From Nocardioides gilvus (GTDB lineage: Bacteria > Actinomycetota > Actinomycetes > Propionibacteriales > Nocardioidaceae): a DNA stretch of 64,000 nt. This document shows, in pieces, positions 1 through 64,000 of the stretch. The position numbers and the translations under genes are program-made. The stretch covers positions 1-64,000 of the forward strand of contig NZ_QHKY01000001.1 in assembly GCF_003194605.1 (NCBI RefSeq), read 5' to 3'. The notes beneath the pieces were generated by a model that was not told the origin of the DNA, ran no database searches, and worked only from the letters and a program-made list of their open reading frames with translations. Each line of letters opens with the position of its first letter. The stretch's first letter is position 1.

Positions 1-125
1 ATCAACACACTCCGAAAAGCATGCCGACAGGGCAATTAAACTAATTCGTCGACTATGACACACTGTTGAGTTCTCAAGGATCAAACGCATAACCGTGCCA
101 ACTCTTCCGAGCCAGCTGCGGCGCC
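1..125 (-). other. rRNA operon 5' leader (16S gene beyond the left edge)
   Basis: Read on the minus strand, positions 88-60 give TTGATCCTTGAGAACTCAAC followed by AGTGTGTCA. This resembles the conserved antitermination part of actinobacterial 16S leaders, which carry TTTGAGAACTCAAnAGTGTG. Two promoter-like sequences lie upstream. The stretch has no credible reading frame. The 16S gene itself is not in the window, so the call rests on the leader motif and the promoters. Confidence 0.7.
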
Positions 126-131
126 TGGTGA

Positions 132-160
132 AACTTAGCGGAGCTTTCAGTCGGAACCAA
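132..160 (-). promoter_or_regulatory. Candidate rRNA operon promoter P2
   Basis: Minus strand: -35 TTGGTT at 160-155, a 17-base spacer, and -10 TAAGTT at 137-132. Transcription would begin near 125 and run leftward into the rRNA-type leader. Confidence 0.5.
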
Positions 161-285
161 ATCCGAATCCTGCTCCAGTTGCTTCGCCGTCGTCCTGACC
201 GGCCAAGCTGTTGGTCACTGCGGCGGGACTCCCTCCGATCCGGACCTTCTGGCCCGGGAGGGCGTCGTTCGCAGCGACAGGTAGA

Positions 286-314
286 ACGTTAACACCTTGT
301 CCCAACGCTGTCGA
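286..314 (-). promoter_or_regulatory. Candidate rRNA operon promoter P1
   Basis: Minus strand: -35 TCGACA at 314-309 (one mismatch to TTGACA), a 17-base spacer, and -10 TAACGT at 291-286. It lies just downstream of the argH stop and points leftward. Tandem promoters are usual for rRNA operons. Positions 161-285 between the two promoters show nothing else I recognise. Confidence 0.45.
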
Positions 315-380
315 CGCAGGGGGTCCAATCGGGGCTACGTCGGCACGTTTGCGCAGGTCAGGGCCGGGTGGGGGGCAGCA

Positions 381-1817
<1,437 letters not shown>

Positions 1818-1856
1818 TCAGTCGTTCTGGCCGTGTCGCTGTCCGGTCGGGCGGGA

Positions 1857-4802
<2,946 letters not shown>

Positions 4803-4806
<4 letters not shown>

Positions 4807-5987
4807 GATGCCGCGCCCGCCGAGTCGAGGATCGCCGGCCAGGCAGCGACGAACGCCTCGGCGTCCTGGCGGGTGAGCACCAACGGCGGTGCCAGACGGA
4901 TCCGGTGCGGGCGCGGGCTGTTGATGAGCCAACCCGCCGCCATCGCGGCCGAGACGACCAGTTTGGCGTCGATGCCCGCGGCCAGGTCCAGGCCGAGAAG
5001 GAGGCCCGCCCCTCTGGTCTCGGTGACCCGCGCGTCAGCGGTGAGTCCCTCGACCAGCAGGGCGCCGATCTCCGTGACGTGGTCCAGCAGTCCCTCGGAC
5101 TCGATCGTGTCGAGCACGGCCAGGGCTGCCGCCGTGGCCATCGGGTTGCCTCCGAACGTCGTGCCGTGGTTGCCGGGCTCGAGCAGCGTCGCGGCGGCAC
5201 CCAACGCGATGGTGGCGCCGATGGGCACTCCACCGCCCAGTCCCTTGGCCAGGGTGATCACGTCGGGCACGACCACACCGTCGACCAACGCGGGATTCTG
5301 GTGGGCGAACCACGTGCCGGTCCGTCCGACGCCGGTCTGGATCTCGTCGAGCCACATCAAGGCCCCGTGACGAGTCGTGATTTCACGAACCCGGGCCAGG
5401 TAGTCCTTGTCGGGCTGGTTGACGCCGGCCTCGCCCTGGAGGGGCTCGACGACGACCGCGGCCGTCTCGTCGGTGACAGCGGCAGCGAGCGCCTCGGCGT
5501 CGCCGAACGGCACCCAGGTCACGTGCCCCGGCAGTGGCTCGAACGGCGTCCGGTACGCCGCGTTGGCCGTGAGCGCCAGGGCGCCCATGGTGCGCCCGTG
5601 GAAGGCCTCTTCGGTCGCGACCACGTGCGTACGCCCGGTGCGACGGGTCAGCTTGAAGGCCGCCTCGTTGGCCTCCGTGCCGGAGTTGGAGAAGAAGACG
5701 CGGCCCTCAGCACCCAGGAGGCCGAGCAGGCGGTGGGCGAGGGCGATCGGCGGCTCGGAGGCGAAGAGGTTGGAGACGTGACCCAGGGTCGAGACCTGCT
5801 CGGTCACCGCGGCGACCACGGCCGGGTGGGCGTGGCCCAAGGAGTTCACCGCGATCCCGGCGAGGAGGTCGACGTACTCCTTGCCGTCCACGTCCCACAC
5901 GTGGGCGCCCTTGCCGCGCGTCAACAGCAACGGAGGGGTGCCGTAGGTGTTCATGAGACCTGCGCCGTAGCGCTCCTGCCACGTCAT
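4803..5987 (-). CDS. argD: Acetylornithine aminotransferase
   Basis: PLP enzyme that turns N-acetylglutamate semialdehyde into N-acetylornithine; it may also serve in lysine synthesis. Class-III aminotransferase features are clear: [11 protein letters not shown] (102-112), the cofactor aspartate in [13 protein letters not shown] (212-224), and the Schiff-base lysine K248 in [12 protein letters not shown]. At 394 residues it has normal length. The ATG overlaps the argB stop (ATGA), and its own stop overlaps the argF GTG. Confidence 0.96.
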
Positions 5988-6919
5988 GGGGTGACCTCCT
6001 CGTCGGCGTAGCCCTTGCGGATCCTGGTCTCGACACCGGGCAGGACCTGGGTGCCGACGCCTTCGTCGGTGAAGACCTCCAGGAGTACGGCGTGGGGCTC
6101 GCGACCGTCGACGACCGTCGCGCGCGGCACTCCCCCGCTCACGGCGTCGTAGCAGGCCTGCATCTTGGGCACCATGCCGGCGTCCAGGCTCGGCAGCATC
6201 TCCGCGAGCGACTCAGGGCTGATCTCCTGGATGACGTCGTCAGAGTTGCCGTAGTCGCGGAACAGTCCCTCGACGTCGGTGAGCACCAACAACTTCTCGG
6301 CCCCCAGGGCGACGGCCAGGGCCGCGGCCGCAGTGTCCGCGTTGACGTTGTGCACCACGCCGTGGATGTCCGGCGCAACGCTGGAGATGACCGGGATCCG
6401 ACCGGCCTGCACCAGGTCGAGGACAGCTTCGGGGCGCACCTCGGCGACCTCACCCACCAGGCCCAGGTCGATCTCCTCACCGTCGATGATGGTGTTGGTC
6501 GGCTTGGCCGTGAAGAGGCCGGCATCCTCACCGGAGAGGCCCACGGCGAGGGGACCATGGGAGTTGATCAGGCCCACCAGCTCGCGCTGGACCTGGCCGA
6601 CCAGCACCATGCGTACGACGTCCATCGCTTCGGGCGTCGTCACCCGGAGGCCACCACGGAACTCGGACTTGATGCCGAGCTTGTCGAGCATGCGATTGAT
6701 CTGCGGGCCACCACCGTGCACGACGACCGGCTTGAAGCCGGCGAAGCGCAGGAACGCGATGTCCTCGGCGAAGGCGACCTTCAGGGCGTCGTCGGTCATG
6801 GCGTTGCCGCCGTACTTCACGACGATCGTGCGGCCGTGGTACTTCTTCAGCCACGGCAGGGCCGCAGCCAGGGTGGCGGCCTTCTTGGGGTCGGGGCGCA
6901 TCATCTTCTTCTCACTCAT
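5984..6919 (-). CDS. argB: Acetylglutamate kinase
   Basis: Phosphorylates N-acetylglutamate, usually the arginine-feedback step. Amino acid kinase fold with KYGGNAM near residues 35-41 and VHGGGPQIN near 68. The N-terminal helix (about residues 10-30) and the C-terminal GTQVLP segment resemble arginine-sensitive hexameric NAGK enzymes, so feedback inhibition is plausible but inferred. The ATG overlaps the argJ stop (ATGA). Confidence 0.96.
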
Positions 6920-8067
6920 GAGCTGTAGGCACTGTTCTCGTGGACGTAGGCGTGCGTCAGGTCGTTGGTCCAGACCGTCGCACGGGCGTCACCCGACTTG
7001 AGGTCGACGGTGACGGTCACCTCACGGGGCTCGAGGTCGACGCCGGCAGGGTCCTCGTGGGGCGTGGAGTTGCGGCAGACCCAGACGCCGTTCATCGCCA
7101 CGTCGAGGTCGGCCGGGTCGAAGGCGGCCTGTGTGGTGCCCAGGGAAGCCAGCACGCGACCCCAGTTGGGGTCCTTGCCGAAGATGGCGGCCTTGAAGAG
7201 GTTGCTCCGGGCGATGGAGCGACCCACCTCCACCGCGTCGTCCTCGTCAGCAGCGTTGAGGACGGTGATCGCGATCTCGTGGTCCGCGCCCTCGGCGTCC
7301 TTGAGCAACTGCATGGCCAGATCGGTGCACATCTGGGTGAGCGCCCACGTGAACTCCTCCAACGGCGGCGTGATGCCACTGGCGCCACTGGCCATCACGG
7401 TGACGGTGTCGTTGGTGGACATGCAGCCGTCGGAGTCGAGCCGGTCGAACGAGACCCGGGTCGCAGCACGCAGCGCGGTGTCGAGGTCGGCGGCGGGCAC
7501 CACCGCATCGGTGGTGATGACGACCAGCATGGTGGCCAACTGGGGTGCCAGCATTCCGGCACCCTTGGCCATCCCACCGATCGACCATCCGGCGCCCTCG
7601 ACCACTGCCTGCTTGGAGACCGAGTCGGTGGTCATGATCGCGGTGGCGGCGGCGTCCCCGCCGTCGGCCGCGAGCGCGGAGTAAGCCGCCTCGACGCCGG
7701 CGAGCAGGTCGCTGCGCGAGTTGGTGAGTCCGATGAGACCGGTGGAACAGACCACCACGTCGATGGCGCCGATACCCAACTTCTCCGCCACCTTCTCGGC
7801 GACGGCATGCGTGGTCTGGAACCCTTCGGCACCGGTGTAGCAGTTGGCTCCCCCGGAGTTGAGGACGACCGCACGGACGACCCCGTCCTTCACGACCTCC
7901 TGGCTCCACAGCACGGGGTTGGCCTTGCAACGGTTGGCCGTGAAGACGGAGGCGGAGTCCCAGGTGGGTCCGGTGTTGACGACGAGGGCGAGGTCCTCGG
8001 CACCGGTCGACTTGAGACCGGCTGCGACGCCGGATGCGAGGAATCCGGCTGGGGTGGTGACGCTCAT
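6916..8067 (-). CDS. argJ: Bifunctional ornithine acetyltransferase / N-acetylglutamate synthase
   Basis: Recycles the acetyl group from acetylornithine to glutamate. The bifunctional form can also make N-acetylglutamate from acetyl-CoA, and no separate synthase gene is seen here. The precursor self-cleaves before a threonine: [15 protein letters not shown] places it at about T179. The start is the ATG at 8067, giving 383 residues; an upstream open extension is compositionally unlike the family. It lies 28 bp after the ACT-domain gene, so it is less tightly coupled than the downstream genes. Confidence 0.95.
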
Positions 8068-8095
8068 GTTGGTGTGGCCTCTCAGGGCAGGTCGA

Positions 8096-10940
<2,845 letters not shown>

Positions 10941-11017
10941 GAGCAAAGAAGAGCAGAGATTCGCCCCCGAGGGAGCAGAACCGCCCACCCCTCGGATGCT
11001 CTGTGCTCACACGGGGC

Positions 11018-12112
11018 TCACCCGGGTCGTGCGACGACGCTCACGGGCGTCGAGAACTGGTCGTCGGCCGAACGTACGGCGTGCTTGCGTGCGATCACCT
11101 TGAACGTGTGACGATGCCCCGGCTCCAGTCCTGTGACCTTATGTCCGGCGGTACGCACGTCCCTGGCGACCTGGGTGTAGTCACCGTCGTCGAGCGCCAT
11201 CCACACGTCGTGTCCGGTTGCTCCGGGCGGCCCCACCCACGCCAGCCGCGCGGAGGTAGGGTCGCCGGCCGGGTACTTCACCTTCAGGGTCGAACTGCTG
11301 CGCAACCCTTCTGTCGGCACCACCAGGCTGGGGTCGTGCCCTGAGCCCACACCCACCTCGGCCAGGGCATCAGCCACCTGGGAGGCGATCTTCACCTGGC
11401 CCGACGTGTCCGGGTGGGCACCGTCCCACGTGTCGCGTTCCTCGCCCTTGCCCACCGCTTGCAGGTCAGCCGGCACGGTGGCGACCGCCACCGGCGACTC
11501 GGCGGTGCTCCAGGACGGGGCACTCTGCAGCAGCAACCTGTTGTACTCGGCCACCGGGAACTGACTCCAGTGGGCCACGTCCACCATCGCCTGGGCAATG
11601 ACGATGCGCACCGAGGGGTTCGCGGCTCTGAACTCCACGACCTGGGCCTGGACCTCACTGAGGAGCTGCTGAGGGTCGACCCGCAACCACGTCAGGTCGT
11701 TCCACCCGAGCGCATACACCACGACATCCGGATCGTGCTGCGCCATCACGGCGCTGGGAGTGCTGGTGCCGAGCGTCACCGAGTCACCCCAGACGCTGTG
11801 GTGGTCACTGTCGAAGTTCGAGTCGGCGTAGGCGATCGCGTCCTCGGGGGTCTTGCTCTCACCCCACTCGTCAGGCGGATCGTCGGCGACCCCGGTCCGC
11901 CCACCGACGAACTCGACGTCGGCGCCACCGGCCAGCAACTGCTGGTGCAGGAAGTAGCGCCACGTCCAGTCGCCGCTCGACCCATGGGTGAGCGAGTCGC
12001 CCAGGACCACGACACGCATCGGCCCCTCCGACTCCTCGGCCCCGGTGCACGACGTCATGCCCGGCGCGAGCGACAGCCCGAGCAGTGCCGCGATCACAGT
12101 TCTTGCCCCCAT
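11018..12112 (-). CDS. SGNH/GDSL-family hydrolase, probable lipoprotein
   Basis: 364 residues. The N-terminal hydrophobic segment ends in GMTSC, with C22 as a possible lipidated cysteine; the lipobox is imperfect (MTSC). SGNH motifs: VVVLGDSLTHGSSGD (S40), VVYALGWNDLTW, and WDGAHPDTSGQ for the Asp/His pair. A short beta-rich tail contains LAWVGPPGATGHDVWMAL, paralogous to the tail of the next gene. The two genes lie 77 bp apart in the same direction, and tandem duplication is likely. They sit between pheT and argC, two genes that are near neighbours in mycobacteria. Confidence 0.82.
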   Translation of the reverse strand: MGARTVIAALLGLSLAPGMTSCTGAEESEGPMRVVVLGDSLTHGSSGDWTWRYFLHQQLLAGGADVEFVGGRTGVADDPPDEWGESKTPEDAIAYADSNFDSDHHSVWGDSVTLGTSTPSAVMAQHDPDVVVYALGWNDLTWLRVDPQQLLSEVQAQVVEFRAANPSVRIVIAQAMVDVAHWSQFPVAEYNRLLLQSAPSWSTAESPVAVATVPADLQAVGKGEERDTWDGAHPDTSGQVKIASQVADALAEVGVGSGHDPSLVVPTEGLRSSSTLKVKYPAGDPTSARLAWVGPPGATGHDVWMALDDGDYTQVARDVRTAGHKVTGLEPGHRHTFKVIARKHAVRSADDQFSTPVSVVARPG

Positions 12113-12189
12113 GACCCATGCATAGCGCACCACGGGGCTCCCGTGCCCACCATGACGGACGGTGGGACGGGATCCCGGCGCCCGGAGGC

Positions 12190-14670
12190 TCAGCGCTGGA
12201 CGGCGCCCACCTTCGCCACCGCGGCCGCAACCGCTGCATCGCGGAAGGCGCTCGTGTCCTTCTCGGTGAGGGTGCGGTCGTCGGCGCGGAAGCGGAGCGC
12301 GAAGGCCAGCGACTTCTTGCCCGCCCCGACCTGCTGTCCGGTGTAGACGTCGAAGAGTCGGATCGACTCCAACACGTCACCGGCCCCACTGCGCAGGGCC
12401 GCCTCCACGTCGGCTGCGGCGACCGTTTCGTCCACGACGAGGGCCACGTCCTCCTTGGCGAGGGGCTGGGTCGAGAAGGTCGGTGCAGGCCGCAGATGAA
12501 CTGCGTGCTCGATCAGTACGTCCAGGTCGGCTTCGGCCGCGACGCTCCCGCGCGGCAGCCCCAGGGCCGTACAGACCTTGGGGTGCAGCTCGCCGGCATG
12601 GCCGACGACCTCGCCCGCCACGCTCAGCTCGGCACAGCGGCCGGGGTGCCACGGGGCCATCTCGACCCCGCGCGTCGTGACCGACAGACCGACGGAGTCA
12701 GCGACGGCCCGGACTGCCTCGACGGCGTCGGCCCACGTCACTCCGCGTCCCTCACCCCACCACCCGGAGGCGTCCGCCTCTCCGACGCCGACGAGCGCGA
12801 TGTGCAACGGCTGCCGGGGAAGCGCAGCGTCAAGAGCAGCGAACTCCTCCTTGCTCGGTCGAGCATCCACCGGGAGGATCGGCGCCACACCGCCGGTGGG
12901 AAGCGTGACGGTCGCGGTCTCGAAGAGGCCGAAGGAGGAGGCGCCGTAGCCGACGTTGCGCGCGGCCGCCCGCAGCAGACCGACCAGCACCGTGGTGGTC
13001 ATCAACGGCGCTTCGTTGCTCAGCGGGTTGGCCAGACGCAGCGCGTTGCGGCGTACGTCGTCAGTCGGGATGCCCAGGGCGTCGAAGTCGCTCTCCCCCA
13101 CGAACGGGAAGGTGACGATCTCGGTGAATCCCTCCGCAGCGGCCGCCCGACCGAAGCGGCGGCGCAACTGCTGGGCCCTGGTCAGTCCTCGACCCGCGGG
13201 CGGGATCGGCAGCACTGACGGCACCTTGTCGTAGCCGACGAGACGGATGACCTCCTCCGTGGTGTCCTGGGCGTCGGTCAGGTCGGGGCGCCACGGCGGC
13301 GGCACGACGGTGAGCGTGCCCGATCCGGTGACGTCGCAGCCCACCGCGCGCAGGGCCTCCACGGCCGTCTCCTCGGAGATCTCCATCCCGGAGACGAGAG
13401 CCGCCTTGTCGCCGGAGACCGTGATCACGGGCGCCTCGGGGGGCGTGCCGACCACGGTGACACCCGGGTCGGCGCTCGCGCCGCCGTGGGCCACCAGCAG
13501 CTCGACCACTCGATCTGCCGCAGCCTCGCAGATCGTCGGGTCGACACCGCGCTCGTTGCGCTTGCCTGCCTCCGACGAGATCTTGTGACGCTTGCCCGTG
13601 CGGAACATCGAGACCGCGTCCCAGTGGGCCGACTCGACGAGGATCGACGTGGTCGACTCCCCCATCTCCGTGGTCTCCCCGCCCATCACGCCACCGAGCC
13701 CGATGATGCCGGAGTCGTCGGTGACGACCAGGTCCTCGGTCGAGAGCGTGCGGTCGGTGCCGTCGAGGGTCGTGAGGGTCTCGCCCGCGCGAGCACGTCG
13801 TACGACGATCGCTCCGCGCAACTTGTCGGCGTCGTAACCGTGGATCGGACGGCCCGTCTCGAGCATCACGTAGTTGGTGATGTCGACCGCCAGCGAGATC
13901 GAGCGCATCCCCGCAGCGACGAGGCGCTGCGAGATGTAGCTCGGTGTCGGGGCGGAGGGGTCGAAGCCGGTGACCTTGCGGGCCACGAAGACCGGGCACC
14001 CGACGGTGTCCTCCAGCACGACCGGGTGACCCTGGTCGTTGGCCGCAGGGGTGTCACGGATCGCGGGGTCGCGGAAGTTCGTCGCCCCCTCCACGGAGAC
14101 GGCCAGGTCGCGAGCGATACCGCGCAGTGAGAGACCGTACGCACGGTCCGGGTTGACCTCGAACTCGATGATCTCCTCGTCCAGACCGAGGACCGAGCGC
14201 ACGTCCTGACCGGGCTCGCCGGCGTCGGAGGGCAGCACGATGATGCCGTCGTCGTCCTCGGGCAGACCCAGCTCGGAGGTCGAGCAGATCATGCCTGCCG
14301 AGAGGTGGCCGTAGGTCTTGCGCTCAGAGATGGCGAAGTTGCCGGGGAGTACGCCGCCCGGGAGGATCACCACGACCAGGTCGCCGGGAGCGAAGTTGTG
14401 CGCGCCGCAGACGATGCCCTGAGGCTGGCCGGTGCCGTTCGCGTCACCGACGTCGACGGTGCACCAGTTGATGACCTTGCCGTTCTTCTGCGGCTCGGGC
14501 TCCATGGTGAGGACGCGGCCGATCACCAGCGGACCGGTGATCTGGGCGCCGGGGCTGTCGATCGCCTCGAGCTTGAGACCCGTCATGGTGAGTCGTCGGG
14601 TGATCTCGTCGGTGGTCACGTCGGCGGGGACGTCGACGTACTCCTTGATCCAGGAGATGGGTGCCTTCAT
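12190..14670 (-). CDS. pheT: Phenylalanine--tRNA ligase beta subunit
   Basis: 826 residues, normal for bacterial PheT. Domains in order: N-terminal B1 (APISWIKEYVDVP), an OB-fold tRNA-binding region at roughly 40-150 (VIGRVLTMEPEP), B3/B4 editing region, B5 domain, a catalytic-like core (LRRRFGRAAAAEGFTEIVTFPF), and the C-terminal ferredoxin-like anticodon-binding domain (PTFSTQPLAKEDVALVVDE). It pairs with PheS as an alpha2-beta2 enzyme that charges tRNA-Phe. It follows pheS by 12 bp, so the two form an operon. Confidence 0.97.
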   Translation of the reverse strand: MKAPISWIKEYVDVPADVTTDEITRRLTMTGLKLEAIDSPGAQITGPLVIGRVLTMEPEPQKNGKVINWCTVDVGDANGTGQPQGIVCGAHNFAPGDLVVVILPGGVLPGNFAISERKTYGHLSAGMICSTSELGLPEDDDGIIVLPSDAGEPGQDVRSVLGLDEEIIEFEVNPDRAYGLSLRGIARDLAVSVEGATNFRDPAIRDTPAANDQGHPVVLEDTVGCPVFVARKVTGFDPSAPTPSYISQRLVAAGMRSISLAVDITNYVMLETGRPIHGYDADKLRGAIVVRRARAGETLTTLDGTDRTLSTEDLVVTDDSGIIGLGGVMGGETTEMGESTTSILVESAHWDAVSMFRTGKRHKISSEAGKRNERGVDPTICEAAADRVVELLVAHGGASADPGVTVVGTPPEAPVITVSGDKAALVSGMEISEETAVEALRAVGCDVTGSGTLTVVPPPWRPDLTDAQDTTEEVIRLVGYDKVPSVLPIPPAGRGLTRAQQLRRRFGRAAAAEGFTEIVTFPFVGESDFDALGIPTDDVRRNALRLANPLSNEAPLMTTTVLVGLLRAAARNVGYGASSFGLFETATVTLPTGGVAPILPVDARPSKEEFAALDAALPRQPLHIALVGVGEADASGWWGEGRGVTWADAVEAVRAVADSVGLSVTTRGVEMAPWHPGRCAELSVAGEVVGHAGELHPKVCTALGLPRGSVAAEADLDVLIEHAVHLRPAPTFSTQPLAKEDVALVVDETVAAADVEAALRSGAGDVLESIRLFDVYTGQQVGAGKKSLAFALRFRADDRTLTEKDTSAFRDAAVAAAVAKVGAVQR

Positions 14671-14682
14671 GGGTGCTGGTCC

Positions 14683-15780
14683 TCAAATCTCGGTGCCGAA
14701 GGCGGAGGCGAAGCGCACGTCGCCCTCGAAGAGCGGGCGCAGGTCCTCCAGGTTGTGGCGGAACATGAACGAGCGGTCGATGCCCATGCCGAAGGCGAAG
14801 CCGGAGTAGACCTCCGGGTCGACGCCGCAGGCGATCAGGACTCGGGGGTTGACCACGCCGCAGCCACCCCACTCGATCCAGCCCTCGCCTCGACAGGTGC
14901 GGCACTCCTCGGAGTTCTCTCCGAGGCAGACGAAGCACCTCAGGTCGACCTCGGCGCTGGGCTCGGTGAAGGGGAAGTACGACGGGCGGAAGCGGGTGTC
15001 GACGCCTTCGCCGAACATCCGCGTCGCGAAGTGGTCGAGCGCGCCCTTCAGGTGGGCCATCGAGATGCCTTTGTCCACGACCAGCCCTTCGACCTGGTGG
15101 AACATCGGGCTGTGGGTCGCGTCGTACTCGTCGGTGCGGAAGACCCGACCCGGGCAGGCGATGTAGATCGGCGGCTTGCGGGTGAGCATGGTCCGGGCCT
15201 GGACCGGCGAGGTCTGGGTCCGCAGCACCACGTGGTTCTCCGCGGGCTCGGTCCAGAAGGTGTCCTGCATCGTGCGGGCCGGGTGGTCCGGTCCGAGGTT
15301 GAGGGCGTCGAAGTTGAGCCACTCGGCCTCCACCAACGGGCCTTCGGCGATCTCCCACCCCATGGCGACGAAGATGTCGGCGATCAGCTCGGACTGCAGT
15401 GTCAGCGGGTGGCGTGAACCGCGCCGACGACGAGCCGTGGGCAGGGTGACGTCCACGGTCTCGGTCAGCAGCATCCGCTCCTCGTGCTCGACCTCGAGCA
15501 CGGCCTGACGTTCGGCGATCGCCTTGTTGACGGCTCCACGGGCCTGGCCGATGCGTTGGCCGGCTTCCTTGCGGGCCTGCGGCGGCAGGGCGCCGATCTC
15601 GCGGTTGGCCAGGGCCAGCGGCGACCTGTCACCGGCGTGCTCGAGCCGTGCCTGCTTGAGTTCATCGAGGTCCTGAGCTGCCGCGACCGCCACCAACGCT
15701 GCATCGCGTGCGGCCTCGAGCTCTTCAGCCTTGAGCGGGGTGACCTCGACGGGGTCGTAATCGTTGTTGGGGCCGGACAT
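14683..15780 (-). CDS. pheS: Phenylalanine--tRNA ligase alpha subunit
   Basis: 365 residues; class-II synthetase catalytic subunit. Motif 2 region FRTDEYDATHSPMFHQVEG and motif 3 GFAFGMGIDR are present. A four-cysteine cluster (CFVCLGENSEECRTCRGEGW) sits in the insertion where many bacterial PheS proteins bind zinc. The start is the ATG at 15780, preceded by the ribosome site GGAAAGGGAG; an in-frame extension of eight codons upstream lacks such a site. The N-terminal coiled coil (about 20-90) contacts tRNA in known structures. Confidence 0.97.
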   Translation of the reverse strand: MSGPNNDYDPVEVTPLKAEELEAARDAALVAVAAAQDLDELKQARLEHAGDRSPLALANREIGALPPQARKEAGQRIGQARGAVNKAIAERQAVLEVEHEERMLLTETVDVTLPTARRRRGSRHPLTLQSELIADIFVAMGWEIAEGPLVEAEWLNFDALNLGPDHPARTMQDTFWTEPAENHVVLRTQTSPVQARTMLTRKPPIYIACPGRVFRTDEYDATHSPMFHQVEGLVVDKGISMAHLKGALDHFATRMFGEGVDTRFRPSYFPFTEPSAEVDLRCFVCLGENSEECRTCRGEGWIEWGGCGVVNPRVLIACGVDPEVYSGFAFGMGIDRSFMFRHNLEDLRPLFEGDVRFASAFGTEI

Positions 15781-15817
15781 GGCTCCCTTTCCAGCTGCGG
15801 GCACACGGACGCAGCAG

Positions 15818-15823
15818 ATTCTA
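15818..15823 (-). promoter_or_regulatory. Candidate pheST promoter -10 box
   Basis: TAGAAT on the minus strand, about 37 bases before the pheS ATG, with a weak -35 (GTCCTC) 17 bases upstream. A leader of roughly 30 nt is too short for a T-box, so I see no sign of tRNA-sensing attenuation. Confidence 0.45.
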
Positions 15824-15905
15824 TGGGTCGGACGGGGCGAGAGGACTCCCCGGACCCGGCGACGAGAGTGAGGCGTACGCCACCGGGCCGGTCAACCGGG
15901 ATGGC

Positions 15906-18518
15906 TCACCCTCCGGAGTCACTCCCGGTCTCGGGGCCCGAACCCCCCAGGGCACGCACGCACTCGCCGCCGCCGGCGGGGCGTACGTCGCCCAACTGCG
16001 ACATCGCCTCGTCGGCGCGGGCCCGGCCGATGCTCCAGGACTCCCAGCCGAACTCGTCGCTCTCCGCGTCGTACGTGCGCCCCGCACCCCGCGGGCCGAG
16101 CTCCACCACGCAGCGAGCCAGCTCGGGGTCGAGACGGTCGACCACCGTGGGCAGCGCACCGTCCCCGAGCTGGGCCAGGTACTCCACGTCGAGCCGACCC
16201 GTGCGCTCGAAGCGATCGATGTTGCGCTCGGCCACGAAGGCGTCCAGGTTCAGCAGGCTGAGCGCCAGAACCACCGCGGCTCCGCTGACCAGTGCCACGC
16301 GGGGCACCCAGCGGGCCCTGCCGAGGAGCCCGAGGATCATCACGGCGGCCACGACGAACCCGAGCCAACCTTCGAAGGCATTGACCAGGACCCGCAGCTG
16401 GGTGAAACCGTAGGCGTCCTGGTAGACGGCCATCCGCGCCAGGGCCGACACGACCACCCCCAGCGTCAGCGCCCCCAGGATGCCCGTGGAGATGCGCAGC
16501 CACCGTCTGTCCGCAGCGCTCGCACCCGCACGGCGCGATGCGGCCCAGACGACGACCAGGGCGAGTGCCGTGGCGACGACCAACTGACCGAAGCCTTCGT
16601 GCACGTACTCGGCGTAGCTCAGCCCGACCGTCTCACGCAGGTACTCGTGCCCAGCCAGGACGACGAAGACCTGGGAGGCCACGAAGACCGCGAAGATGGC
16701 ATCGACCACGAGCACCGGGGCCAGCCACTCCCAGCGGTTCGCGGACGGGGTGACCTCGCGCTCGACCGGGTCGACCCGCACCGGGTTGCGTCCGAGGTAG
16801 GCGGCGGCCAGCGTCATTGCGAAGACTCCCCCGGCCACGAAGAGTCGAGCCACGGCGGTGTCGACCCTCAGCTCAGGGATGAGGTTGTCGAGCCAGCGCG
16901 CCAACACCGCGTCGGCGGAGACGAAGAGGAGACCGAAGACCAGGGTCAGACCCGAGGAGACCAGGATCGTCCTGACCACCGCCGGTCCGCGTGCGGTGGA
17001 GCCCGCGAGGTGCAACGTACGGGCGAACCACGGCATGCCACGCAGGGACGAGAGTGGCCAGGCGAAGCCGGAAGCCAGCATGCCGCGCAGCGTACGAGCA
17101 CCGGTCACACCGCTGAGGAAGGTGCCGGCCGCGACGAAGATGGCCACCGCGACCATCGGACTGGTCGAGTTGACGAGCACGCTCAGCACCAGTGCCGTGG
17201 CCAGTGCGGTGGTGACCAGGGTGAACGTCTCGCGTCGTCTGGCCGAGGCCCACCACGCGGTCGCTCCTGCAGCGGTCAGGACCAGCACCCAGCCCACTCC
17301 CGGGCCGGAGAAGGCCATGACCGCTCCTGCCAGAAGGCCCACCGCAGCACTCGCCCCGACGACCCGCAGGTCCGGCTCGGGACTGCGCTCGGGCCACCGA
17401 GACACCAGTGGATGCTCGGTGACCAAGGGCGCGGCGGTGGGCGACGCGACACCGGAGGTCACGGGGTAGGGCTGCTGCCCGATGTCGACGGTGAGCGGGG
17501 CGGGCGCCGAGGCACTGATCGCCCGGGCGCTCGGCAACGCCGACAGGTCGAGGCGCAGCCGGGCCCCGGACGAACCGGCGTCGGGCTCGAGGAAGGCCAA
17601 CTGTCCCTCGTGCAACCGGGCCACCCAACGCGCGATGGCCAGGCCGACCCCCGTCCCACCGCCGGCGGCATCAGTGCCGAACCGTTCGAAGACCCGTTCT
17701 CTCTCCTCGGGGGCCACCCCCGGCCCTTCGTCGAGCACCTCGAGCCACCACGCTCCGGAGGCCTCGGTCCCGGCATGCACCCGCACCACGCTCTCGGCCG
17801 GGGCGTGACGAGCGGCGTTGTCCAGCACGTTGATGAGCAGTTGACGCATGCGGGCAGGGTCGACAAGGACCTGCATGCCCTCGGGGATTGACAGCTCCAC
17901 ACGCGGGTCACGCCCGGTGGACCGGACGTCGGTCAGGCACTGGTCGACCAGCTCACGCAGGTCCACCGGGGCCAGGTCGAGATCCACGACTCCCGCCTCG
18001 AGGCGCGACAGGTTGAGGAGGTCCCTCACCAGGGCGCCGAGCCGTTCGGCGCTGTCGAGCACCTGCTCGAGGTGGTCACGGTCAACCTCGACGACCCCGT
18101 CCACCAGGTTCTCCAGCTGGGCCGTGATCGCAGCCACCGGCGTACGCAACTCGTGGGAGACCGTGGCGATGAGGTCGCGTCTCTCGACGTCCACCTTCTC
18201 GAGGTCGGCCGCCATCTGGTTGAAGGCAGCCGCGAGACGCCCCACCTCGTCGGTGTTCTGGGTGCGGACGCGGACGCCGTGGGCGCCGCGTGCCATCCCC
18301 TGGGCCGCCGCGGTCATCTCCTGCAGTGGGGCCACCATGCCGGCGGCAAGCAGCTGGGTCACGACCAGCGCGAGGAGCAGGGTCACCGGAAGGGTCAGGA
18401 CCAGCGGCACTCCGGTGAGCCCACCGATGGCTGCCACCACCGCGGCGACGGTCGCCGCTGCGATCACCAGAGCACCCAGCTTGACCTTGATGGAGCCGAT
18501 GCCTTCGAGCCAGCTCAT
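15906..18518 (-). CDS. Sensor histidine kinase fused to a DUF4173/DUF4153-type membrane domain
   Basis: 870 residues in one continuous frame. Residues 15-60 form two membrane helices with almost no outside loop, followed by HAMP (about 60-112) and HisKA with H122 in ATVSHELRTP. The ATPase domain has an N box near N234 (INVLDNAARH), DEGPG at 263-267 and GGGTGVGLAIA at 287-297. After a Pro/Ala linker, roughly residues 390-740 form many membrane helices resembling the DUF4173/DUF4153 family. A soluble outer or cytoplasmic tail follows. The ATG overlaps the regulator stop by 4 bp, so the two are partners. The membrane part may be the sensor, placed at the C-terminus instead of the usual N-terminus; that is inference. 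Confidence 0.85.
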   Translation of the reverse strand: MSWLEGIGSIKVKLGALVIAAATVAAVVAAIGGLTGVPLVLTLPVTLLLALVVTQLLAAGMVAPLQEMTAAAQGMARGAHGVRVRTQNTDEVGRLAAAFNQMAADLEKVDVERRDLIATVSHELRTPVAAITAQLENLVDGVVEVDRDHLEQVLDSAERLGALVRDLLNLSRLEAGVVDLDLAPVDLRELVDQCLTDVRSTGRDPRVELSIPEGMQVLVDPARMRQLLINVLDNAARHAPAESVVRVHAGTEASGAWWLEVLDEGPGVAPEERERVFERFGTDAAGGGTGVGLAIARWVARLHEGQLAFLEPDAGSSGARLRLDLSALPSARAISASAPAPLTVDIGQQPYPVTSGVASPTAAPLVTEHPLVSRWPERSPEPDLRVVGASAAVGLLAGAVMAFSGPGVGWVLVLTAAGATAWWASARRRETFTLVTTALATALVLSVLVNSTSPMVAVAIFVAAGTFLSGVTGARTLRGMLASGFAWPLSSLRGMPWFARTLHLAGSTARGPAVVRTILVSSGLTLVFGLLFVSADAVLARWLDNLIPELRVDTAVARLFVAGGVFAMTLAAAYLGRNPVRVDPVEREVTPSANRWEWLAPVLVVDAIFAVFVASQVFVVLAGHEYLRETVGLSYAEYVHEGFGQLVVATALALVVVWAASRRAGASAADRRWLRISTGILGALTLGVVVSALARMAVYQDAYGFTQLRVLVNAFEGWLGFVVAAVMILGLLGRARWVPRVALVSGAAVVLALSLLNLDAFVAERNIDRFERTGRLDVEYLAQLGDGALPTVVDRLDPELARCVVELGPRGAGRTYDAESDEFGWESWSIGRARADEAMSQLGDVRPAGGGECVRALGGSGPETGSDSGG

Positions 18519-19204
18519 GAGGACACCTCGAGCGCGTACCCGACTCCGTGGACGGTCCTGATCCGATCCGCGCCGATCTTGGCACGCAGGGCCTTCACGT
18601 GACTGTCAACCGTCCGGGTGCCGGCGGCGTCCGCCCAGTCCCACACCTCGGCGAGCAGGCGTTCGCGGTTGAGCACGCGTCCTGGCTCGTGCGCGAGAAC
18701 GCTCAGCAGGTCGAACTCGGTCCTGGTCAGGTGCACCTCCCGGGTCGCGATCCGGACCCGACGGGTGGCCGGATCGACGTGCAGGTCGCCGATGACCATC
18801 TCGCCCTCGCCGGTCGAGTCCTGGAGCTGGGAGGCCCTTTCCACCCGACGTAGGAGAGCCGCGACCCTGGCGACGACCTCACGGATGCGGAACGGCTTGG
18901 TGAGGTAGTCGTCGGCCCCCACGCCGAGCCCGACCAGGACGTCCGACTCCTCGTCACGCGCAGTGAGCATGAGCACCGGCACCGGACGCTCGGCCTGGAT
19001 CCGGCGGCACACCTCGTGCCCGTCGAAGCCGGGCAACATCACGTCCAGGACCACCACGTCCGGCGACTCGTCGAGGGCCACCCGCACGGCTCCGGGGCCG
19101 TCGAAGGCCTGGAGGACCTCGTACCCCTCCGACCGGAACCGTGCGCTGAGCGCCTCACTGATGCTGCGCTCGTCCTCGACCACGAGGACTCGTCTCTTCG
19201 TCAT
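18515..19204 (-). CDS. OmpR/PhoB-family response regulator
   Basis: 229 residues. Receiver domain with acidic pair E10/D11, phospho-acceptor D54 in VVLDVMLPG and K103 in LTKPF. The C-terminal winged helix (about 135-228) includes LTRTEFDLLSVLAHEPGRVLNRERLL and the recognition region TVDSHVKALRAKIG. It is coupled by a 4-bp overlap to the fused kinase downstream, forming a two-component system. The -10 box TAGGGT (19217-19212) ends 7 bases before the ATG, so the mRNA is probably leaderless. Confidence 0.93.
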   Translation of the reverse strand: MTKRRVLVVEDERSISEALSARFRSEGYEVLQAFDGPGAVRVALDESPDVVVLDVMLPGFDGHEVCRRIQAERPVPVLMLTARDEESDVLVGLGVGADDYLTKPFRIREVVARVAALLRRVERASQLQDSTGEGEMVIGDLHVDPATRRVRIATREVHLTRTEFDLLSVLAHEPGRVLNRERLLAEVWDWADAAGTRTVDSHVKALRAKIGADRIRTVHGVGYALEVSS

Positions 19205-19211
19205 GGCACCG

Positions 19212-19217
19212 ACCCTA
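19212..19217 (-). promoter_or_regulatory. -10 box of the response regulator gene (leaderless type)
   Basis: TAGGGT on the minus strand with 7 bases to the ATG at 19204. No ribosome-binding site fits in between. Confidence 0.5.
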
Positions 19218-19292
19218 GATTCGGACCCGCGCAGGAACAGGGCGCGACGTGTGAAGGTTCTGTGCAGATCGCGGCGACGACGAAGCGGCCAC

Positions 19293-20345
19293 TCAGCGGA
19301 CCTGGTCGCGACGGTCGACCGAGGGCCACCGAATGCTCACCAACGCACCGCCGCCCTCGGCGTCGCCGATGCTCAGGTCACCGCCGTGTGCTCGTGTCAG
19401 TCCGTGCGCCAAGTACATGCCGAGTCCGCTTCCGGCGCTGGAGCCCTGGGTGGTCCAGAACTTCGTGAAGACGCGACGACGCAACTGCTCCGGGATGCCC
19501 TCCCCCTCGTCGGTGACCCGCACTTCGACACCGGGGTACTCGGCCTCCGGCGCCAGGACCCTGAGCCCCACCCGCACGTGCCCGTCCCCATGGCGTACGG
19601 CGTTCTCGACGAGGTTGGTCAGCACCTGGGTGAACTTGTCGGGGTCCGCGAAGATTTCGCCGACCGACGCATCCACCTCGACGTCGAGGGTCACCGGACG
19701 TGAGGTGGCGGCCCCCACCGAGTCGACCACACGCCTGGCCAGGGTCGAGGCGTCGACCTCACGTGGGTAGAGGCTCAGACGTCCGGTGTCGAGACGTGCC
19801 ACGTCGAGCAGTTCTGCGATCAGGCGTGTGAGACGGTCCGCATCGGCGTTGACCGTGTTGAGCATGAGCTTCTTCTGGTCGTCGTTGAGGACGTCCCACC
19901 GGTTCAGCATGGCCTGGACGAACCCCTTGACCCCTGTGAGCGGAGAGCGCAGCTCGTGCGCAACGGTGGCCACGAGATCCGAGCGCTCGCGATCGAGGCG
20001 CGCGCGACCCCGGCCGCTGCGCAACGTGAGGGCAACCTGCTCCACCGGAGCCCCACGACCGGGACGGTGCAGCTTGGCCAGCACCAGGACCTCTTGCCCG
20101 TCGGGCAACAACCATGACTGTTCGGGAATCCCCGAGCGCGTGCCCAGCCCCGCGTAGGGGCAGTTGCTCTCCCACCAACCGACGCCGTGGTGGTCCACCA
20201 GGGACATGACCTCGGCGAGCGGTCGACCGACCTCGGCACCTGCTCCCAACATCCGGCGGGCCACGATGTTGATCGCCCGCACCGTCTGCGTCGCGTCCGC
20301 GACCACCACACCGTCGGGAAGCGCGTCCAGCCACTGTTGGGTCAC
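19293..20345 (-). CDS. Soluble PAS-domain sensor histidine kinase
   Basis: 350 residues with no membrane helix. A PAS-like domain covers about 1-105 (LPDGVVVADATQTVRAINIVARRMLG), followed by HisKA with H130 in ATVAHELRSPLTGVKGF. The ATPase domain follows, with LTNLVENAVRHGDGH, DEGEGIP and GSGLGMYLAHGL. No response regulator is adjacent in the same unit; the nearest is the OmpR-type gene about 90 bp downstream. A kinase at this position between pheST and the rplT cluster is, to my knowledge, common in actinobacteria. GTG start with TAGATT (20358-20353) ending 7 bases before it: probable leaderless mRNA. Confidence 0.9.
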   Translation of the reverse strand: MTQQWLDALPDGVVVADATQTVRAINIVARRMLGAGAEVGRPLAEVMSLVDHHGVGWWESNCPYAGLGTRSGIPEQSWLLPDGQEVLVLAKLHRPGRGAPVEQVALTLRSGRGRARLDRERSDLVATVAHELRSPLTGVKGFVQAMLNRWDVLNDDQKKLMLNTVNADADRLTRLIAELLDVARLDTGRLSLYPREVDASTLARRVVDSVGAATSRPVTLDVEVDASVGEIFADPDKFTQVLTNLVENAVRHGDGHVRVGLRVLAPEAEYPGVEVRVTDEGEGIPEQLRRRVFTKFWTTQGSSAGSGLGMYLAHGLTRAHGGDLSIGDAEGGGALVSIRWPSVDRRDQVR

Positions 20346-20352
20346 GAGGGCG

Positions 20353-20358
20353 AATCTA
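20353..20358 (-). promoter_or_regulatory. -10 box of the PAS kinase gene (leaderless type)
   Basis: TAGATT on the minus strand, 7 bases before the GTG at 20345. Confidence 0.45.
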
Positions 20359-20398
20359 ACGAGTCAGACGCCCCGATGTCTGCAGCCCGCACCGGGGT

Positions 20399-21178
20399 TC
20401 AGCGTTGGGCGCGGGCACTGGCGTACAGGCAGACTGCCGCTGCAGTGGCCAGGTTGAGGCTCTCGGCGCGACCGTGGATCGGGATCGAGACCTGCAGGTC
20501 CGCGGCCTGAGCGAGCTCTTCGGGCAGGCCCCACGCCTCGTTGCCGAAGAGCCAGGCGGTCGCGGGAGCGAGGTCGATGTCGAAGAGGTCGCTCTCCCCG
20601 CCACCGTCGGCCGCGAGGACCCGGAGTCCGGTGGCGCGGAGTCGGACGACCGCCTCGACGGGATCATCGACCAGCACGATCGGCAGGTGGAAGAGACTCC
20701 CGACGCTCGCTCGTACCGTCTTGGGGTTGTAGGGGTCCACCGAGTGACCAGCCAGCACCACTGCGCCCGCTCCGGCGGCGTCGCTCGTCCGGATGACGGT
20801 GCCGGCGTTGCCGGGGTCCCGGACGTCAGCGCAGACGGTCACCAGCCTCGGGGACTCGGCGAGGACCTGGTCGAGAGGGACGTCGAGAAAACGACAGAGC
20901 GCCACGAGGCCGGCTGGGGAGACGGAGTCGGAGAGCGAGTCCATGGCGCGGTCCTCGACCAACCAGACCTGCGGGGCACTGACCAAGAGGTCGGCGTACT
21001 GCTCTGCCGCGTCCACGGTCGCGTAGACCTCGATGACGCAGTCGGGCACGGTGAGGGCTCCTTCAACGGCCTTGGGACCGTCGGCAAGGAAAAGCCGCCG
21101 CTCGGTTCGCACCGAGCGGCGGCTGAGTTTCCGTGCCTCCTTGACGCGAGTGTTCGCGTGCGAAAGAGGGGTGTTCAC
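20399..21178 (-). CDS. TrmH/SpoU-family RNA 2'-O-methyltransferase
   Basis: 259 residues. An N-terminal substrate-binding domain (about 1-100, including RRLFLADGPKAVEGA) precedes the SPOUT domain with its knot motifs: DVRDPGNAGTVIRTSDAAGA, WLFGNEAWGLPEEL and VSIPIHGRAESLNLATAAAV. It probably methylates a ribose in 23S rRNA; the exact site cannot be told. It starts at GTG only 7 bp after rplT, with no clear ribosome site. Codons 18-29 encode a perfect 14-bp hairpin followed by a T-run (listed separately), so its expression is probably reduced relative to rplT. Confidence 0.9.
   Translation of the reverse strand: MNTPLSHANTRVKEARKLSRRSVRTERRLFLADGPKAVEGALTVPDCVIEVYATVDAAEQYADLLVSAPQVWLVEDRAMDSLSDSVSPAGLVALCRFLDVPLDQVLAESPRLVTVCADVRDPGNAGTVIRTSDAAGAGAVVLAGHSVDPYNPKTVRASVGSLFHLPIVLVDDPVEAVVRLRATGLRVLAADGGGESDLFDIDLAPATAWLFGNEAWGLPEELAQAADLQVSIPIHGRAESLNLATAAAVCLYASARAQR
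21090..21124 (-). terminator. Intrinsic terminator-like hairpin inside the methyltransferase coding sequence
   Basis: On the minus strand a perfect 14-bp stem (21124-21111 with 21106-21093) closes a GCGA loop and is followed by TTTCCTT. The stem starts about 62 nt after the rplT stop, where a ribosomal-operon terminator would be expected. It is also codons 18-29 of the methyltransferase, encoding the SRRSVRTERRL segment. It is the strongest hairpin I found in the window. Confidence 0.75.
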
Positions 21179-21185
21179 GAAGTCG

Positions 21186-21569
21186 TCAGGACGCCTTGGG
21201 GGCGTTGACGTCCTCGGGCAGAGCAGCCTTGGCAGCCGCCACCAGGGCGGAGAACGCCGGGGCGTCGTTGACGGCCAGCTCAGCCATGATCTTGCGGTCG
21301 ACCTCGATGCCAGCCAGGTTGAGACCCTGGATGAAACGGTTGTAGGTCATGCCTTCGGCGCGGGCAGCGGCGTTGATGCGCTGGATCCAGAGCTTGCGGA
21401 AGTTGCCCTTGTTCTTGCGACGGTCGTTGTAGCTGTAGACCAGCGAGTGGGTGACCTGCTCCTTGGCCTTGCGGTACAGGCGCGAACGCTGACCGCGGTA
21501 GCCGGAGGCGCGCTCCAGGATTACCCGACGCTTCTTGTGGGCGTTTACCGCCCTCTTGACGCGTGCCAT
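21186..21569 (-). CDS. rplT: 50S ribosomal protein L20
   Basis: 127 residues, typical. Contains the L20 core [31 protein letters not shown] and [20 protein letters not shown]. It binds 23S rRNA early in 50S assembly and in many bacteria represses its own operon. Third gene of infC-rpmI-rplT, 74 bp after rpmI. A ribosome site (GGAGTAAGAAA) precedes the ATG. Confidence 0.98.
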
Positions 21570-21643
21570 TTTCTTACTCCTTGATGCTTGTCAGACCGGA
21601 AGCCGACTCGAGGTCAGCGGCCGAAGATGGGGTGAGCGTCGCG

Positions 21644-21838
21644 TCAGCGACCGAGCAGCTTCTTCGCGCGAGGCACGTCAGCCTTGGCAACCTCGACCGT
21701 GCCGGTGAGGCGACGGGTGACCTTGGAGGACTTCTTCTCGAGGTTGTGGCGCTTGCCAGCCTTCTCGCGAAGGATCTTGCCCGATCCGGTCACACGGAAG
21801 CGCTTGCTGGCTCCGGAGTGGGTCTTGTTCTTCGGCAT
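21644..21838 (-). CDS. rpmI: 50S ribosomal protein L35
   Basis: 64 residues, the usual length. Sequence [20 protein letters not shown] followed by [18 protein letters not shown] is clearly L35. It sits between infC and rplT, the standard order. Confidence 0.98.
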
Positions 21839-21903
21839 CTGGATGCTCTCTCTTCTCGTGATGCGTGCGGCGGCCTACCGGGCCACCGAGTACGTGTGGA
21901 AAC

Positions 21904-22584
21904 TCAGGCTTCGATCTCGGGGTCGAGGTTTTCCGAACGGCCGCGTTCCTTCTTCTTCGCGACTTCCTGACCCGGCTTGGGCGCACGGTCGGCGCGCTCC
22001 TGGGCCTCCGCCTCGGCGCGCTCGGCGACCTTGGCGTCCTTCTCGGCCTGGACCTCGACCTTGGCGTCCGCCTTCTTGCGGTGGGGGCCGAGCACCATGA
22101 TCATGTTGCGACCGTCCTGCTTGGGCGAGGACTCGACGAAGCCCAGCTCCTCGACGTCCTCTGCCAGCTTCTGCAGGAGGCGGAAGCCGAGCTCGGGACG
22201 GTGCTGCTCACGGCCACGGAACATGATCGTGATCTTGACCTTGTCACCGGCCTTGAGGAAGCGGACCACGTGGCCCTTCTTCGTCGCGTAGTCGTGCGCG
22301 TCGATCTTGGGACGAAGCTTCATCTCCTTGATGATCACGTTCGTCTGGTTGCGTCGTGCGTCACGGGCCTTCTGGGCGTTCTCGTACTTGAACTTCCCGT
22401 AGTCCATGAGCTTGCAGACGGGCGGGCGACCCTGGGGCGCGATCTCGACCAGGTCGAGATCTGCCTCCTGGGCAAGCTTCAGTGCCTGATCGGTCGGAAC
22501 GATGCCGACCGTCTCACCGTTGGGACCGACGAGCCGAACCTCGGGAACCCGGATCCGGTCGTTGATGCGCAACTCAGTACTGAT
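21904..22584 (-). CDS. infC: Translation initiation factor IF-3, probable ATC start
   Basis: Binds the 30S subunit and checks start-codon choice. The N-domain has [19 protein letters not shown] and the C-domain has [18 protein letters not shown], followed by a charged Lys/Glu/Arg tail (about 175-226). No ATG or GTG fits. GGAGG lies 4 bases before ATC at 22584, whereas the first conventional alternative, TTG at 22572, is 16 bases from it. An ATC start gives 226 residues. Non-AUG starts on infC are the known basis of IF-3 autoregulation, because IF-3 rejects such codons. Confidence 0.93.
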
Positions 22585-22636
22585 GTGTCCTCCAGTGGTT
22601 TGTGCGAATCGGAGACACCGCCCGAAATGAACAATG

Positions 22637-22666
22637 GCTTCCGCTGTGTCGTCAGCGGAAGCCAGT
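22637..22666 (-). terminator. Hairpin in the infC leader, possible attenuator
   Basis: A perfect 12-bp stem (TGGCTTCCGCTG with CAGCGGAAGCCA) with a 6-base loop lies about 53 bases before the infC start. On the minus strand it is followed by TTGTTCATTT, which is only partly U-rich. Leaders of infC operons often carry attenuators; here the role is inferred. The rest of 22585-22888 holds no gene and no promoter I trust. Confidence 0.55.
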
Positions 22667-22888
22667 CACACGTATCCCGGGAACTGAAAACGTGGTGTGA
22701 GATCGGCGCGCCGTGCGGCGTGCTTTTCTCGGACCGGACCCGACGACCTGAATCGGTCGATGCGGGTGGGAGACGTGGTACTTGCCTCCGCTTGGTGATC
22801 GCCCCGACGGTGTCGGATTGATCGGTCAACGGAGCAACAGTAGCCGAAGCGTTCCCGGTGACGCGAATCGACGCGAACTGGTGCCGGC

Positions 22889-23419
22889 TCAGCCGTCGAT
22901 CGAGTCCGCGGGACGGATCCACCCGGTGCGCTCGCCGACCCGGGCCAGAGTCCAACCGGCCGCGAAGGCCTCCAGGTCCTGACCCTCCAGGACGAAGGTC
23001 ACCGGCCCGGCGATGTCGAGGACCAGAGCGGCAGCCTGCTCCTCGACGGCACTCTGGGCCGCGACCGCGGCAGGCACCGGAACCGGCCGGGCGTCGGTGT
23101 TCCAGCGCTGCAGGGTCTCGGTGGAGGTGAACGCGAGCAGGGCCTGGCGCCCGTCGGCCCCGGTGATGAGCACGGTCGCCATGTCACTGCTCTTGTCGTG
23201 GGCCAGGCCCCGGTCGTCGTACTCGACCTCGCCGAGGACTGCCACCACCGGGACCAGCAGGCGGGCCGGTGCCAGCGCCTGGATCACGTCGGCCGAGCGC
23301 GCGGGGGTCACGGCGTAGGCCTCGAGCGCAGCGAGGAGGGCCGGCGAGATCGTGCCGTCGTCGTCCGGGAAGGAGGACTGGAGGATCTCGGCGCCAGCGA
23401 AACGATTCGGGTCAACCAT
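22889..23419 (-). CDS. SseB-family protein
   Basis: 176 residues, soluble. It matches the SseB N-terminal domain layout: LLVPVVAVLGEVEYDDRGL, MATVLITGADGRQALLAFTSTETLQRW and AAALVLDIAGPVTFVLEGQDLEAFAAG. Molecular role unknown; many actinobacteria carry this protein next to infC. Start ATG at 23419; TAGGCT at 23434-23429 ends 9 bases upstream, so any leader is very short. Confidence 0.85.
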   Translation of the reverse strand: MVDPNRFAGAEILQSSFPDDDGTISPALLAALEAYAVTPARSADVIQALAPARLLVPVVAVLGEVEYDDRGLAHDKSSDMATVLITGADGRQALLAFTSTETLQRWNTDARPVPVPAAVAAQSAVEEQAAALVLDIAGPVTFVLEGQDLEAFAAGWTLARVGERTGWIRPADSIDG

Positions 23420-23459
23420 GGTGTGACGAGCCTAGCCGCCGGTGTGGGACGCTGGACGC

Positions 23460-23912
23460 GTGGATGAAGTGACTTGGGGAGCGCTTGCTCTCACGCTGAC
23501 GCTGGCCGGTGGGTTCTACACCTGGTGGGCGTTCACCCGACGCGGGTTGACGCCGGGCATGCGGGGACTGGCGTTGACGCTGCTCCCGATGGCCGCATGG
23601 TTGACCGGCACGCTGCAGATGTTCACCCAGATCGCGAACTCCGTCGGCCGGTGGGCCACGAGCCTGGTCTTCTCCCCCATCGTCTGGCTCGGCACCAGCG
23701 CAGCCGGAGTGTCGGTGGCCCTCTTCCTCCTCGCCCGCCTGATCGACTCGCGTCGTGGGGTGACCCCAGCGGCAGCGGGTCGGGGGGACAAGAGCGTGAA
23801 GTCCGCCCGGGGCAAGAAGTCGCTCCCGCCCGCGACCGGCGCAGGCCCGGCCCCGGTGGACGACGAGTTCGCCGACATCGAGGCCATGCTGCGCAAGCGA
23901 GGCATCCAGTGA
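23460..23912 (+). CDS. Small membrane protein of unknown function
   Basis: 150 residues with three membrane segments (about 3-20, 35-57 and 66-90), then a basic Lys/Arg/Gly linker and the acidic end DDEFADIEAMLRKRGIQ. I do not recognise the family. GTG start chosen because upstream residues are non-hydrophobic and the minus-strand SseB promoter lies there. Its stop overlaps the start of the next gene (GTGA), so it is translated with the deaminase/aldolase gene. Confidence 0.75.
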   Translation: MDEVTWGALALTLTLAGGFYTWWAFTRRGLTPGMRGLALTLLPMAAWLTGTLQMFTQIANSVGRWATSLVFSPIVWLGTSAAGVSVALFLLARLIDSRRGVTPAAAGRGDKSVKSARGKKSLPPATGAGPAPVDDEFADIEAMLRKRGIQ

Positions 23913-25126
23913 CCCCAGCTGGTTGGATCGAACGCAACCAACTCTGGACCCGCCTCAACACCGCTGTCGAGCACCACCCCGAAGACCTCTCCACCCCGAT
24001 CACCGTGGTCGACCTCGACGCCTTCGAGGCCAACGCCGCCGACCTCGTACGCCGCGCGGGAGGCGTACCGATCCGGGTGGCGTCGAAGTCCCTGCGGGTT
24101 CCTGACCTGATCACACGGGCACTCGCCCTCCCCGGCTTCTCGGGGGTGCTGGCCTACACACTGCGCGAAGCTCTCTGGCTCCACGAACACGGCGTCAGCG
24201 ACGACATCGTCGTCGCCTACCCGAGCGTCGACCGGGGCGCCCTGCGCCGAATCGGCGCCGACCCGGCTGCCGCGCGCGCGATCACGCTCATGGTCGACGA
24301 CCCGGCGCACCTCGACCTCGCCGATGCGCACCGGTCCCCCGAGGTCACGCTGCGGGTGGCCCTGGACATCGATGCCGGGCTCCGCTTCGCCGGCCAGCAC
24401 CTCGGGCCCAAGAGGTCTCCGCTCTTCGAGGCGGACGCCGTGATGGCACTGGCCCGAACCGTCGTCGGACGCGCAGGCTTCCGCCTGGCGGGAGTGATGA
24501 CGTACGAAGGTCAGGTCGCGGGGGTCCCCGACGATGTCCCCGGCCAACGCGCCCGCTCGCGCGTCGTACGCCAGGTCAAGCAGGCATCCCTCGCGCAGTT
24601 GGCGCAGCGCCGCCAAGAGTTGAACTCGCGACTCAGCAGCTTGGTCTCGCTGGAGTTCTGGAACGCCGGCGGGTCGGGGTCGGTGAAGGCGACCGCGGCA
24701 GACGGCGCCGTCACCGAGTTGGCCGCCGGATCCGGGCTCCTGGTCCCGGGGCTGTTCGACCACTACCGCTCCTTCGACCCCCTGCCCGCAGCCTTCTTCG
24801 GGCTCCGCGTCTCGCGTCGGCCCTCCGACTCCGTGGTGACGGTGCACGGCGGAGGGCTGGTCGCCTCCGGCACTCCCGGTCCCGACCGGGCGCCCCAGCC
24901 GTGGGCTCCCCCGGGGCTCTCCCTCACCGGACTGGAGGGGGCGGGCGAGGTGCAGACGCCTCTCACCGGCCACCCGGCCGAGGTGCTCAGGATCGGGGAC
25001 CTGGTCTGGTTCCGACACGCCAAGTCGGGAGAGCTCTTCGAGCACACGACGACGGCCCACCTGGTGCGTGGAGACCGCATCGTCGACTCGGTGCCCACCT
25101 ACCGTGGCGCCGGCCAGGCCTTCTGA
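23909..25126 (+). CDS. PLP-dependent amino acid deaminase/aldolase family protein
   Basis: 405 residues. Alanine-racemase-like N-terminal barrel: TPITVVDLDAFEANAADL, with the likely PLP lysine K60 in IRVASKSLRVPD. Later parts contain LRVALDIDAGLRFAG, LAGVMTYEGQVAG and a C-terminal DSD1-like domain with PAEVLRIGDLVWFRHAKSGEL. The family includes D-threonine aldolases and D-serine dehydratases, but the substrate cannot be read from sequence. The GTG start overlaps the upstream stop (GTGA), and a P-loop gene follows 16 bp later. Confidence 0.85.
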   Translation: MTPAGWIERNQLWTRLNTAVEHHPEDLSTPITVVDLDAFEANAADLVRRAGGVPIRVASKSLRVPDLITRALALPGFSGVLAYTLREALWLHEHGVSDDIVVAYPSVDRGALRRIGADPAAARAITLMVDDPAHLDLADAHRSPEVTLRVALDIDAGLRFAGQHLGPKRSPLFEADAVMALARTVVGRAGFRLAGVMTYEGQVAGVPDDVPGQRARSRVVRQVKQASLAQLAQRRQELNSRLSSLVSLEFWNAGGSGSVKATAADGAVTELAAGSGLLVPGLFDHYRSFDPLPAAFFGLRVSRRPSDSVVTVHGGGLVASGTPGPDRAPQPWAPPGLSLTGLEGAGEVQTPLTGHPAEVLRIGDLVWFRHAKSGELFEHTTTAHLVRGDRIVDSVPTYRGAGQAF

Positions 25127-25142
25127 CCAGGCATTCTGACCC

Positions 25143-25718
25143 TTGGCCGCGCTGCCCTCCCCCGAACCCTCTCGTGGTGTCGTCGACCGCGTCCTCGCCC
25201 TGGTGGACAGCCGACCGGCGTCGTTGGGCACAGCACGCCTGCTCTGCATCGACGGACCGACCGGGTCAGGCAAGAGCACCTTGGCCGACAGTCTCGTCGC
25301 GGCCCGTCCGGACACGGGGTTGGTGCGCCTCGACGACCTGCTCGACGGATGGGACGGGCTGCTCGAGGTCGCCGACACCCTGACCCGTGACGTCCTGGTC
25401 CCTCTGTCGCAGGGCCTCGTCGGCTCCTACCGGCGCTACGACTGGCTGGCGGGCGAGTTCGCCGAGACCGTGCTGGTGCCGCACCACCCGCTGCTCGTCG
25501 TCGAGGGGGTGGGGTCCGGCTCGCTGGTCACCGCGCCGTTGCGTAGTGCCCTGGTCTGGCTCGAGGCTCCTGCCGTCCTGCGTCGCCGACGAGGAATCGC
25601 ACGCGACGGGGATGCCTTCGCGCCGCACTGGGCTCGTTGGGCCGCCCAGGAGGAGCAGCTCTTCGCCACTCAGCGCACCAGGTCCGCCGCCGACCTGGTG
25701 ATCGGGACGTTCGCCTGA
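25143..25718 (+). CDS. Uridine kinase-like P-loop protein
   Basis: 191 residues. Walker A GPTGSGKST at 38-46, then LVRLDDLLDGWDGL, PLLVVEGVGSGS and a basic lid-like region (LRRRRGIARDG). The layout fits small nucleoside or nucleotide kinases, but the substrate is unknown. The start is set at TTG; no better ATG or GTG exists before the Walker motif. It is read with the upstream deaminase/aldolase gene. Confidence 0.75.
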   Translation: MAALPSPEPSRGVVDRVLALVDSRPASLGTARLLCIDGPTGSGKSTLADSLVAARPDTGLVRLDDLLDGWDGLLEVADTLTRDVLVPLSQGLVGSYRRYDWLAGEFAETVLVPHHPLLVVEGVGSGSLVTAPLRSALVWLEAPAVLRRRRGIARDGDAFAPHWARWAAQEEQLFATQRTRSAADLVIGTFA

Positions 25719-25737
25719 CAGGGCCCGAGGCGCTCCT

Positions 25738-25743
25738 TAGAGT
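25738..25743 (+). promoter_or_regulatory. -10 box of the DUF1800 gene (leaderless type)
   Basis: TAGAGT, 7 bases before the ATG at 25751. Confidence 0.5.
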
Positions 25744-25750
25744 CCTGCGC

Positions 25751-27226
25751 ATGGCTGAACTGCTGGCTGCCGCTGCCGCACCGCGTACGTACGCGGGTGG
25801 CAAGCTGCTGCCCGCAGGCCAGCGACACCTCGTCAGCAGGTTCTCGTACGGCGTCACGCCCGCCCTCGCGACCCAGGTCCGCCGCAAGGGTGGCGCCAAG
25901 AAGTGGTTCGCCTGGCAGCTCAAGGGAACGGCCATCAAGGACCGCACCCACGCGACGACGAAGACGTGGTGGCCAGACCTGGCCCGTGGCCCGGAGAGCC
26001 TGTGGAAGCGCAGCTCCAGTGGGGTGCGCGGTGGCTGGGAGGTGATGGCTGACTACCAGCGCTGGGTGATCGTGCGGCGGATGACCTCGCAGCAGCAGGT
26101 GCTGGAAACCATGACGCAGTTCTGGGAGGGGCACCTCTACGTCCCCACCAACGGCGAGCAGTGGTTCACCCACCGCGTCTCCTACGGGGAGACCATTCGC
26201 AAGCACGCGCTCGGCCGCTACGACCAGATGCTGTACGCCGCCATCACCCACCCGGCCATGTTGCTCTACCTCGACAACGCGACCTCGACCGCCAAGAGCC
26301 CCAACGAGAACCTCGGGCGCGAACTTCTCGAGCTCCACACCGTGGGGCGCGGTCACTACACGGAGGCCGACGTCAAGGACTCGGCTCGCATCCTCACCGG
26401 CTGGCACGTCGACATGTGGAAGACGTGGAAGGCCTCGTACCGCACCGACATGCACGCCACCGGTCGGGTGAAGGTCAAGAACTTCTCCCACGCCAACGCC
26501 TCGGGGGACGGGCGTGAACTCACCCGGAAGTATCTCCACCACCTGGCCCGTCACCCCGACACCGCACGCCGGATCGCGACGAAGCTCGCCATCAAGTTCG
26601 TCGGCGACAATCCGTCCCCCGCGCTGGTCAGCAAGTTGGCGCGGGTCTACCTGAAGAACGACACAGCCATCAAGCCGGTGCTCAACGCCCTGGTCCAGTC
26701 CAAGGCCTTCAAGGCCTCGGCAGGAAAGAAGGTGCGTGACCCGATCGAGGACGTGATCGCCACCTACCGGGTGCTGGGGGTCAAGGTCGCCAGGCCGACG
26801 TCATCGTCCTCAGGCGCCAACGCCGTCCTCTGGCAGGCCCAGGGCATCGGGGCCACCCCGTTCGGTTGGCCACGGCCCGACGGCACCCCCATCGACAACG
26901 GCCCCTGGACCTCCACGTCGCGGATCCTGGCCTCCCTGCGGAACCACTACACGATGTCGGGCGGGTGGTGGCCGACCGAGCGACTCACCTACCGCACCCC
27001 TCGTTCCTGGGTGCCGAAGTCGGGCATGAGGTTCGACGCCCTGGTCGACCACCTCTCACGGAATTTGTTGCACCGTCCCGCGACGCCGCGTCTCGTGCGG
27101 GCCTGCAGCGAAGCGGTCGGGATCAAGGCCGGGACCAGGATCACCCACGACCATGCGCTGGTGAGATGGCAGATGCCCAGGCTGCTCACGACCGTGCTCG
27201 ACTCCCCCCACTTCTTCGGACGGTGA
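25751..27226 (+). CDS. DUF1800-family protein
   Basis: 491 residues. Typical segments: HLVSRFSYGVTPAL near the start, MTQFWEGHLYV, YLDNATSTAKSPNENLGRE, LLELHTVGRGHYTEADVKDSARILTGWH, and a C-terminal LLTTVLDSPHFFGR. Function unknown; the family is usually paired with DUF1501 proteins and often exported. No clear signal peptide is seen here. The start is the ATG at 25751 with a TANNNT box 7 bases upstream. The DUF1501 gene follows 7 bp later. Confidence 0.88.
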   Translation: MAELLAAAAAPRTYAGGKLLPAGQRHLVSRFSYGVTPALATQVRRKGGAKKWFAWQLKGTAIKDRTHATTKTWWPDLARGPESLWKRSSSGVRGGWEVMADYQRWVIVRRMTSQQQVLETMTQFWEGHLYVPTNGEQWFTHRVSYGETIRKHALGRYDQMLYAAITHPAMLLYLDNATSTAKSPNENLGRELLELHTVGRGHYTEADVKDSARILTGWHVDMWKTWKASYRTDMHATGRVKVKNFSHANASGDGRELTRKYLHHLARHPDTARRIATKLAIKFVGDNPSPALVSKLARVYLKNDTAIKPVLNALVQSKAFKASAGKKVRDPIEDVIATYRVLGVKVARPTSSSSGANAVLWQAQGIGATPFGWPRPDGTPIDNGPWTSTSRILASLRNHYTMSGGWWPTERLTYRTPRSWVPKSGMRFDALVDHLSRNLLHRPATPRLVRACSEAVGIKAGTRITHDHALVRWQMPRLLTTVLDSPHFFGR

Positions 27227-27233
27227 GCTCGCA

Positions 27234-28517
27234 ATGACGGCATCTGACCCCCGCACTCCCCACGACGGCTCCGGCTGCTGCCCCGAGTACGCACGTCTCG
27301 GCGAGGTCTCCCGCCGTGGCTTCATGGTGGGCGCCATCGCCACCGGCGTCGCAACGACCTTCGGCTCCACCGTGGTGCAGGTGGCGGCGGCTCCCGACGC
27401 CGCCGCTGCCGCGACCCGGGGCCGTGGCGTGATGGTGGTCCTCTCGTTGCGTGGCGCTGCAGACGGACTCTCCCTCGTCGTGCCGCACGGCGACCCGGTC
27501 TACGCGAAGGCCCGGCCGCGGATCGCGATCCCGTCGGAGAAGCTCCTCGTCAAGGACGACTTCTTCGGCCTCCACCCCGAGTTCGCACCCCTCGTCCCGA
27601 TGTGGCAGAAGGGGCGGGTCGCGGCGATCCATGCCGCGGGACTACCGGTCCGCAACCGGTCCCACTTCTCCGCGATGGAGGAGTTGGAGAACGCTGCCCC
27701 TGGCTCGACCGTGCGCAGCGGCTGGTTGAACCGCCTGATCGGGGTGGACTCCAATCCATCCCCGTTGCAGTCGATCAACCTGGGTGGCACCCCTCCCGCT
27801 GCGCTGTACGGGACGCAGCCCTTCCTCAGCGCCGGCAAGATCGAGGACGTCGCCCTCGCCGGTTCCGACGGGAACGCAGCACGGACTCGTTCACTCAAGA
27901 CGCTCTGGGGCGCCCAGGACGGCCCCCTGGGCGCAGCGATGCAGGCGACCTTCTCCGCGGTGAAGGAGTTCGAACCGGTCACGAGGAGTTCCAGCAACCC
28001 GAAGAAGGGCGTGACCTATCCGAGCACCGACCTCGGGCGGGCGATGGCCCAGGTGGCGCGGATCGTACGGACCGACGTGGGCACGGAGGTCGTGACCGTC
28101 GACCACGGCGACTGGGACATGCACACCGATGTCGGCAATCTCGAGTGGGGAGCGATGAAGCAGCACACCTCCGAGTTGGCCGGCGCCCTGGCGGCCTTCT
28201 TCGACGACCTCGGCGCCCTGGGCGAGACCGTCACCGTGGTCTGTCTCAGTGAGTTCGGTCGGCGGGTGGCCGAGAACGCCAACTGGGGACTGGACCACGG
28301 CTACGGCACCGCCATGCTCCTGCTGGGCGCCGGCGTCAGGGGCGGCTACCACGGGACGTGGCCCGGCCTGACGAACGGACCGGACACCGACCTGCTGGTC
28401 ACCACCGACTACCGCAGCGTGCTCGCCGAGGTCGTCAAGGCCCGCTTCGACACCAGCCACGCGAAGGTCTTCCCGGGGTTCACGCCTCGACGCGTGGGAG
28501 CCATGATCGGGCAGTAG
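27234..28517 (+). CDS. DUF1501-family protein with Tat signal
   Basis: 427 residues. A twin-arginine motif SRRGFMVG at 26-33 is followed by a hydrophobic stretch and Ala-rich cleavage region, so export in folded form is expected. The body resembles the alkaline phosphatase/sulfatase-like fold of DUF1501: VVLSLRGAADGLSLVVP, HAAGLPVRNRSHFSAMEELE, DHGDWDMH and VCLSEFGRRVAENAN. Activity not established. It forms a two-gene operon with DUF1800. A cysteine pair (CC) precedes the Tat motif. Confidence 0.9.
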   Translation: MTASDPRTPHDGSGCCPEYARLGEVSRRGFMVGAIATGVATTFGSTVVQVAAAPDAAAAATRGRGVMVVLSLRGAADGLSLVVPHGDPVYAKARPRIAIPSEKLLVKDDFFGLHPEFAPLVPMWQKGRVAAIHAAGLPVRNRSHFSAMEELENAAPGSTVRSGWLNRLIGVDSNPSPLQSINLGGTPPAALYGTQPFLSAGKIEDVALAGSDGNAARTRSLKTLWGAQDGPLGAAMQATFSAVKEFEPVTRSSSNPKKGVTYPSTDLGRAMAQVARIVRTDVGTEVVTVDHGDWDMHTDVGNLEWGAMKQHTSELAGALAAFFDDLGALGETVTVVCLSEFGRRVAENANWGLDHGYGTAMLLLGAGVRGGYHGTWPGLTNGPDTDLLVTTDYRSVLAEVVKARFDTSHAKVFPGFTPRRVGAMIGQ

Positions 28518-28549
28518 GCGCGCCAGTAGGAGTGGACCGCCGGTGTGGT

Positions 28550-29017
28550 TCAGCGCGCGAGCAGCGTACGGATCTCCCGCACCGCGGCGGTCGCGCGCCC
28601 GCCGTCGGTGGCCTGCAGGGCCGTGACCGAGACCTGGCTGCCGTCGGCGAGGGTCAGGCGGGCCCACGGAGCACCCGAGGGCAGGGAGATCTTCGTGATG
28701 CTCTCCCAGGCCAGCGTGTGCTTGCGGTAGCCGTTGACCACGACGAGCCCTTCGGTCCTCGCCTCCACCCGCGCGCGCCCCAGGGCATGTCCTCCGGCGA
28801 GGATGCCGAGGGCCAGCACTGCCATGGTGGCGAACTGGAAGGGCGTGAACTTGTCCCTGACCGCTTGGTCGAGACCGAGCCAGGCGAAGGTGCAGACGAC
28901 CGCGAGGGTCAGCCCGAAGAAGATGGCTGCCACCCGGACGCCGACGGGGCGCCAGGTCCTGGGCAGACTCGGCTCCCCCGAGCCGCCGCCCGACGAATGC
29001 TCAGAGTCGGCACGCAT
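28550..29017 (-). CDS. PH-domain membrane protein
   Basis: 155 residues with two membrane helices (about 25-48 and 60-80) followed by a bacterial PH-like beta domain (ARTEGLVVVNGYRKHTLAWESI). Its first 17 bases overlap the 3' end of hisG, so it is probably co-translated with it. Small PH-domain proteins next to hisG are, as far as I recall, seen in other actinobacteria. Function unknown. Confidence 0.8.
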   Translation of the reverse strand: MRADSEHSSGGGSGEPSLPRTWRPVGVRVAAIFFGLTLAVVCTFAWLGLDQAVRDKFTPFQFATMAVLALGILAGGHALGRARVEARTEGLVVVNGYRKHTLAWESITKISLPSGAPWARLTLADGSQVSVTALQATDGGRATAAVREIRTLLAR

Positions 29018-29867
29018 GGATGTCCGTCAGCAGGATGCCTCGTGCCCCGAGGTCGAACAACTCGTCCATCAGACGCTGACTGCCCTTGCGCGGGACCATG
29101 GCTCGAACGGCCACCCACCCCTCGCGGTGCAGCGGTGAGACCGTCGGGCTCTCGATGCCGGGCGTGAGCGCGACTGCCGGCTGGACGTGCTCACTGCGGA
29201 TGTCGTAGTCCATCATCACGTAGCTGCGGGCCAGCAGGACGCCCTCGACGCGACGACGGAAGGTCTCGAACCCGGCCGGCCGTTCTCCGCCGCGCGAGAT
29301 GAGCACGGCCTCGGAGGCGAGGATCTGCTCACCGAAGGTGGCCAGACCCGCGGCCCGCAGCGTGCTACCGGTCTCGACGACGTCGGCGATGACGTCGGCG
29401 ACGCCCAGCTGGATGCTGGTCTCCACCGCGCCGTCGAGGCGGGTCACTTCTGCGTCGATGCCCCGCTCCTCCAGGAACGCCCGGACGACGCCGTCGTAGG
29501 ACGTGGCGATGCGCTTGCCGGCGAGGTCGTCGAAGGAGTGGTACCTGCCAGCAGGGCCGGCGAAGTGGAAACGCGAACGACCGAAGCCCAGGGCGTGCAC
29601 CTCCTCGGCTGCCGCTCCCGAGTCGAGCAACAGGTCGCGGCCCGTGATGCCGACGTCGAGGGTGCCCTGGCCGACGTACAGAGCGATGTCGCGCGGGCGC
29701 AGGTAGAAGAACTCGACGCCGTTCTCGGCATCGGTCAGCGCCAACTCCTTGGTGTCGCGGCGTTGCCGGTAGCCCGCTTCGCGCAGGATGTCGGACGCAG
29801 CGGTCGACAGGGAGCCCTTGTTGGGCACGGCGACGCGCAGGAGCGGGCCGTGGGGAGTCTGTGCCAT
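29001..29867 (-). CDS. hisG: ATP phosphoribosyltransferase, long form
   Basis: First step of histidine synthesis: PRPP plus ATP to phosphoribosyl-ATP. At 288 residues it is the long form with a C-terminal regulatory domain (about 210-288), which binds histidine in known homologues. The catalytic part has LRVAVPNKGSL, LYVGQGTLDVGITG and the PRPP loop region VADVIADVVETGSTLRAAGL. It follows hisE by 11 bp. Confidence 0.96.
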   Translation of the reverse strand: MAQTPHGPLLRVAVPNKGSLSTAASDILREAGYRQRRDTKELALTDAENGVEFFYLRPRDIALYVGQGTLDVGITGRDLLLDSGAAAEEVHALGFGRSRFHFAGPAGRYHSFDDLAGKRIATSYDGVVRAFLEERGIDAEVTRLDGAVETSIQLGVADVIADVVETGSTLRAAGLATFGEQILASEAVLISRGGERPAGFETFRRRVEGVLLARSYVMMDYDIRSEHVQPAVALTPGIESPTVSPLHREGWVAVRAMVPRKGSQRLMDELFDLGARGILLTDIHACRL

Positions 29868-29878
29868 GGGTGGGGTCC

Positions 29879-30142
29879 TCAGAGGTGTGAGTAGACGTCT
29901 TCGAGCGTGATGCCGCTGGCGATCATGAGCACCTGGGCGTGGTAGAGCAACTGGCTGATCTCCTCAGCGGTCGCCTCCTTGCCCTCGTACTCGGCCGCCA
30001 TCCAGGACTCGGCAGCCTCCTCGACCAGCTTCTTGCCGATCGTATGGACGCCGGCGTCGAGCGCTCGTACGGTGCCGGAGCCTTCGGGGCGGGTCCGGGC
30101 AAGCTCGTTGAGCTCGTCCCACAGACCTTCGAACGTCTTCAC
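29879..30142 (-). CDS. hisE: Phosphoribosyl-ATP pyrophosphatase
   Basis: 87 residues; second step of histidine synthesis. MazG-like four-helix fold with the metal-site residues in [16 protein letters not shown] and [15 protein letters not shown]. Start GTG at 30142; TAGGCT (30155-30150) ends 7 bases before it, so the mRNA is probably leaderless with a GTG start. hisE-hisG-PH form one unit separate from the rest of the his pathway, which is not in the window. Confidence 0.96.
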
Positions 30143-30149
30143 AGGGCCC

Positions 30150-30155
30150 AGCCTA
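30150..30155 (-). promoter_or_regulatory. -10 box of hisE (leaderless type)
   Basis: TAGGCT on the minus strand, 7 bases before the GTG start. Confidence 0.5.
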
Positions 30156-30189
30156 GGTGGTCGAAGATCACAAGGTGACCTCGCGTCCG

Positions 30190-30665
30190 TCAGGCACCGG
30201 AACGGATGGCCCTGATCACCCGGGCGGTCTCGAGCGCGGCCGAGGTTGCCTCGTACCCCTTGTCCTCCTTGGACCCGTCCAGTCCGGCACGGTCCAGGGC
30301 CTGGGCGTCGGTGTCACAGGTGAGGACGCCGAAGCCGATCGCGACCCGGTGGTCGAGCGCGACCCTGGTCAGCCCGTCGGTGGCCGCGGAACAGACGTAC
30401 TCGAAGTGCGGGGTGCCACCGCGGATCACCACACCGAGGGCCACGACAGCGTCGTACCCCTCGGCGCCGAGCGCCTGGGCGACCACCGGCAACTCGAAGG
30501 TGCCGGGCACTCGCAACTCGACCGCCGTGGCCGAGTAGGCCGTCAGGGCGCGTCTGGCACCGGCCAGCAGCCCGTCCATCACCTCGGTGTGCCAACTGGC
30601 CGCCACCACGGCGACCTTCAGGTCACCGGCGTCGAACAGCTCACTCGCGGGGGCTCCGTCTCCAC

Positions 30666-30669
<4 letters not shown>
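30190..30669 (-). CDS. ribH: 6,7-dimethyl-8-ribityllumazine synthase
   Basis: 159 residues. Condenses the pyrimidine and dihydroxybutanone phosphate precursors; members form 60-mers or pentamers. Motifs: [47 protein letters not shown] and [13 protein letters not shown]. Last gene of the riboflavin operon; its ATG overlaps the ribBA stop by 4 bp. Confidence 0.97.
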
Positions 30670-31885
<1,216 letters not shown>

Positions 31886-31889
<4 letters not shown>

Positions 31890-32593
31890 GCGCCCACTCC
31901 TTCCAGGGACGGGTCGGTGACAGGAGACGTCTGGGGCGTCGCGTCGCGCGCGGCCCGCCACCAGACGAAGAAACCCATCACCACGAAGAATGCGTAGAAG
32001 AGGTACATGCCCACGGTCGCGTGGGCCGGGTAGGGCGAGCGCACGAGGCTGACCACACCGACCACGTCGACGAGCATCCAGACCAGCCAGAACTCCACCC
32101 AGCCCCGGGCCATGCCCCAGGTGGCGAGCATCGAGCCGGCCACGATCCAGGCCTCGGTGGGCGGGCTCCAGGAGCCGATCTGCAGCAGAGCCGCGTAGGT
32201 CAGGGCGTAGACGCCGGCGCCGACAGCCAGCAGCAGGAAGCGCTCGTTCCAGGTCGCCCAGCGGGGTGTGATGGCGCCACCGTCGGCCGAACCTCCCGAG
32301 TGACGTTGCCGGGTCCAGCGCCACCACCCGTAGAGACTCACCGCGGCGAAGAAGACCTGGCGCCCTGCCTGACCCCACAGTGGCTCCTCGCCGACCTCGG
32401 CGATCGAGCCCGTGGTGAAGACGAAGAAGAGGAGGACGTTGCCCACCAGCCCGATCGGCCATGCCAGCACCCACCGGCGCATGCCGAGGATCGCGCTGGT
32501 GAGCCCGAAGACGTTGCCGAGCACCTCCGGCACGCTCAGGAAGCTGGAGCCGATGTCGATCTGTCCGGTGGCCAGCCACTCCAGGATGCTCAT
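31886..32593 (-). CDS. ribM: Riboflavin transporter RibM (PnuC family)
   Basis: 235 residues with about seven membrane helices. PnuC-family features are [17 protein letters not shown] near the N-terminus and [19 protein letters not shown] with the family tryptophans. PnuC relatives carry nicotinamide riboside, but the RibM branch carries riboflavin. Its place inside an FMN-riboswitch riboflavin operon, overlapping ribE and ribBA by 4 bp each, points to riboflavin uptake. Substrate is inferred from context. Confidence 0.85.
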
Positions 32594-33240
32594 GCGTTCT
32601 TCTCCTCAACGGCACCGGGCAGGTAGGCCCGGACCAGTTTGGCGACGTGCTTGGCGATGACGTCGGTCTCCAGGTTGACTCGCTCGCCGACCTGCCGCAG
32701 GCCCAGGGTCGTCCGCTTCAGGGTCTCGGGGATCAGGCTGACGGTGAACGAGTCGTCGCTGACGTCGACGACCGTGAGACTCACGCCATCGACGGTGATG
32801 GACCCCTTCTCGACCAGGAACGGCGCCATCGTTGGCGGCAGTGAGATCTGGACGACCTCCCAGTGCTCGCTGGCGGTGCGAGCCAGGATCTCCCCGACGC
32901 CGTCGACGTGACCCTGGACGATGTGACCACCCAGACGCTTGTCAGCGGTCACGGCCCGCTCGAGGTTGACCCGATCACCGGGTCGAACGCCCGCGAGGCT
33001 GGTCCGGTCGAGCGTCTCCTGCATGAGGTCCGCGGTCCAGAGGTCAACGGTGGCACCGGGGTCAGCGGAGTCGCTGGCACCGACGTCGCTGACGGTGAGG
33101 CAGCAACCGTTGACGGAGATGGAGTCGCCCAGGTGGACGTCGTCGAGCACGGTCTCGGCCCGGATGGTGAGGCGGATGGCGTCGGTCTGGTCGAGCACCG
33201 CGTGCACGGTGCCCAGTTCTTCGACGATGCCGGTGAACAT
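32590..33240 (-). CDS. ribE: Riboflavin synthase alpha chain
   Basis: 216 residues in two lumazine-binding repeats (about 1-95 and 98-195). Repeat 1 starts [10 protein letters not shown] with [12 protein letters not shown]; repeat 2 has [13 protein letters not shown] and [15 protein letters not shown]. It converts two lumazine molecules to riboflavin. The ATG shares one base with the ribD stop (TGATG). Sometimes named ribC. Confidence 0.97.
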
Positions 33241-34340
33241 CAGGAGGCCTCTCGATCATGGGGGTTCGTCGGTGCGCCGGAACGCCGGGGCACGAGGGTC
33301 AGGCGGATGTCGGTGTCGGGACCGGCGCCGATCGTTTGGACGTCGACCACGTGGAGGCGCAGCGCGTCCGCGATGGTGTCGATGCCCAGCGCTGCGACGG
33401 AGTGCGCGCCGGCCCCGAGCAGGACGGGAGCGACGTACGCAATGACTTCGTCGACCAGACCTGCCCGCAGGAAGGCGGAGCCCAGCGTCGGTCCACCTTC
33501 GAGGAAGACGTGGTGCCGTTCGAGCCCGCCCAGCGCCCGCAACGCTTCGTCGGGGTCCTGGGTGAGCAGGCGTACGGTGTCGGCTCGGTCGTTGAAGACC
33601 CGTAGGTCGGCGGCGAGCTCGCGCAGCCCCATCACCGCCCGCAGTGGCTGGACGTCGAGGGGCTCACCGTCGGAGTCCCGGACGGTGAGCTCGGCGTCGT
33701 CGACCTCGACGGTGCCGGTCCCGGCCAGCACCACGTCGCACTCGCCACGGAGGCGGTGCACGTCGAGGCGGGAGGCGGGGTTGGTGATCCAACGACTCGT
33801 ACCGTCGGCCGCCGCACTGCGGCCGTCGAGGGTGGTCGCGAACTTCCAGGTGACGAACGGGCGGTCGTGGGTCAGGCCATGGGTCCAGGCTCGGTTCAGG
33901 TGGGCGGACTCGGCGGCCAGCAGCCCACCGGTGACGTCGACCCCCGCCGTACGCAGTGACTCGGCGCCGCCGCTCGCGACCGGGTTGGGGTCTGCCTGGG
34001 CGAAGACCACTCGACGGACGCCGGCAGCGATCAGCGCCTCGGCGCAGGGGCCGGTCCGGCCGGTGTGGTTGCAGGGTTCGAGGGTGACGACCGCCGTGGT
34101 GCCGCGAGCGGCCTCACCGGCCGCGGCGAGGGCGTCGGCCTCGGCGTGGGCCGTGCCCGCTCCCCGGTGGAACCCCTCGGCGACCACTTGGCCGGCGTCG
34201 TCCAGCAGCACACACCCGACGCGGGGGTTGGGGCCCAGCGGCACCCCGGGGGTCGCCGCCAACGCGAGGGCGCGCCGCATGGCGCTGAGCTCGCTGGCGC
34301 TGAGCTCGTCGGCGCTCTGCTCGGCGGGACTGGACGACAT
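33240..34340 (-). CDS. ribD: Bifunctional diaminohydroxyphosphoribosylaminopyrimidine deaminase / reductase
   Basis: 366 residues. The deaminase part has zinc motif HAEADA (65-70) and PCNHTGRTGPC (89-99). The reductase part (from about 150) has RPFVTWKFATTLDGRSAA and the C-terminal VFLEGGPTLGSAFLRAGLVDE. First gene of ribD-ribE-ribM-ribBA-ribH. The leader carries an FMN riboswitch. A ribosome site (AGGAAG) lies 9 bases before the ATG. Confidence 0.97.
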   Translation of the reverse strand: MSSSPAEQSADELSASELSAMRRALALAATPGVPLGPNPRVGCVLLDDAGQVVAEGFHRGAGTAHAEADALAAAGEAARGTTAVVTLEPCNHTGRTGPCAEALIAAGVRRVVFAQADPNPVASGGAESLRTAGVDVTGGLLAAESAHLNRAWTHGLTHDRPFVTWKFATTLDGRSAAADGTSRWITNPASRLDVHRLRGECDVVLAGTGTVEVDDAELTVRDSDGEPLDVQPLRAVMGLRELAADLRVFNDRADTVRLLTQDPDEALRALGGLERHHVFLEGGPTLGSAFLRAGLVDEVIAYVAPVLLGAGAHSVAALGIDTIADALRLHVVDVQTIGAGPDTDIRLTLVPRRSGAPTNPHDREAS

Positions 34341-34395
34341 GGGCGACGCTTCCTGTGCGGTTTCGCGAACCAGGGAGGTCTGCCGACGGATCCAG

Positions 34396-34414
34396 AAAAT
34401 GCAACAACGTTGCA
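34396..34414 (-). terminator. Possible riboswitch expression-platform hairpin
   Basis: Minus strand TGCAAC-GTT-GTTGCA followed by TTTT (34399-34396), just downstream of the FMN aptamer. The 6-bp stem is weak for a terminator on its own but may be one arm of a switching structure. Regulation by hiding the ribosome site is the alternative. Confidence 0.4.
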
Positions 34415-34433
34415 GCGTGGATCCATCTGCGTG

Positions 34434-34551
34434 CGCTTCTCATCCGGACTTTAACCGTCGGTACAGGAATTTCACCTGTTCAACCGGCCACTGGCAGTGG
34501 CCGGGTCGCGGACTTTACCGCCGGTGCGGAATTTCACCGCCCCCAGAGCAC
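34434..34551 (-). ncRNA. FMN riboswitch (RFN element)
   Basis: On the minus strand the conserved blocks appear in order: GGGGGCGGTGAAATTCCGCA, CCGGCGGTAAAGTCCGCGA, a variable hairpin with perfect arms (GGCCACTG and CAGTGGCC), GGTTGAACAGGTGAAATTCC, TGTACCGACGGTTAAAGTCC and GGATGAGA. This is a complete RFN aptamer upstream of ribD. FMN binding should switch off the riboflavin operon, including the transporter. Confidence 0.97.
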
Positions 34552-34552
34552 G

Positions 34553-34569
34553 CGAGTTGAGTCAACTCG
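34553..34569. repeat. 17-bp palindrome at the start of the rib leader
   Basis: CGAGTTGAGTCAACTCG, two 8-bp arms around one base, lies immediately before the riboswitch. It starts about 2 bases after the predicted transcription start. It could be an operator or a 5' hairpin that protects the transcript. Confidence 0.6.
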
Positions 34570-34577
34570 ATGGGTGA

Positions 34578-34583
34578 AGACTA
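34578..34583 (-). promoter_or_regulatory. Candidate -10 box of the riboflavin operon
   Basis: TAGTCT on the minus strand, upstream of the palindrome and riboswitch; transcription would start near 34571. No good -35 is visible. The remaining bases to rpe (34584-34666) show nothing else. Confidence 0.45.
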
Positions 34584-34666
34584 ACCCATTGCGCGGGGTC
34601 AGAGCGTTCAGGCCCAGATGACGTACCTCACCCGACCAGGAGTCAGGCGGGGCGGGGTGACTTCCG

Positions 34667-35335
34667 TCAGAGGAGCGGACTGGCCATCTCGGCGGTCACC
34701 TTCAACTGGCGCACCATCGCATCAGGATCAGAGGCGGAGTAGACCGCGGAGCCTGCCACGAAGACGTCGGCGCCTGCCTCGGCACAACGTTCGATGGTCT
34801 CGAGGCTCACACCGCCGTCGACCTGCAGCCAGGTCTCGACGCCATGCTTCTCCATCAGTGCGCGGGCACGACGGATCTTGGGAAGGCAGAGGTCGAGGAA
34901 CTTCTGGCCGCCGAACCCGGGCTCCACCGTCATGATGAGCAGCATGTCGAGCTCGGGGAGCAGGTCCTCGTAGGGCTCGATGGGGGTGGCCGGCTTCAAT
35001 GCCATCGAGGCGCGAGCCCCTTGCAGGCGGATCTCGCGGGCCAGACGGATGGGAGCCTTGGTGGCCTCGATGTGGAAGGTGACGCTGTCTGCCCCGGCCT
35101 CGGCGTACGCGGGAGCATTGCGGTCCGCGTCCTCGATCATGAGATGGGCGTCCAACGGGGTCTCGGTCGCGCGGTTCAGCGCCTCGATCATCGACGGGCC
35201 GAAGGTCAGGTTCGGGACGAAGTGGTTGTCCATCACGTCGACGTGGATCCAGTCGGCGCTCGGGATGCGAGCGATCTCCTCCCCGAGGCGGGAGAAGTCG
35301 GTGTTGAGGATGGACGGCGTGATCTGGATTCCCAC
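34667..35335 (-). CDS. rpe: Ribulose-phosphate 3-epimerase
   Basis: 222 residues, TIM barrel. Interconverts ribulose- and xylulose-5-phosphate in the pentose phosphate pathway. Motifs: [35 protein letters not shown] (metal Asp), [15 protein letters not shown]-like [17 protein letters not shown], and [19 protein letters not shown]. Start GTG at 35335, with TAGACT (35347-35342) ending 6 bases before it: probable leaderless mRNA. It supplies the pentose phosphate used by the neighbouring riboflavin genes. Confidence 0.96.
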
Positions 35336-35341
35336 GAGGGC

Positions 35342-35347
35342 AGTCTA
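35342..35347 (-). promoter_or_regulatory. -10 box of rpe (leaderless type)
   Basis: TAGACT on the minus strand, 6 bases before the GTG start. Confidence 0.5.
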
Positions 35348-35352
35348 TGCGT

Positions 35353-36321
35353 TCAGCCCGCCCCGTCCTCGTCCGGACCTGTTGCCTCTTCTCCGTCGGC
35401 TTCGTCGCGGTCCGACCACTCGAGCAGGGGCGCCAGGTCGAAGGGGTGGTCATCGATCTCGGAGTGCAGGTCACCGAGCTCTTCGAAGCGCTGCGGCACG
35501 GTCCGGATGGTGAAGTCGCCCGGCTCGCAGGCATCCACCTCGTCCCACCTCACCGGGGCGCTCACCTGAGCGTTCGGCACTCCCCGCACCGAGTAGGCGG
35601 AGGCGATCGTGTGGTCGCGTGCGTTCTGGTTGTAGTCGACGAAGAGGTGTTTCGGGTCCCGGTCCTTGCGCCACCAGGCCGTGGTCACGTCGTCGGGTGC
35701 GCGGCGCTCGACCTCGCGGGCGAACGCGAGGGCTGCGCGACGTACGTCCGCGAAACCGTGCTCGGCAGGCACCCTGACGTAGACGTGCAGACCGCTGCCG
35801 CCGCTGGTCTTGGGAAAGCCGACTGCGCCCAGTTCGTCAAGGACTTCGTGCACTACGCCAGCGACCCGTTGCACGGTCGCCCAGTCACACTCCGGGCCGG
35901 GGTCCAGGTCGATGCGCCACTCGTCCGGCTTCTCGGTGTCGGCGCGGCGACTGTTCCAGGGGTGGAACTCCACGGTCGACATCTGCACGGCCCACGCGAC
36001 CGAGGCCAGCGAGGTCACGCAGAGCTCGTCGGCGGTGCGGTTGTAGCGCGGAAAGTGGAGCTCGACGGTCTCGACCCAGTCGGGTGCGCCCTTGGGGATC
36101 CGTTTCTGGTGCACCTTGTCGCCAGCGAGTCCCTTGGGGAACCGGTGGAGCATGCACGGGCGCTCGTACAGGGCGTTGACGATCCCGTCCCCGACGGAGA
36201 GGTAGTACTCGACCAGGTCGAGCTTGGTCGCACCGATCTCCGGGAAGTAGATGCGCTCAGGGTTGGTGACCTTGACGAGACGGTCCTCGACCTCGATCTC
36301 GACGAACGGGGAACTGGCCAT
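35353..36321 (-). CDS. Stand-alone LigD-type polymerase/primase (NHEJ)
   Basis: 322 residues. Archaeo-eukaryotic primase-like polymerase domain of LigD: catalytic aspartates D138 and D140 in WRIDLDPGP, SGGSGLHVYV at 173-182, and a third candidate metal ligand D229 in HLFVDYNQN. The ligase and nuclease domains of full LigD are absent, as in mycobacterial PolD-type proteins. The family fills gaps with ribo- or deoxynucleotides in non-homologous end joining. No ku or ligase gene is in the window. The C-terminal 20 residues are acidic. Start ATG with TACGGT (36333-36328) 6 bases upstream: probable leaderless mRNA. Confidence 0.9.
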   Translation of the reverse strand: MASSPFVEIEVEDRLVKVTNPERIYFPEIGATKLDLVEYYLSVGDGIVNALYERPCMLHRFPKGLAGDKVHQKRIPKGAPDWVETVELHFPRYNRTADELCVTSLASVAWAVQMSTVEFHPWNSRRADTEKPDEWRIDLDPGPECDWATVQRVAGVVHEVLDELGAVGFPKTSGGSGLHVYVRVPAEHGFADVRRAALAFAREVERRAPDDVTTAWWRKDRDPKHLFVDYNQNARDHTIASAYSVRGVPNAQVSAPVRWDEVDACEPGDFTIRTVPQRFEELGDLHSEIDDHPFDLAPLLEWSDRDEADGEEATGPDEDGAG

Positions 36322-36327
36322 GGGTTC

Positions 36328-36333
36328 ACCGTA
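36328..36333 (-). promoter_or_regulatory. -10 box of the LigD-like polymerase gene (leaderless type)
   Basis: TACGGT on the minus strand, 6 bases before the ATG at 36321. Confidence 0.45.
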
Positions 36334-36459
36334 CTCAGGTGAGGGTCTCCTCCACTTGGGGGAACTTGGTCGAGTTGTGCACAGACGACGTGGACGGCGC
36401 CCACGCGGCGCTCTTGAACCCCTACGCTCCCGAACGAACCATTTTCGGGAAGGGACCCC

Positions 36460-37008
36460 ATGCTTCGTCTGCCTCCTCTGTTTCACCGCCAGGGCGCTCG
36501 GCGCGTCAGCGCTTCGCTCGTCGCCGTCGCGATGGGGCTGACCTTGCTGGTGGGCTGCTCCGGGGAGCAACCCGAGCCCAAGTTCGCAGAGGAGCCGACG
36601 GCCGAGCCGCCGAGCCCGACGGTTGACGCCGCCCCGAAGAAGGAAACCGTCAAAGAGTTCCTGGTGCGGTGGGCCGAGGTTGAACGCGAGATGCAGAACA
36701 CGGGCAAGACGGAGGAGTACGCCGCCCTGTCGGCGGGCTGCCAACCCTGCGAAGCCCTGGTCAAAAGGGTCGAAGAGATCTATGCCAACGACGGCTTCAT
36801 CCGCACAGATGGTCGCTTGATCCAAGGGGTGGACGAGAAGGGACGGAACCGGTATTCCGTCAAGGTTGCTGCGGCGCCGACTGAATACCAGTCAACTGCG
36901 GGAGCTCCGGTTGAGAGTTTGGAAGGCGGGGAGAGCCGCTACAGAATCCACCTGAAAAGGCATCAAGACAGCTTCGTACTCGCTCAACTGGTGGAAGAAG
37001 GCCAATGA
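36460..37008 (+). CDS. DUF6318-like lipoprotein
   Basis: 182 residues. Signal peptide with lipobox LLVGC (C33), then a Pro/Glu-rich linker (about 35-60) and a globular part. That part contains VKEFLVRWAEVEREMQNTGK and the paired cysteines in LSAGCQPCEALVKRVEEIY, features of the DUF6318 family. Function unknown; the NTF2-like fold I would expect is an inference. A ribosome site (GGGAAGGGA) precedes the ATG. Its stop overlaps the next ATG, so the two are co-translated. Confidence 0.78.
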   Translation: MLRLPPLFHRQGARRVSASLVAVAMGLTLLVGCSGEQPEPKFAEEPTAEPPSPTVDAAPKKETVKEFLVRWAEVEREMQNTGKTEEYAALSAGCQPCEALVKRVEEIYANDGFIRTDGRLIQGVDEKGRNRYSVKVAAAPTEYQSTAGAPVESLEGGESRYRIHLKRHQDSFVLAQLVEEGQ

Positions 37009-37841
37009 GTCGATCGCTCGTTCTCGTGCTGGTGGCCGGACTCCTCGGACTCCTCGAACTGGTCGAGGGCTCTGGCACCCCAGCTTGGGCGTCCCGGTCA
37101 TGTGATCAAAGGTCCGATCTCCTGGAACTAGAGCGCGAATGCACCTACACCACCCATCAGGCGCGTGAGCGTGTCAACAGGAATGTCGCCACGAAGAAGT
37201 ACCGCTACCGGATCACTTGCAAATATGAGGGCGGAGACGAGTGTCGAGGCGCATCTGATTGCTACTGGGAGGGGAAGAGCAGTTACTGGATGGAAGAGGC
37301 CACCGTCGGTCAGGAGGACTGGACCTACGTGGCGACTCTGTGCCTCGACGACGAGTCTGAGGTGACCGAAGGCGTCACCGAGGTGGAGGTCCGTCGAGCC
37401 TTCACGGAGCTCACCTGGCCCGAGGCCACGCTGCTGATCCAGCCTCCGGACGGTGAGACGCTGGTCAACCTCCCCACGATCTTCCGCACGCCGGACACGG
37501 CCGCTCAGTCCCGCTCCGTCACGCTGCTCGGGGTGCGCATCCAACTCGAAGCCACTCCCACCTCCTGGACGTGGCACTGGGCCCAGCCGGGCGACGACGC
37601 CACCGAGGAGGACGTCACCACGCACACCACCACGACTCCCGGCGCAGCCCACCCGAACGCGACCATCACTCACGCGTACCGACGCGCTTCAGATGCCGTA
37701 CGCCCCAGCGTCGACGTGACCTACACCGGTCGCTACCGCGTGGGTGGCGGCGCCTGGATCGACATCGACGGGACCCATGTCGTGGCCGGTACGCCACAGT
37801 CGTTGCGCGTCCTGGAGGCACGGCCCACCAGGATCCGCTGA
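37005..37841 (+). CDS. Secreted protein of unknown function with PKD-like C-terminus
   Basis: 278 residues. Signal peptide about 1-30 (LVLVLVAGLLGLLELV, cleavage near AWA). The mature N-terminal part has six cysteines (CDQ, CTY, CKY, CRG, CYW, CLD), probably in disulfides. The C-terminal 120 residues are beta-rich with ATITHAYRRASDAVRPSVDVTYTGRYRVGGG, resembling a PKD-like fold. No enzyme motif seen. Co-translated with the DUF6318-like lipoprotein (ATGA overlap), suggesting a shared cell-surface role. Confidence 0.72.
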   Translation: MSRSLVLVLVAGLLGLLELVEGSGTPAWASRSCDQRSDLLELERECTYTTHQARERVNRNVATKKYRYRITCKYEGGDECRGASDCYWEGKSSYWMEEATVGQEDWTYVATLCLDDESEVTEGVTEVEVRRAFTELTWPEATLLIQPPDGETLVNLPTIFRTPDTAAQSRSVTLLGVRIQLEATPTSWTWHWAQPGDDATEEDVTTHTTTTPGAAHPNATITHAYRRASDAVRPSVDVTYTGRYRVGGGAWIDIDGTHVVAGTPQSLRVLEARPTRIR

Positions 37842-37859
37842 CCAGCGCGAGGCGGTGTC

Positions 37860-37865
37860 TAGGCT
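37860..37865 (+). promoter_or_regulatory. -10 box of the ATPase gene (leaderless type)
   Basis: TAGGCT, 7 bases before the ATG at 37873. Confidence 0.5.
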
Positions 37866-37872
37866 GCGCACC

Positions 37873-38592
37873 ATGCGCCTGCAGCAGCCACCGGTGGTAC
37901 GCCTCGACGTTGACGATCCGACTGCGCTGCCCCGGGATCAGTGGCCGATGACCGTCCCCGCCGTGGCCCAAGTGGTCCGCGACGGGCTGGTCCTCTCCCC
38001 CGGGATCACGTTCCTGGTCGGCGAGAACGGCTCCGGCAAGTCGACCGTGGTCGAAGCCGCTGCCGCCGCGTACGGACTGTCCCCCGAGGGAGGCACCATC
38101 AACGGTGTCCATTCGACCCGTGCGACGGAGTCACCACTCGGCGAGATCATCCGGGCCCAGCGCGGCGTCGGCACTCGACGGTGGGGGTTCTTCCTGCGGG
38201 CCGAGACGATGCACTCGTGGTACACGTTCGCCGAGGGTCTCGGCGGCCCGGGTCCGCGCTACCACGAGGTGAGCCATGGCGAGTCCTTCCTCGAGGTGGT
38301 GCGCGAGCACCTCACGGGCCCGGGCTTCTACGTCCTCGACGAACCCGAGGCCGCCCTGTCGTTCCAGGGGACGCTCGCCCTCATGTCCGCCCTTCTCGAC
38401 GTCGTCGCCGCGGGCGGCCAGGTGCTCTGTGCAACTCACTCCCCGGTCCTCGCCGCACTGCCGGGCGCCCGCCTCCTCGAAGTCGGGGCATGGGGTCTGC
38501 GCGAAGCGACCTGGGACGAGTTGGACCTGGTCTGGCACTGGAGGTCGTTCATGAACGAACCGGAGCGCTACCTGCGTCACCTGGTCGACTGA
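37873..38592 (+). CDS. Stand-alone ABC-type AAA ATPase
   Basis: 239 residues, soluble. Walker A VGENGSGKST at 49-58, signature-like HEVSHGES at 131-138, Walker B FYVLDEPEAALS at 152-163, and the H-loop ATHSP at 188-192. The short spacing and lack of a membrane partner resemble the predicted ATP-binding proteins related to RecF/SMC-type heads rather than transporters. Role unknown. It converges on rsmB, with 21 bp between their stops. Confidence 0.85.
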   Translation: MRLQQPPVVRLDVDDPTALPRDQWPMTVPAVAQVVRDGLVLSPGITFLVGENGSGKSTVVEAAAAAYGLSPEGGTINGVHSTRATESPLGEIIRAQRGVGTRRWGFFLRAETMHSWYTFAEGLGGPGPRYHEVSHGESFLEVVREHLTGPGFYVLDEPEAALSFQGTLALMSALLDVVAAGGQVLCATHSPVLAALPGARLLEVGAWGLREATWDELDLVWHWRSFMNEPERYLRHLVD

Positions 38593-38613
38593 ACCACCAC
38601 TTGAGGGGCGACC

Positions 38614-40020
38614 TCACTGCTTGCGCAGCACCGCCGAGAACATGGCGTCGCAACCGTCGGTGTGCGGCCACAACTGGGTGACCTCCTCGCGCGTGACATC
38701 GGTGCGGGTGGCCAGCACGGCATCGACCACGTCGAGGGTCTCGGGGATCGCCGGCGAACAGGTCGCGTAGACCACGACTCCCCCGACCCGGGCAGCGTCC
38801 AACGCCGTGGCCAGCAGACCCTTCTGGAGCTCGACCAGGTCGTCCATGTCGGCCTTCGTACGGCGCCAACGAGACTCCGGCCGGCGCCGGAGTGCGCCGA
38901 GCCCCGTGCACGGGGCGTCGACCAGCACCCGGTCGAACGTGCCGGGCGCCCACGCCGGGTTGAGTCCATCGGCCGTGACGACACCGAGCATTCCCCCGGG
39001 CACAGCCCGAACGCCTCGTGAGACCAACTGGGACCGGTGGTGCTGGCGCTCGTTGCCCAGCACCTTCGCACCACGCGTGGCGGCGATGGCAGCCAGCAGA
39101 GCAGTCTTGCCTCCCGGGCCCGCGCAGAGGTCCAGCCAGCGCTCATCACGCCCCGTGAGCTCAGCTTCGGCGAGCGTCAGGGCCACTCGTTGTGAGCCTT
39201 CGTCCTGGATGCCAGCCCGACCTTGGGCGACGGCAGGTAACGAGCTCAGGTCACCCCCGGTCCAGGTCAGGGCGTAGGGCGAGCGACCCGTAGGCTCCGC
39301 GCCGGCCTCGACCAACTCCTCCACCTCGACCAGCCCGGGGCGCGCCACCAACGTCACGCGCGGCGAGACGTTGTCGGCAGCCAACAGGTCAGGCAGGGCG
39401 TCCGTGCTGAGGCCGTGACCGTAGAGGGCGCCGCGCAATTCCTCGACCATCCACCTGGGGTGCGAGGTGGCCACCGCGAGGTGACCGTTGGGGTCCTTCT
39501 TCAACGGGGGCGCCACCTGGTTGATCCAGGCGGCGAGGTCCTGGCTCATCACCTTGCGCAGCACGGCGTTGACCAGGCCCGTGGGACCGGTACCGATCCG
39601 CTCCCGGGCCAGCTCGACCGAGGAGTCGATCGCGGCGTGGTCCGGCACCCGCATGGCCAGGACCTGGTGGACGCCGAGCCGCAGCACGTCGCGCACCTTC
39701 GCCTCGAGCTTGGGCTTGTCCAGACACGCATCGATGATGGCGTCGTAAAGGCCCTGACTGCGGATCGTGCCGGCGGTGAGCTCGGTGGCGAAGGCAGCGT
39801 CGCGACCGCTGAGTTCGAACGTCGCCAACGCCTGGGGCAGGGCGAGGTTGGCGTACGCATCGTCCACGCGAACCGCCTTGAGGACCTCCCAGGCCGCTCT
39901 CCGGGCAGGGTCGACCTTCGACTCGCGTGGCTGCGGCGCCGGCTTCGCGGTGGCGCCGCGCGCTGGGGCCCCCTGCCGGCGCCGTTGTTGTCCTGCTCCG
40001 CGTCGCCGTGGTTCAGCCAT
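38614..40020 (-). CDS. rsmB: 16S rRNA cytosine-C5 methyltransferase RsmB
   Basis: 468 residues. The N-terminal NusB-like RNA-binding domain (about 25-165) has ARRAAWEVLKAV and FATELTAGTIRSQGLYD. The Rossmann methyltransferase domain has LDLCAGPGGKTALLA. The catalytic cysteines are in VLVDAPCTGLGALRRRPE and VVYATCSP. It modifies C967 (E. coli numbering) in 16S rRNA. The start overlaps the MmcQ-like gene by 8 bp. The preceding N-terminal 20 residues are basic. Confidence 0.94.
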   Translation of the reverse strand: MAEPRRRGAGQQRRRQGAPARGATAKPAPQPRESKVDPARRAAWEVLKAVRVDDAYANLALPQALATFELSGRDAAFATELTAGTIRSQGLYDAIIDACLDKPKLEAKVRDVLRLGVHQVLAMRVPDHAAIDSSVELARERIGTGPTGLVNAVLRKVMSQDLAAWINQVAPPLKKDPNGHLAVATSHPRWMVEELRGALYGHGLSTDALPDLLAADNVSPRVTLVARPGLVEVEELVEAGAEPTGRSPYALTWTGGDLSSLPAVAQGRAGIQDEGSQRVALTLAEAELTGRDERWLDLCAGPGGKTALLAAIAATRGAKVLGNERQHHRSQLVSRGVRAVPGGMLGVVTADGLNPAWAPGTFDRVLVDAPCTGLGALRRRPESRWRRTKADMDDLVELQKGLLATALDAARVGGVVVYATCSPAIPETLDVVDAVLATRTDVTREEVTQLWPHTDGCDAMFSAVLRKQ

Positions 40021-40429
40021 CTGCGAGGAACTCCTTGACCAGTTTCTTGGGGGCCCGGGTCAACCAGGCATCGGTGATGACTTCGGCCAGTTCGTCCCGG
40101 GTGATCTCACCCAGGCGGGACTCCTGGACCAGTACGGCGTTGAAGTTGCGGAAGTGGTCGATCGTGACGAACGGCGAGTCGGGGTCCTCGACCAGTGCGG
40201 CCTTCTCCCCCGGCCCCGGCGTGAGGATGACGACGAGATCGTCGTACACCTCACCGGTCACGGGATGCTTGGCATCCTGGCGCGGTTGTCGGTACATCAC
40301 GAACCCCTTGCCCTTCTCGCCCGGCGGGACCTTCCACGTGGGGACATCCCCCCACGAGGTACCGAGTTCGGTCTCGGGCAGGGACCCGCAGATCTCGTCC
40401 ACGTCCTCGGGCCGGGCTGGCTGGCTCAT
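40013..40429 (-). CDS. MmcQ/YjbR-family DNA-binding protein
   Basis: 138 residues. The family pattern is visible in EDVDEICGSLPETELGTSWG, FVMYRQPR and SPFVTIDHFRNFNAVLVQ. The fold is CyaY-like and DNA binding has been proposed; the role is unclear. Start ATG at 40429, with TAGGCT (40441-40436) ending 6 bases upstream: probable leaderless mRNA and an independent promoter for the MmcQ-rsmB pair. Confidence 0.85.
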   Translation of the reverse strand: MSQPARPEDVDEICGSLPETELGTSWGDVPTWKVPPGEKGKGFVMYRQPRQDAKHPVTGEVYDDLVVILTPGPGEKAALVEDPDSPFVTIDHFRNFNAVLVQESRLGEITRDELAEVITDAWLTRAPKKLVKEFLADG

Positions 40430-40435
40430 CTGACG

Positions 40436-40441
40436 AGCCTA
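40436..40441 (-). promoter_or_regulatory. -10 box of the MmcQ-rsmB unit (leaderless type)
   Basis: TAGGCT on the minus strand, 6 bases before the ATG at 40429. Confidence 0.5.
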
Positions 40442-40488
40442 GGCCAGCGACACTGTTGCGTGACAGCCCAGCGAGTGCGCCGACGACC

Positions 40489-41418
40489 TCAGGTGTTGCC
40501 GAAGCGTACGCCCGACTCGAGGCGCACACCTCGGGCCCAGTCGGCGGCCTGCATCTGCTTCTTGCCGAACGCCTTGACCTCGCCCAGCTGCACCGGGGTC
40601 GAACCCGTGCCGATGAAGACCGCGTTCTTGGTGACCTCCAACTCGCCGGCAGCCAACGGTTCGCGCTCGACCGGGGTGAGGCGCCCGATCTTGATGCGTT
40701 CCCCGTCATGGGTGCTCCAGGCTCCGGGGGCGGGCGTGCAGGCGCGAACCTGTCGATCGATCGCCACTGCAGGCTGGCTCCAGTCGATCTCGGCGTGTTC
40801 GACCAGGATCTTGGGCGCCATCGTGATCCCCTCGGTCGGCTGCTCGCGTGCCTCGATCTCACCCGACTCGATGCCGTTGATGGTCTGCACCAGCAGGTGG
40901 GCTCCGCCCTCGGCGAGTCGACCCAGCAGGTCGCCGGAGGTGTCGGTCGCGAGGATCCGCTCGGTCATCACCCCGAAGGTCGGACCTGCGTCGAGAGCCT
41001 TGACGATCCGGAAGGTGGTGGCTCCGGTGAACTCGTCCCCGGCCCAGACCGAGTGCTGCACCGGGGCTGCGCCACGCCACTGGGGCAGGATCGAGAAGTG
41101 CAGGTTGATCCACCCGTGCTTCGGGATGTCGAGAGCCGACTGCGGCAGGAGCGCGCCGTACGCCACCACCGGGCACGCCTCAGGAGCGAGGGCCGTCAGC
41201 TCAGCCTGGAAGTCGGGGTCGCGTGGATGCTCCGGCTTGAGCACCGGTATCCCCAACTCCTCGGCCCGCTGCGCGACCGGACTGGCGACCAACTTGCGGC
41301 CACGACCCGACGGAGCGTCAGGACGTGTGATCACGGCGACCACCTCGTGGGGTGAGTCGACCAGGGCGTTGAGGGAAGGAACGGCAACCTCAGGGGTGCC
41401 GGCGAAGACGAGGCGCAT
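40489..41418 (-). CDS. fmt: Methionyl-tRNA formyltransferase
   Basis: 309 residues. Formylates initiator Met-tRNA. N-terminal domain: [20 protein letters not shown], then [21 protein letters not shown] with the catalytic Asn/His region. The C-terminal OB domain (about 205-309) binds the tRNA. The ATG follows the def stop at 41420 by one base. This is the usual def-fmt pair, adding and removing the formyl group. Confidence 0.96.
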
Positions 41419-41419
41419 G

Positions 41420-41965
41420 TCAGAAACCGAATCCGTTCGTGGCGTGGGGTGAGACCTTGACCGTCGGCTGATCCAGGCCGAACCACTCCGACTCCCGGAT
41501 CTCACGCATCGCGGCCTTGCGCGCATCGGGGTCGAGGCGATCGATGAAGAGCACTCCGTCGAGGTGGTCTGTCTCGTGCTGGAGGGCGCGAGCCAGCAGC
41601 TCGGAACCCTCGACCTTGACCGGATCGCCGTGCATGTTGAAGCCGGTGGCCACGACATTGAGCGCTCGGCGGCAGTCGTAGGTCAACTCGGGCAGGGAGA
41701 GACACCCCTCAGGCCCGTCCTGGATCTCGTCGGAGAGGTCGAGGGACGGGTTGATCAGGTGACCGATCTCGCCGTCGACATGCCAGGTGAAGAGCCGCAG
41801 GCCCACCCCGATCTGGGGAGCCGCGAGACCCGCACCCGAAGCCTCGACCATGGTGTCGGTGAGGTCCTGGACCAGCGTGCGCAACTCCTTGTCGAAGGTC
41901 ACGACCTCCAGCGCCGGTCTGCGGAGGATCGGATCGCCGAACAGGCGGATGGGCTGGACTGCCAC
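41420..41965 (-). CDS. def: Peptide deformylase
   Basis: 181 residues. The three conserved motifs are intact: [10 protein letters not shown] (44-53), EGCLSLP (86-92, metal cysteine) and QHETDHLDG (129-137, metal histidines and catalytic Glu). It removes the formyl group from new proteins. GTG start (minus strand CCGTGGCAGTC) with the ribosome site GAGGAG upstream. The C-terminal 20 residues are an actinobacterial-type extension. Confidence 0.96.
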
Positions 41966-41998
41966 GGATGGTGCTCCTCGATCGTCGGATTCGTCGCC

Positions 41999-42004
41999 AG
42001 TCTA
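41999..42004 (-). promoter_or_regulatory. Candidate -10 box of def-fmt
   Basis: TAGACT on the minus strand about 33 bases before the GTG, leaving room for a short leader with its ribosome site. Confidence 0.4.
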
Positions 42005-42048
42005 CGTAGGCGCACGACTCCCCCGCCCTGCGCCCTGCGGGGATCACA

Positions 42049-44085
42049 TCAGAGCTGGAGGGGCTCCACCTGGACCCGGACAGCAGCCAGACGCCGCGCC
42101 GAACGGGCCCTCTGCATGTCACCGAGCGCCTGGCTCAGGGCTGCTCCGAGGTGACGGGGCACCCGGATCACCACGCGTACTTCCTCCGTCTCCTCGCGCT
42201 GGAGCACCGGGACCGGTCCCAGCACCTCGGCGACAGCAGGCAGCTCCACCAGTGCCATCGCCTCCTCCACTGCGTCCGGGAGTCCGGTCACCGAGGCCAT
42301 GCGCACTGCCGGTGGCAGGTGCGCGCTCTGACGAGCCTCCAACTCGCGCCCCGCGAACCCGACAGGGTCCCAACGGACCAGGGTCTGGAGCAACGGGAGC
42401 GAGGGATCGCCCATCGCGATCACGCGGCCGCCCGGACGCACCAGAGCGGCGGCGTTGAACCAGCGGCGCACGGCCTCCTCGTCAGAACGCAGGTCACTGC
42501 GCCCCAGACCCAGCCAGGTGTCGAGCAGCAACACTGCCTCGTATCCCTGGCGAGCGGGCGGCTCGGCGCCCGGGGTGGCCACCACGATGTCGGCGCTGAC
42601 CCCGACCTCGCTCAGCACACGGTCACCGCCGGAGCTGCGCACCGTGTGGCCCGGGAACATGCGCCCCATCTCCTCGGCCGTCCGGTCGCGCCCGATCACC
42701 GGGGCCCGCAGCCCTCGGTGTCCGCACTCCTGGCAGGCCCACGCATGGTCGACGATCCCGCACCAGCCGCAGGTGGGTGGCTCGGTCGGGCCAGCGAGCC
42801 GCAGCGGCCCTCGACAGGACTGGCAGCGCGCCGGCGTACGGCAGCGTTCGCACCCCAGATGCGCGGCGTATCCCGAACGCGGGGTCTGCACCAGGACCGG
42901 GCCGTGCTCGAGGGCACGGCGCACGGCAGTGACAGCCTGCCCGGGCACCCTGGCGCCCTTGGCCTGTTCGTCGGTGGCCACGAGGTCGACGCGGACCGAC
43001 TCACGCACCAGCGCCCGTGCTGGCCCGAGTGTGTGGGCCCACCCCGTCCGGACCAGGTACTCGGCCTCGACGGTGCGTACGAGACCCCCGAGGAGCACGG
43101 CTGCGTCTTCGTGCTCGGCGCGGGTGAGCAGCACCTCGCGGGTGTGCGGGTAGGGGGCCCTCGGCTCGGCATGCAGGTCATCACCGTCGTCCCAGATCAC
43201 TACCAGACCCAGATCGACGACGGGAGCGAAGGCAGCCGAGCGCGTGCCGACCACGATCCGGCGCTGGCCCCGGACCACGGACAGGAAGGCTTCGTATCGA
43301 CGCGCCGGCCCCAGGTCGGCGGTCAGGACCGCGAACTGGTCAGGGCCCACCACCGCGGTCAGAGCGGCAGCCACCCGGGCGACGTCGCGGTGGTCCGGCA
43401 CGCAGAGCACGACGCCCCGCCCGCTGGAGGCGGTCAGCGCCGCTGCGTGAGCCATCTGGGCCGGCCAGTCGGCCCCCGGCAGGGCCTGCCACACAGCCCG
43501 CGGGGCCCCGCCGGCTGCCAGGTGGGACAAGAAGGGCTCGGCAGGCTCGTGGCCTCGCCAGGCCAACAGCGCGGCCGGCAGGTCGGCAGACACCGCGAGA
43601 GCGCTCGGAAGCGGAGGTGCCTTCTCGGTCGTCGCATGGCGCGGGGGCACGGCCAGCCGGAGGACGTCGGCACGAGCACCCGCATAACGGGTGGCGAGCT
43701 CGGCGGAGAGCGCCTGGATCGCGGGGGTCAGCACCGGCTCCGGACTGACCACGCGCCGCAGTGGCTTCAGCGCTCCGGGGTGGTCGCTGGAGGCGACCCG
43801 TTCAACGACGAACCCATCGACGTCCTGACCCGCGAAACGCACCTTCACGCGGGCTCCCGGCACGGCAGTCGCAGTCATCGTCAACGGGACCAGGTAGTCG
43901 AAGGGCCGATCGAGGTGGGCCAGGGGCACGTCGACGAGGACCCGCGCCACCGGGTCGACCTCGGCGGGCGCCTGCTCCTTCACCTTGCGTCGGCTGCTCT
44001 CGCTGACCTGGGCCTTGGCCTGCGCCACGGACGCACGGAGGCCGGGCAGCATGTCCAGCTGCCCGGCCTCGTGTGCATCACTCAT
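42049..44085 (-). CDS. priA: PriA-like primosomal protein N', ATPase site degenerate
   Basis: About 678 residues. The N-terminal PriA DNA-binding domain is clear (VLVDVPLAHLDRPFDYLVP and VKVRFAGQDVDGFVVE). The eight-cysteine zinc region is also present (LGCERCRTPARCQSC, TCGWCGIVDHAWACQECGHRG). The helicase core lacks the Walker A GxGKT. WDDGDDLHAEPRAPYPHTRE stands where DEEH is expected, while TRSAAFAPV is retained. Loss of helicase motifs is typical of actinobacterial PriA, so it probably acts as a loading factor. The start at 44085 is preferred because TAGTAA lies 7 bases upstream; an ATG 10 codons earlier is possible. Confidence 0.88.
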   Translation of the reverse strand: MSDAHEAGQLDMLPGLRASVAQAKAQVSESSRRKVKEQAPAEVDPVARVLVDVPLAHLDRPFDYLVPLTMTATAVPGARVKVRFAGQDVDGFVVERVASSDHPGALKPLRRVVSPEPVLTPAIQALSAELATRYAGARADVLRLAVPPRHATTEKAPPLPSALAVSADLPAALLAWRGHEPAEPFLSHLAAGGAPRAVWQALPGADWPAQMAHAAALTASSGRGVVLCVPDHRDVARVAAALTAVVGPDQFAVLTADLGPARRYEAFLSVVRGQRRIVVGTRSAAFAPVVDLGLVVIWDDGDDLHAEPRAPYPHTREVLLTRAEHEDAAVLLGGLVRTVEAEYLVRTGWAHTLGPARALVRESVRVDLVATDEQAKGARVPGQAVTAVRRALEHGPVLVQTPRSGYAAHLGCERCRTPARCQSCRGPLRLAGPTEPPTCGWCGIVDHAWACQECGHRGLRAPVIGRDRTAEEMGRMFPGHTVRSSGGDRVLSEVGVSADIVVATPGAEPPARQGYEAVLLLDTWLGLGRSDLRSDEEAVRRWFNAAALVRPGGRVIAMGDPSLPLLQTLVRWDPVGFAGRELEARQSAHLPPAVRMASVTGLPDAVEEAMALVELPAVAEVLGPVPVLQREETEEVRVVIRVPRHLGAALSQALGDMQRARSARRLAAVRVQVEPLQL

Positions 44086-44134
44086 GTGCGAATTACTACC
44101 AGTCGGCGCCGACATCCGGCGCCCTGCCTCGATC

Positions 44135-45328
44135 TCAGAGGCCCACGGCCGCCTTCAGGGCGTCGGCACGGTCGGTGACCTCCCAGGTGAAGCCGGGGAG
44201 CTCACGACCGAAGTGGCCGTACGCCGCGGTCTGGGCGTACTTCGGCTTCAACAGGTCCAGGTCGCGGATGATCGCCGCGGGACGCAGGTCGAAGACCTCG
44301 AGGACTGCTTCCTGGATCTTCTCGTCAGGGACGACGCCAGTGCCGAAGGTCTCGATGAAGACACCCACGGGGGCAGCCTTGCCGATCGCGTAGGCCACCT
44401 GCGCCTCGCAGCGACGGGCGAGACCGGCTGCGACGACGTTCTTGGCGACCCAGCGCATGGCGTAGGCAGCCGAGCGGTCCACCTTCGACGGGTCCTTGCC
44501 CGAGAAGGCACCGCCACCGTGACGAGCCATGCCGCCGTAGGTGTCGATGATGATCTTGCGACCGGTCAGGCCGGCGTCACCCATGGGGCCGCCGATGACG
44601 AAGCGACCGGTCGGGTTGACCAGCAGGCGGTAGCCGTCGTTGGGGATGTCGAAGGAGGCAAGCACCGGGTCGATGACGTGCTGCTTGATCTCGGCCTCGA
44701 GCTTGTCGAGGTCGGTCTCCTCGGTGTGCTGGGTCGACAGCACCACGGTGTCGACACGTACCGGGCGGTTGTCGGCGTCGTACTCGATGGTGACCTGGGT
44801 CTTGCCGTCGGGGCGCAGGTGCGGCAACGTGCCGTCCTTGCGGACCGCGGAGAGACGCTCTGCCAGGCGCTGGGCGATGGTGATAGGCAGCGGCATCAAC
44901 TCAGGCGTGTCGTCGCACGCGTACCCGAACATCAGACCCTGATCGCCCGCACCCTGCTTGTCGAGGTCGTCGGTGGACTCCCCCACCCGCTCCTCGTGCG
45001 CATCGTCGACGCCTTGGGCGATGTCGGGAGACTGGGCACCGATGGCCACGGTGACGCCGCAGGAAGCGCCGTCGAACCCCTTGTCGGAGGCGTCGTAGCC
45101 GATCTCGAGCACCTTCTTGCGCACGATCGCGGCGACCGGCGCGTACGCCTTGGTGGTCACCTCGCCCGCCACGACGACGAGCCCGGTGGTCAACAGGGTC
45201 TCGACCGCAACCCGACTGGCCGGGTCGTGCTCCAGGAGGTAGTCGAGCACGCTGTCGCTGATCTGGTCCGCCATCTTGTCCGGGTGACCTTCGGTCACGG
45301 ACTCAGACGTGAAAAGTCGTCCTGCCAC
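44135..45328 (-). CDS. metK: S-adenosylmethionine synthetase
   Basis: 397 residues. Makes SAM from methionine and ATP. Motifs: [20 protein letters not shown], the hexapeptide [12 protein letters not shown], and the P-loop-like [23 protein letters not shown] start at 45328, preceded by GGGAGAGAG. It follows coaBC by 70 bp and has its own promoter-like TAGTCT. No SAM riboswitch fits in this short gap. Confidence 0.97.
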
Positions 45329-45362
45329 GGTGTCACTCTCTCCCAGGTGGTGTTGTTCCCTC

Positions 45363-45368
45363 AAGACT
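45363..45368 (-). promoter_or_regulatory. Candidate -10 box of metK
   Basis: TAGTCT on the minus strand, about 34 bases before the GTG start, between coaBC and metK. Confidence 0.4.
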
Positions 45369-45398
45369 AGAGGCGGACCAGCATGCAAGACGTCCGTC

Positions 45399-46667
45399 TC
45401 ACATCACGAATCGGCGCACGACCTGGTCCCAGATGGCGTGGGCCACGATGTTCTTGGAGCCGCGCTCCACGTCGAGGGCGCTGCCGTCGGCGTCGAGGAT
45501 GACCACGTCGTTGTCCGCCGATCCGAAGACGGCGCCGCCGCTGACGTCGTTGACGACCAGCAGGTCGCATCCCTTGCGGGCAAGCTTGGCCCGTCCCAGC
45601 TCCATGACGGAGCCGGTGGTGTCGCCGGTCTCGGCCGCGAACCCGACCACGACCTGTCCCTGGCGGGCACGGTTCTGAGCCACCTCGGCCAGGATGTCGG
45701 GATTCTGCTCGAGCTCGATGGCGGGGGCCGATCCGTCGGCGGCCTTCTTGATCTTGGACTCGCTCAGCGACGTCGGACGGAAATCGGCGGGGGCCGCAGC
45801 CATGACCACCGCGTCCGCCAGAGCCGCGCCGGCCACCACGGCCTCACGCATCTGTGCCGTCGTCTCGACCTTGCGGACCACGACGCCGGCGGGGTCGGGC
45901 AGAGTCACGTTGGCAGCCACCAGGGTGACCTGCGCCCCGCGGGCCACCGCTGCGCGCGCCAACGCGTACCCCTGGAGCCCGGACGAGCGGTTGCCGAGGA
46001 AACGCACGGGGTCGAGATATTCGCGGGTGCCGCCGGCGGAGACGAGCACGTGGCGACCCGCGAGGTCCTGGGTCACCGCTCCCCGCAGCATGACCTGGAC
46101 GGCACTCTCGAAGATCTCGACCGGCTCGGGCAGGCGGCCCTTGCCGGTGTCCTTGCCGGTGAGCCGCCCCTCTGCCGGTTCCAGGACGACTGCTCCCCGC
46201 TCACGCAGGGTCGCGACGTTGGCCACGGTGGCGGGGTGCTCCCACATCTCCGTGTGCATCGCCGGCGCGAAGACCACGGGGCAGCGGGCGGTCAGCAGGG
46301 TGTTGGTCAACAGGTCGTCCGCCAACCCGTGGGCAGCCTTGGCCATGACGTCCGCCGTGGCGGGCGCCACCACGACCAGATCGGCCTGCTGGCCGATACG
46401 GACGTGCGGCACCTGGTGCACGTCGGCCCACACACCGGCGGAGACGGGCTTGCCGGAGAGCGCAGCCCACGTCGGGGCACCGACGAACTCCAGGGCGGCA
46501 GCGGTCGGCACCACCGTCACGTCGTGTCCTGACTCGGTGAAGCGACGCAGCAACTCGCAGGCCTTGTAGGCCGCGATGCCGCCGCTCACCCCGAGTACGA
46601 CGCGGGGCCGCGCCCCCGAGGGGGGCGCGGCCTCGTCGATCACATCGTCGATCTCGTGTGCAGTCAC
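45399..46667 (-). CDS. coaBC: Bifunctional phosphopantothenoylcysteine decarboxylase / phosphopantothenate--cysteine ligase
   Basis: 422 residues; two steps of coenzyme A synthesis. The flavin decarboxylase part (about 20-195) has [19 protein letters not shown], the catalytic His in [23 protein letters not shown] and the substrate clamp APAMHTEMW. The ligase part has [22 protein letters not shown] and [20 protein letters not shown] start. It follows rpoZ by 40 bp. Confidence 0.96.
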
Positions 46668-46707
46668 TCAGATCACGCAACCGCTCACGGTGCAGGTCAC
46701 TGCAGGG

Positions 46708-47028
46708 TCACTCGGTGCCGGCCTGGGCCGCAGCCTTGGCAGCAGCCTCTTCGGCGGCCAGCTCGGCCGGGTCGACGTCCTCGCAGGTGAGGAGGTCCTG
46801 GTTGATCTCGCGCAGGGCGATCGAAAGGGGCTTCTCCTGGACGTGGGTGTCCACGAGGGGGCCGACGTACTCCAACAGGCCCTCGCCGAGCTGCGAGTAG
46901 TAGGCGTTGATCTGGCGCGCGCGCTTGGCGCTGTACAGGACCAGCTTGTACTTGCTGTCGGTCTTGGTGAGCAGGTCGTCGATCGAGGGGTTCGTCACGC
47001 CCTCGGCGGCGATGAGAGGTGCAGACAC
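46708..47028 (-). CDS. rpoZ: DNA-directed RNA polymerase omega subunit
   Basis: 106 residues. Omega core with [29 protein letters not shown] and [16 protein letters not shown]; the C-terminal 25 residues are Ala/Glu rich. It helps assemble RNA polymerase. GTG start. A 111-bp gap separates it from gmk and contains an 8-bp perfect hairpin (47058-47077), so it may have its own leader. Confidence 0.96.
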
Positions 47029-47057
47029 GCGTGGGCCTCGCTGGTGGTCGTAGTGGT

Positions 47058-47077
47058 TCGTACGCAGGAGCGTACGA
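47058..47077. repeat. Inverted repeat in the rpoZ leader
   Basis: TCGTACGC-AGGA-GCGTACGA: two perfect 8-base arms, 30 bases before the rpoZ start. No T-run follows on either strand, so it does not look like a terminator. Confidence 0.5.
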
Positions 47078-47139
47078 GGGTGGTGCAGGTGATCTTCTGG
47101 AGTGCTACGGCGCCGCTGCAGGACAAGCCTCGCGGGCGT

Positions 47140-47739
47140 TCAGGACCCAGACTTGAGCAAGGCTACCAACTCATCGACCGCGGCGGTAACTTCGCGGTTC
47201 ACGATCGTCACGTCGAACTCGCTCTCGGCGGCCAGCTCCTCGTGCGCCGTGTCCAGGCGGCGGGCCCTTTCCTCCGCTGTCTCCGTGCCTCGCCCGACCA
47301 GTCTCCGCTCGAGTTCCTCGAAGGACGGCGGGGCGAGGAACACGAAGAGCGCCCCGGGCATGGTCTCGCGAACCTGACGCGCACCCTGCAGATCGATCTC
47401 CAGCATCGCCGGGCGACCTTCGGCCAGGGCCTCCTCCACCGGAGCGCGCGGCGTGCCGTAGCGCGCGGCGCCGTGCACGACGGCCCACTCGAGGAGCTCG
47501 TCCTCGGCCACCATCCGGTCGAACTCGTCATCGGAGACGAACCAGTAGTGCACACCGTCGACCTCATCGGGTCGCGGGGCACGCGTCGTGGCGCTCACGG
47601 AAATCCACACGTCGGGGTTGGCCTCACGCATCCGGCCTGCCACCGTTCCCTTGCCCACGGCCGTGGGGCCGGCCAGGACGACCAGCCTGGAGGGACCCGG
47701 TCCGGCGTCGGGGGCGGGGCTGCTCACGGCGCTGCTCAC
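47140..47739 (-). CDS. gmk: Guanylate kinase
   Basis: 199 residues. Phosphorylates GMP to GDP. P-loop GPTAVGKGT (usual form GPSGVGKGT), then [37 protein letters not shown] and the lid region [18 protein letters not shown]. The GTG start overlaps the mihF stop (GTGA), so synthesis is coupled. Confidence 0.96.
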
Positions 47740-48056
47740 TCCGGAGCCGCGAACTCGCGCTCGAGCGCGGCGATCTGCTTGACCCCCAGGCCACGCACCC
47801 GGCGGCTCTCGGCGATCGAAAGGCGTTCCATCAGGGCCTTGGCCCGGACCTTGCCCAGTCCGGGCATCGACTGGAGCAGGTCGATCACCCGCATCTTGCC
47901 GACCACCTCGTTCTCCTGACCCTCGCGGATCACGTCGAGGATCGAGCCACCGGAGTTCTTCAGGCGGTTCTTCACCTCGGCACGCTCCCGACGGGAGGCA
48001 GCTGCCTTGTCGAGCGCCGCCTGGCGTTGTTCAGGGGTGAGCTGGGGCAGTGCCAC
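47736..48056 (-). CDS. mihF: Integration host factor, actinobacterial type
   Basis: 106 residues. Nucleoid-associated protein unrelated to E. coli IHF. The conserved parts are [27 protein letters not shown] and the helix-two-turn-helix [32 protein letters not shown] start at 48056 with GAGGACC before it. The upstream open extension (to 48173) overlaps the promoter and is not conserved-looking. mihF-gmk-rpoZ is the standard actinobacterial order. Confidence 0.93.
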
Positions 48057-48108
48057 GTCTGGGTCCTCGTCGTTGTCGCTGGGTCGCCGCTCGTCGGCGG
48101 AAGGAGTC

Positions 48109-48114
48109 AATCTA
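48109..48114 (-). promoter_or_regulatory. Candidate mihF promoter -10 box
   Basis: TAGATT on the minus strand with GTCGTC 17 bases upstream; the leader would be about 45 nt. Confidence 0.45.
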
Positions 48115-48194
48115 GTCACCCCGTCACGGGTGACGACAAGCCAGGTGCCCGAGATGCAACCGATGTCGCTCACGCCATTGTGGAGCAGCCGTCC

Positions 48195-49043
48195 TCAACC
48201 GTCGAGGGCGGACACGTCATCGTTGGCGCGACGCGCGGCCTCGACCAGCCCCGAGACGCTGGGGCCGGCGCGCAGCACCTCACGACTGGTGCTGGGCAGC
48301 ACGGCAGCCGAAGCGGCGCCGAAGATCCGTCGGATGTCCGCCACCGTGCCGCCCTGGGCGCCGTAACCGGGCACGAGAATCGGCCCGTTGACGTCCACCT
48401 CCGTCTCCGGGTCGGCAATGGTGGCCCCGATCACCGGGCCGAAACTGCCCAGGGGCGAGGCCTCGGCGTTGAGCGCCCGCAGGTCAGCCAGGACGTGCTC
48501 GGCGACGGTACGGCCATCGTCCGCACGGGCCCTCTGCACCTCGTGGCCCTCCGGGTTCGAGGTGAGCGCGAGCACGAAGAGGCCAGCGCCGTGCTTCCTC
48601 GCGGTCTGGACCATCGGGTCCAGCGAGCCGAAACCCAGGAACGGGCTCGCTGTGATGGCGTCGCAGGCCAAGGGGGAAGCCGGGTCGAGGTACGCATCCG
48701 CGTAGGCCTGGGTGGTGGAGCCGATGTCCCCCCGCTTGACGTCCAACAGCACCAGCGCACCAGCCTCGCGGGCGTGGGCGATGACCTTCTCCAGGACCGC
48801 CACTCCCCTGCTCCCGAAGCGCTCGTAGAAGGCACTCTGCGGCTTCAGCACGGAGACGACGGGCGCCAGCGCCTCGACCGCGGTCAGGGCGAAGCGTTCC
48901 AACCCGGCCACGTCGTCGTCGAGGCCCCAGGCCTCGAGCAGGGCGGCGTGCGGATCGATGCCCACGCAGAGACGTCCGCGCTCAGCGATGGCACGGTGCA
49001 GGCGGGTTCCGAACGGCTCCGGGCCGTTTCCATCCACGGTCAT
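48195..49043 (-). CDS. pyrF: Orotidine 5'-phosphate decarboxylase, type 2
   Basis: 282 residues, mycobacterial-type (subfamily 2). Last step of UMP synthesis. The catalytic D101-K103-D106 set is in LLDVKRGDIGSTTQAYA. LCVGIDPH is near 25-32 and ILVPGYGAQGGTVADI near the phosphate site. The start ATG at 49043 has GAGGAGAG before it. It follows pyrD by 41 bp. Confidence 0.95.
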   Translation of the reverse strand: MTVDGNGPEPFGTRLHRAIAERGRLCVGIDPHAALLEAWGLDDDVAGLERFALTAVEALAPVVSVLKPQSAFYERFGSRGVAVLEKVIAHAREAGALVLLDVKRGDIGSTTQAYADAYLDPASPLACDAITASPFLGFGSLDPMVQTARKHGAGLFVLALTSNPEGHEVQRARADDGRTVAEHVLADLRALNAEASPLGSFGPVIGATIADPETEVDVNGPILVPGYGAQGGTVADIRRIFGAASAAVLPSTSREVLRAGPSVSGLVEAARRANDDVSALDG

Positions 49044-49084
49044 GGCTCTCCTCGAGTTCTCTGTCGACGCGGGGTGGACCCGCG

Positions 49085-50119
49085 TCACCCGCGCGCCAGC
49101 GCGCTGACGATCCTGCGGGGCCACAGCGGGCCCTCGTAGACGAAGGCCGTGTAGGCCTGGAGCAGGTCCGCGCCCGCCTCCAGCCGGGCCCGGGCATCGT
49201 CGGCGGTCGTGATGCCACCGACGCCGACCAGCGTCATGCCGGCCCCGACGCGCCCCCGAAGCATCTTCATCACGGCCAGCGACCGCTCGGTCAACGGACG
49301 ACCCGACAGACCTCCGGCCCCGATCGCCTCGACCGTCGCCGTCGGGCTCGCGAGCCCGTCGCGCGAGATCGTGGTGTTGGTCGCGATGATGCCGTCGAGA
49401 CCCACGTGCGTGGCCAGGTCGGCCACGGCCAGCACGTCCTCGTCGCTGAGGTCGGGGGCGATCTTCACGAGCAGGGGGACGCGACGCTCGCCGCTCACCT
49501 GGTCGGCGCGCGCCCGGACGGCACGCATCAAGGGCTCCAGCTTCTCGACTGCCTGGAGGTCCCTCAGACCGGGCGTGTTCGGCGAGGAGACGTTGACGAC
49601 GAGGTAGTCGGCGTGCGGCGCGAGCAGACCGGTGGACTTCTCGTAGTCACCGATCGCGTCCTCCTCGGCGACGACCTTGGTCTTGCCGATGTTGACGCCC
49701 ACCACGACCGGGGACGGTCCTGCAGCCGAGCGAGCAGCCAGACGTCGGGCCACGACCTCGGCTCCCTCGTTGTTGAAACCCATCCGGTTGATGATCGCCC
49801 GGTCCGCGGTCAGCCGGAAGAGGCGGGGGGCAGGATTGCCCGGCTGCGGCTCCCCCGTCACCGTGCCGATCTCGACGTGACCGAAGCCCAGGGCGGCGAG
49901 CGCGTCAATGCCGACGGCGTTCTTGTCGAACCCGGCCGCCAGCCCGAGCGCGTGCGGAAAGGTGATCCCCAACGCCTTCACCGGAGCTCCGCTCTCCTGC
50001 GGGGCCCCGAGGACGCGACTTGTCACCGGTCGGGCCGCCCGGATCGCGGCAAAGGCAGCGTGGTGCGCCCTCTCCGGGTCGATCCGGGTCAGGGCCCGCT
50101 CGAACAGCTGGTCGTACAT
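49085..50119 (-). CDS. pyrD: Dihydroorotate dehydrogenase (quinone), class 2
   Basis: 344 residues. Oxidises dihydroorotate to orotate using membrane quinone. The N-terminal amphipathic helix ([20 protein letters not shown]) fits class 2 membrane association. The catalytic serine region is [21 protein letters not shown]-site segments are [14 protein letters not shown] and [22 protein letters not shown]. Its start shares one base with the carB stop (TGATG). Mycobacteria keep pyrD elsewhere, so its place between carB and pyrF is a local feature. Confidence 0.95.
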
Positions 50120-53100
50120 CAGCGCGACCGCGCGGAGGCCGCGTTCCACTCCTGCAGGCTGCGTACGCCGATGTCACCTCGGTGCTGGGCCTCGATCCCC
50201 TGCACCGCCGCGCCCAGTCCCTGCACCGTCGTGATGCAAGGGATGTTGGCGAGGACCGCTGCCGTACGGATCTCGTAGCCGTCGGCACGACCTGCCTTGC
50301 CGGTGGAGTACGGCGTGTTGACGACCAGGTCGATGTCACCGTTGTGGATCATCTGCACCGTGGTCAGCTCACCGTCGGGGCCTTCGCCCTGGTGGTGCTT
50401 GCGCACCGTGGTGACCTTGACTCCGTTGCGCCGCAGCACCTCGGCCGTACCCGAGGTCGCCAGGATCTCGTAGCCCTTGTCGGCAAGCACCTTGACCGGG
50501 AAGATCATGTTGCGCTTGTCCCGGTTGGCGACCGAGACGAAGATCCGCCCCGACATCGGGAGCGAACCGAAGGCCGCGGTCTGGGCCTTGGCGAAGGCCG
50601 TGCCGAAGTCGGCGTCGAAGCCCATCACCTCTCCGGTCGACTTCATCTCCGGACCCAGCACCGTGTCGACGTTGATGCCCTCGGGGGTACGGAAGCGGTT
50701 GAAGGGAAGCACTGCCTCCTTGACCGCGATGGGGGCGTCGGACGGCAGGTTGCCGCCGTCACCGGTGGCGGGCAGCACACCGGCAGCGCGCAGCTCGGCG
50801 ATCGACTCACCCATCATCAACCGGGCCGCCGCCTTGGCGAGCGGGGTGCCCGTGGCCTTGGAGACGAACGGGACCGTCCGTGAGGCCCGGGGATTGGCCT
50901 CGAGGACGTAGAGCACGTCGGAGGCGAGCGCGAACTGGATGTTGAGCAGGCCACGCACACCCACCCCGTCGGCGATGCCCTCGGTCGCGCGTCGGATGCG
51001 CTCGATCTCGAAGCCACCCAGCGTGATCGGTGGGAGGGCGCACGAGGAGTCGCCGGAATGGATCCCTGCCTCCTCGATGTGCTCCATCACACCGCCGAGG
51101 AAGAGCTCGGTGCCGTCGTAGAGCGCGTCGACGTCGATCTCGATCGCGTCGTCGATGAAGCGGTCAACCAGCACCGGACGCTCGGAGCTGATCACCGTGG
51201 CACGCTCGATGTAGCCGCGCAGCGACTCGTCGTCGTAGACGATCTCCATGCCGCGACCACCCAGGACGTACGAGGGCCGCACCAGCACCGGGTAGCCGAT
51301 GCCCTCGGCGATCTCCTTGGCGTCGGCGTACGACGTCGCCATGCCGAACTTCGGCGCCGGGAGCCCAGCGGCCTGCAGCACCTTGCCGAAGGCCCCACGC
51401 TCCTCGGCGAGCTCGATCGCCTCGGGGCTGGTGCCGACGATCGGGACGCCGGCGTCGGCCAGTCCCTGCGCGAGACCGAGCGGGGTCTGTCCACCCAGCT
51501 GGCAGATGACGCCGGCCAGCGGGCCGGCCTGCTGCTCGGCGTGGACGATCTCGAGCACGTCCTCCAGGGTGAGCGGCTCGAAGTAGAGACGGTCGGAGGT
51601 GTCGTAGTCGGTCGAGACCGTCTCGGGGTTGCAGTTGACCATGATGGTCTCGTAGCCGGCCTCCGCCAGAGCCAGGGAGGCGTGCACGCACGAGTAGTCG
51701 AACTCGATGCCCTGCCCGATGCGGTTGGGACCCGAGCCCAGGATGATGACGGCCTCACGCTCGCGCGGGCGGACCTCGGTCTCCTCGTCGTAGGACGAGT
51801 AGTGGTAGGGCGTCGAGGCTGCGAACTCCGCGGCGCAGGTGTCCACGGTCTTGAAGACCGGGCGCAGACCGAAGCCGTGGCGGGCGCTGCGCACCTCGGC
51901 CTCGGCGAGCCCGCGGATTCCAGCGATCTGGGCGTCGCTGAAGCCGTGGCGCTTGGCCAGCCGCAGGGTGGCGAGGTCCAACTCGTCCGCAGCACCGATG
52001 GTGTCGGCGATCTCCTTGATCAGGAAGAGCTGATCGACGAACCACGGGTCGATCTTCGTGTACTCGAAGACCTGCTCGGGGGTGGCCCCGGCGCGGATCG
52101 ACTGCATCACGGTGGAGAGTCGGCCGTCGGTCGGTGTCGTCGACTTCTCGAGGAGCGCGGTGAGATCTCCGGTCTCGGAGGCGAAGTCGAAGATCGCCTC
52201 CTTCGACTCGAGGCTGCGCAGTGCCTTCTGCAGCGACTCGGTGAAGTTGCGGCCGATGGCCATCGCCTCTCCCACGCTCTTCATGTGGGTCGTGAGCGTC
52301 GTGTCGGCGCCGGGGAACTTCTCGAACGCGAAGCGCGGCACCTTGACGACCACGTAGTCGAGGGTGGGCTCGAAGGAGGCCGGGGTGCTCTGGCCGTCAG
52401 GACGGGTGGTGATGTCGTTGGCGATCTCGTCGAGCGTGTAACCGATGGCGACCTTGGCGGCGATCTTGGCGATCGGGAAGCCGGTGGCCTTCGACGCGAG
52501 CGCGGAGGAACGAGAGACCCGAGGGTTCATCTCGATGACGATCAAGCGACCGTCGGCCGGGTTGACCGCGTACTGGATGTTGCAGCCACCGGTGTCCACC
52601 CCGACCTCGCGGATGATGCCGATCGCCATGTCGCGCATCGCCTGGTACTCACGGTCGGTGAGCGTCAGAGCGGGAGCCACGGTGATCGAGTCGCCGGTGT
52701 GGACGCCCATCGGGTCCAGGTTCTCGATGGAGCAGATGATCACCACGTTGTCCGCGGTGTCGCGCATGACCTCGAGCTCGTACTCCTTCCAGCCGAGGAT
52801 GGACTCCTCCAGGAGCACCTCGGTGGTCGGGGACGCGGCGAGGCCGGCGCCACCGATGCGGCGCAGGTCGTCCTCGTCGTGGGCGAACCCGGAGCCGGTG
52901 CCACCCATCGTGAAGGAGGGGCGTACGACGACGGGGTAACCCAGCTCGTCGGCACCTGCCAGCAGGTCGTCCATGGTGTGGCAGACGACCGATTTGGCGG
53001 ACTCGCCGCCGAGCTTGTCGACGATCGCCTTGAACTGCTCGCGGTTCTCGCCCCGGTTGATCGCCTCGATGGAGGCACCGATCAGTTCGACGTCGTACTT

Positions 53101-53427
53101 CTCGAGGATGCCGGCCGCGTCGAGCTGCATGGCGCAGTTCAGCGCGGTCTGTCCACCCAGGGTGGCCAGAAGGGCGTCGGGACGCTCCTTGGCGATCACC
53201 TTCTCGACGTACTCCGGGGTGATCGGCTCGACGTAGGTCGCGTCGGCGAACTCGGGGTCGGTCATGATCGTGGCCGGGTTGGAGTTGACCAGGATGACCC
53301 GCAGGCCCTCCTCCTTCAGGACCCGGCACGCCTGGGTGCCCGAGTAGTCGAACTCGCAGGCCTGACCGATGACGATCGGCCCGGAGCCGATCACCATGAT
53401 CGACTTGATGTCATCACGCTTCGGCAT
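50119..53427 (-). CDS. carB: Carbamoyl-phosphate synthase large subunit
   Basis: 1102 residues with two homologous ATP-grasp halves: the first has [15 protein letters not shown] and the second [16 protein letters not shown]. The C-terminal MGS-like allosteric domain (from about 940) has [20 protein letters not shown]. It makes carbamoyl phosphate for both the arginine and pyrimidine operons in this window. It follows carA by 4 bp. Confidence 0.97.
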
Positions 53428-53431
53428 GTGC

Positions 53432-54580
53432 TCAGGCCTCCTGGGCGGTGGTGCGGGCGGCCATCAGGTCGCAGAAACGGTCGAAGAGGTAGGCCGCGTC
53501 GTGCGGCCCTGCTGCGGCCTCGGGGTGGTACTGCACCGAGAACGACTTGAGCGCACCGGCTGCGTCGCGCAGCTCGAGACCCTCCACCACGTCGTCATTG
53601 AGGCAGACGTGGCTGACCGTGGCCGTGCCGTACGGCGTTTCGGTGGAGCCCTCGAGAGGGGCGTCGACCGCGAACCCGTGGTTGTGCGCGGTGACCTCGA
53701 CCTTGCCGGTGGTGCGGTCCATCACCGGCTGGTTGATGCCGCGGTGGCCGTACTTCAACTTGTAGGTGCCGAAACCGAGCGCACGTCCGAAGAGCTGGTT
53801 GCCGAAGCAGATCCCGAAGTAGGGCAGACCGGCATCGAGGGCGGACTGGAGCAGCTCGACCTGACGCGTGGTGGCTGCCGGGTCGCCCGGGCCGTTGGAG
53901 AAGAAGAGTCCGTCGGGCGAGACCGCCAGGACCTCCGCCAAGGTGCTCGTGGCGGGCAGCACGTGGACCTCGATGCCGCGCTCGGCCATCATCCGTGGAG
54001 TGTTCGCCTTGATCCCGAGGTCGACCGCAGCGACGGTGAACTTCTTCTCCCCCACCGCCGGGACGACGTACGCCTCGGAGACCGAGACAGCGGCCGAGAG
54101 GTTGGCGCCCTGCATCTCGGCGCTCGCCGTGACCTTGGCCAGCAGAGCGGCCGGGTCGGACTCGACGCTGGAGATCCCCACGCGCATCGCGCCCCGCTCA
54201 CGGAGGTGGCGGGTCAGGGCCCGGGTGTCGATCCCGGAGATCCCCACGACTCCCTGCGCGACGAGCTCGTCGTCCAACGAACGCTGCGAGCGCCAGTTGG
54301 AGGGCACGCGGGCAGGGTCACGGACGACGTAGCCGGCGACCCAGATCCGGGTCGACTCCATGTCCTCGTCGTTGATGCCGGTGTTGCCGATGTGCGGCGC
54401 GGTCATCACGACCACCTGCTGGTGGTACGACGGGTCGGTCAGGGTCTCCTGGTAACCGGTCATGCCGGTCGAGAAGACGGCCTCGCCGAAGGTCTCACCT
54501 TCGGCGCCGTAGGACTCACCGTGAAAGGTGCGCCCGTCCTCCAGGACGAGGATCGCGGGCTTGGGGGCATGCAGAGGCAC
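53432..54580 (-). CDS. carA: Carbamoyl-phosphate synthase small subunit
   Basis: 382 residues. The glutamine amidotransferase subunit, with catalytic C258 in [16 protein letters not shown] and the His/Glu pair in [16 protein letters not shown] start at 54580 with a very strong ribosome site (AAGGAGG). That ribosome site is part of a PyrR-type leader element nearly identical to the one before pyrR. carA-carB-pyrD-pyrF form the downstream half of the split pyr cluster. Confidence 0.96.
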
Positions 54581-54583
54581 GCC

Positions 54584-54625
54584 GACCTCCTTCTCCGCCT
54601 CACAGGACGGATAGTTAAAGGATGT
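54584..54625 (-). promoter_or_regulatory. PyrR-binding leader element, copy 1 (carA)
   Basis: 42 bases that differ at only two positions from the element before pyrR (58806-58847). On the minus strand it runs from ACATCCTTTAAC through a CCGTCCTGTGAGGCGG loop to the ribosome site AAGGAGG. The CNGNGAGG loop matches known PyrR targets. Because the ribosome site is inside it, binding would block translation, as described for mycobacteria. Confidence 0.8.
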
Positions 54626-54640
54626 TCGGAACTTGCGCGA

Positions 54641-54669
54641 AGCGTACCAAGCACCTGCCCGGAGTCCGC
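54641..54669 (-). promoter_or_regulatory. Candidate carA promoter
   Basis: -35 GCGGAC (54669-54664), 17-base spacer, -10 TACGCT (54646-54641) on the minus strand. It gives a leader of about 54 nt consisting mostly of the PyrR element. Confidence 0.45.
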
Positions 54670-54757
54670 GATCCGCACGGGCGCAGGTGTGCGGGGCCAC
54701 ATGAACCATGCCGTAGAAGGGCTCCGGACCGCGGTGCCGCCGTGCCATGGTGGACCC

Positions 54758-55987
54758 ATGCGCACCGTGTCACTGGAAGAGCTGGTCCGGCACGTCACCA
54801 CCCTCGACAACGGTGAGATCCGCATCGTCGCCAGCGGCAACTTCGCCACCCCCCGCACGACGCTCGCGCCACTGCTGGCCGCCTTCGAGCGGGTCCGCTT
54901 CCATGCGCTGAACCTTCAACCGGGCCTGGACCTGCACGACGGTGTGGTGCCCGAGACGTGCTTCGTGGGTCCGGGGGCGCGGCGCAATCCGCGGCTGGCC
55001 TACGTGCCAGCCCGCCTCTCCACGGTGCCCACACTCTTCTCCACCGCGTTGCACCCCGACGTGGTGGTCGTGCACACCACCACCCCGCGCGACGGCAAGG
55101 TGTCCCTCGGCCTCGAGGTCAACATCCTTCCCGCCGCGATCGAGGCTGCCAGGGCCCGCGGCGCGGTGGTCGTGGCGCAGATGAACCCACGGATGCCGTG
55201 GACGTTCGGTGACGCCGAGATCGACCTCGACCTGATCGACCTGGGGGTCGACGTCGACGAGCCTCTCGCCTCCCACCGGGCCAGGGCTCCCGGCGACGAC
55301 GCAGCGGTGATCGGAGCGCGCGTCGCGGAGCACGTCCGGGACAACTCCACCCTGCAGGCCGGCATCGGTGAGGTCCCGGACGCAGTCGTGGCGCGACTGA
55401 CCGACCGACGGGGACTGAGGATCTGGACCGAGATGTTCTCCGACGGGGTGCTGGCTCTCGAGCGCCAGGGCGTCCTGGACACCGACGTGGAGATCGTCAC
55501 CTCCTTCGTCTTCGGCAGCGACGAGTTGTACGCGTGGCTCGACCGCAACCCGCGGGTGCGCCTGCGACGAACCGAGGTGACCAACGCCCCGGCCGTGATC
55601 GCGCAGCAGCCCGGGATGACGTCGGTGAACACGGCTCTCCAGGTCGACCTCTTCGACCAGGCCAACGCTTCTCGCATCAATGCCAGGATCTACAGCGGCT
55701 TCGGCGGTCAGACCGACTTCACCGTCGGCGCCACCCACTCGCCGGGCGGGCAGTCCTTCATGGCGCTGCGCAGCTGGCACCCGCGCGCAGACGTGTCGAC
55801 GATCGTGCCACTGGTGGACGAACCGGTGACTTCGTTCCAACACAGCGCGGTGGTCACGGAGCAGGGTCTGGCACGGCTGACCGGCCGCAGCGAGAAGGAA
55901 CAGGCGGCCAACCTGATCCAGTACGCCGCCCACCCCGACGTACGCGACGAGTTGTGGGAGGAAGCAGGAGCGCTGGGCCTGGCCTGA
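54758..55987 (+). CDS. Acetyl-CoA hydrolase / 4-hydroxybutyrate CoA-transferase family protein
   Basis: 409 residues. Family I/IV CoA-transferase fold: [33 protein letters not shown] (202-214), and the likely catalytic glutamate E225 in [11 protein letters not shown]. The C-terminal [12 protein letters not shown] is at 314-325 and resembles the FGGQxDF motif of the family. Substrate unknown (acetate, succinate or 4-hydroxybutyrate are candidates). It lies in the opposite direction between pyrC and carA and shows no metabolic link to pyrimidines. Confidence 0.88.
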
Positions 55988-56019
55988 GCAGCTGCCCGTC
56001 GACGATCCCAGCGCTTCGG

Positions 56020-57305
56020 TCAGGTCAGGACGCCGTCGCGGACGGTGACCTTGCCGCCGTAGACGGTGTGCACCACCCGCGAGTCCAGCTCGAGACCGTG
56101 CCACGGGTTGTTGCGGGAGAGAGAGACGGAGTCGGCGCGATCGACGGTGACGGTGGCCGTCGGGTCGACGAGCACGACGTGGCCGGCCTCCCCCGGCGCC
56201 AGCGAACCACCCTGGCTCGTCAGGCCAGCGATCTTCGCCGGGGTGCGCGACATGACGCGCGCAATCTCGTCCCAACCGAACTCCTCGCCCATCGCCGTAC
56301 GGACCACGGAAAGGGCCGTCTCCAGCCCGAGCATCCCGAAGGCTGCGTCAGGAAAGGCGTGCTCCTTGTCGTGGCGGGCGTGCGGTGCGTGGTCGGTGGC
56401 CACGGCGTCGATGGTGCCGTCGACGAGCGCGTCGCGCAGCGCGAGGACGTCCTCCTCAGGACGCAGGGGCGGATTCACCTTGAAGACCGGGTCGTAGCCG
56501 ACGAGGAGGTCCGTGGTGAGCATCAGGTGGTGGGGGGTGACCTCGCAGGTCACGTCGATCCCGCGCTCCTTCGCCCAACGGATGACGTCGACCGAGCCGG
56601 CGGTGGAGACGTGGGCGACGTGCAGGCGGGAGCTGGTGTGCCGCGCGAGCATGACGTCACGGGCGACGATCACCTCTTCGGCGATCCCGGGCCACCCGGG
56701 CAGCCCCAGCCGCCCGGAGATCTCCCCCTCGTGGCAGCACGCCGTGGCACCGGCCAACGCCGGGTCCTGGGAGTGCTGGGAGACCACGCCGCCGAAGGCG
56801 CGTACGTATTCCAGGGCCCGACGCATCACGCGGGGGTCGTGGACGCACTTGCCGTCGTCGGAGAAGACCGTGACCCGCGCCTTCGATCGGTGCATCAGGC
56901 CCAGCTCGGCGAGTTCGACCCCGGCCAGGTCCTTGGTGACGGCCCCGACGGGCTGCACGTCGACGAGCCCGGCCTCACGACCGAGCTCCCAGACACGCAG
57001 GGCGGCCTCGGCAGTGTCGGTGACGGGACTGGTGTTGGCCATGGCCAGGACCGCGGTGTACCCGCCGACCGCGGCGGCTCGCGATCCCGTCAGGACGGTT
57101 TCGGCGTCCTCCCGTCCGGGCTGGCGCAGGTGGGTGTGCAGGTCGACGAGACCGGGCAGCGCCACGAGTCCGTCGGCGTCGAGCACCTCGGTGCCAGCGG
57201 GCACGTCGGCGGCAACGCCCTCGTGCACCCCCGCGATCACCCCGTCGACGACGAGCAGGTCGGCCGTCTCACGACCGAAGAGCGAAGCTCCCTTGATCAG
57301 CAGAC

Positions 57306-57309
<4 letters not shown>
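56020..57309 (-). CDS. pyrC: Dihydroorotase
   Basis: 429 residues, type I amidohydrolase. Metal motif [10 protein letters not shown], later metal ligands in VSQHSQ and HVAHVST, and the catalytic DHAPH near residue 304. It closes carbamoyl aspartate to dihydroorotate. The GTG start overlaps the pyrB stop. It is last in pyrR-pyrB-pyrC and converges on the CoA-transferase gene, whose stop is 32 bp away. Confidence 0.96.
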
Positions 57310-58882
<1,573 letters not shown>

Positions 58883-59698
58883 TCAGCGGTCGAGGTATCT
58901 GGCACGAGCCAGGCAGAACAACCCGTAGCAGGCCAACCCCGCGGCGACAGCCGTCAGCAGGTACGGCCCGAAGGGCTGCTCGAGCACGGTGCGCAGCGCG
59001 TCGTCGAGCCCTTGATCCTCCTTGCCGCTGTGGGTCCATCCAGCGTGGACCACGAGTCCACCGACCACCGCGATGGAGAGGCCCTTGACGATGTAGCCGA
59101 TCTTCCCGAACCACCGGTAGAGATCGCCGATCTCCCCGATCCGTCCCTGCTGGTCGAGGTGCTCGAGAAACTTCTCGCTCCACCCTCGGTAGGCGGTCCA
59201 CGCCGCATAACCGATCACCGCGAGGCCGGCCAACGCCACGAGCCACTGACCACCGGGCCACGACATGACGGTGCCCGTCGTGGACCGTCCCTTGGATCCA
59301 CTGTCGCCGAGCAGGATCCTGAACGCGCTCAGGGCCAGGGCTCCGTACAGGACGGCCTTCAGGCCCGAGGCTGCGCGTTTGCGCAGGCGATCGGAGTCAT
59401 CCTCGTCCTCGTGACCGAACCCGGCCTCCAGGACGCGCCAAAGGACGAGGAGCACCAGTCCCAGCGTCAATGCCCACAGGGCCGCAGTGCCGAAGGGCTG
59501 CGAGGCGAGCTCGGCGAACGCGCCGGTGCTCGAGGCCTGCCGCTTCGACTCCCCGAAGGCCAGCTGCACCGCCACCCAACCGATGAGCAGATGGACCACC
59601 CCGTACGCGACGAGTCCGACGCGCGCGAGGTGGTCCATCCAGGTGCTGTGGTGGGCCTGGCGACCCGTTGTCTTCGTTGCCCGGCCGATGTTGTTCAC
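58883..59698 (-). CDS. DUF1206-family membrane protein
   Basis: 271 residues. Three internal repeats, each of two membrane helices, six in total. The repeat signature is seen as ARVGLVAYGVVHLLIGWVA, ASGLKAVLYGALALSAFRI and GKIGYIVKGLSIAVVGGLV. Function unknown. GTG start chosen at the N-terminus before the first helix. The gene ends 36 bases before the pyrR element. Confidence 0.88.
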   Translation of the reverse strand: MNNIGRATKTTGRQAHHSTWMDHLARVGLVAYGVVHLLIGWVAVQLAFGESKRQASSTGAFAELASQPFGTAALWALTLGLVLLVLWRVLEAGFGHEDEDDSDRLRKRAASGLKAVLYGALALSAFRILLGDSGSKGRSTTGTVMSWPGGQWLVALAGLAVIGYAAWTAYRGWSEKFLEHLDQQGRIGEIGDLYRWFGKIGYIVKGLSIAVVGGLVVHAGWTHSGKEDQGLDDALRTVLEQPFGPYLLTAVAAGLACYGLFCLARARYLDR

Positions 59699-59714
59699 AC
59701 CGAGCAGTGTGCCC

Positions 59715-60995
59715 CTACTTCTCCAGAATGGCGACGACGCCCTGGCCGCCGGCGGCACAGATCGAGATCAGGCCACGGCCCGAGCCCTTGGCGTCCAGGA
59801 GCTTGGCGAGAACCGGCACGATGCGCCCGCCGGTGGCGGCGAACGGGTGTGCGGCGGCCAACGAGGAGCCGTTGACGTTGAGCTTGGCCCGGTCGATCGC
59901 ACCCAGGGGCTCGTCGAGGCCCAGACGCTCCTTGCAGAAGACCGGGTCCTCCCAGGCCTTGAGCGTCGAGAGCACCTGGGAGGCGAACGCCTCGTGGATC
60001 TCGTAGTAGTCGAAGTCCTGCAGCGACAATCCCTCGCGCTGCAGCATCTCGGCGACTGCGTACGCCGGGGCCATCAGCAGCCCCTCGTTGCCGTTCACGT
60101 AGTCGACCGCTGCGGTCTCGTACGCCGTGATGTAGGCCAGCACCGGCAGACCGCGCTCGGCAGCCCACTCCTCGGAGGCCAGCAGGACGGCGGACGCGCC
60201 ATCGGAGAGCGGGGTCGAGTTGCCGGCGGTCATGGTGGCCGCAGCCCCCTTGCCGAAGACGGGCTTCAGCTTTGCCAACTTCTCCACGCTGGAGTCGGCA
60301 CGCATGTTGGTGTCACGCTCCACGCCTCGGAAGGGCGTGATCAGGTCGTCGTGGAAGCCTTCCTCGTAGGAGCGGGCGAGGTTCTGGTGCGATCGGGCCG
60401 CGAGCTCGTCCTGGGCCTCACGGCTGATCTTCCACTCCAGCGCGGTCAGCGCTTGGTGCTCACCCATGGAGAGGCGGGTGCGGGGCTCGCCGTTCTGGGG
60501 GATGTCCAGACCCACGTCGCCCGGACGGATCTTGGCGAGCGCGGTGAGCTTGGCCTTGGTGTCGCGCGCGGTGTTGACCTTCATCAGCTTCTTGCGCAGT
60601 TTGTCGCTGATCGCGACGGGGGCGTCCGAGGTGGTGTCGGAGCCACCTGCAATGCCGACGTCGATCTGGCCGAGGGCGATCTTGTTGGCGACCTGGATGA
60701 CGGCCTGGAGACCCGTGCCGCAGGCCTGCTGGATGTCGGTGGCCGGGGTCCGGGGGTCCAACTTGGAACCCAGGACGCACTCGCGCACCAGGTTGAAGTC
60801 GCGGGCGTGCTTGAGCACTGCACCGGCGACGACCTCACCGACGCGCTCGCCCTCCAGGCCGAAGCGCGTGACGAGTCCGTCGATGGCGGCGGTCAGCATC
60901 TCCTGGTTGGAGACGTCGGCGTAGACGCCGTTGGACCGGGCGAAGGGGATCCGGTTTCCGCCGATGACGGCTACGCGGCGGGTCTGTGCCTGCAT
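59715..60995 (-). CDS. Thiolase (acetyl-CoA C-acyltransferase), FadA2/FadI-like
   Basis: 426 residues. Nucleophile C92 in QQACGTGLQAV, then YEIHEAFASQVLS, NVNGSSLAAAHPFAATGGR and the second cysteine in ISICAAGGQGVV. It cleaves or forms 3-ketoacyl-CoA. The ribosome site AGGAGA precedes the ATG at 60995. It is divergent from the reductase/hydratase pair. The set recalls mycobacterial fadA2, fabG4 and htdX, suggesting one acyl chain-processing module. Confidence 0.92.
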   Translation of the reverse strand: MQAQTRRVAVIGGNRIPFARSNGVYADVSNQEMLTAAIDGLVTRFGLEGERVGEVVAGAVLKHARDFNLVRECVLGSKLDPRTPATDIQQACGTGLQAVIQVANKIALGQIDVGIAGGSDTTSDAPVAISDKLRKKLMKVNTARDTKAKLTALAKIRPGDVGLDIPQNGEPRTRLSMGEHQALTALEWKISREAQDELAARSHQNLARSYEEGFHDDLITPFRGVERDTNMRADSSVEKLAKLKPVFGKGAAATMTAGNSTPLSDGASAVLLASEEWAAERGLPVLAYITAYETAAVDYVNGNEGLLMAPAYAVAEMLQREGLSLQDFDYYEIHEAFASQVLSTLKAWEDPVFCKERLGLDEPLGAIDRAKLNVNGSSLAAAHPFAATGGRIVPVLAKLLDAKGSGRGLISICAAGGQGVVAILEK

Positions 60996-61038
60996 CACGT
61001 GTCTCCTGTCTCAGTGGGCGCCACAGATGTGGACGCCA

Positions 61039-61067
61039 TTGGTGGAACGTGCAGTTACACCTAGAGT
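61039..61067 (+). promoter_or_regulatory. Promoter of the fabG4-like gene
   Basis: -35 TTGGTG (61039-61044), 17-base spacer, -10 TAGAGT (61062-61067). The leader is about 58 nt and ends in a GGAGG ribosome site. Confidence 0.5.
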
Positions 61068-61072
61068 TACAC
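61053..61072. promoter_or_regulatory. Direct-repeat operator in the divergent thiolase/reductase promoter
   Basis: AGTTACAC-CTAG-AGTTACAC on the plus strand: two identical 8-base units around a CTAG core, 12 bp apart. The repeat covers the -10 box of the plus-strand promoter and lies in the only space between the divergent genes. Regulator unknown; a TetR-type fatty acid regulator is a reasonable guess. Confidence 0.6.
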
Positions 61073-61131
61073 ATAGCGCGCAACCGGCGCACACCGTCCA
61101 CGCCTGCACACCAGCTTCGGAGGTCCTTCCC

Positions 61132-62466
61132 ATGAGCGACAAGTACCAGGGGTTCGTCTCCTCGTCCATCGGCAAGTTTCTCGTCAAGAACCTGGGCCTG
61201 CCCAACCCGACCCGACTCGACCGCTGGACGCCTGGAGCCCCGCTGGTCGACGGCACCGTCCTGGTCGGTGGTGCCGGCCGACTCGCCCCCCAGTTGGTGG
61301 CAGCCCTCAAGGAGCTCGAGGTCACCGCGACCGACCACGACACCGAGGGCGCGAAGTACAAGGCCCTCGTCTTCGACGCGACCGGCCTGGAGTCCCCCGA
61401 CACCTTGGTGACGCTGCGTGAGTTCTTCACCCCGGTGATGCGACGCCTGGCCTCGTGCCCCCGCGTGATCGTGCTGGGCACGCCGCCGGAGAGCCTCACG
61501 GGCGACGCCCGCATCACCCAGCGCGCTCTGGAAGGCTTCACCCGCTCGCTCGGCAAGGAGATCGGCCGGGGCGGCACCTCGCAACTGGTGTACGTGGCCC
61601 CGGGCGCAGAGCGCGCCGTCGACTCCACCCTCGCCTTCTTCCTCTCCCCCAAGTCCGCGTACGTCTCCGGGCAGGTCGTCCGCATCGGCGTCGAGGGCAG
61701 CCAGGAGGCCGGCGAGGTCGCCGACCTGAGCCGCCCCCTCGAGGGCAAGGTCGCTCTGGTCACCGGCGCGAGCCGCGGCATCGGCGAGCAGATCGCACGC
61801 GTCCTGCACCGCGACGGAGCGAAGGTCGTGGGCGTCGACGTGCCGCAGGCCGCCAGCGACCTCGTCTCGCTGATGACGGAGCTGGACGGCGACCACCTCG
61901 CCCTCGACATCACCCACCCCGACGCTGCCCAGCGCATCGCGCACCACCTGGCGACCGAGCACGGCGGGGTCGACGTGGTCGTGCACAACGCAGGGATCAC
62001 CCGGGACAAGAAGTTGGCCAACATGGCCGACGACCGCTGGAACAGCGTGATCGCGGTCAACCTCACGGCGCCCGCCACCATCACCCGCGAACTCCTCGAC
62101 CAGGGCGTGATCAACCCCAACGGCCGGATCATCGGTGTCTCGTCGATCGCCGGCATCGCGGGCAACGTGGGCCAGACCAACTACGCAGCGTCCAAGGCCG
62201 GTGTGATCGGCCTCGTGCAGGACCTGGCGGGCGAGCTGACCGACGGGATCACGGTCAACGCCGTGGCACCGGGCTTCATCATCACCCAGATGACCGCTGC
62301 CGTGCCTTTCGCCACCCGCGAGGTCGGCCAGCGCCTCAACGCGATGAGCCAGGGCGGTCTGCCCGTCGACGTCGCCGAGACCATCGCCTGGTACGCCTCC
62401 CCGGGGTCGACGGCCGTGAACGGCAACGTGGTCCGCGTCTGCGGCCAGATGATGCTGGGCGCCTGA
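61132..62466 (+). CDS. High-molecular-weight 3-oxoacyl-[ACP/CoA] reductase (FabG4-like)
   Basis: 444 residues. The N-terminal half (about 30-195) is a Rossmann-like domain without the usual NAD glycine motif. The C-terminal SDR domain has TGASRGIG at 211-218, NAG near 286-288, catalytic S338, Y351 and K355 (GVSSIAG, NYAASKAG). This two-domain layout matches mycobacterial FabG4. The start ATG has GGAGG 8 bases upstream. The MaoC-like gene follows after one base. Confidence 0.92.
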   Translation: MSDKYQGFVSSSIGKFLVKNLGLPNPTRLDRWTPGAPLVDGTVLVGGAGRLAPQLVAALKELEVTATDHDTEGAKYKALVFDATGLESPDTLVTLREFFTPVMRRLASCPRVIVLGTPPESLTGDARITQRALEGFTRSLGKEIGRGGTSQLVYVAPGAERAVDSTLAFFLSPKSAYVSGQVVRIGVEGSQEAGEVADLSRPLEGKVALVTGASRGIGEQIARVLHRDGAKVVGVDVPQAASDLVSLMTELDGDHLALDITHPDAAQRIAHHLATEHGGVDVVVHNAGITRDKKLANMADDRWNSVIAVNLTAPATITRELLDQGVINPNGRIIGVSSIAGIAGNVGQTNYAASKAGVIGLVQDLAGELTDGITVNAVAPGFIITQMTAAVPFATREVGQRLNAMSQGGLPVDVAETIAWYASPGSTAVNGNVVRVCGQMMLGA

Positions 62467-62467
62467 G

Positions 62468-63316
62468 ATGGGTGCACTGGGCCATCTGACCCGGGCCGCG
62501 CTCCCCTCGGTCCCGGGGGTCAACCAGTTGCCGGGCGTGCGCAAGGTCAAGCCTCGTGACTTCGCCGGTGTGCACGTCACGACACCTCCCGTCCCGATCG
62601 ATGCCGGGCACGTCGCTCGGTACTCCCAGGTCTGCGGCTTCCCCCGGCGCGACACCGTCCCCGTCACCTATCCCCACCTGCTGACCTTCGGGGCCCAGAT
62701 GAGTGTCATGGCTGACCAGGCCTTCCCTTGGCCGGCCATGGGCAGCGTCCACCTGGAGAACCGCATCACCTCGCACCGCCCCATCGGGCTGGACGAGACG
62801 CTCGGAGTGCAGGTGGACGTCGAGACCACGCGTCCGCACGCGAAGGGCACGGTCGTCGACTTCGTCTCGACCATCCGCTCCGGGGAGGAGACGGTGTGGG
62901 AGTCAGTCTCCTCCTACCTCGTCCGCGGTGGCGGCACCGACGACGCTCCCTCGGGCCTGACCTTTCCCGAGGCCCCCGACGGCAAGGCCGTGTGGAGTCT
63001 GGGCGACGACCTGGGTCGCCGCTACGGGCGCGTCTCGGGCGACATGAACCCGATCCACCTCTACCCGCTGACCGCGAAGGCGCTGGGGTTCCGGCGTCAC
63101 ATCGCCCACGGCATGTGGACGAAGGCACGGGCTCTTGCTGCGATCGAGAACCGGTTGCCCGACGCCGTCCAGATCGACGTGGCCTTCAAGAAGCCGGTCT
63201 TTCTCCCCAGCAAGGTTGCCTTCGGGGTGACGGGCGACCGCAGTGCCTGGCACTTCGCCGTCCGCAACCCCAAGGACGGGTCGCCTCACGTGGTGGGACG
63301 GGTCACCGCTCTCTAG
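62468..63316 (+). CDS. MaoC-like (R)-specific enoyl/3-hydroxyacyl thioester dehydratase (HtdX-like)
   Basis: 282 residues in two hotdog halves. The C-terminal half has the hydratase-2 motif YGRVSGDMNPIHLYP (D192, H197) and GFRRHIAHGMWTKARAL. The N-terminal half (YSQVCGFPRRDTVPVTYPH) lacks the catalytic pair, as usual in this family. It starts one base after the reductase stop, so it works in the next step of the same acyl cycle. Confidence 0.92.
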   Translation: MGALGHLTRAALPSVPGVNQLPGVRKVKPRDFAGVHVTTPPVPIDAGHVARYSQVCGFPRRDTVPVTYPHLLTFGAQMSVMADQAFPWPAMGSVHLENRITSHRPIGLDETLGVQVDVETTRPHAKGTVVDFVSTIRSGEETVWESVSSYLVRGGGTDDAPSGLTFPEAPDGKAVWSLGDDLGRRYGRVSGDMNPIHLYPLTAKALGFRRHIAHGMWTKARALAAIENRLPDAVQIDVAFKKPVFLPSKVAFGVTGDRSAWHFAVRNPKDGSPHVVGRVTAL

Positions 63317-63350
63317 CCCCCGGACGCGGACACGGTCCACCCACCGACGC

Positions 63351-64000
63351 TCACCGCCGCGGAGTGCCGAACCTGATGCTCCGCGGCTGGGTCGCCGCGT
63401 TCGGCGCCGCGGCGACGCGTTGGTTGAAGGTGGCGGTCCCCGGGGTCCAGGTTCCGAGGTCGGTGACCCCGTCACCGTCCCAGTCCCCGACGGTCGGCAG
63501 GTCCCCGACGAAGCCGTACTTCACCGAGGTCACGACCGGTGCGGCGGAACGCGTACGGAGCAGGAACGTCGCCGTGCTCGGGTCGTAGAGCCCGACGTCG
63601 GTGAGGCCGTCACCGTCCCAGTCGCCCGTGACCGGCACCCCACCCGTACGTCCCATCCTGATGGTGCTCTTCGCACCGGTCGAGCTACGGAGCCGGAAGA
63701 TGCCCTTCGACGGCCGATAGATGCCGACCTCCGAGGCGCCGTCACCGTCCCAGTCACCAGCAACCGGGCGATCTCCCCGGGCCCCGAACTTGATCTTGAC
63801 GAAGTTGGCCTCCCCGGCGAGGGTGAAGATCCGGCCTGAGGCTGCGTACGCCCCCACCTCCGAGAGCCCGTCGCCGTCCCAGTCACCGACGACAGGCTCG
63901 TCGAACGCCCTGCCGACCCGCATGGTGCGGGTGGTCCCGTCGGCGGCGGACAGCACGTGGAACGAGGGTCCGGAGACCCGGCGGAAGACCGCCACCTCAG
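63351..64000 (-). CDS. FG-GAP/VCBS-type repeat protein, N-terminal part beyond the window
   Basis: Only the C-terminal 216 or so residues are seen; the frame continues past the right edge with no start. Four calcium-loop motifs DWDGDG occur 43-46 residues apart (about 38, 81, 125 and 171 counted from 63995). Each is embedded in V.GDWDGDG...VG.Y, typical of FG-GAP beta-propeller blades. Such repeats are common in large secreted hydrolases or surface proteins of actinobacteria. The enzyme part, if any, is outside the window. Confidence 0.85.
   Translation of the reverse strand, partial: EVAVFRRVSGPSFHVLSAADGTTRTMRVGRAFDEPVVGDWDGDGLSEVGAYAASGRIFTLAGEANFVKIKFGARGDRPVAGDWDGDGASEVGIYRPSKGIFRLRSSTGAKSTIRMGRTGGVPVTGDWDGDGLTDVGLYDPSTATFLLRTRSAAPVVTSVKYGFVGDLPTVGDWDGDGVTDLGTWTPGTATFNQRVAAAPNAATQPRSIRFGTPRR

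Follow-up and report, generated by a model that had tools for sequence, protein, structure and literature searches.

Can the first codons of one gene hold the transcription terminator of the genes in front of it? This question is raised by a hairpin in Nocardioides gilvus that lies shortly behind rplT and inside the coding sequence of the following gene, in a window of 64,000 nucleotides (the whole stretch of DNA that was analysed).

The hairpin behind rplT and its genomic context

On the minus strand of the window, a presumed operon begins with infC (initiation factor IF-3, 21904..22572), which is followed by rpmI (ribosomal protein L35, 21644..21838) and rplT (ribosomal protein L20, 21186..21569). 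Directly downstream of rplT lies the gene of a probable SpoU-family RNA methyltransferase (MTase, 20399..21178), whose GTG start is located 7 nt past rplT and whose product carries the Pfam domains SpoU_methylase and MRM3-like_sub_bind. After a gap of 53 nt comes a histidine kinase gene (19293..20345). Genes for a response regulator and a histidine kinase with a DUF4153 domain (15906-19204) lie between this MTase-kinase pair and pheS (14683..15804), and pheT (12190-14670) ends the series, all on the same strand.

The hairpin occupies positions 21093..21124 of the minus strand and consists of a GCGA loop closed by a perfect stem of 14 bp. Read from 21124 to 21093 it is AGCCGCCGCTCGGT-GCGA-ACCGAGCGGCGGCT, followed by the pyrimidine- and T-rich tail TTTCCTTGC (21084..21092), which forms the codons CTT TTC CTT for Leu-Phe-Leu; the tract directly after the stem reads TTTCCTTG. 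The hairpin begins 61 nt after the rplT stop and 54 nt past the first base of the MTase start codon. The sequence-only reading had described this stem, loop and T-rich tail correctly in sequence and coordinates and had put them about 62 nt past the rplT stop, close to the measured distance; its assignment of the stem to codons 18-29 needs to be changed to codons 19-29, with the GTG at 21178 taken as the first codon. The stem is stable and GC-rich, its loop is short (4 nt) and the 141-nt strand around it has a folding z of -5.1, as expected for the stem of an intrinsic terminator. Its place within codons 19-29, where a translating ribosome would block folding, is the one expected for a translation-coupled attenuator.

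Within the whole 64 kb, this is the longest perfect stem with a loop of 3-8 nt. Only four perfect stems of at least 11 bp are present in the window; in 40 dinucleotide shuffles their number was 0.3 on average, and not one of these shuffles contained a 14-bp stem. Of the remaining stems, one of 13 bp lies at 44038-44070 and one of 12 bp at 46606-46632, both inside long open frames. The 11-bp core stem with a loop of 4-6 nt is found at this single place in the genome. When the peptide was recoded synonymously with the genes' own codon use, 12 of 3000 draws for the window came out at least as stable as the real sequence; among six relatives this number ranged from 1 to 56 per 3000. An insertion of a palindromic mobile element was considered as origin and rejected, since the aligned peptides of hairpin-less relatives are equally long here and the core stem is present a single time in the genome.

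A second terminator-like hairpin is situated about 62 nt upstream of infC (22635..22664, minus strand), with a 12-bp stem and the tail TTGTTCATTT. Hairpins of the type GGCTTCCGC..GCGGAAGCC with a mostly T-rich tail were observed before infC in 41 of the 48 Nocardioidaceae sequences listed (L236 and L241 counted as variants). This upstream element looks like a conserved infC-leader attenuator. An Rfam scan of positions 17000-26000 with E up to 1 matched no known RNA family at either hairpin and returned only a weak snoRNA match at 23720-23779, which is probably due to chance.

Covariation of the stem and codon choice in the tail

Judged from its pattern of change among relatives, the hairpin is under selection as RNA. 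In an alignment of 46 rows, 97.2% of the cells of a 15-pair helix are paired and six pairs are changed on both sides. Out of 500 shuffles, none attained the observed value for four of five helix measures; for the fifth, the number of pair types, 110 did. Slid registers of the same alignment gave at most 64% paired cells. Among 95 distinct rows with the hairpin, 1314 of the 1330 cells in pairs 2-15 (the 14-pair stem) hold standard pairs. The two ends of the helix are looser, with 20 rows non-standard at the outermost pair 1 and 11 at pair 15, which closes the loop. For these 95 rows, 34 branches of a quick tree are reconstructed as changes on both sides of a pair (1-15) that nevertheless keep the pair, a count that depends on a tree in which 47 of 161 forks are open.

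The alternatives found in the stem are plain in themselves and include AGC..GCT versus CAC..GTG, as well as TCG..TCC versus TCC..TCG, an exchange that is synonymous on both sides and is seen in L103 and L118, which belong to different clades. In L228, V..T is swapped to T..V. The peptide over the stem is SRRSVRTERRL in 52 of the 95 rows, SRRSERSERRL in 19, HRRPERSGRRC in five and of other types, SRRSTRVERRL included, in the rest. The proposed double duty of this sequence as protein and as RNA signal is thus borne out, as the pairing persists across relatives where the peptide changes. Relatives that keep the peptide and lose the pairing had been named as counter-evidence; what we observed is the opposite, with the pairing kept while the peptide varies. 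The loop varies as well (GCGA, GAGA, ACGC, CCGC, ACGT and others), and such freedom fits a structural terminator.

The tail shows an unusual codon choice. Directly after the Phe codon, CTT is found in 53, CTC in 41 and ATT in one of the 95 rows, which amounts to CTT in 53/94 and CTG in 0/94 of the rows with leucine. Elsewhere in the same genes (56 loci), 13 of 1435 leucine codons are CTT and 641 are CTG; in rplT the share of CTT is 3/965. Other leucine columns near the gene start (at least 40 rows) contain at most 1.1% CTT, with the exception of the codon before Phe (7/85), which is also part of the tail. On the tree, the hairpin clade shows a minimum of 26 interchanges between CTT and other codons. 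This repeated interchange suggests that the high share of CTT is maintained against the codon bias, and on these codon counts the tail looks selected, too. Contrasts between clades for CTT and CTG, with five independent pairs on supported branches, were too few and gave no significant link of CTT to the hairpin.

The T-rich side follows the direction of transcription, with a mean of 3.8 T in 9 nt behind the stem and a mean of 2.3 A in the 9 nt on the opposite side. A bidirectional terminator was rejected because of this one-sidedness. The T content of the tail is modestly higher with the hairpin than in hairpin-less rows of the family (3.8 vs 3.1 of 9). In the 8 nt counted from the base before Phe there are 3-5 T in all 95 rows, which is weak in comparison with the tail of the infC-upstream hairpin in the same genomes.

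Distribution of the hairpin and other devices at the junction

A match to the MTase protein was obtained in all genomes searched, i.e. 98/98 of the genus and 197/197 of the family, the best match being only at the level of a paralogue in a few of them (e.g. G035 and G092). In the first locus set, from which 48 of 50 loci were used after exclusion of the paralogues L002 and L003, the hairpin is present in all 48 orthologous loci, in a few of them with a mismatch. The covariance model, which was built from 46 distinct sequences, matches 210 of 215 genomes of the genus at E up to 0.01: 186 strongly (E < 1e-12), the genome of the window included, and 24 weakly, with five giving no match. Among the matches listed, those places that were compared with known MTase coordinates fall into the MTase gene. 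Twelve of the 29 genomes without a strong match were inspected. Four of these possess an intergenic hairpin (G001, G011, G052, G071) and five a long-range stem (G003, G004, G054, G186, G235); in the remaining three neither device is clear (G050, with a shifted and imperfect stem, G066 and G069).

Beyond the genus, the hairpin was detected only in the group of Marmoricola endophyticus (g5), namely in five of the 19 genomes of this group that were inspected (loci L051, L052, L053, L055 and L188). A deep origin within the class is not indicated, as the stem was seen at the canonical place in no row from outside the Nocardioidaceae that was examined. Two loci from another genus of the family (L082, L088) have a different hairpin of 13-14 bp in the MTase codons, which lies farther upstream, ends 19 nt before the Phe codon and is devoid of a T tail.

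The comparison of the junctions covered 233 distinct rows, all free of N and with rplT located 40-330 nt ahead of the anchor motif. The motif was missing in 3 of the 170 rows of an earlier set (L003, L109 and L113, the last of which was recovered later) and in three rows of the extended set (L109, L227, L274). The hairpin is present in 95 of the 233 rows; 40 have another local hairpin with a score of at least 11 after rplT (two of these also a long-range stem), 31 have only a long-range stem and 67 have none of these. L215, with a different and shifted stem, is outside the 95, and L178, with a shifted stem of score 9, was left uncounted. Since 67 of 233 rows lack any element at the thresholds used, such a device appears to be dispensable. 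In the 95 hairpin rows, neither a second local hairpin (score of at least 11) after rplT nor a long-range stem was found; weaker stems with a score of 8-10 occur in some of them. Measured from the rplT stop, the Phe codon follows at a median of 92 nt in hairpin rows, 131 nt in rows with the long-range stem, 195 nt in those with another hairpin and 122 nt in those with none.

Four Nocardioides loci nested in the hairpin clade (L177, L179, L180, L181) have lost the hairpin and carry an intergenic one instead. The nesting has an SH-aLRT support of 99 for these four together with L029 and L243. The replacing hairpins have scores of 14-18 and lie 13-80 nt past rplT; their tails are T-rich in three cases (TTCTGTTT, TTCCATTT and TTTCATTT), and there is no clear T tail in L179 (TGTGATCG). 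Intergenic hairpins at this junction are also found in loci named Streptomyces, Streptacidiphilus, Microbispora, Planomonospora and Planotetraspora, the last three being Streptosporangiaceae-type. Very long local hairpins (score 16-17) soon after rplT were noted in L075, L121 and L167.

Many hairpin-less Nocardioidaceae could form a stem that joins the start region of the MTase gene (ATG/GTG GCG AGC) to the RRLAR or RKLAR codons; L056, L058, L064, L080, L113 and L176 are examples among others. At inner positions not used for the choice of rows, 61% of the cells are paired compared with 30-53% in slid registers, in rows that were picked by the start motif (51 of 138 hairpin-less rows) and are mutually related. 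In 2000 shuffles of the arms the mean was 54% and none reached 61%. The residues involved tend to go together, with Lys opposite in 8 of 9 rows with Phe4 and Arg in 9 of 10 rows with Leu4. We regard this long-range start-codon stem of the relatives as a moderately supported lead.

Possible functions and related systems

At a probability of roughly 60%, we take the hairpin to be an intrinsic terminator or attenuator embedded in codons, at which most infC-rpmI-rplT transcripts would end, with a low level of read-through into the MTase gene. RNA polymerase that has passed rplT would meet a very stable GC stem followed by the short pyrimidine/U tail from the Leu-Phe-Leu codons. The majority of the transcripts would stop there, and a minority would read through and yield the full-length MTase as well as those downstream genes that have no promoter of their own. 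Such an arrangement would let one operon with scant intergenic space serve both for ribosomal-protein mRNA in abundance and for a modification enzyme of which little is needed. The T and pyrimidine bias of the tail and the intergenic hairpin in the clade that lost the intragenic one support a function of the terminator type. As the full-length MTase requires read-through, the terminator would have to be incomplete unless another promoter serves the gene. From the sequence features described we infer termination, its efficiency and the operon as a single transcript.

The sequence-only reading had also suggested that translation of the MTase decides on further transcription. An ATG, GTG or TTG start was found in 71 of the 95 hairpin rows, and a wider range left 19 without; a Shine-Dalgarno sequence is absent at 68 of these 71 starts, compared with its presence at 77 of the 77 rplT starts found. 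The start lies at most 9 nt from the rplT stop in 45 of the 71 rows. By the missing Shine-Dalgarno sequences, initiation of the MTase looks weak. An in-frame CTG that overlaps the rplT stop (CTGA) exists in 71 of the 95 rows, including all 19 in which no ATG, GTG or TTG is present between rplT and the hairpin (L045, L048, L103, L105 and 15 others), and in those 19 rows this CTG is possibly used as a start that is reached by re-initiation. Ribosomes initiating at this weak site, next to the end of rplT, would open the stem and thereby favour read-through. The position of the start, mostly without Shine-Dalgarno sequence, makes it plausible, at that strength and not beyond, that translation of the MTase gates between stop and read-through. 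A more elaborate version, which we put forward tentatively and consider doubtful as a whole, is a translation-gated attenuator in the first 30 codons of the MTase gene: ribosomes coming from rplT would re-initiate at the start without Shine-Dalgarno sequence, in some species possibly at the CTG over the rplT stop, and melt the terminator, which would let the MTase and the downstream genes be transcribed. The Nocardioidaceae would then have swapped a start-codon stem, an intergenic terminator and an intragenic terminator at this junction, the intragenic one never occurring with either of the others in its 95 rows.

A stable and conserved stem with a variable loop behind rplT would fit equally well to a stabiliser of the 3' end, which blocks 3' exonucleases and renders the infC-rpmI-rplT mRNA stable and the MTase mRNA unstable without any termination. 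This reading is unlikely, since it does not predict the choice of T- and pyrimidine-rich codons and the missing CTG after the stem. The same codon choice is left unexplained if the stem acts on translation, by slowing ribosomes or hiding the region and so lowering MTase synthesis. The stem between the start region and the RRLAR or RKLAR codons, seen in many hairpin-less relatives, would do likewise in other Nocardioidaceae and speaks for such a role, but that stem is itself only moderately supported and the hairpin of the window, because of its distance to the start codon, should lie outside the initiating ribosome. Translational control is quite improbable in our view.

Known L20 leaders of infC-rpmI-rplT mimic the rRNA site with conserved nucleotides. 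The hairpin described here is unlike them in that it is placed after rplT and has a free loop, and it is not a member of this group according to the unconserved loop and the Rfam scan of 17000-26000 (E up to 1). The likeness lies in the RNA control of the same genes, and L20 leaders are discussed in the portion of PMC7247131 considered here. An operator to which L20 or the MTase itself binds in order to repress its own operon could draw on such precedents, since leaders bound by L20 are an established feature of Gammaproteobacteria and Firmicutes according to the same portion of that source (PMC7247131). However, besides the free loop and the Rfam result, the ends of the stem swap and the 11-bp core stem has no second copy in the genome, a search that a shorter rRNA mimic would fall outside of, so that we judge an operator to be very improbable. 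Hardly credible is a role of the stem as DNA palindrome, protein-binding or cruciform, or its origin as a mere by-product of the Arg-rich peptide. The stem is a palindrome in DNA and the SRRS..ERRL peptide allows pairing, but synonymous recoding rarely yields such a fold, the covariation includes amino acid replacements that preserve the pairing, and the T-rich side is one-sided. The resampling and the covariation together largely refute the by-product reading, which we rejected on these grounds.

The terminator or attenuator reading has a parallel in E. coli, where the rplT-pheM-pheST region contains an attenuator just past rplT and before pheST, in which the leader peptide is encoded separately and the terminator is intergenic. 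In N. gilvus the candidate attenuator likewise lies past rplT, with pheS and pheT downstream on the same strand. It differs from the E. coli device by its place within the gene of an enzyme and by the absence of Phe codons before the hairpin.

Closer in phylogeny are the intrinsic terminators inside transcription units of Streptomyces clavuligerus, which resemble the hairpin in their GC stem and U-rich or U-poor tail (PMC8269248). In the parts of that Term-seq study considered here, non-terminal ends with partial read-through and tails of both kinds are reported, and partial read-through is suggested to adjust how much transcript each gene of a unit yields relative to the others (PMC8269248). 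Given such partial and U-poor ends in a related high-GC group, a weak-tailed terminator that acts partially is a reasonable proposal. The S. clavuligerus examples given in those parts are located between genes, at gene 3' ends (PMC8269248). The Nocardioides hairpin differs from them, as its stem and tail belong to the coding sequence of the downstream gene and are conserved throughout the genus. RNA 3' ends within coding sequences, some with an intrinsic-terminator score, are reported for E. coli in the section of PMC7815308 considered here, and the candidate end proposed for N. gilvus would be of this kind. The E. coli ends come from 3'-end mapping (PMC7815308), the Nocardioides hairpin from sequence conservation and covariation at an operon boundary. 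In the literature searched we found no paper on this hairpin, a statement that holds for those searches only.

If the terminator reading is true, the junction would clearly exemplify how a terminator can evolve within a coding sequence, documented by many lineages and double changes, and how a protein sequence can be bent to preserve the base pairs of a hairpin. The junction offers a natural series of replacements with which the role of the element can be tested. The case also suggests that genes may conceal the boundaries of operons in compact high-GC genomes.
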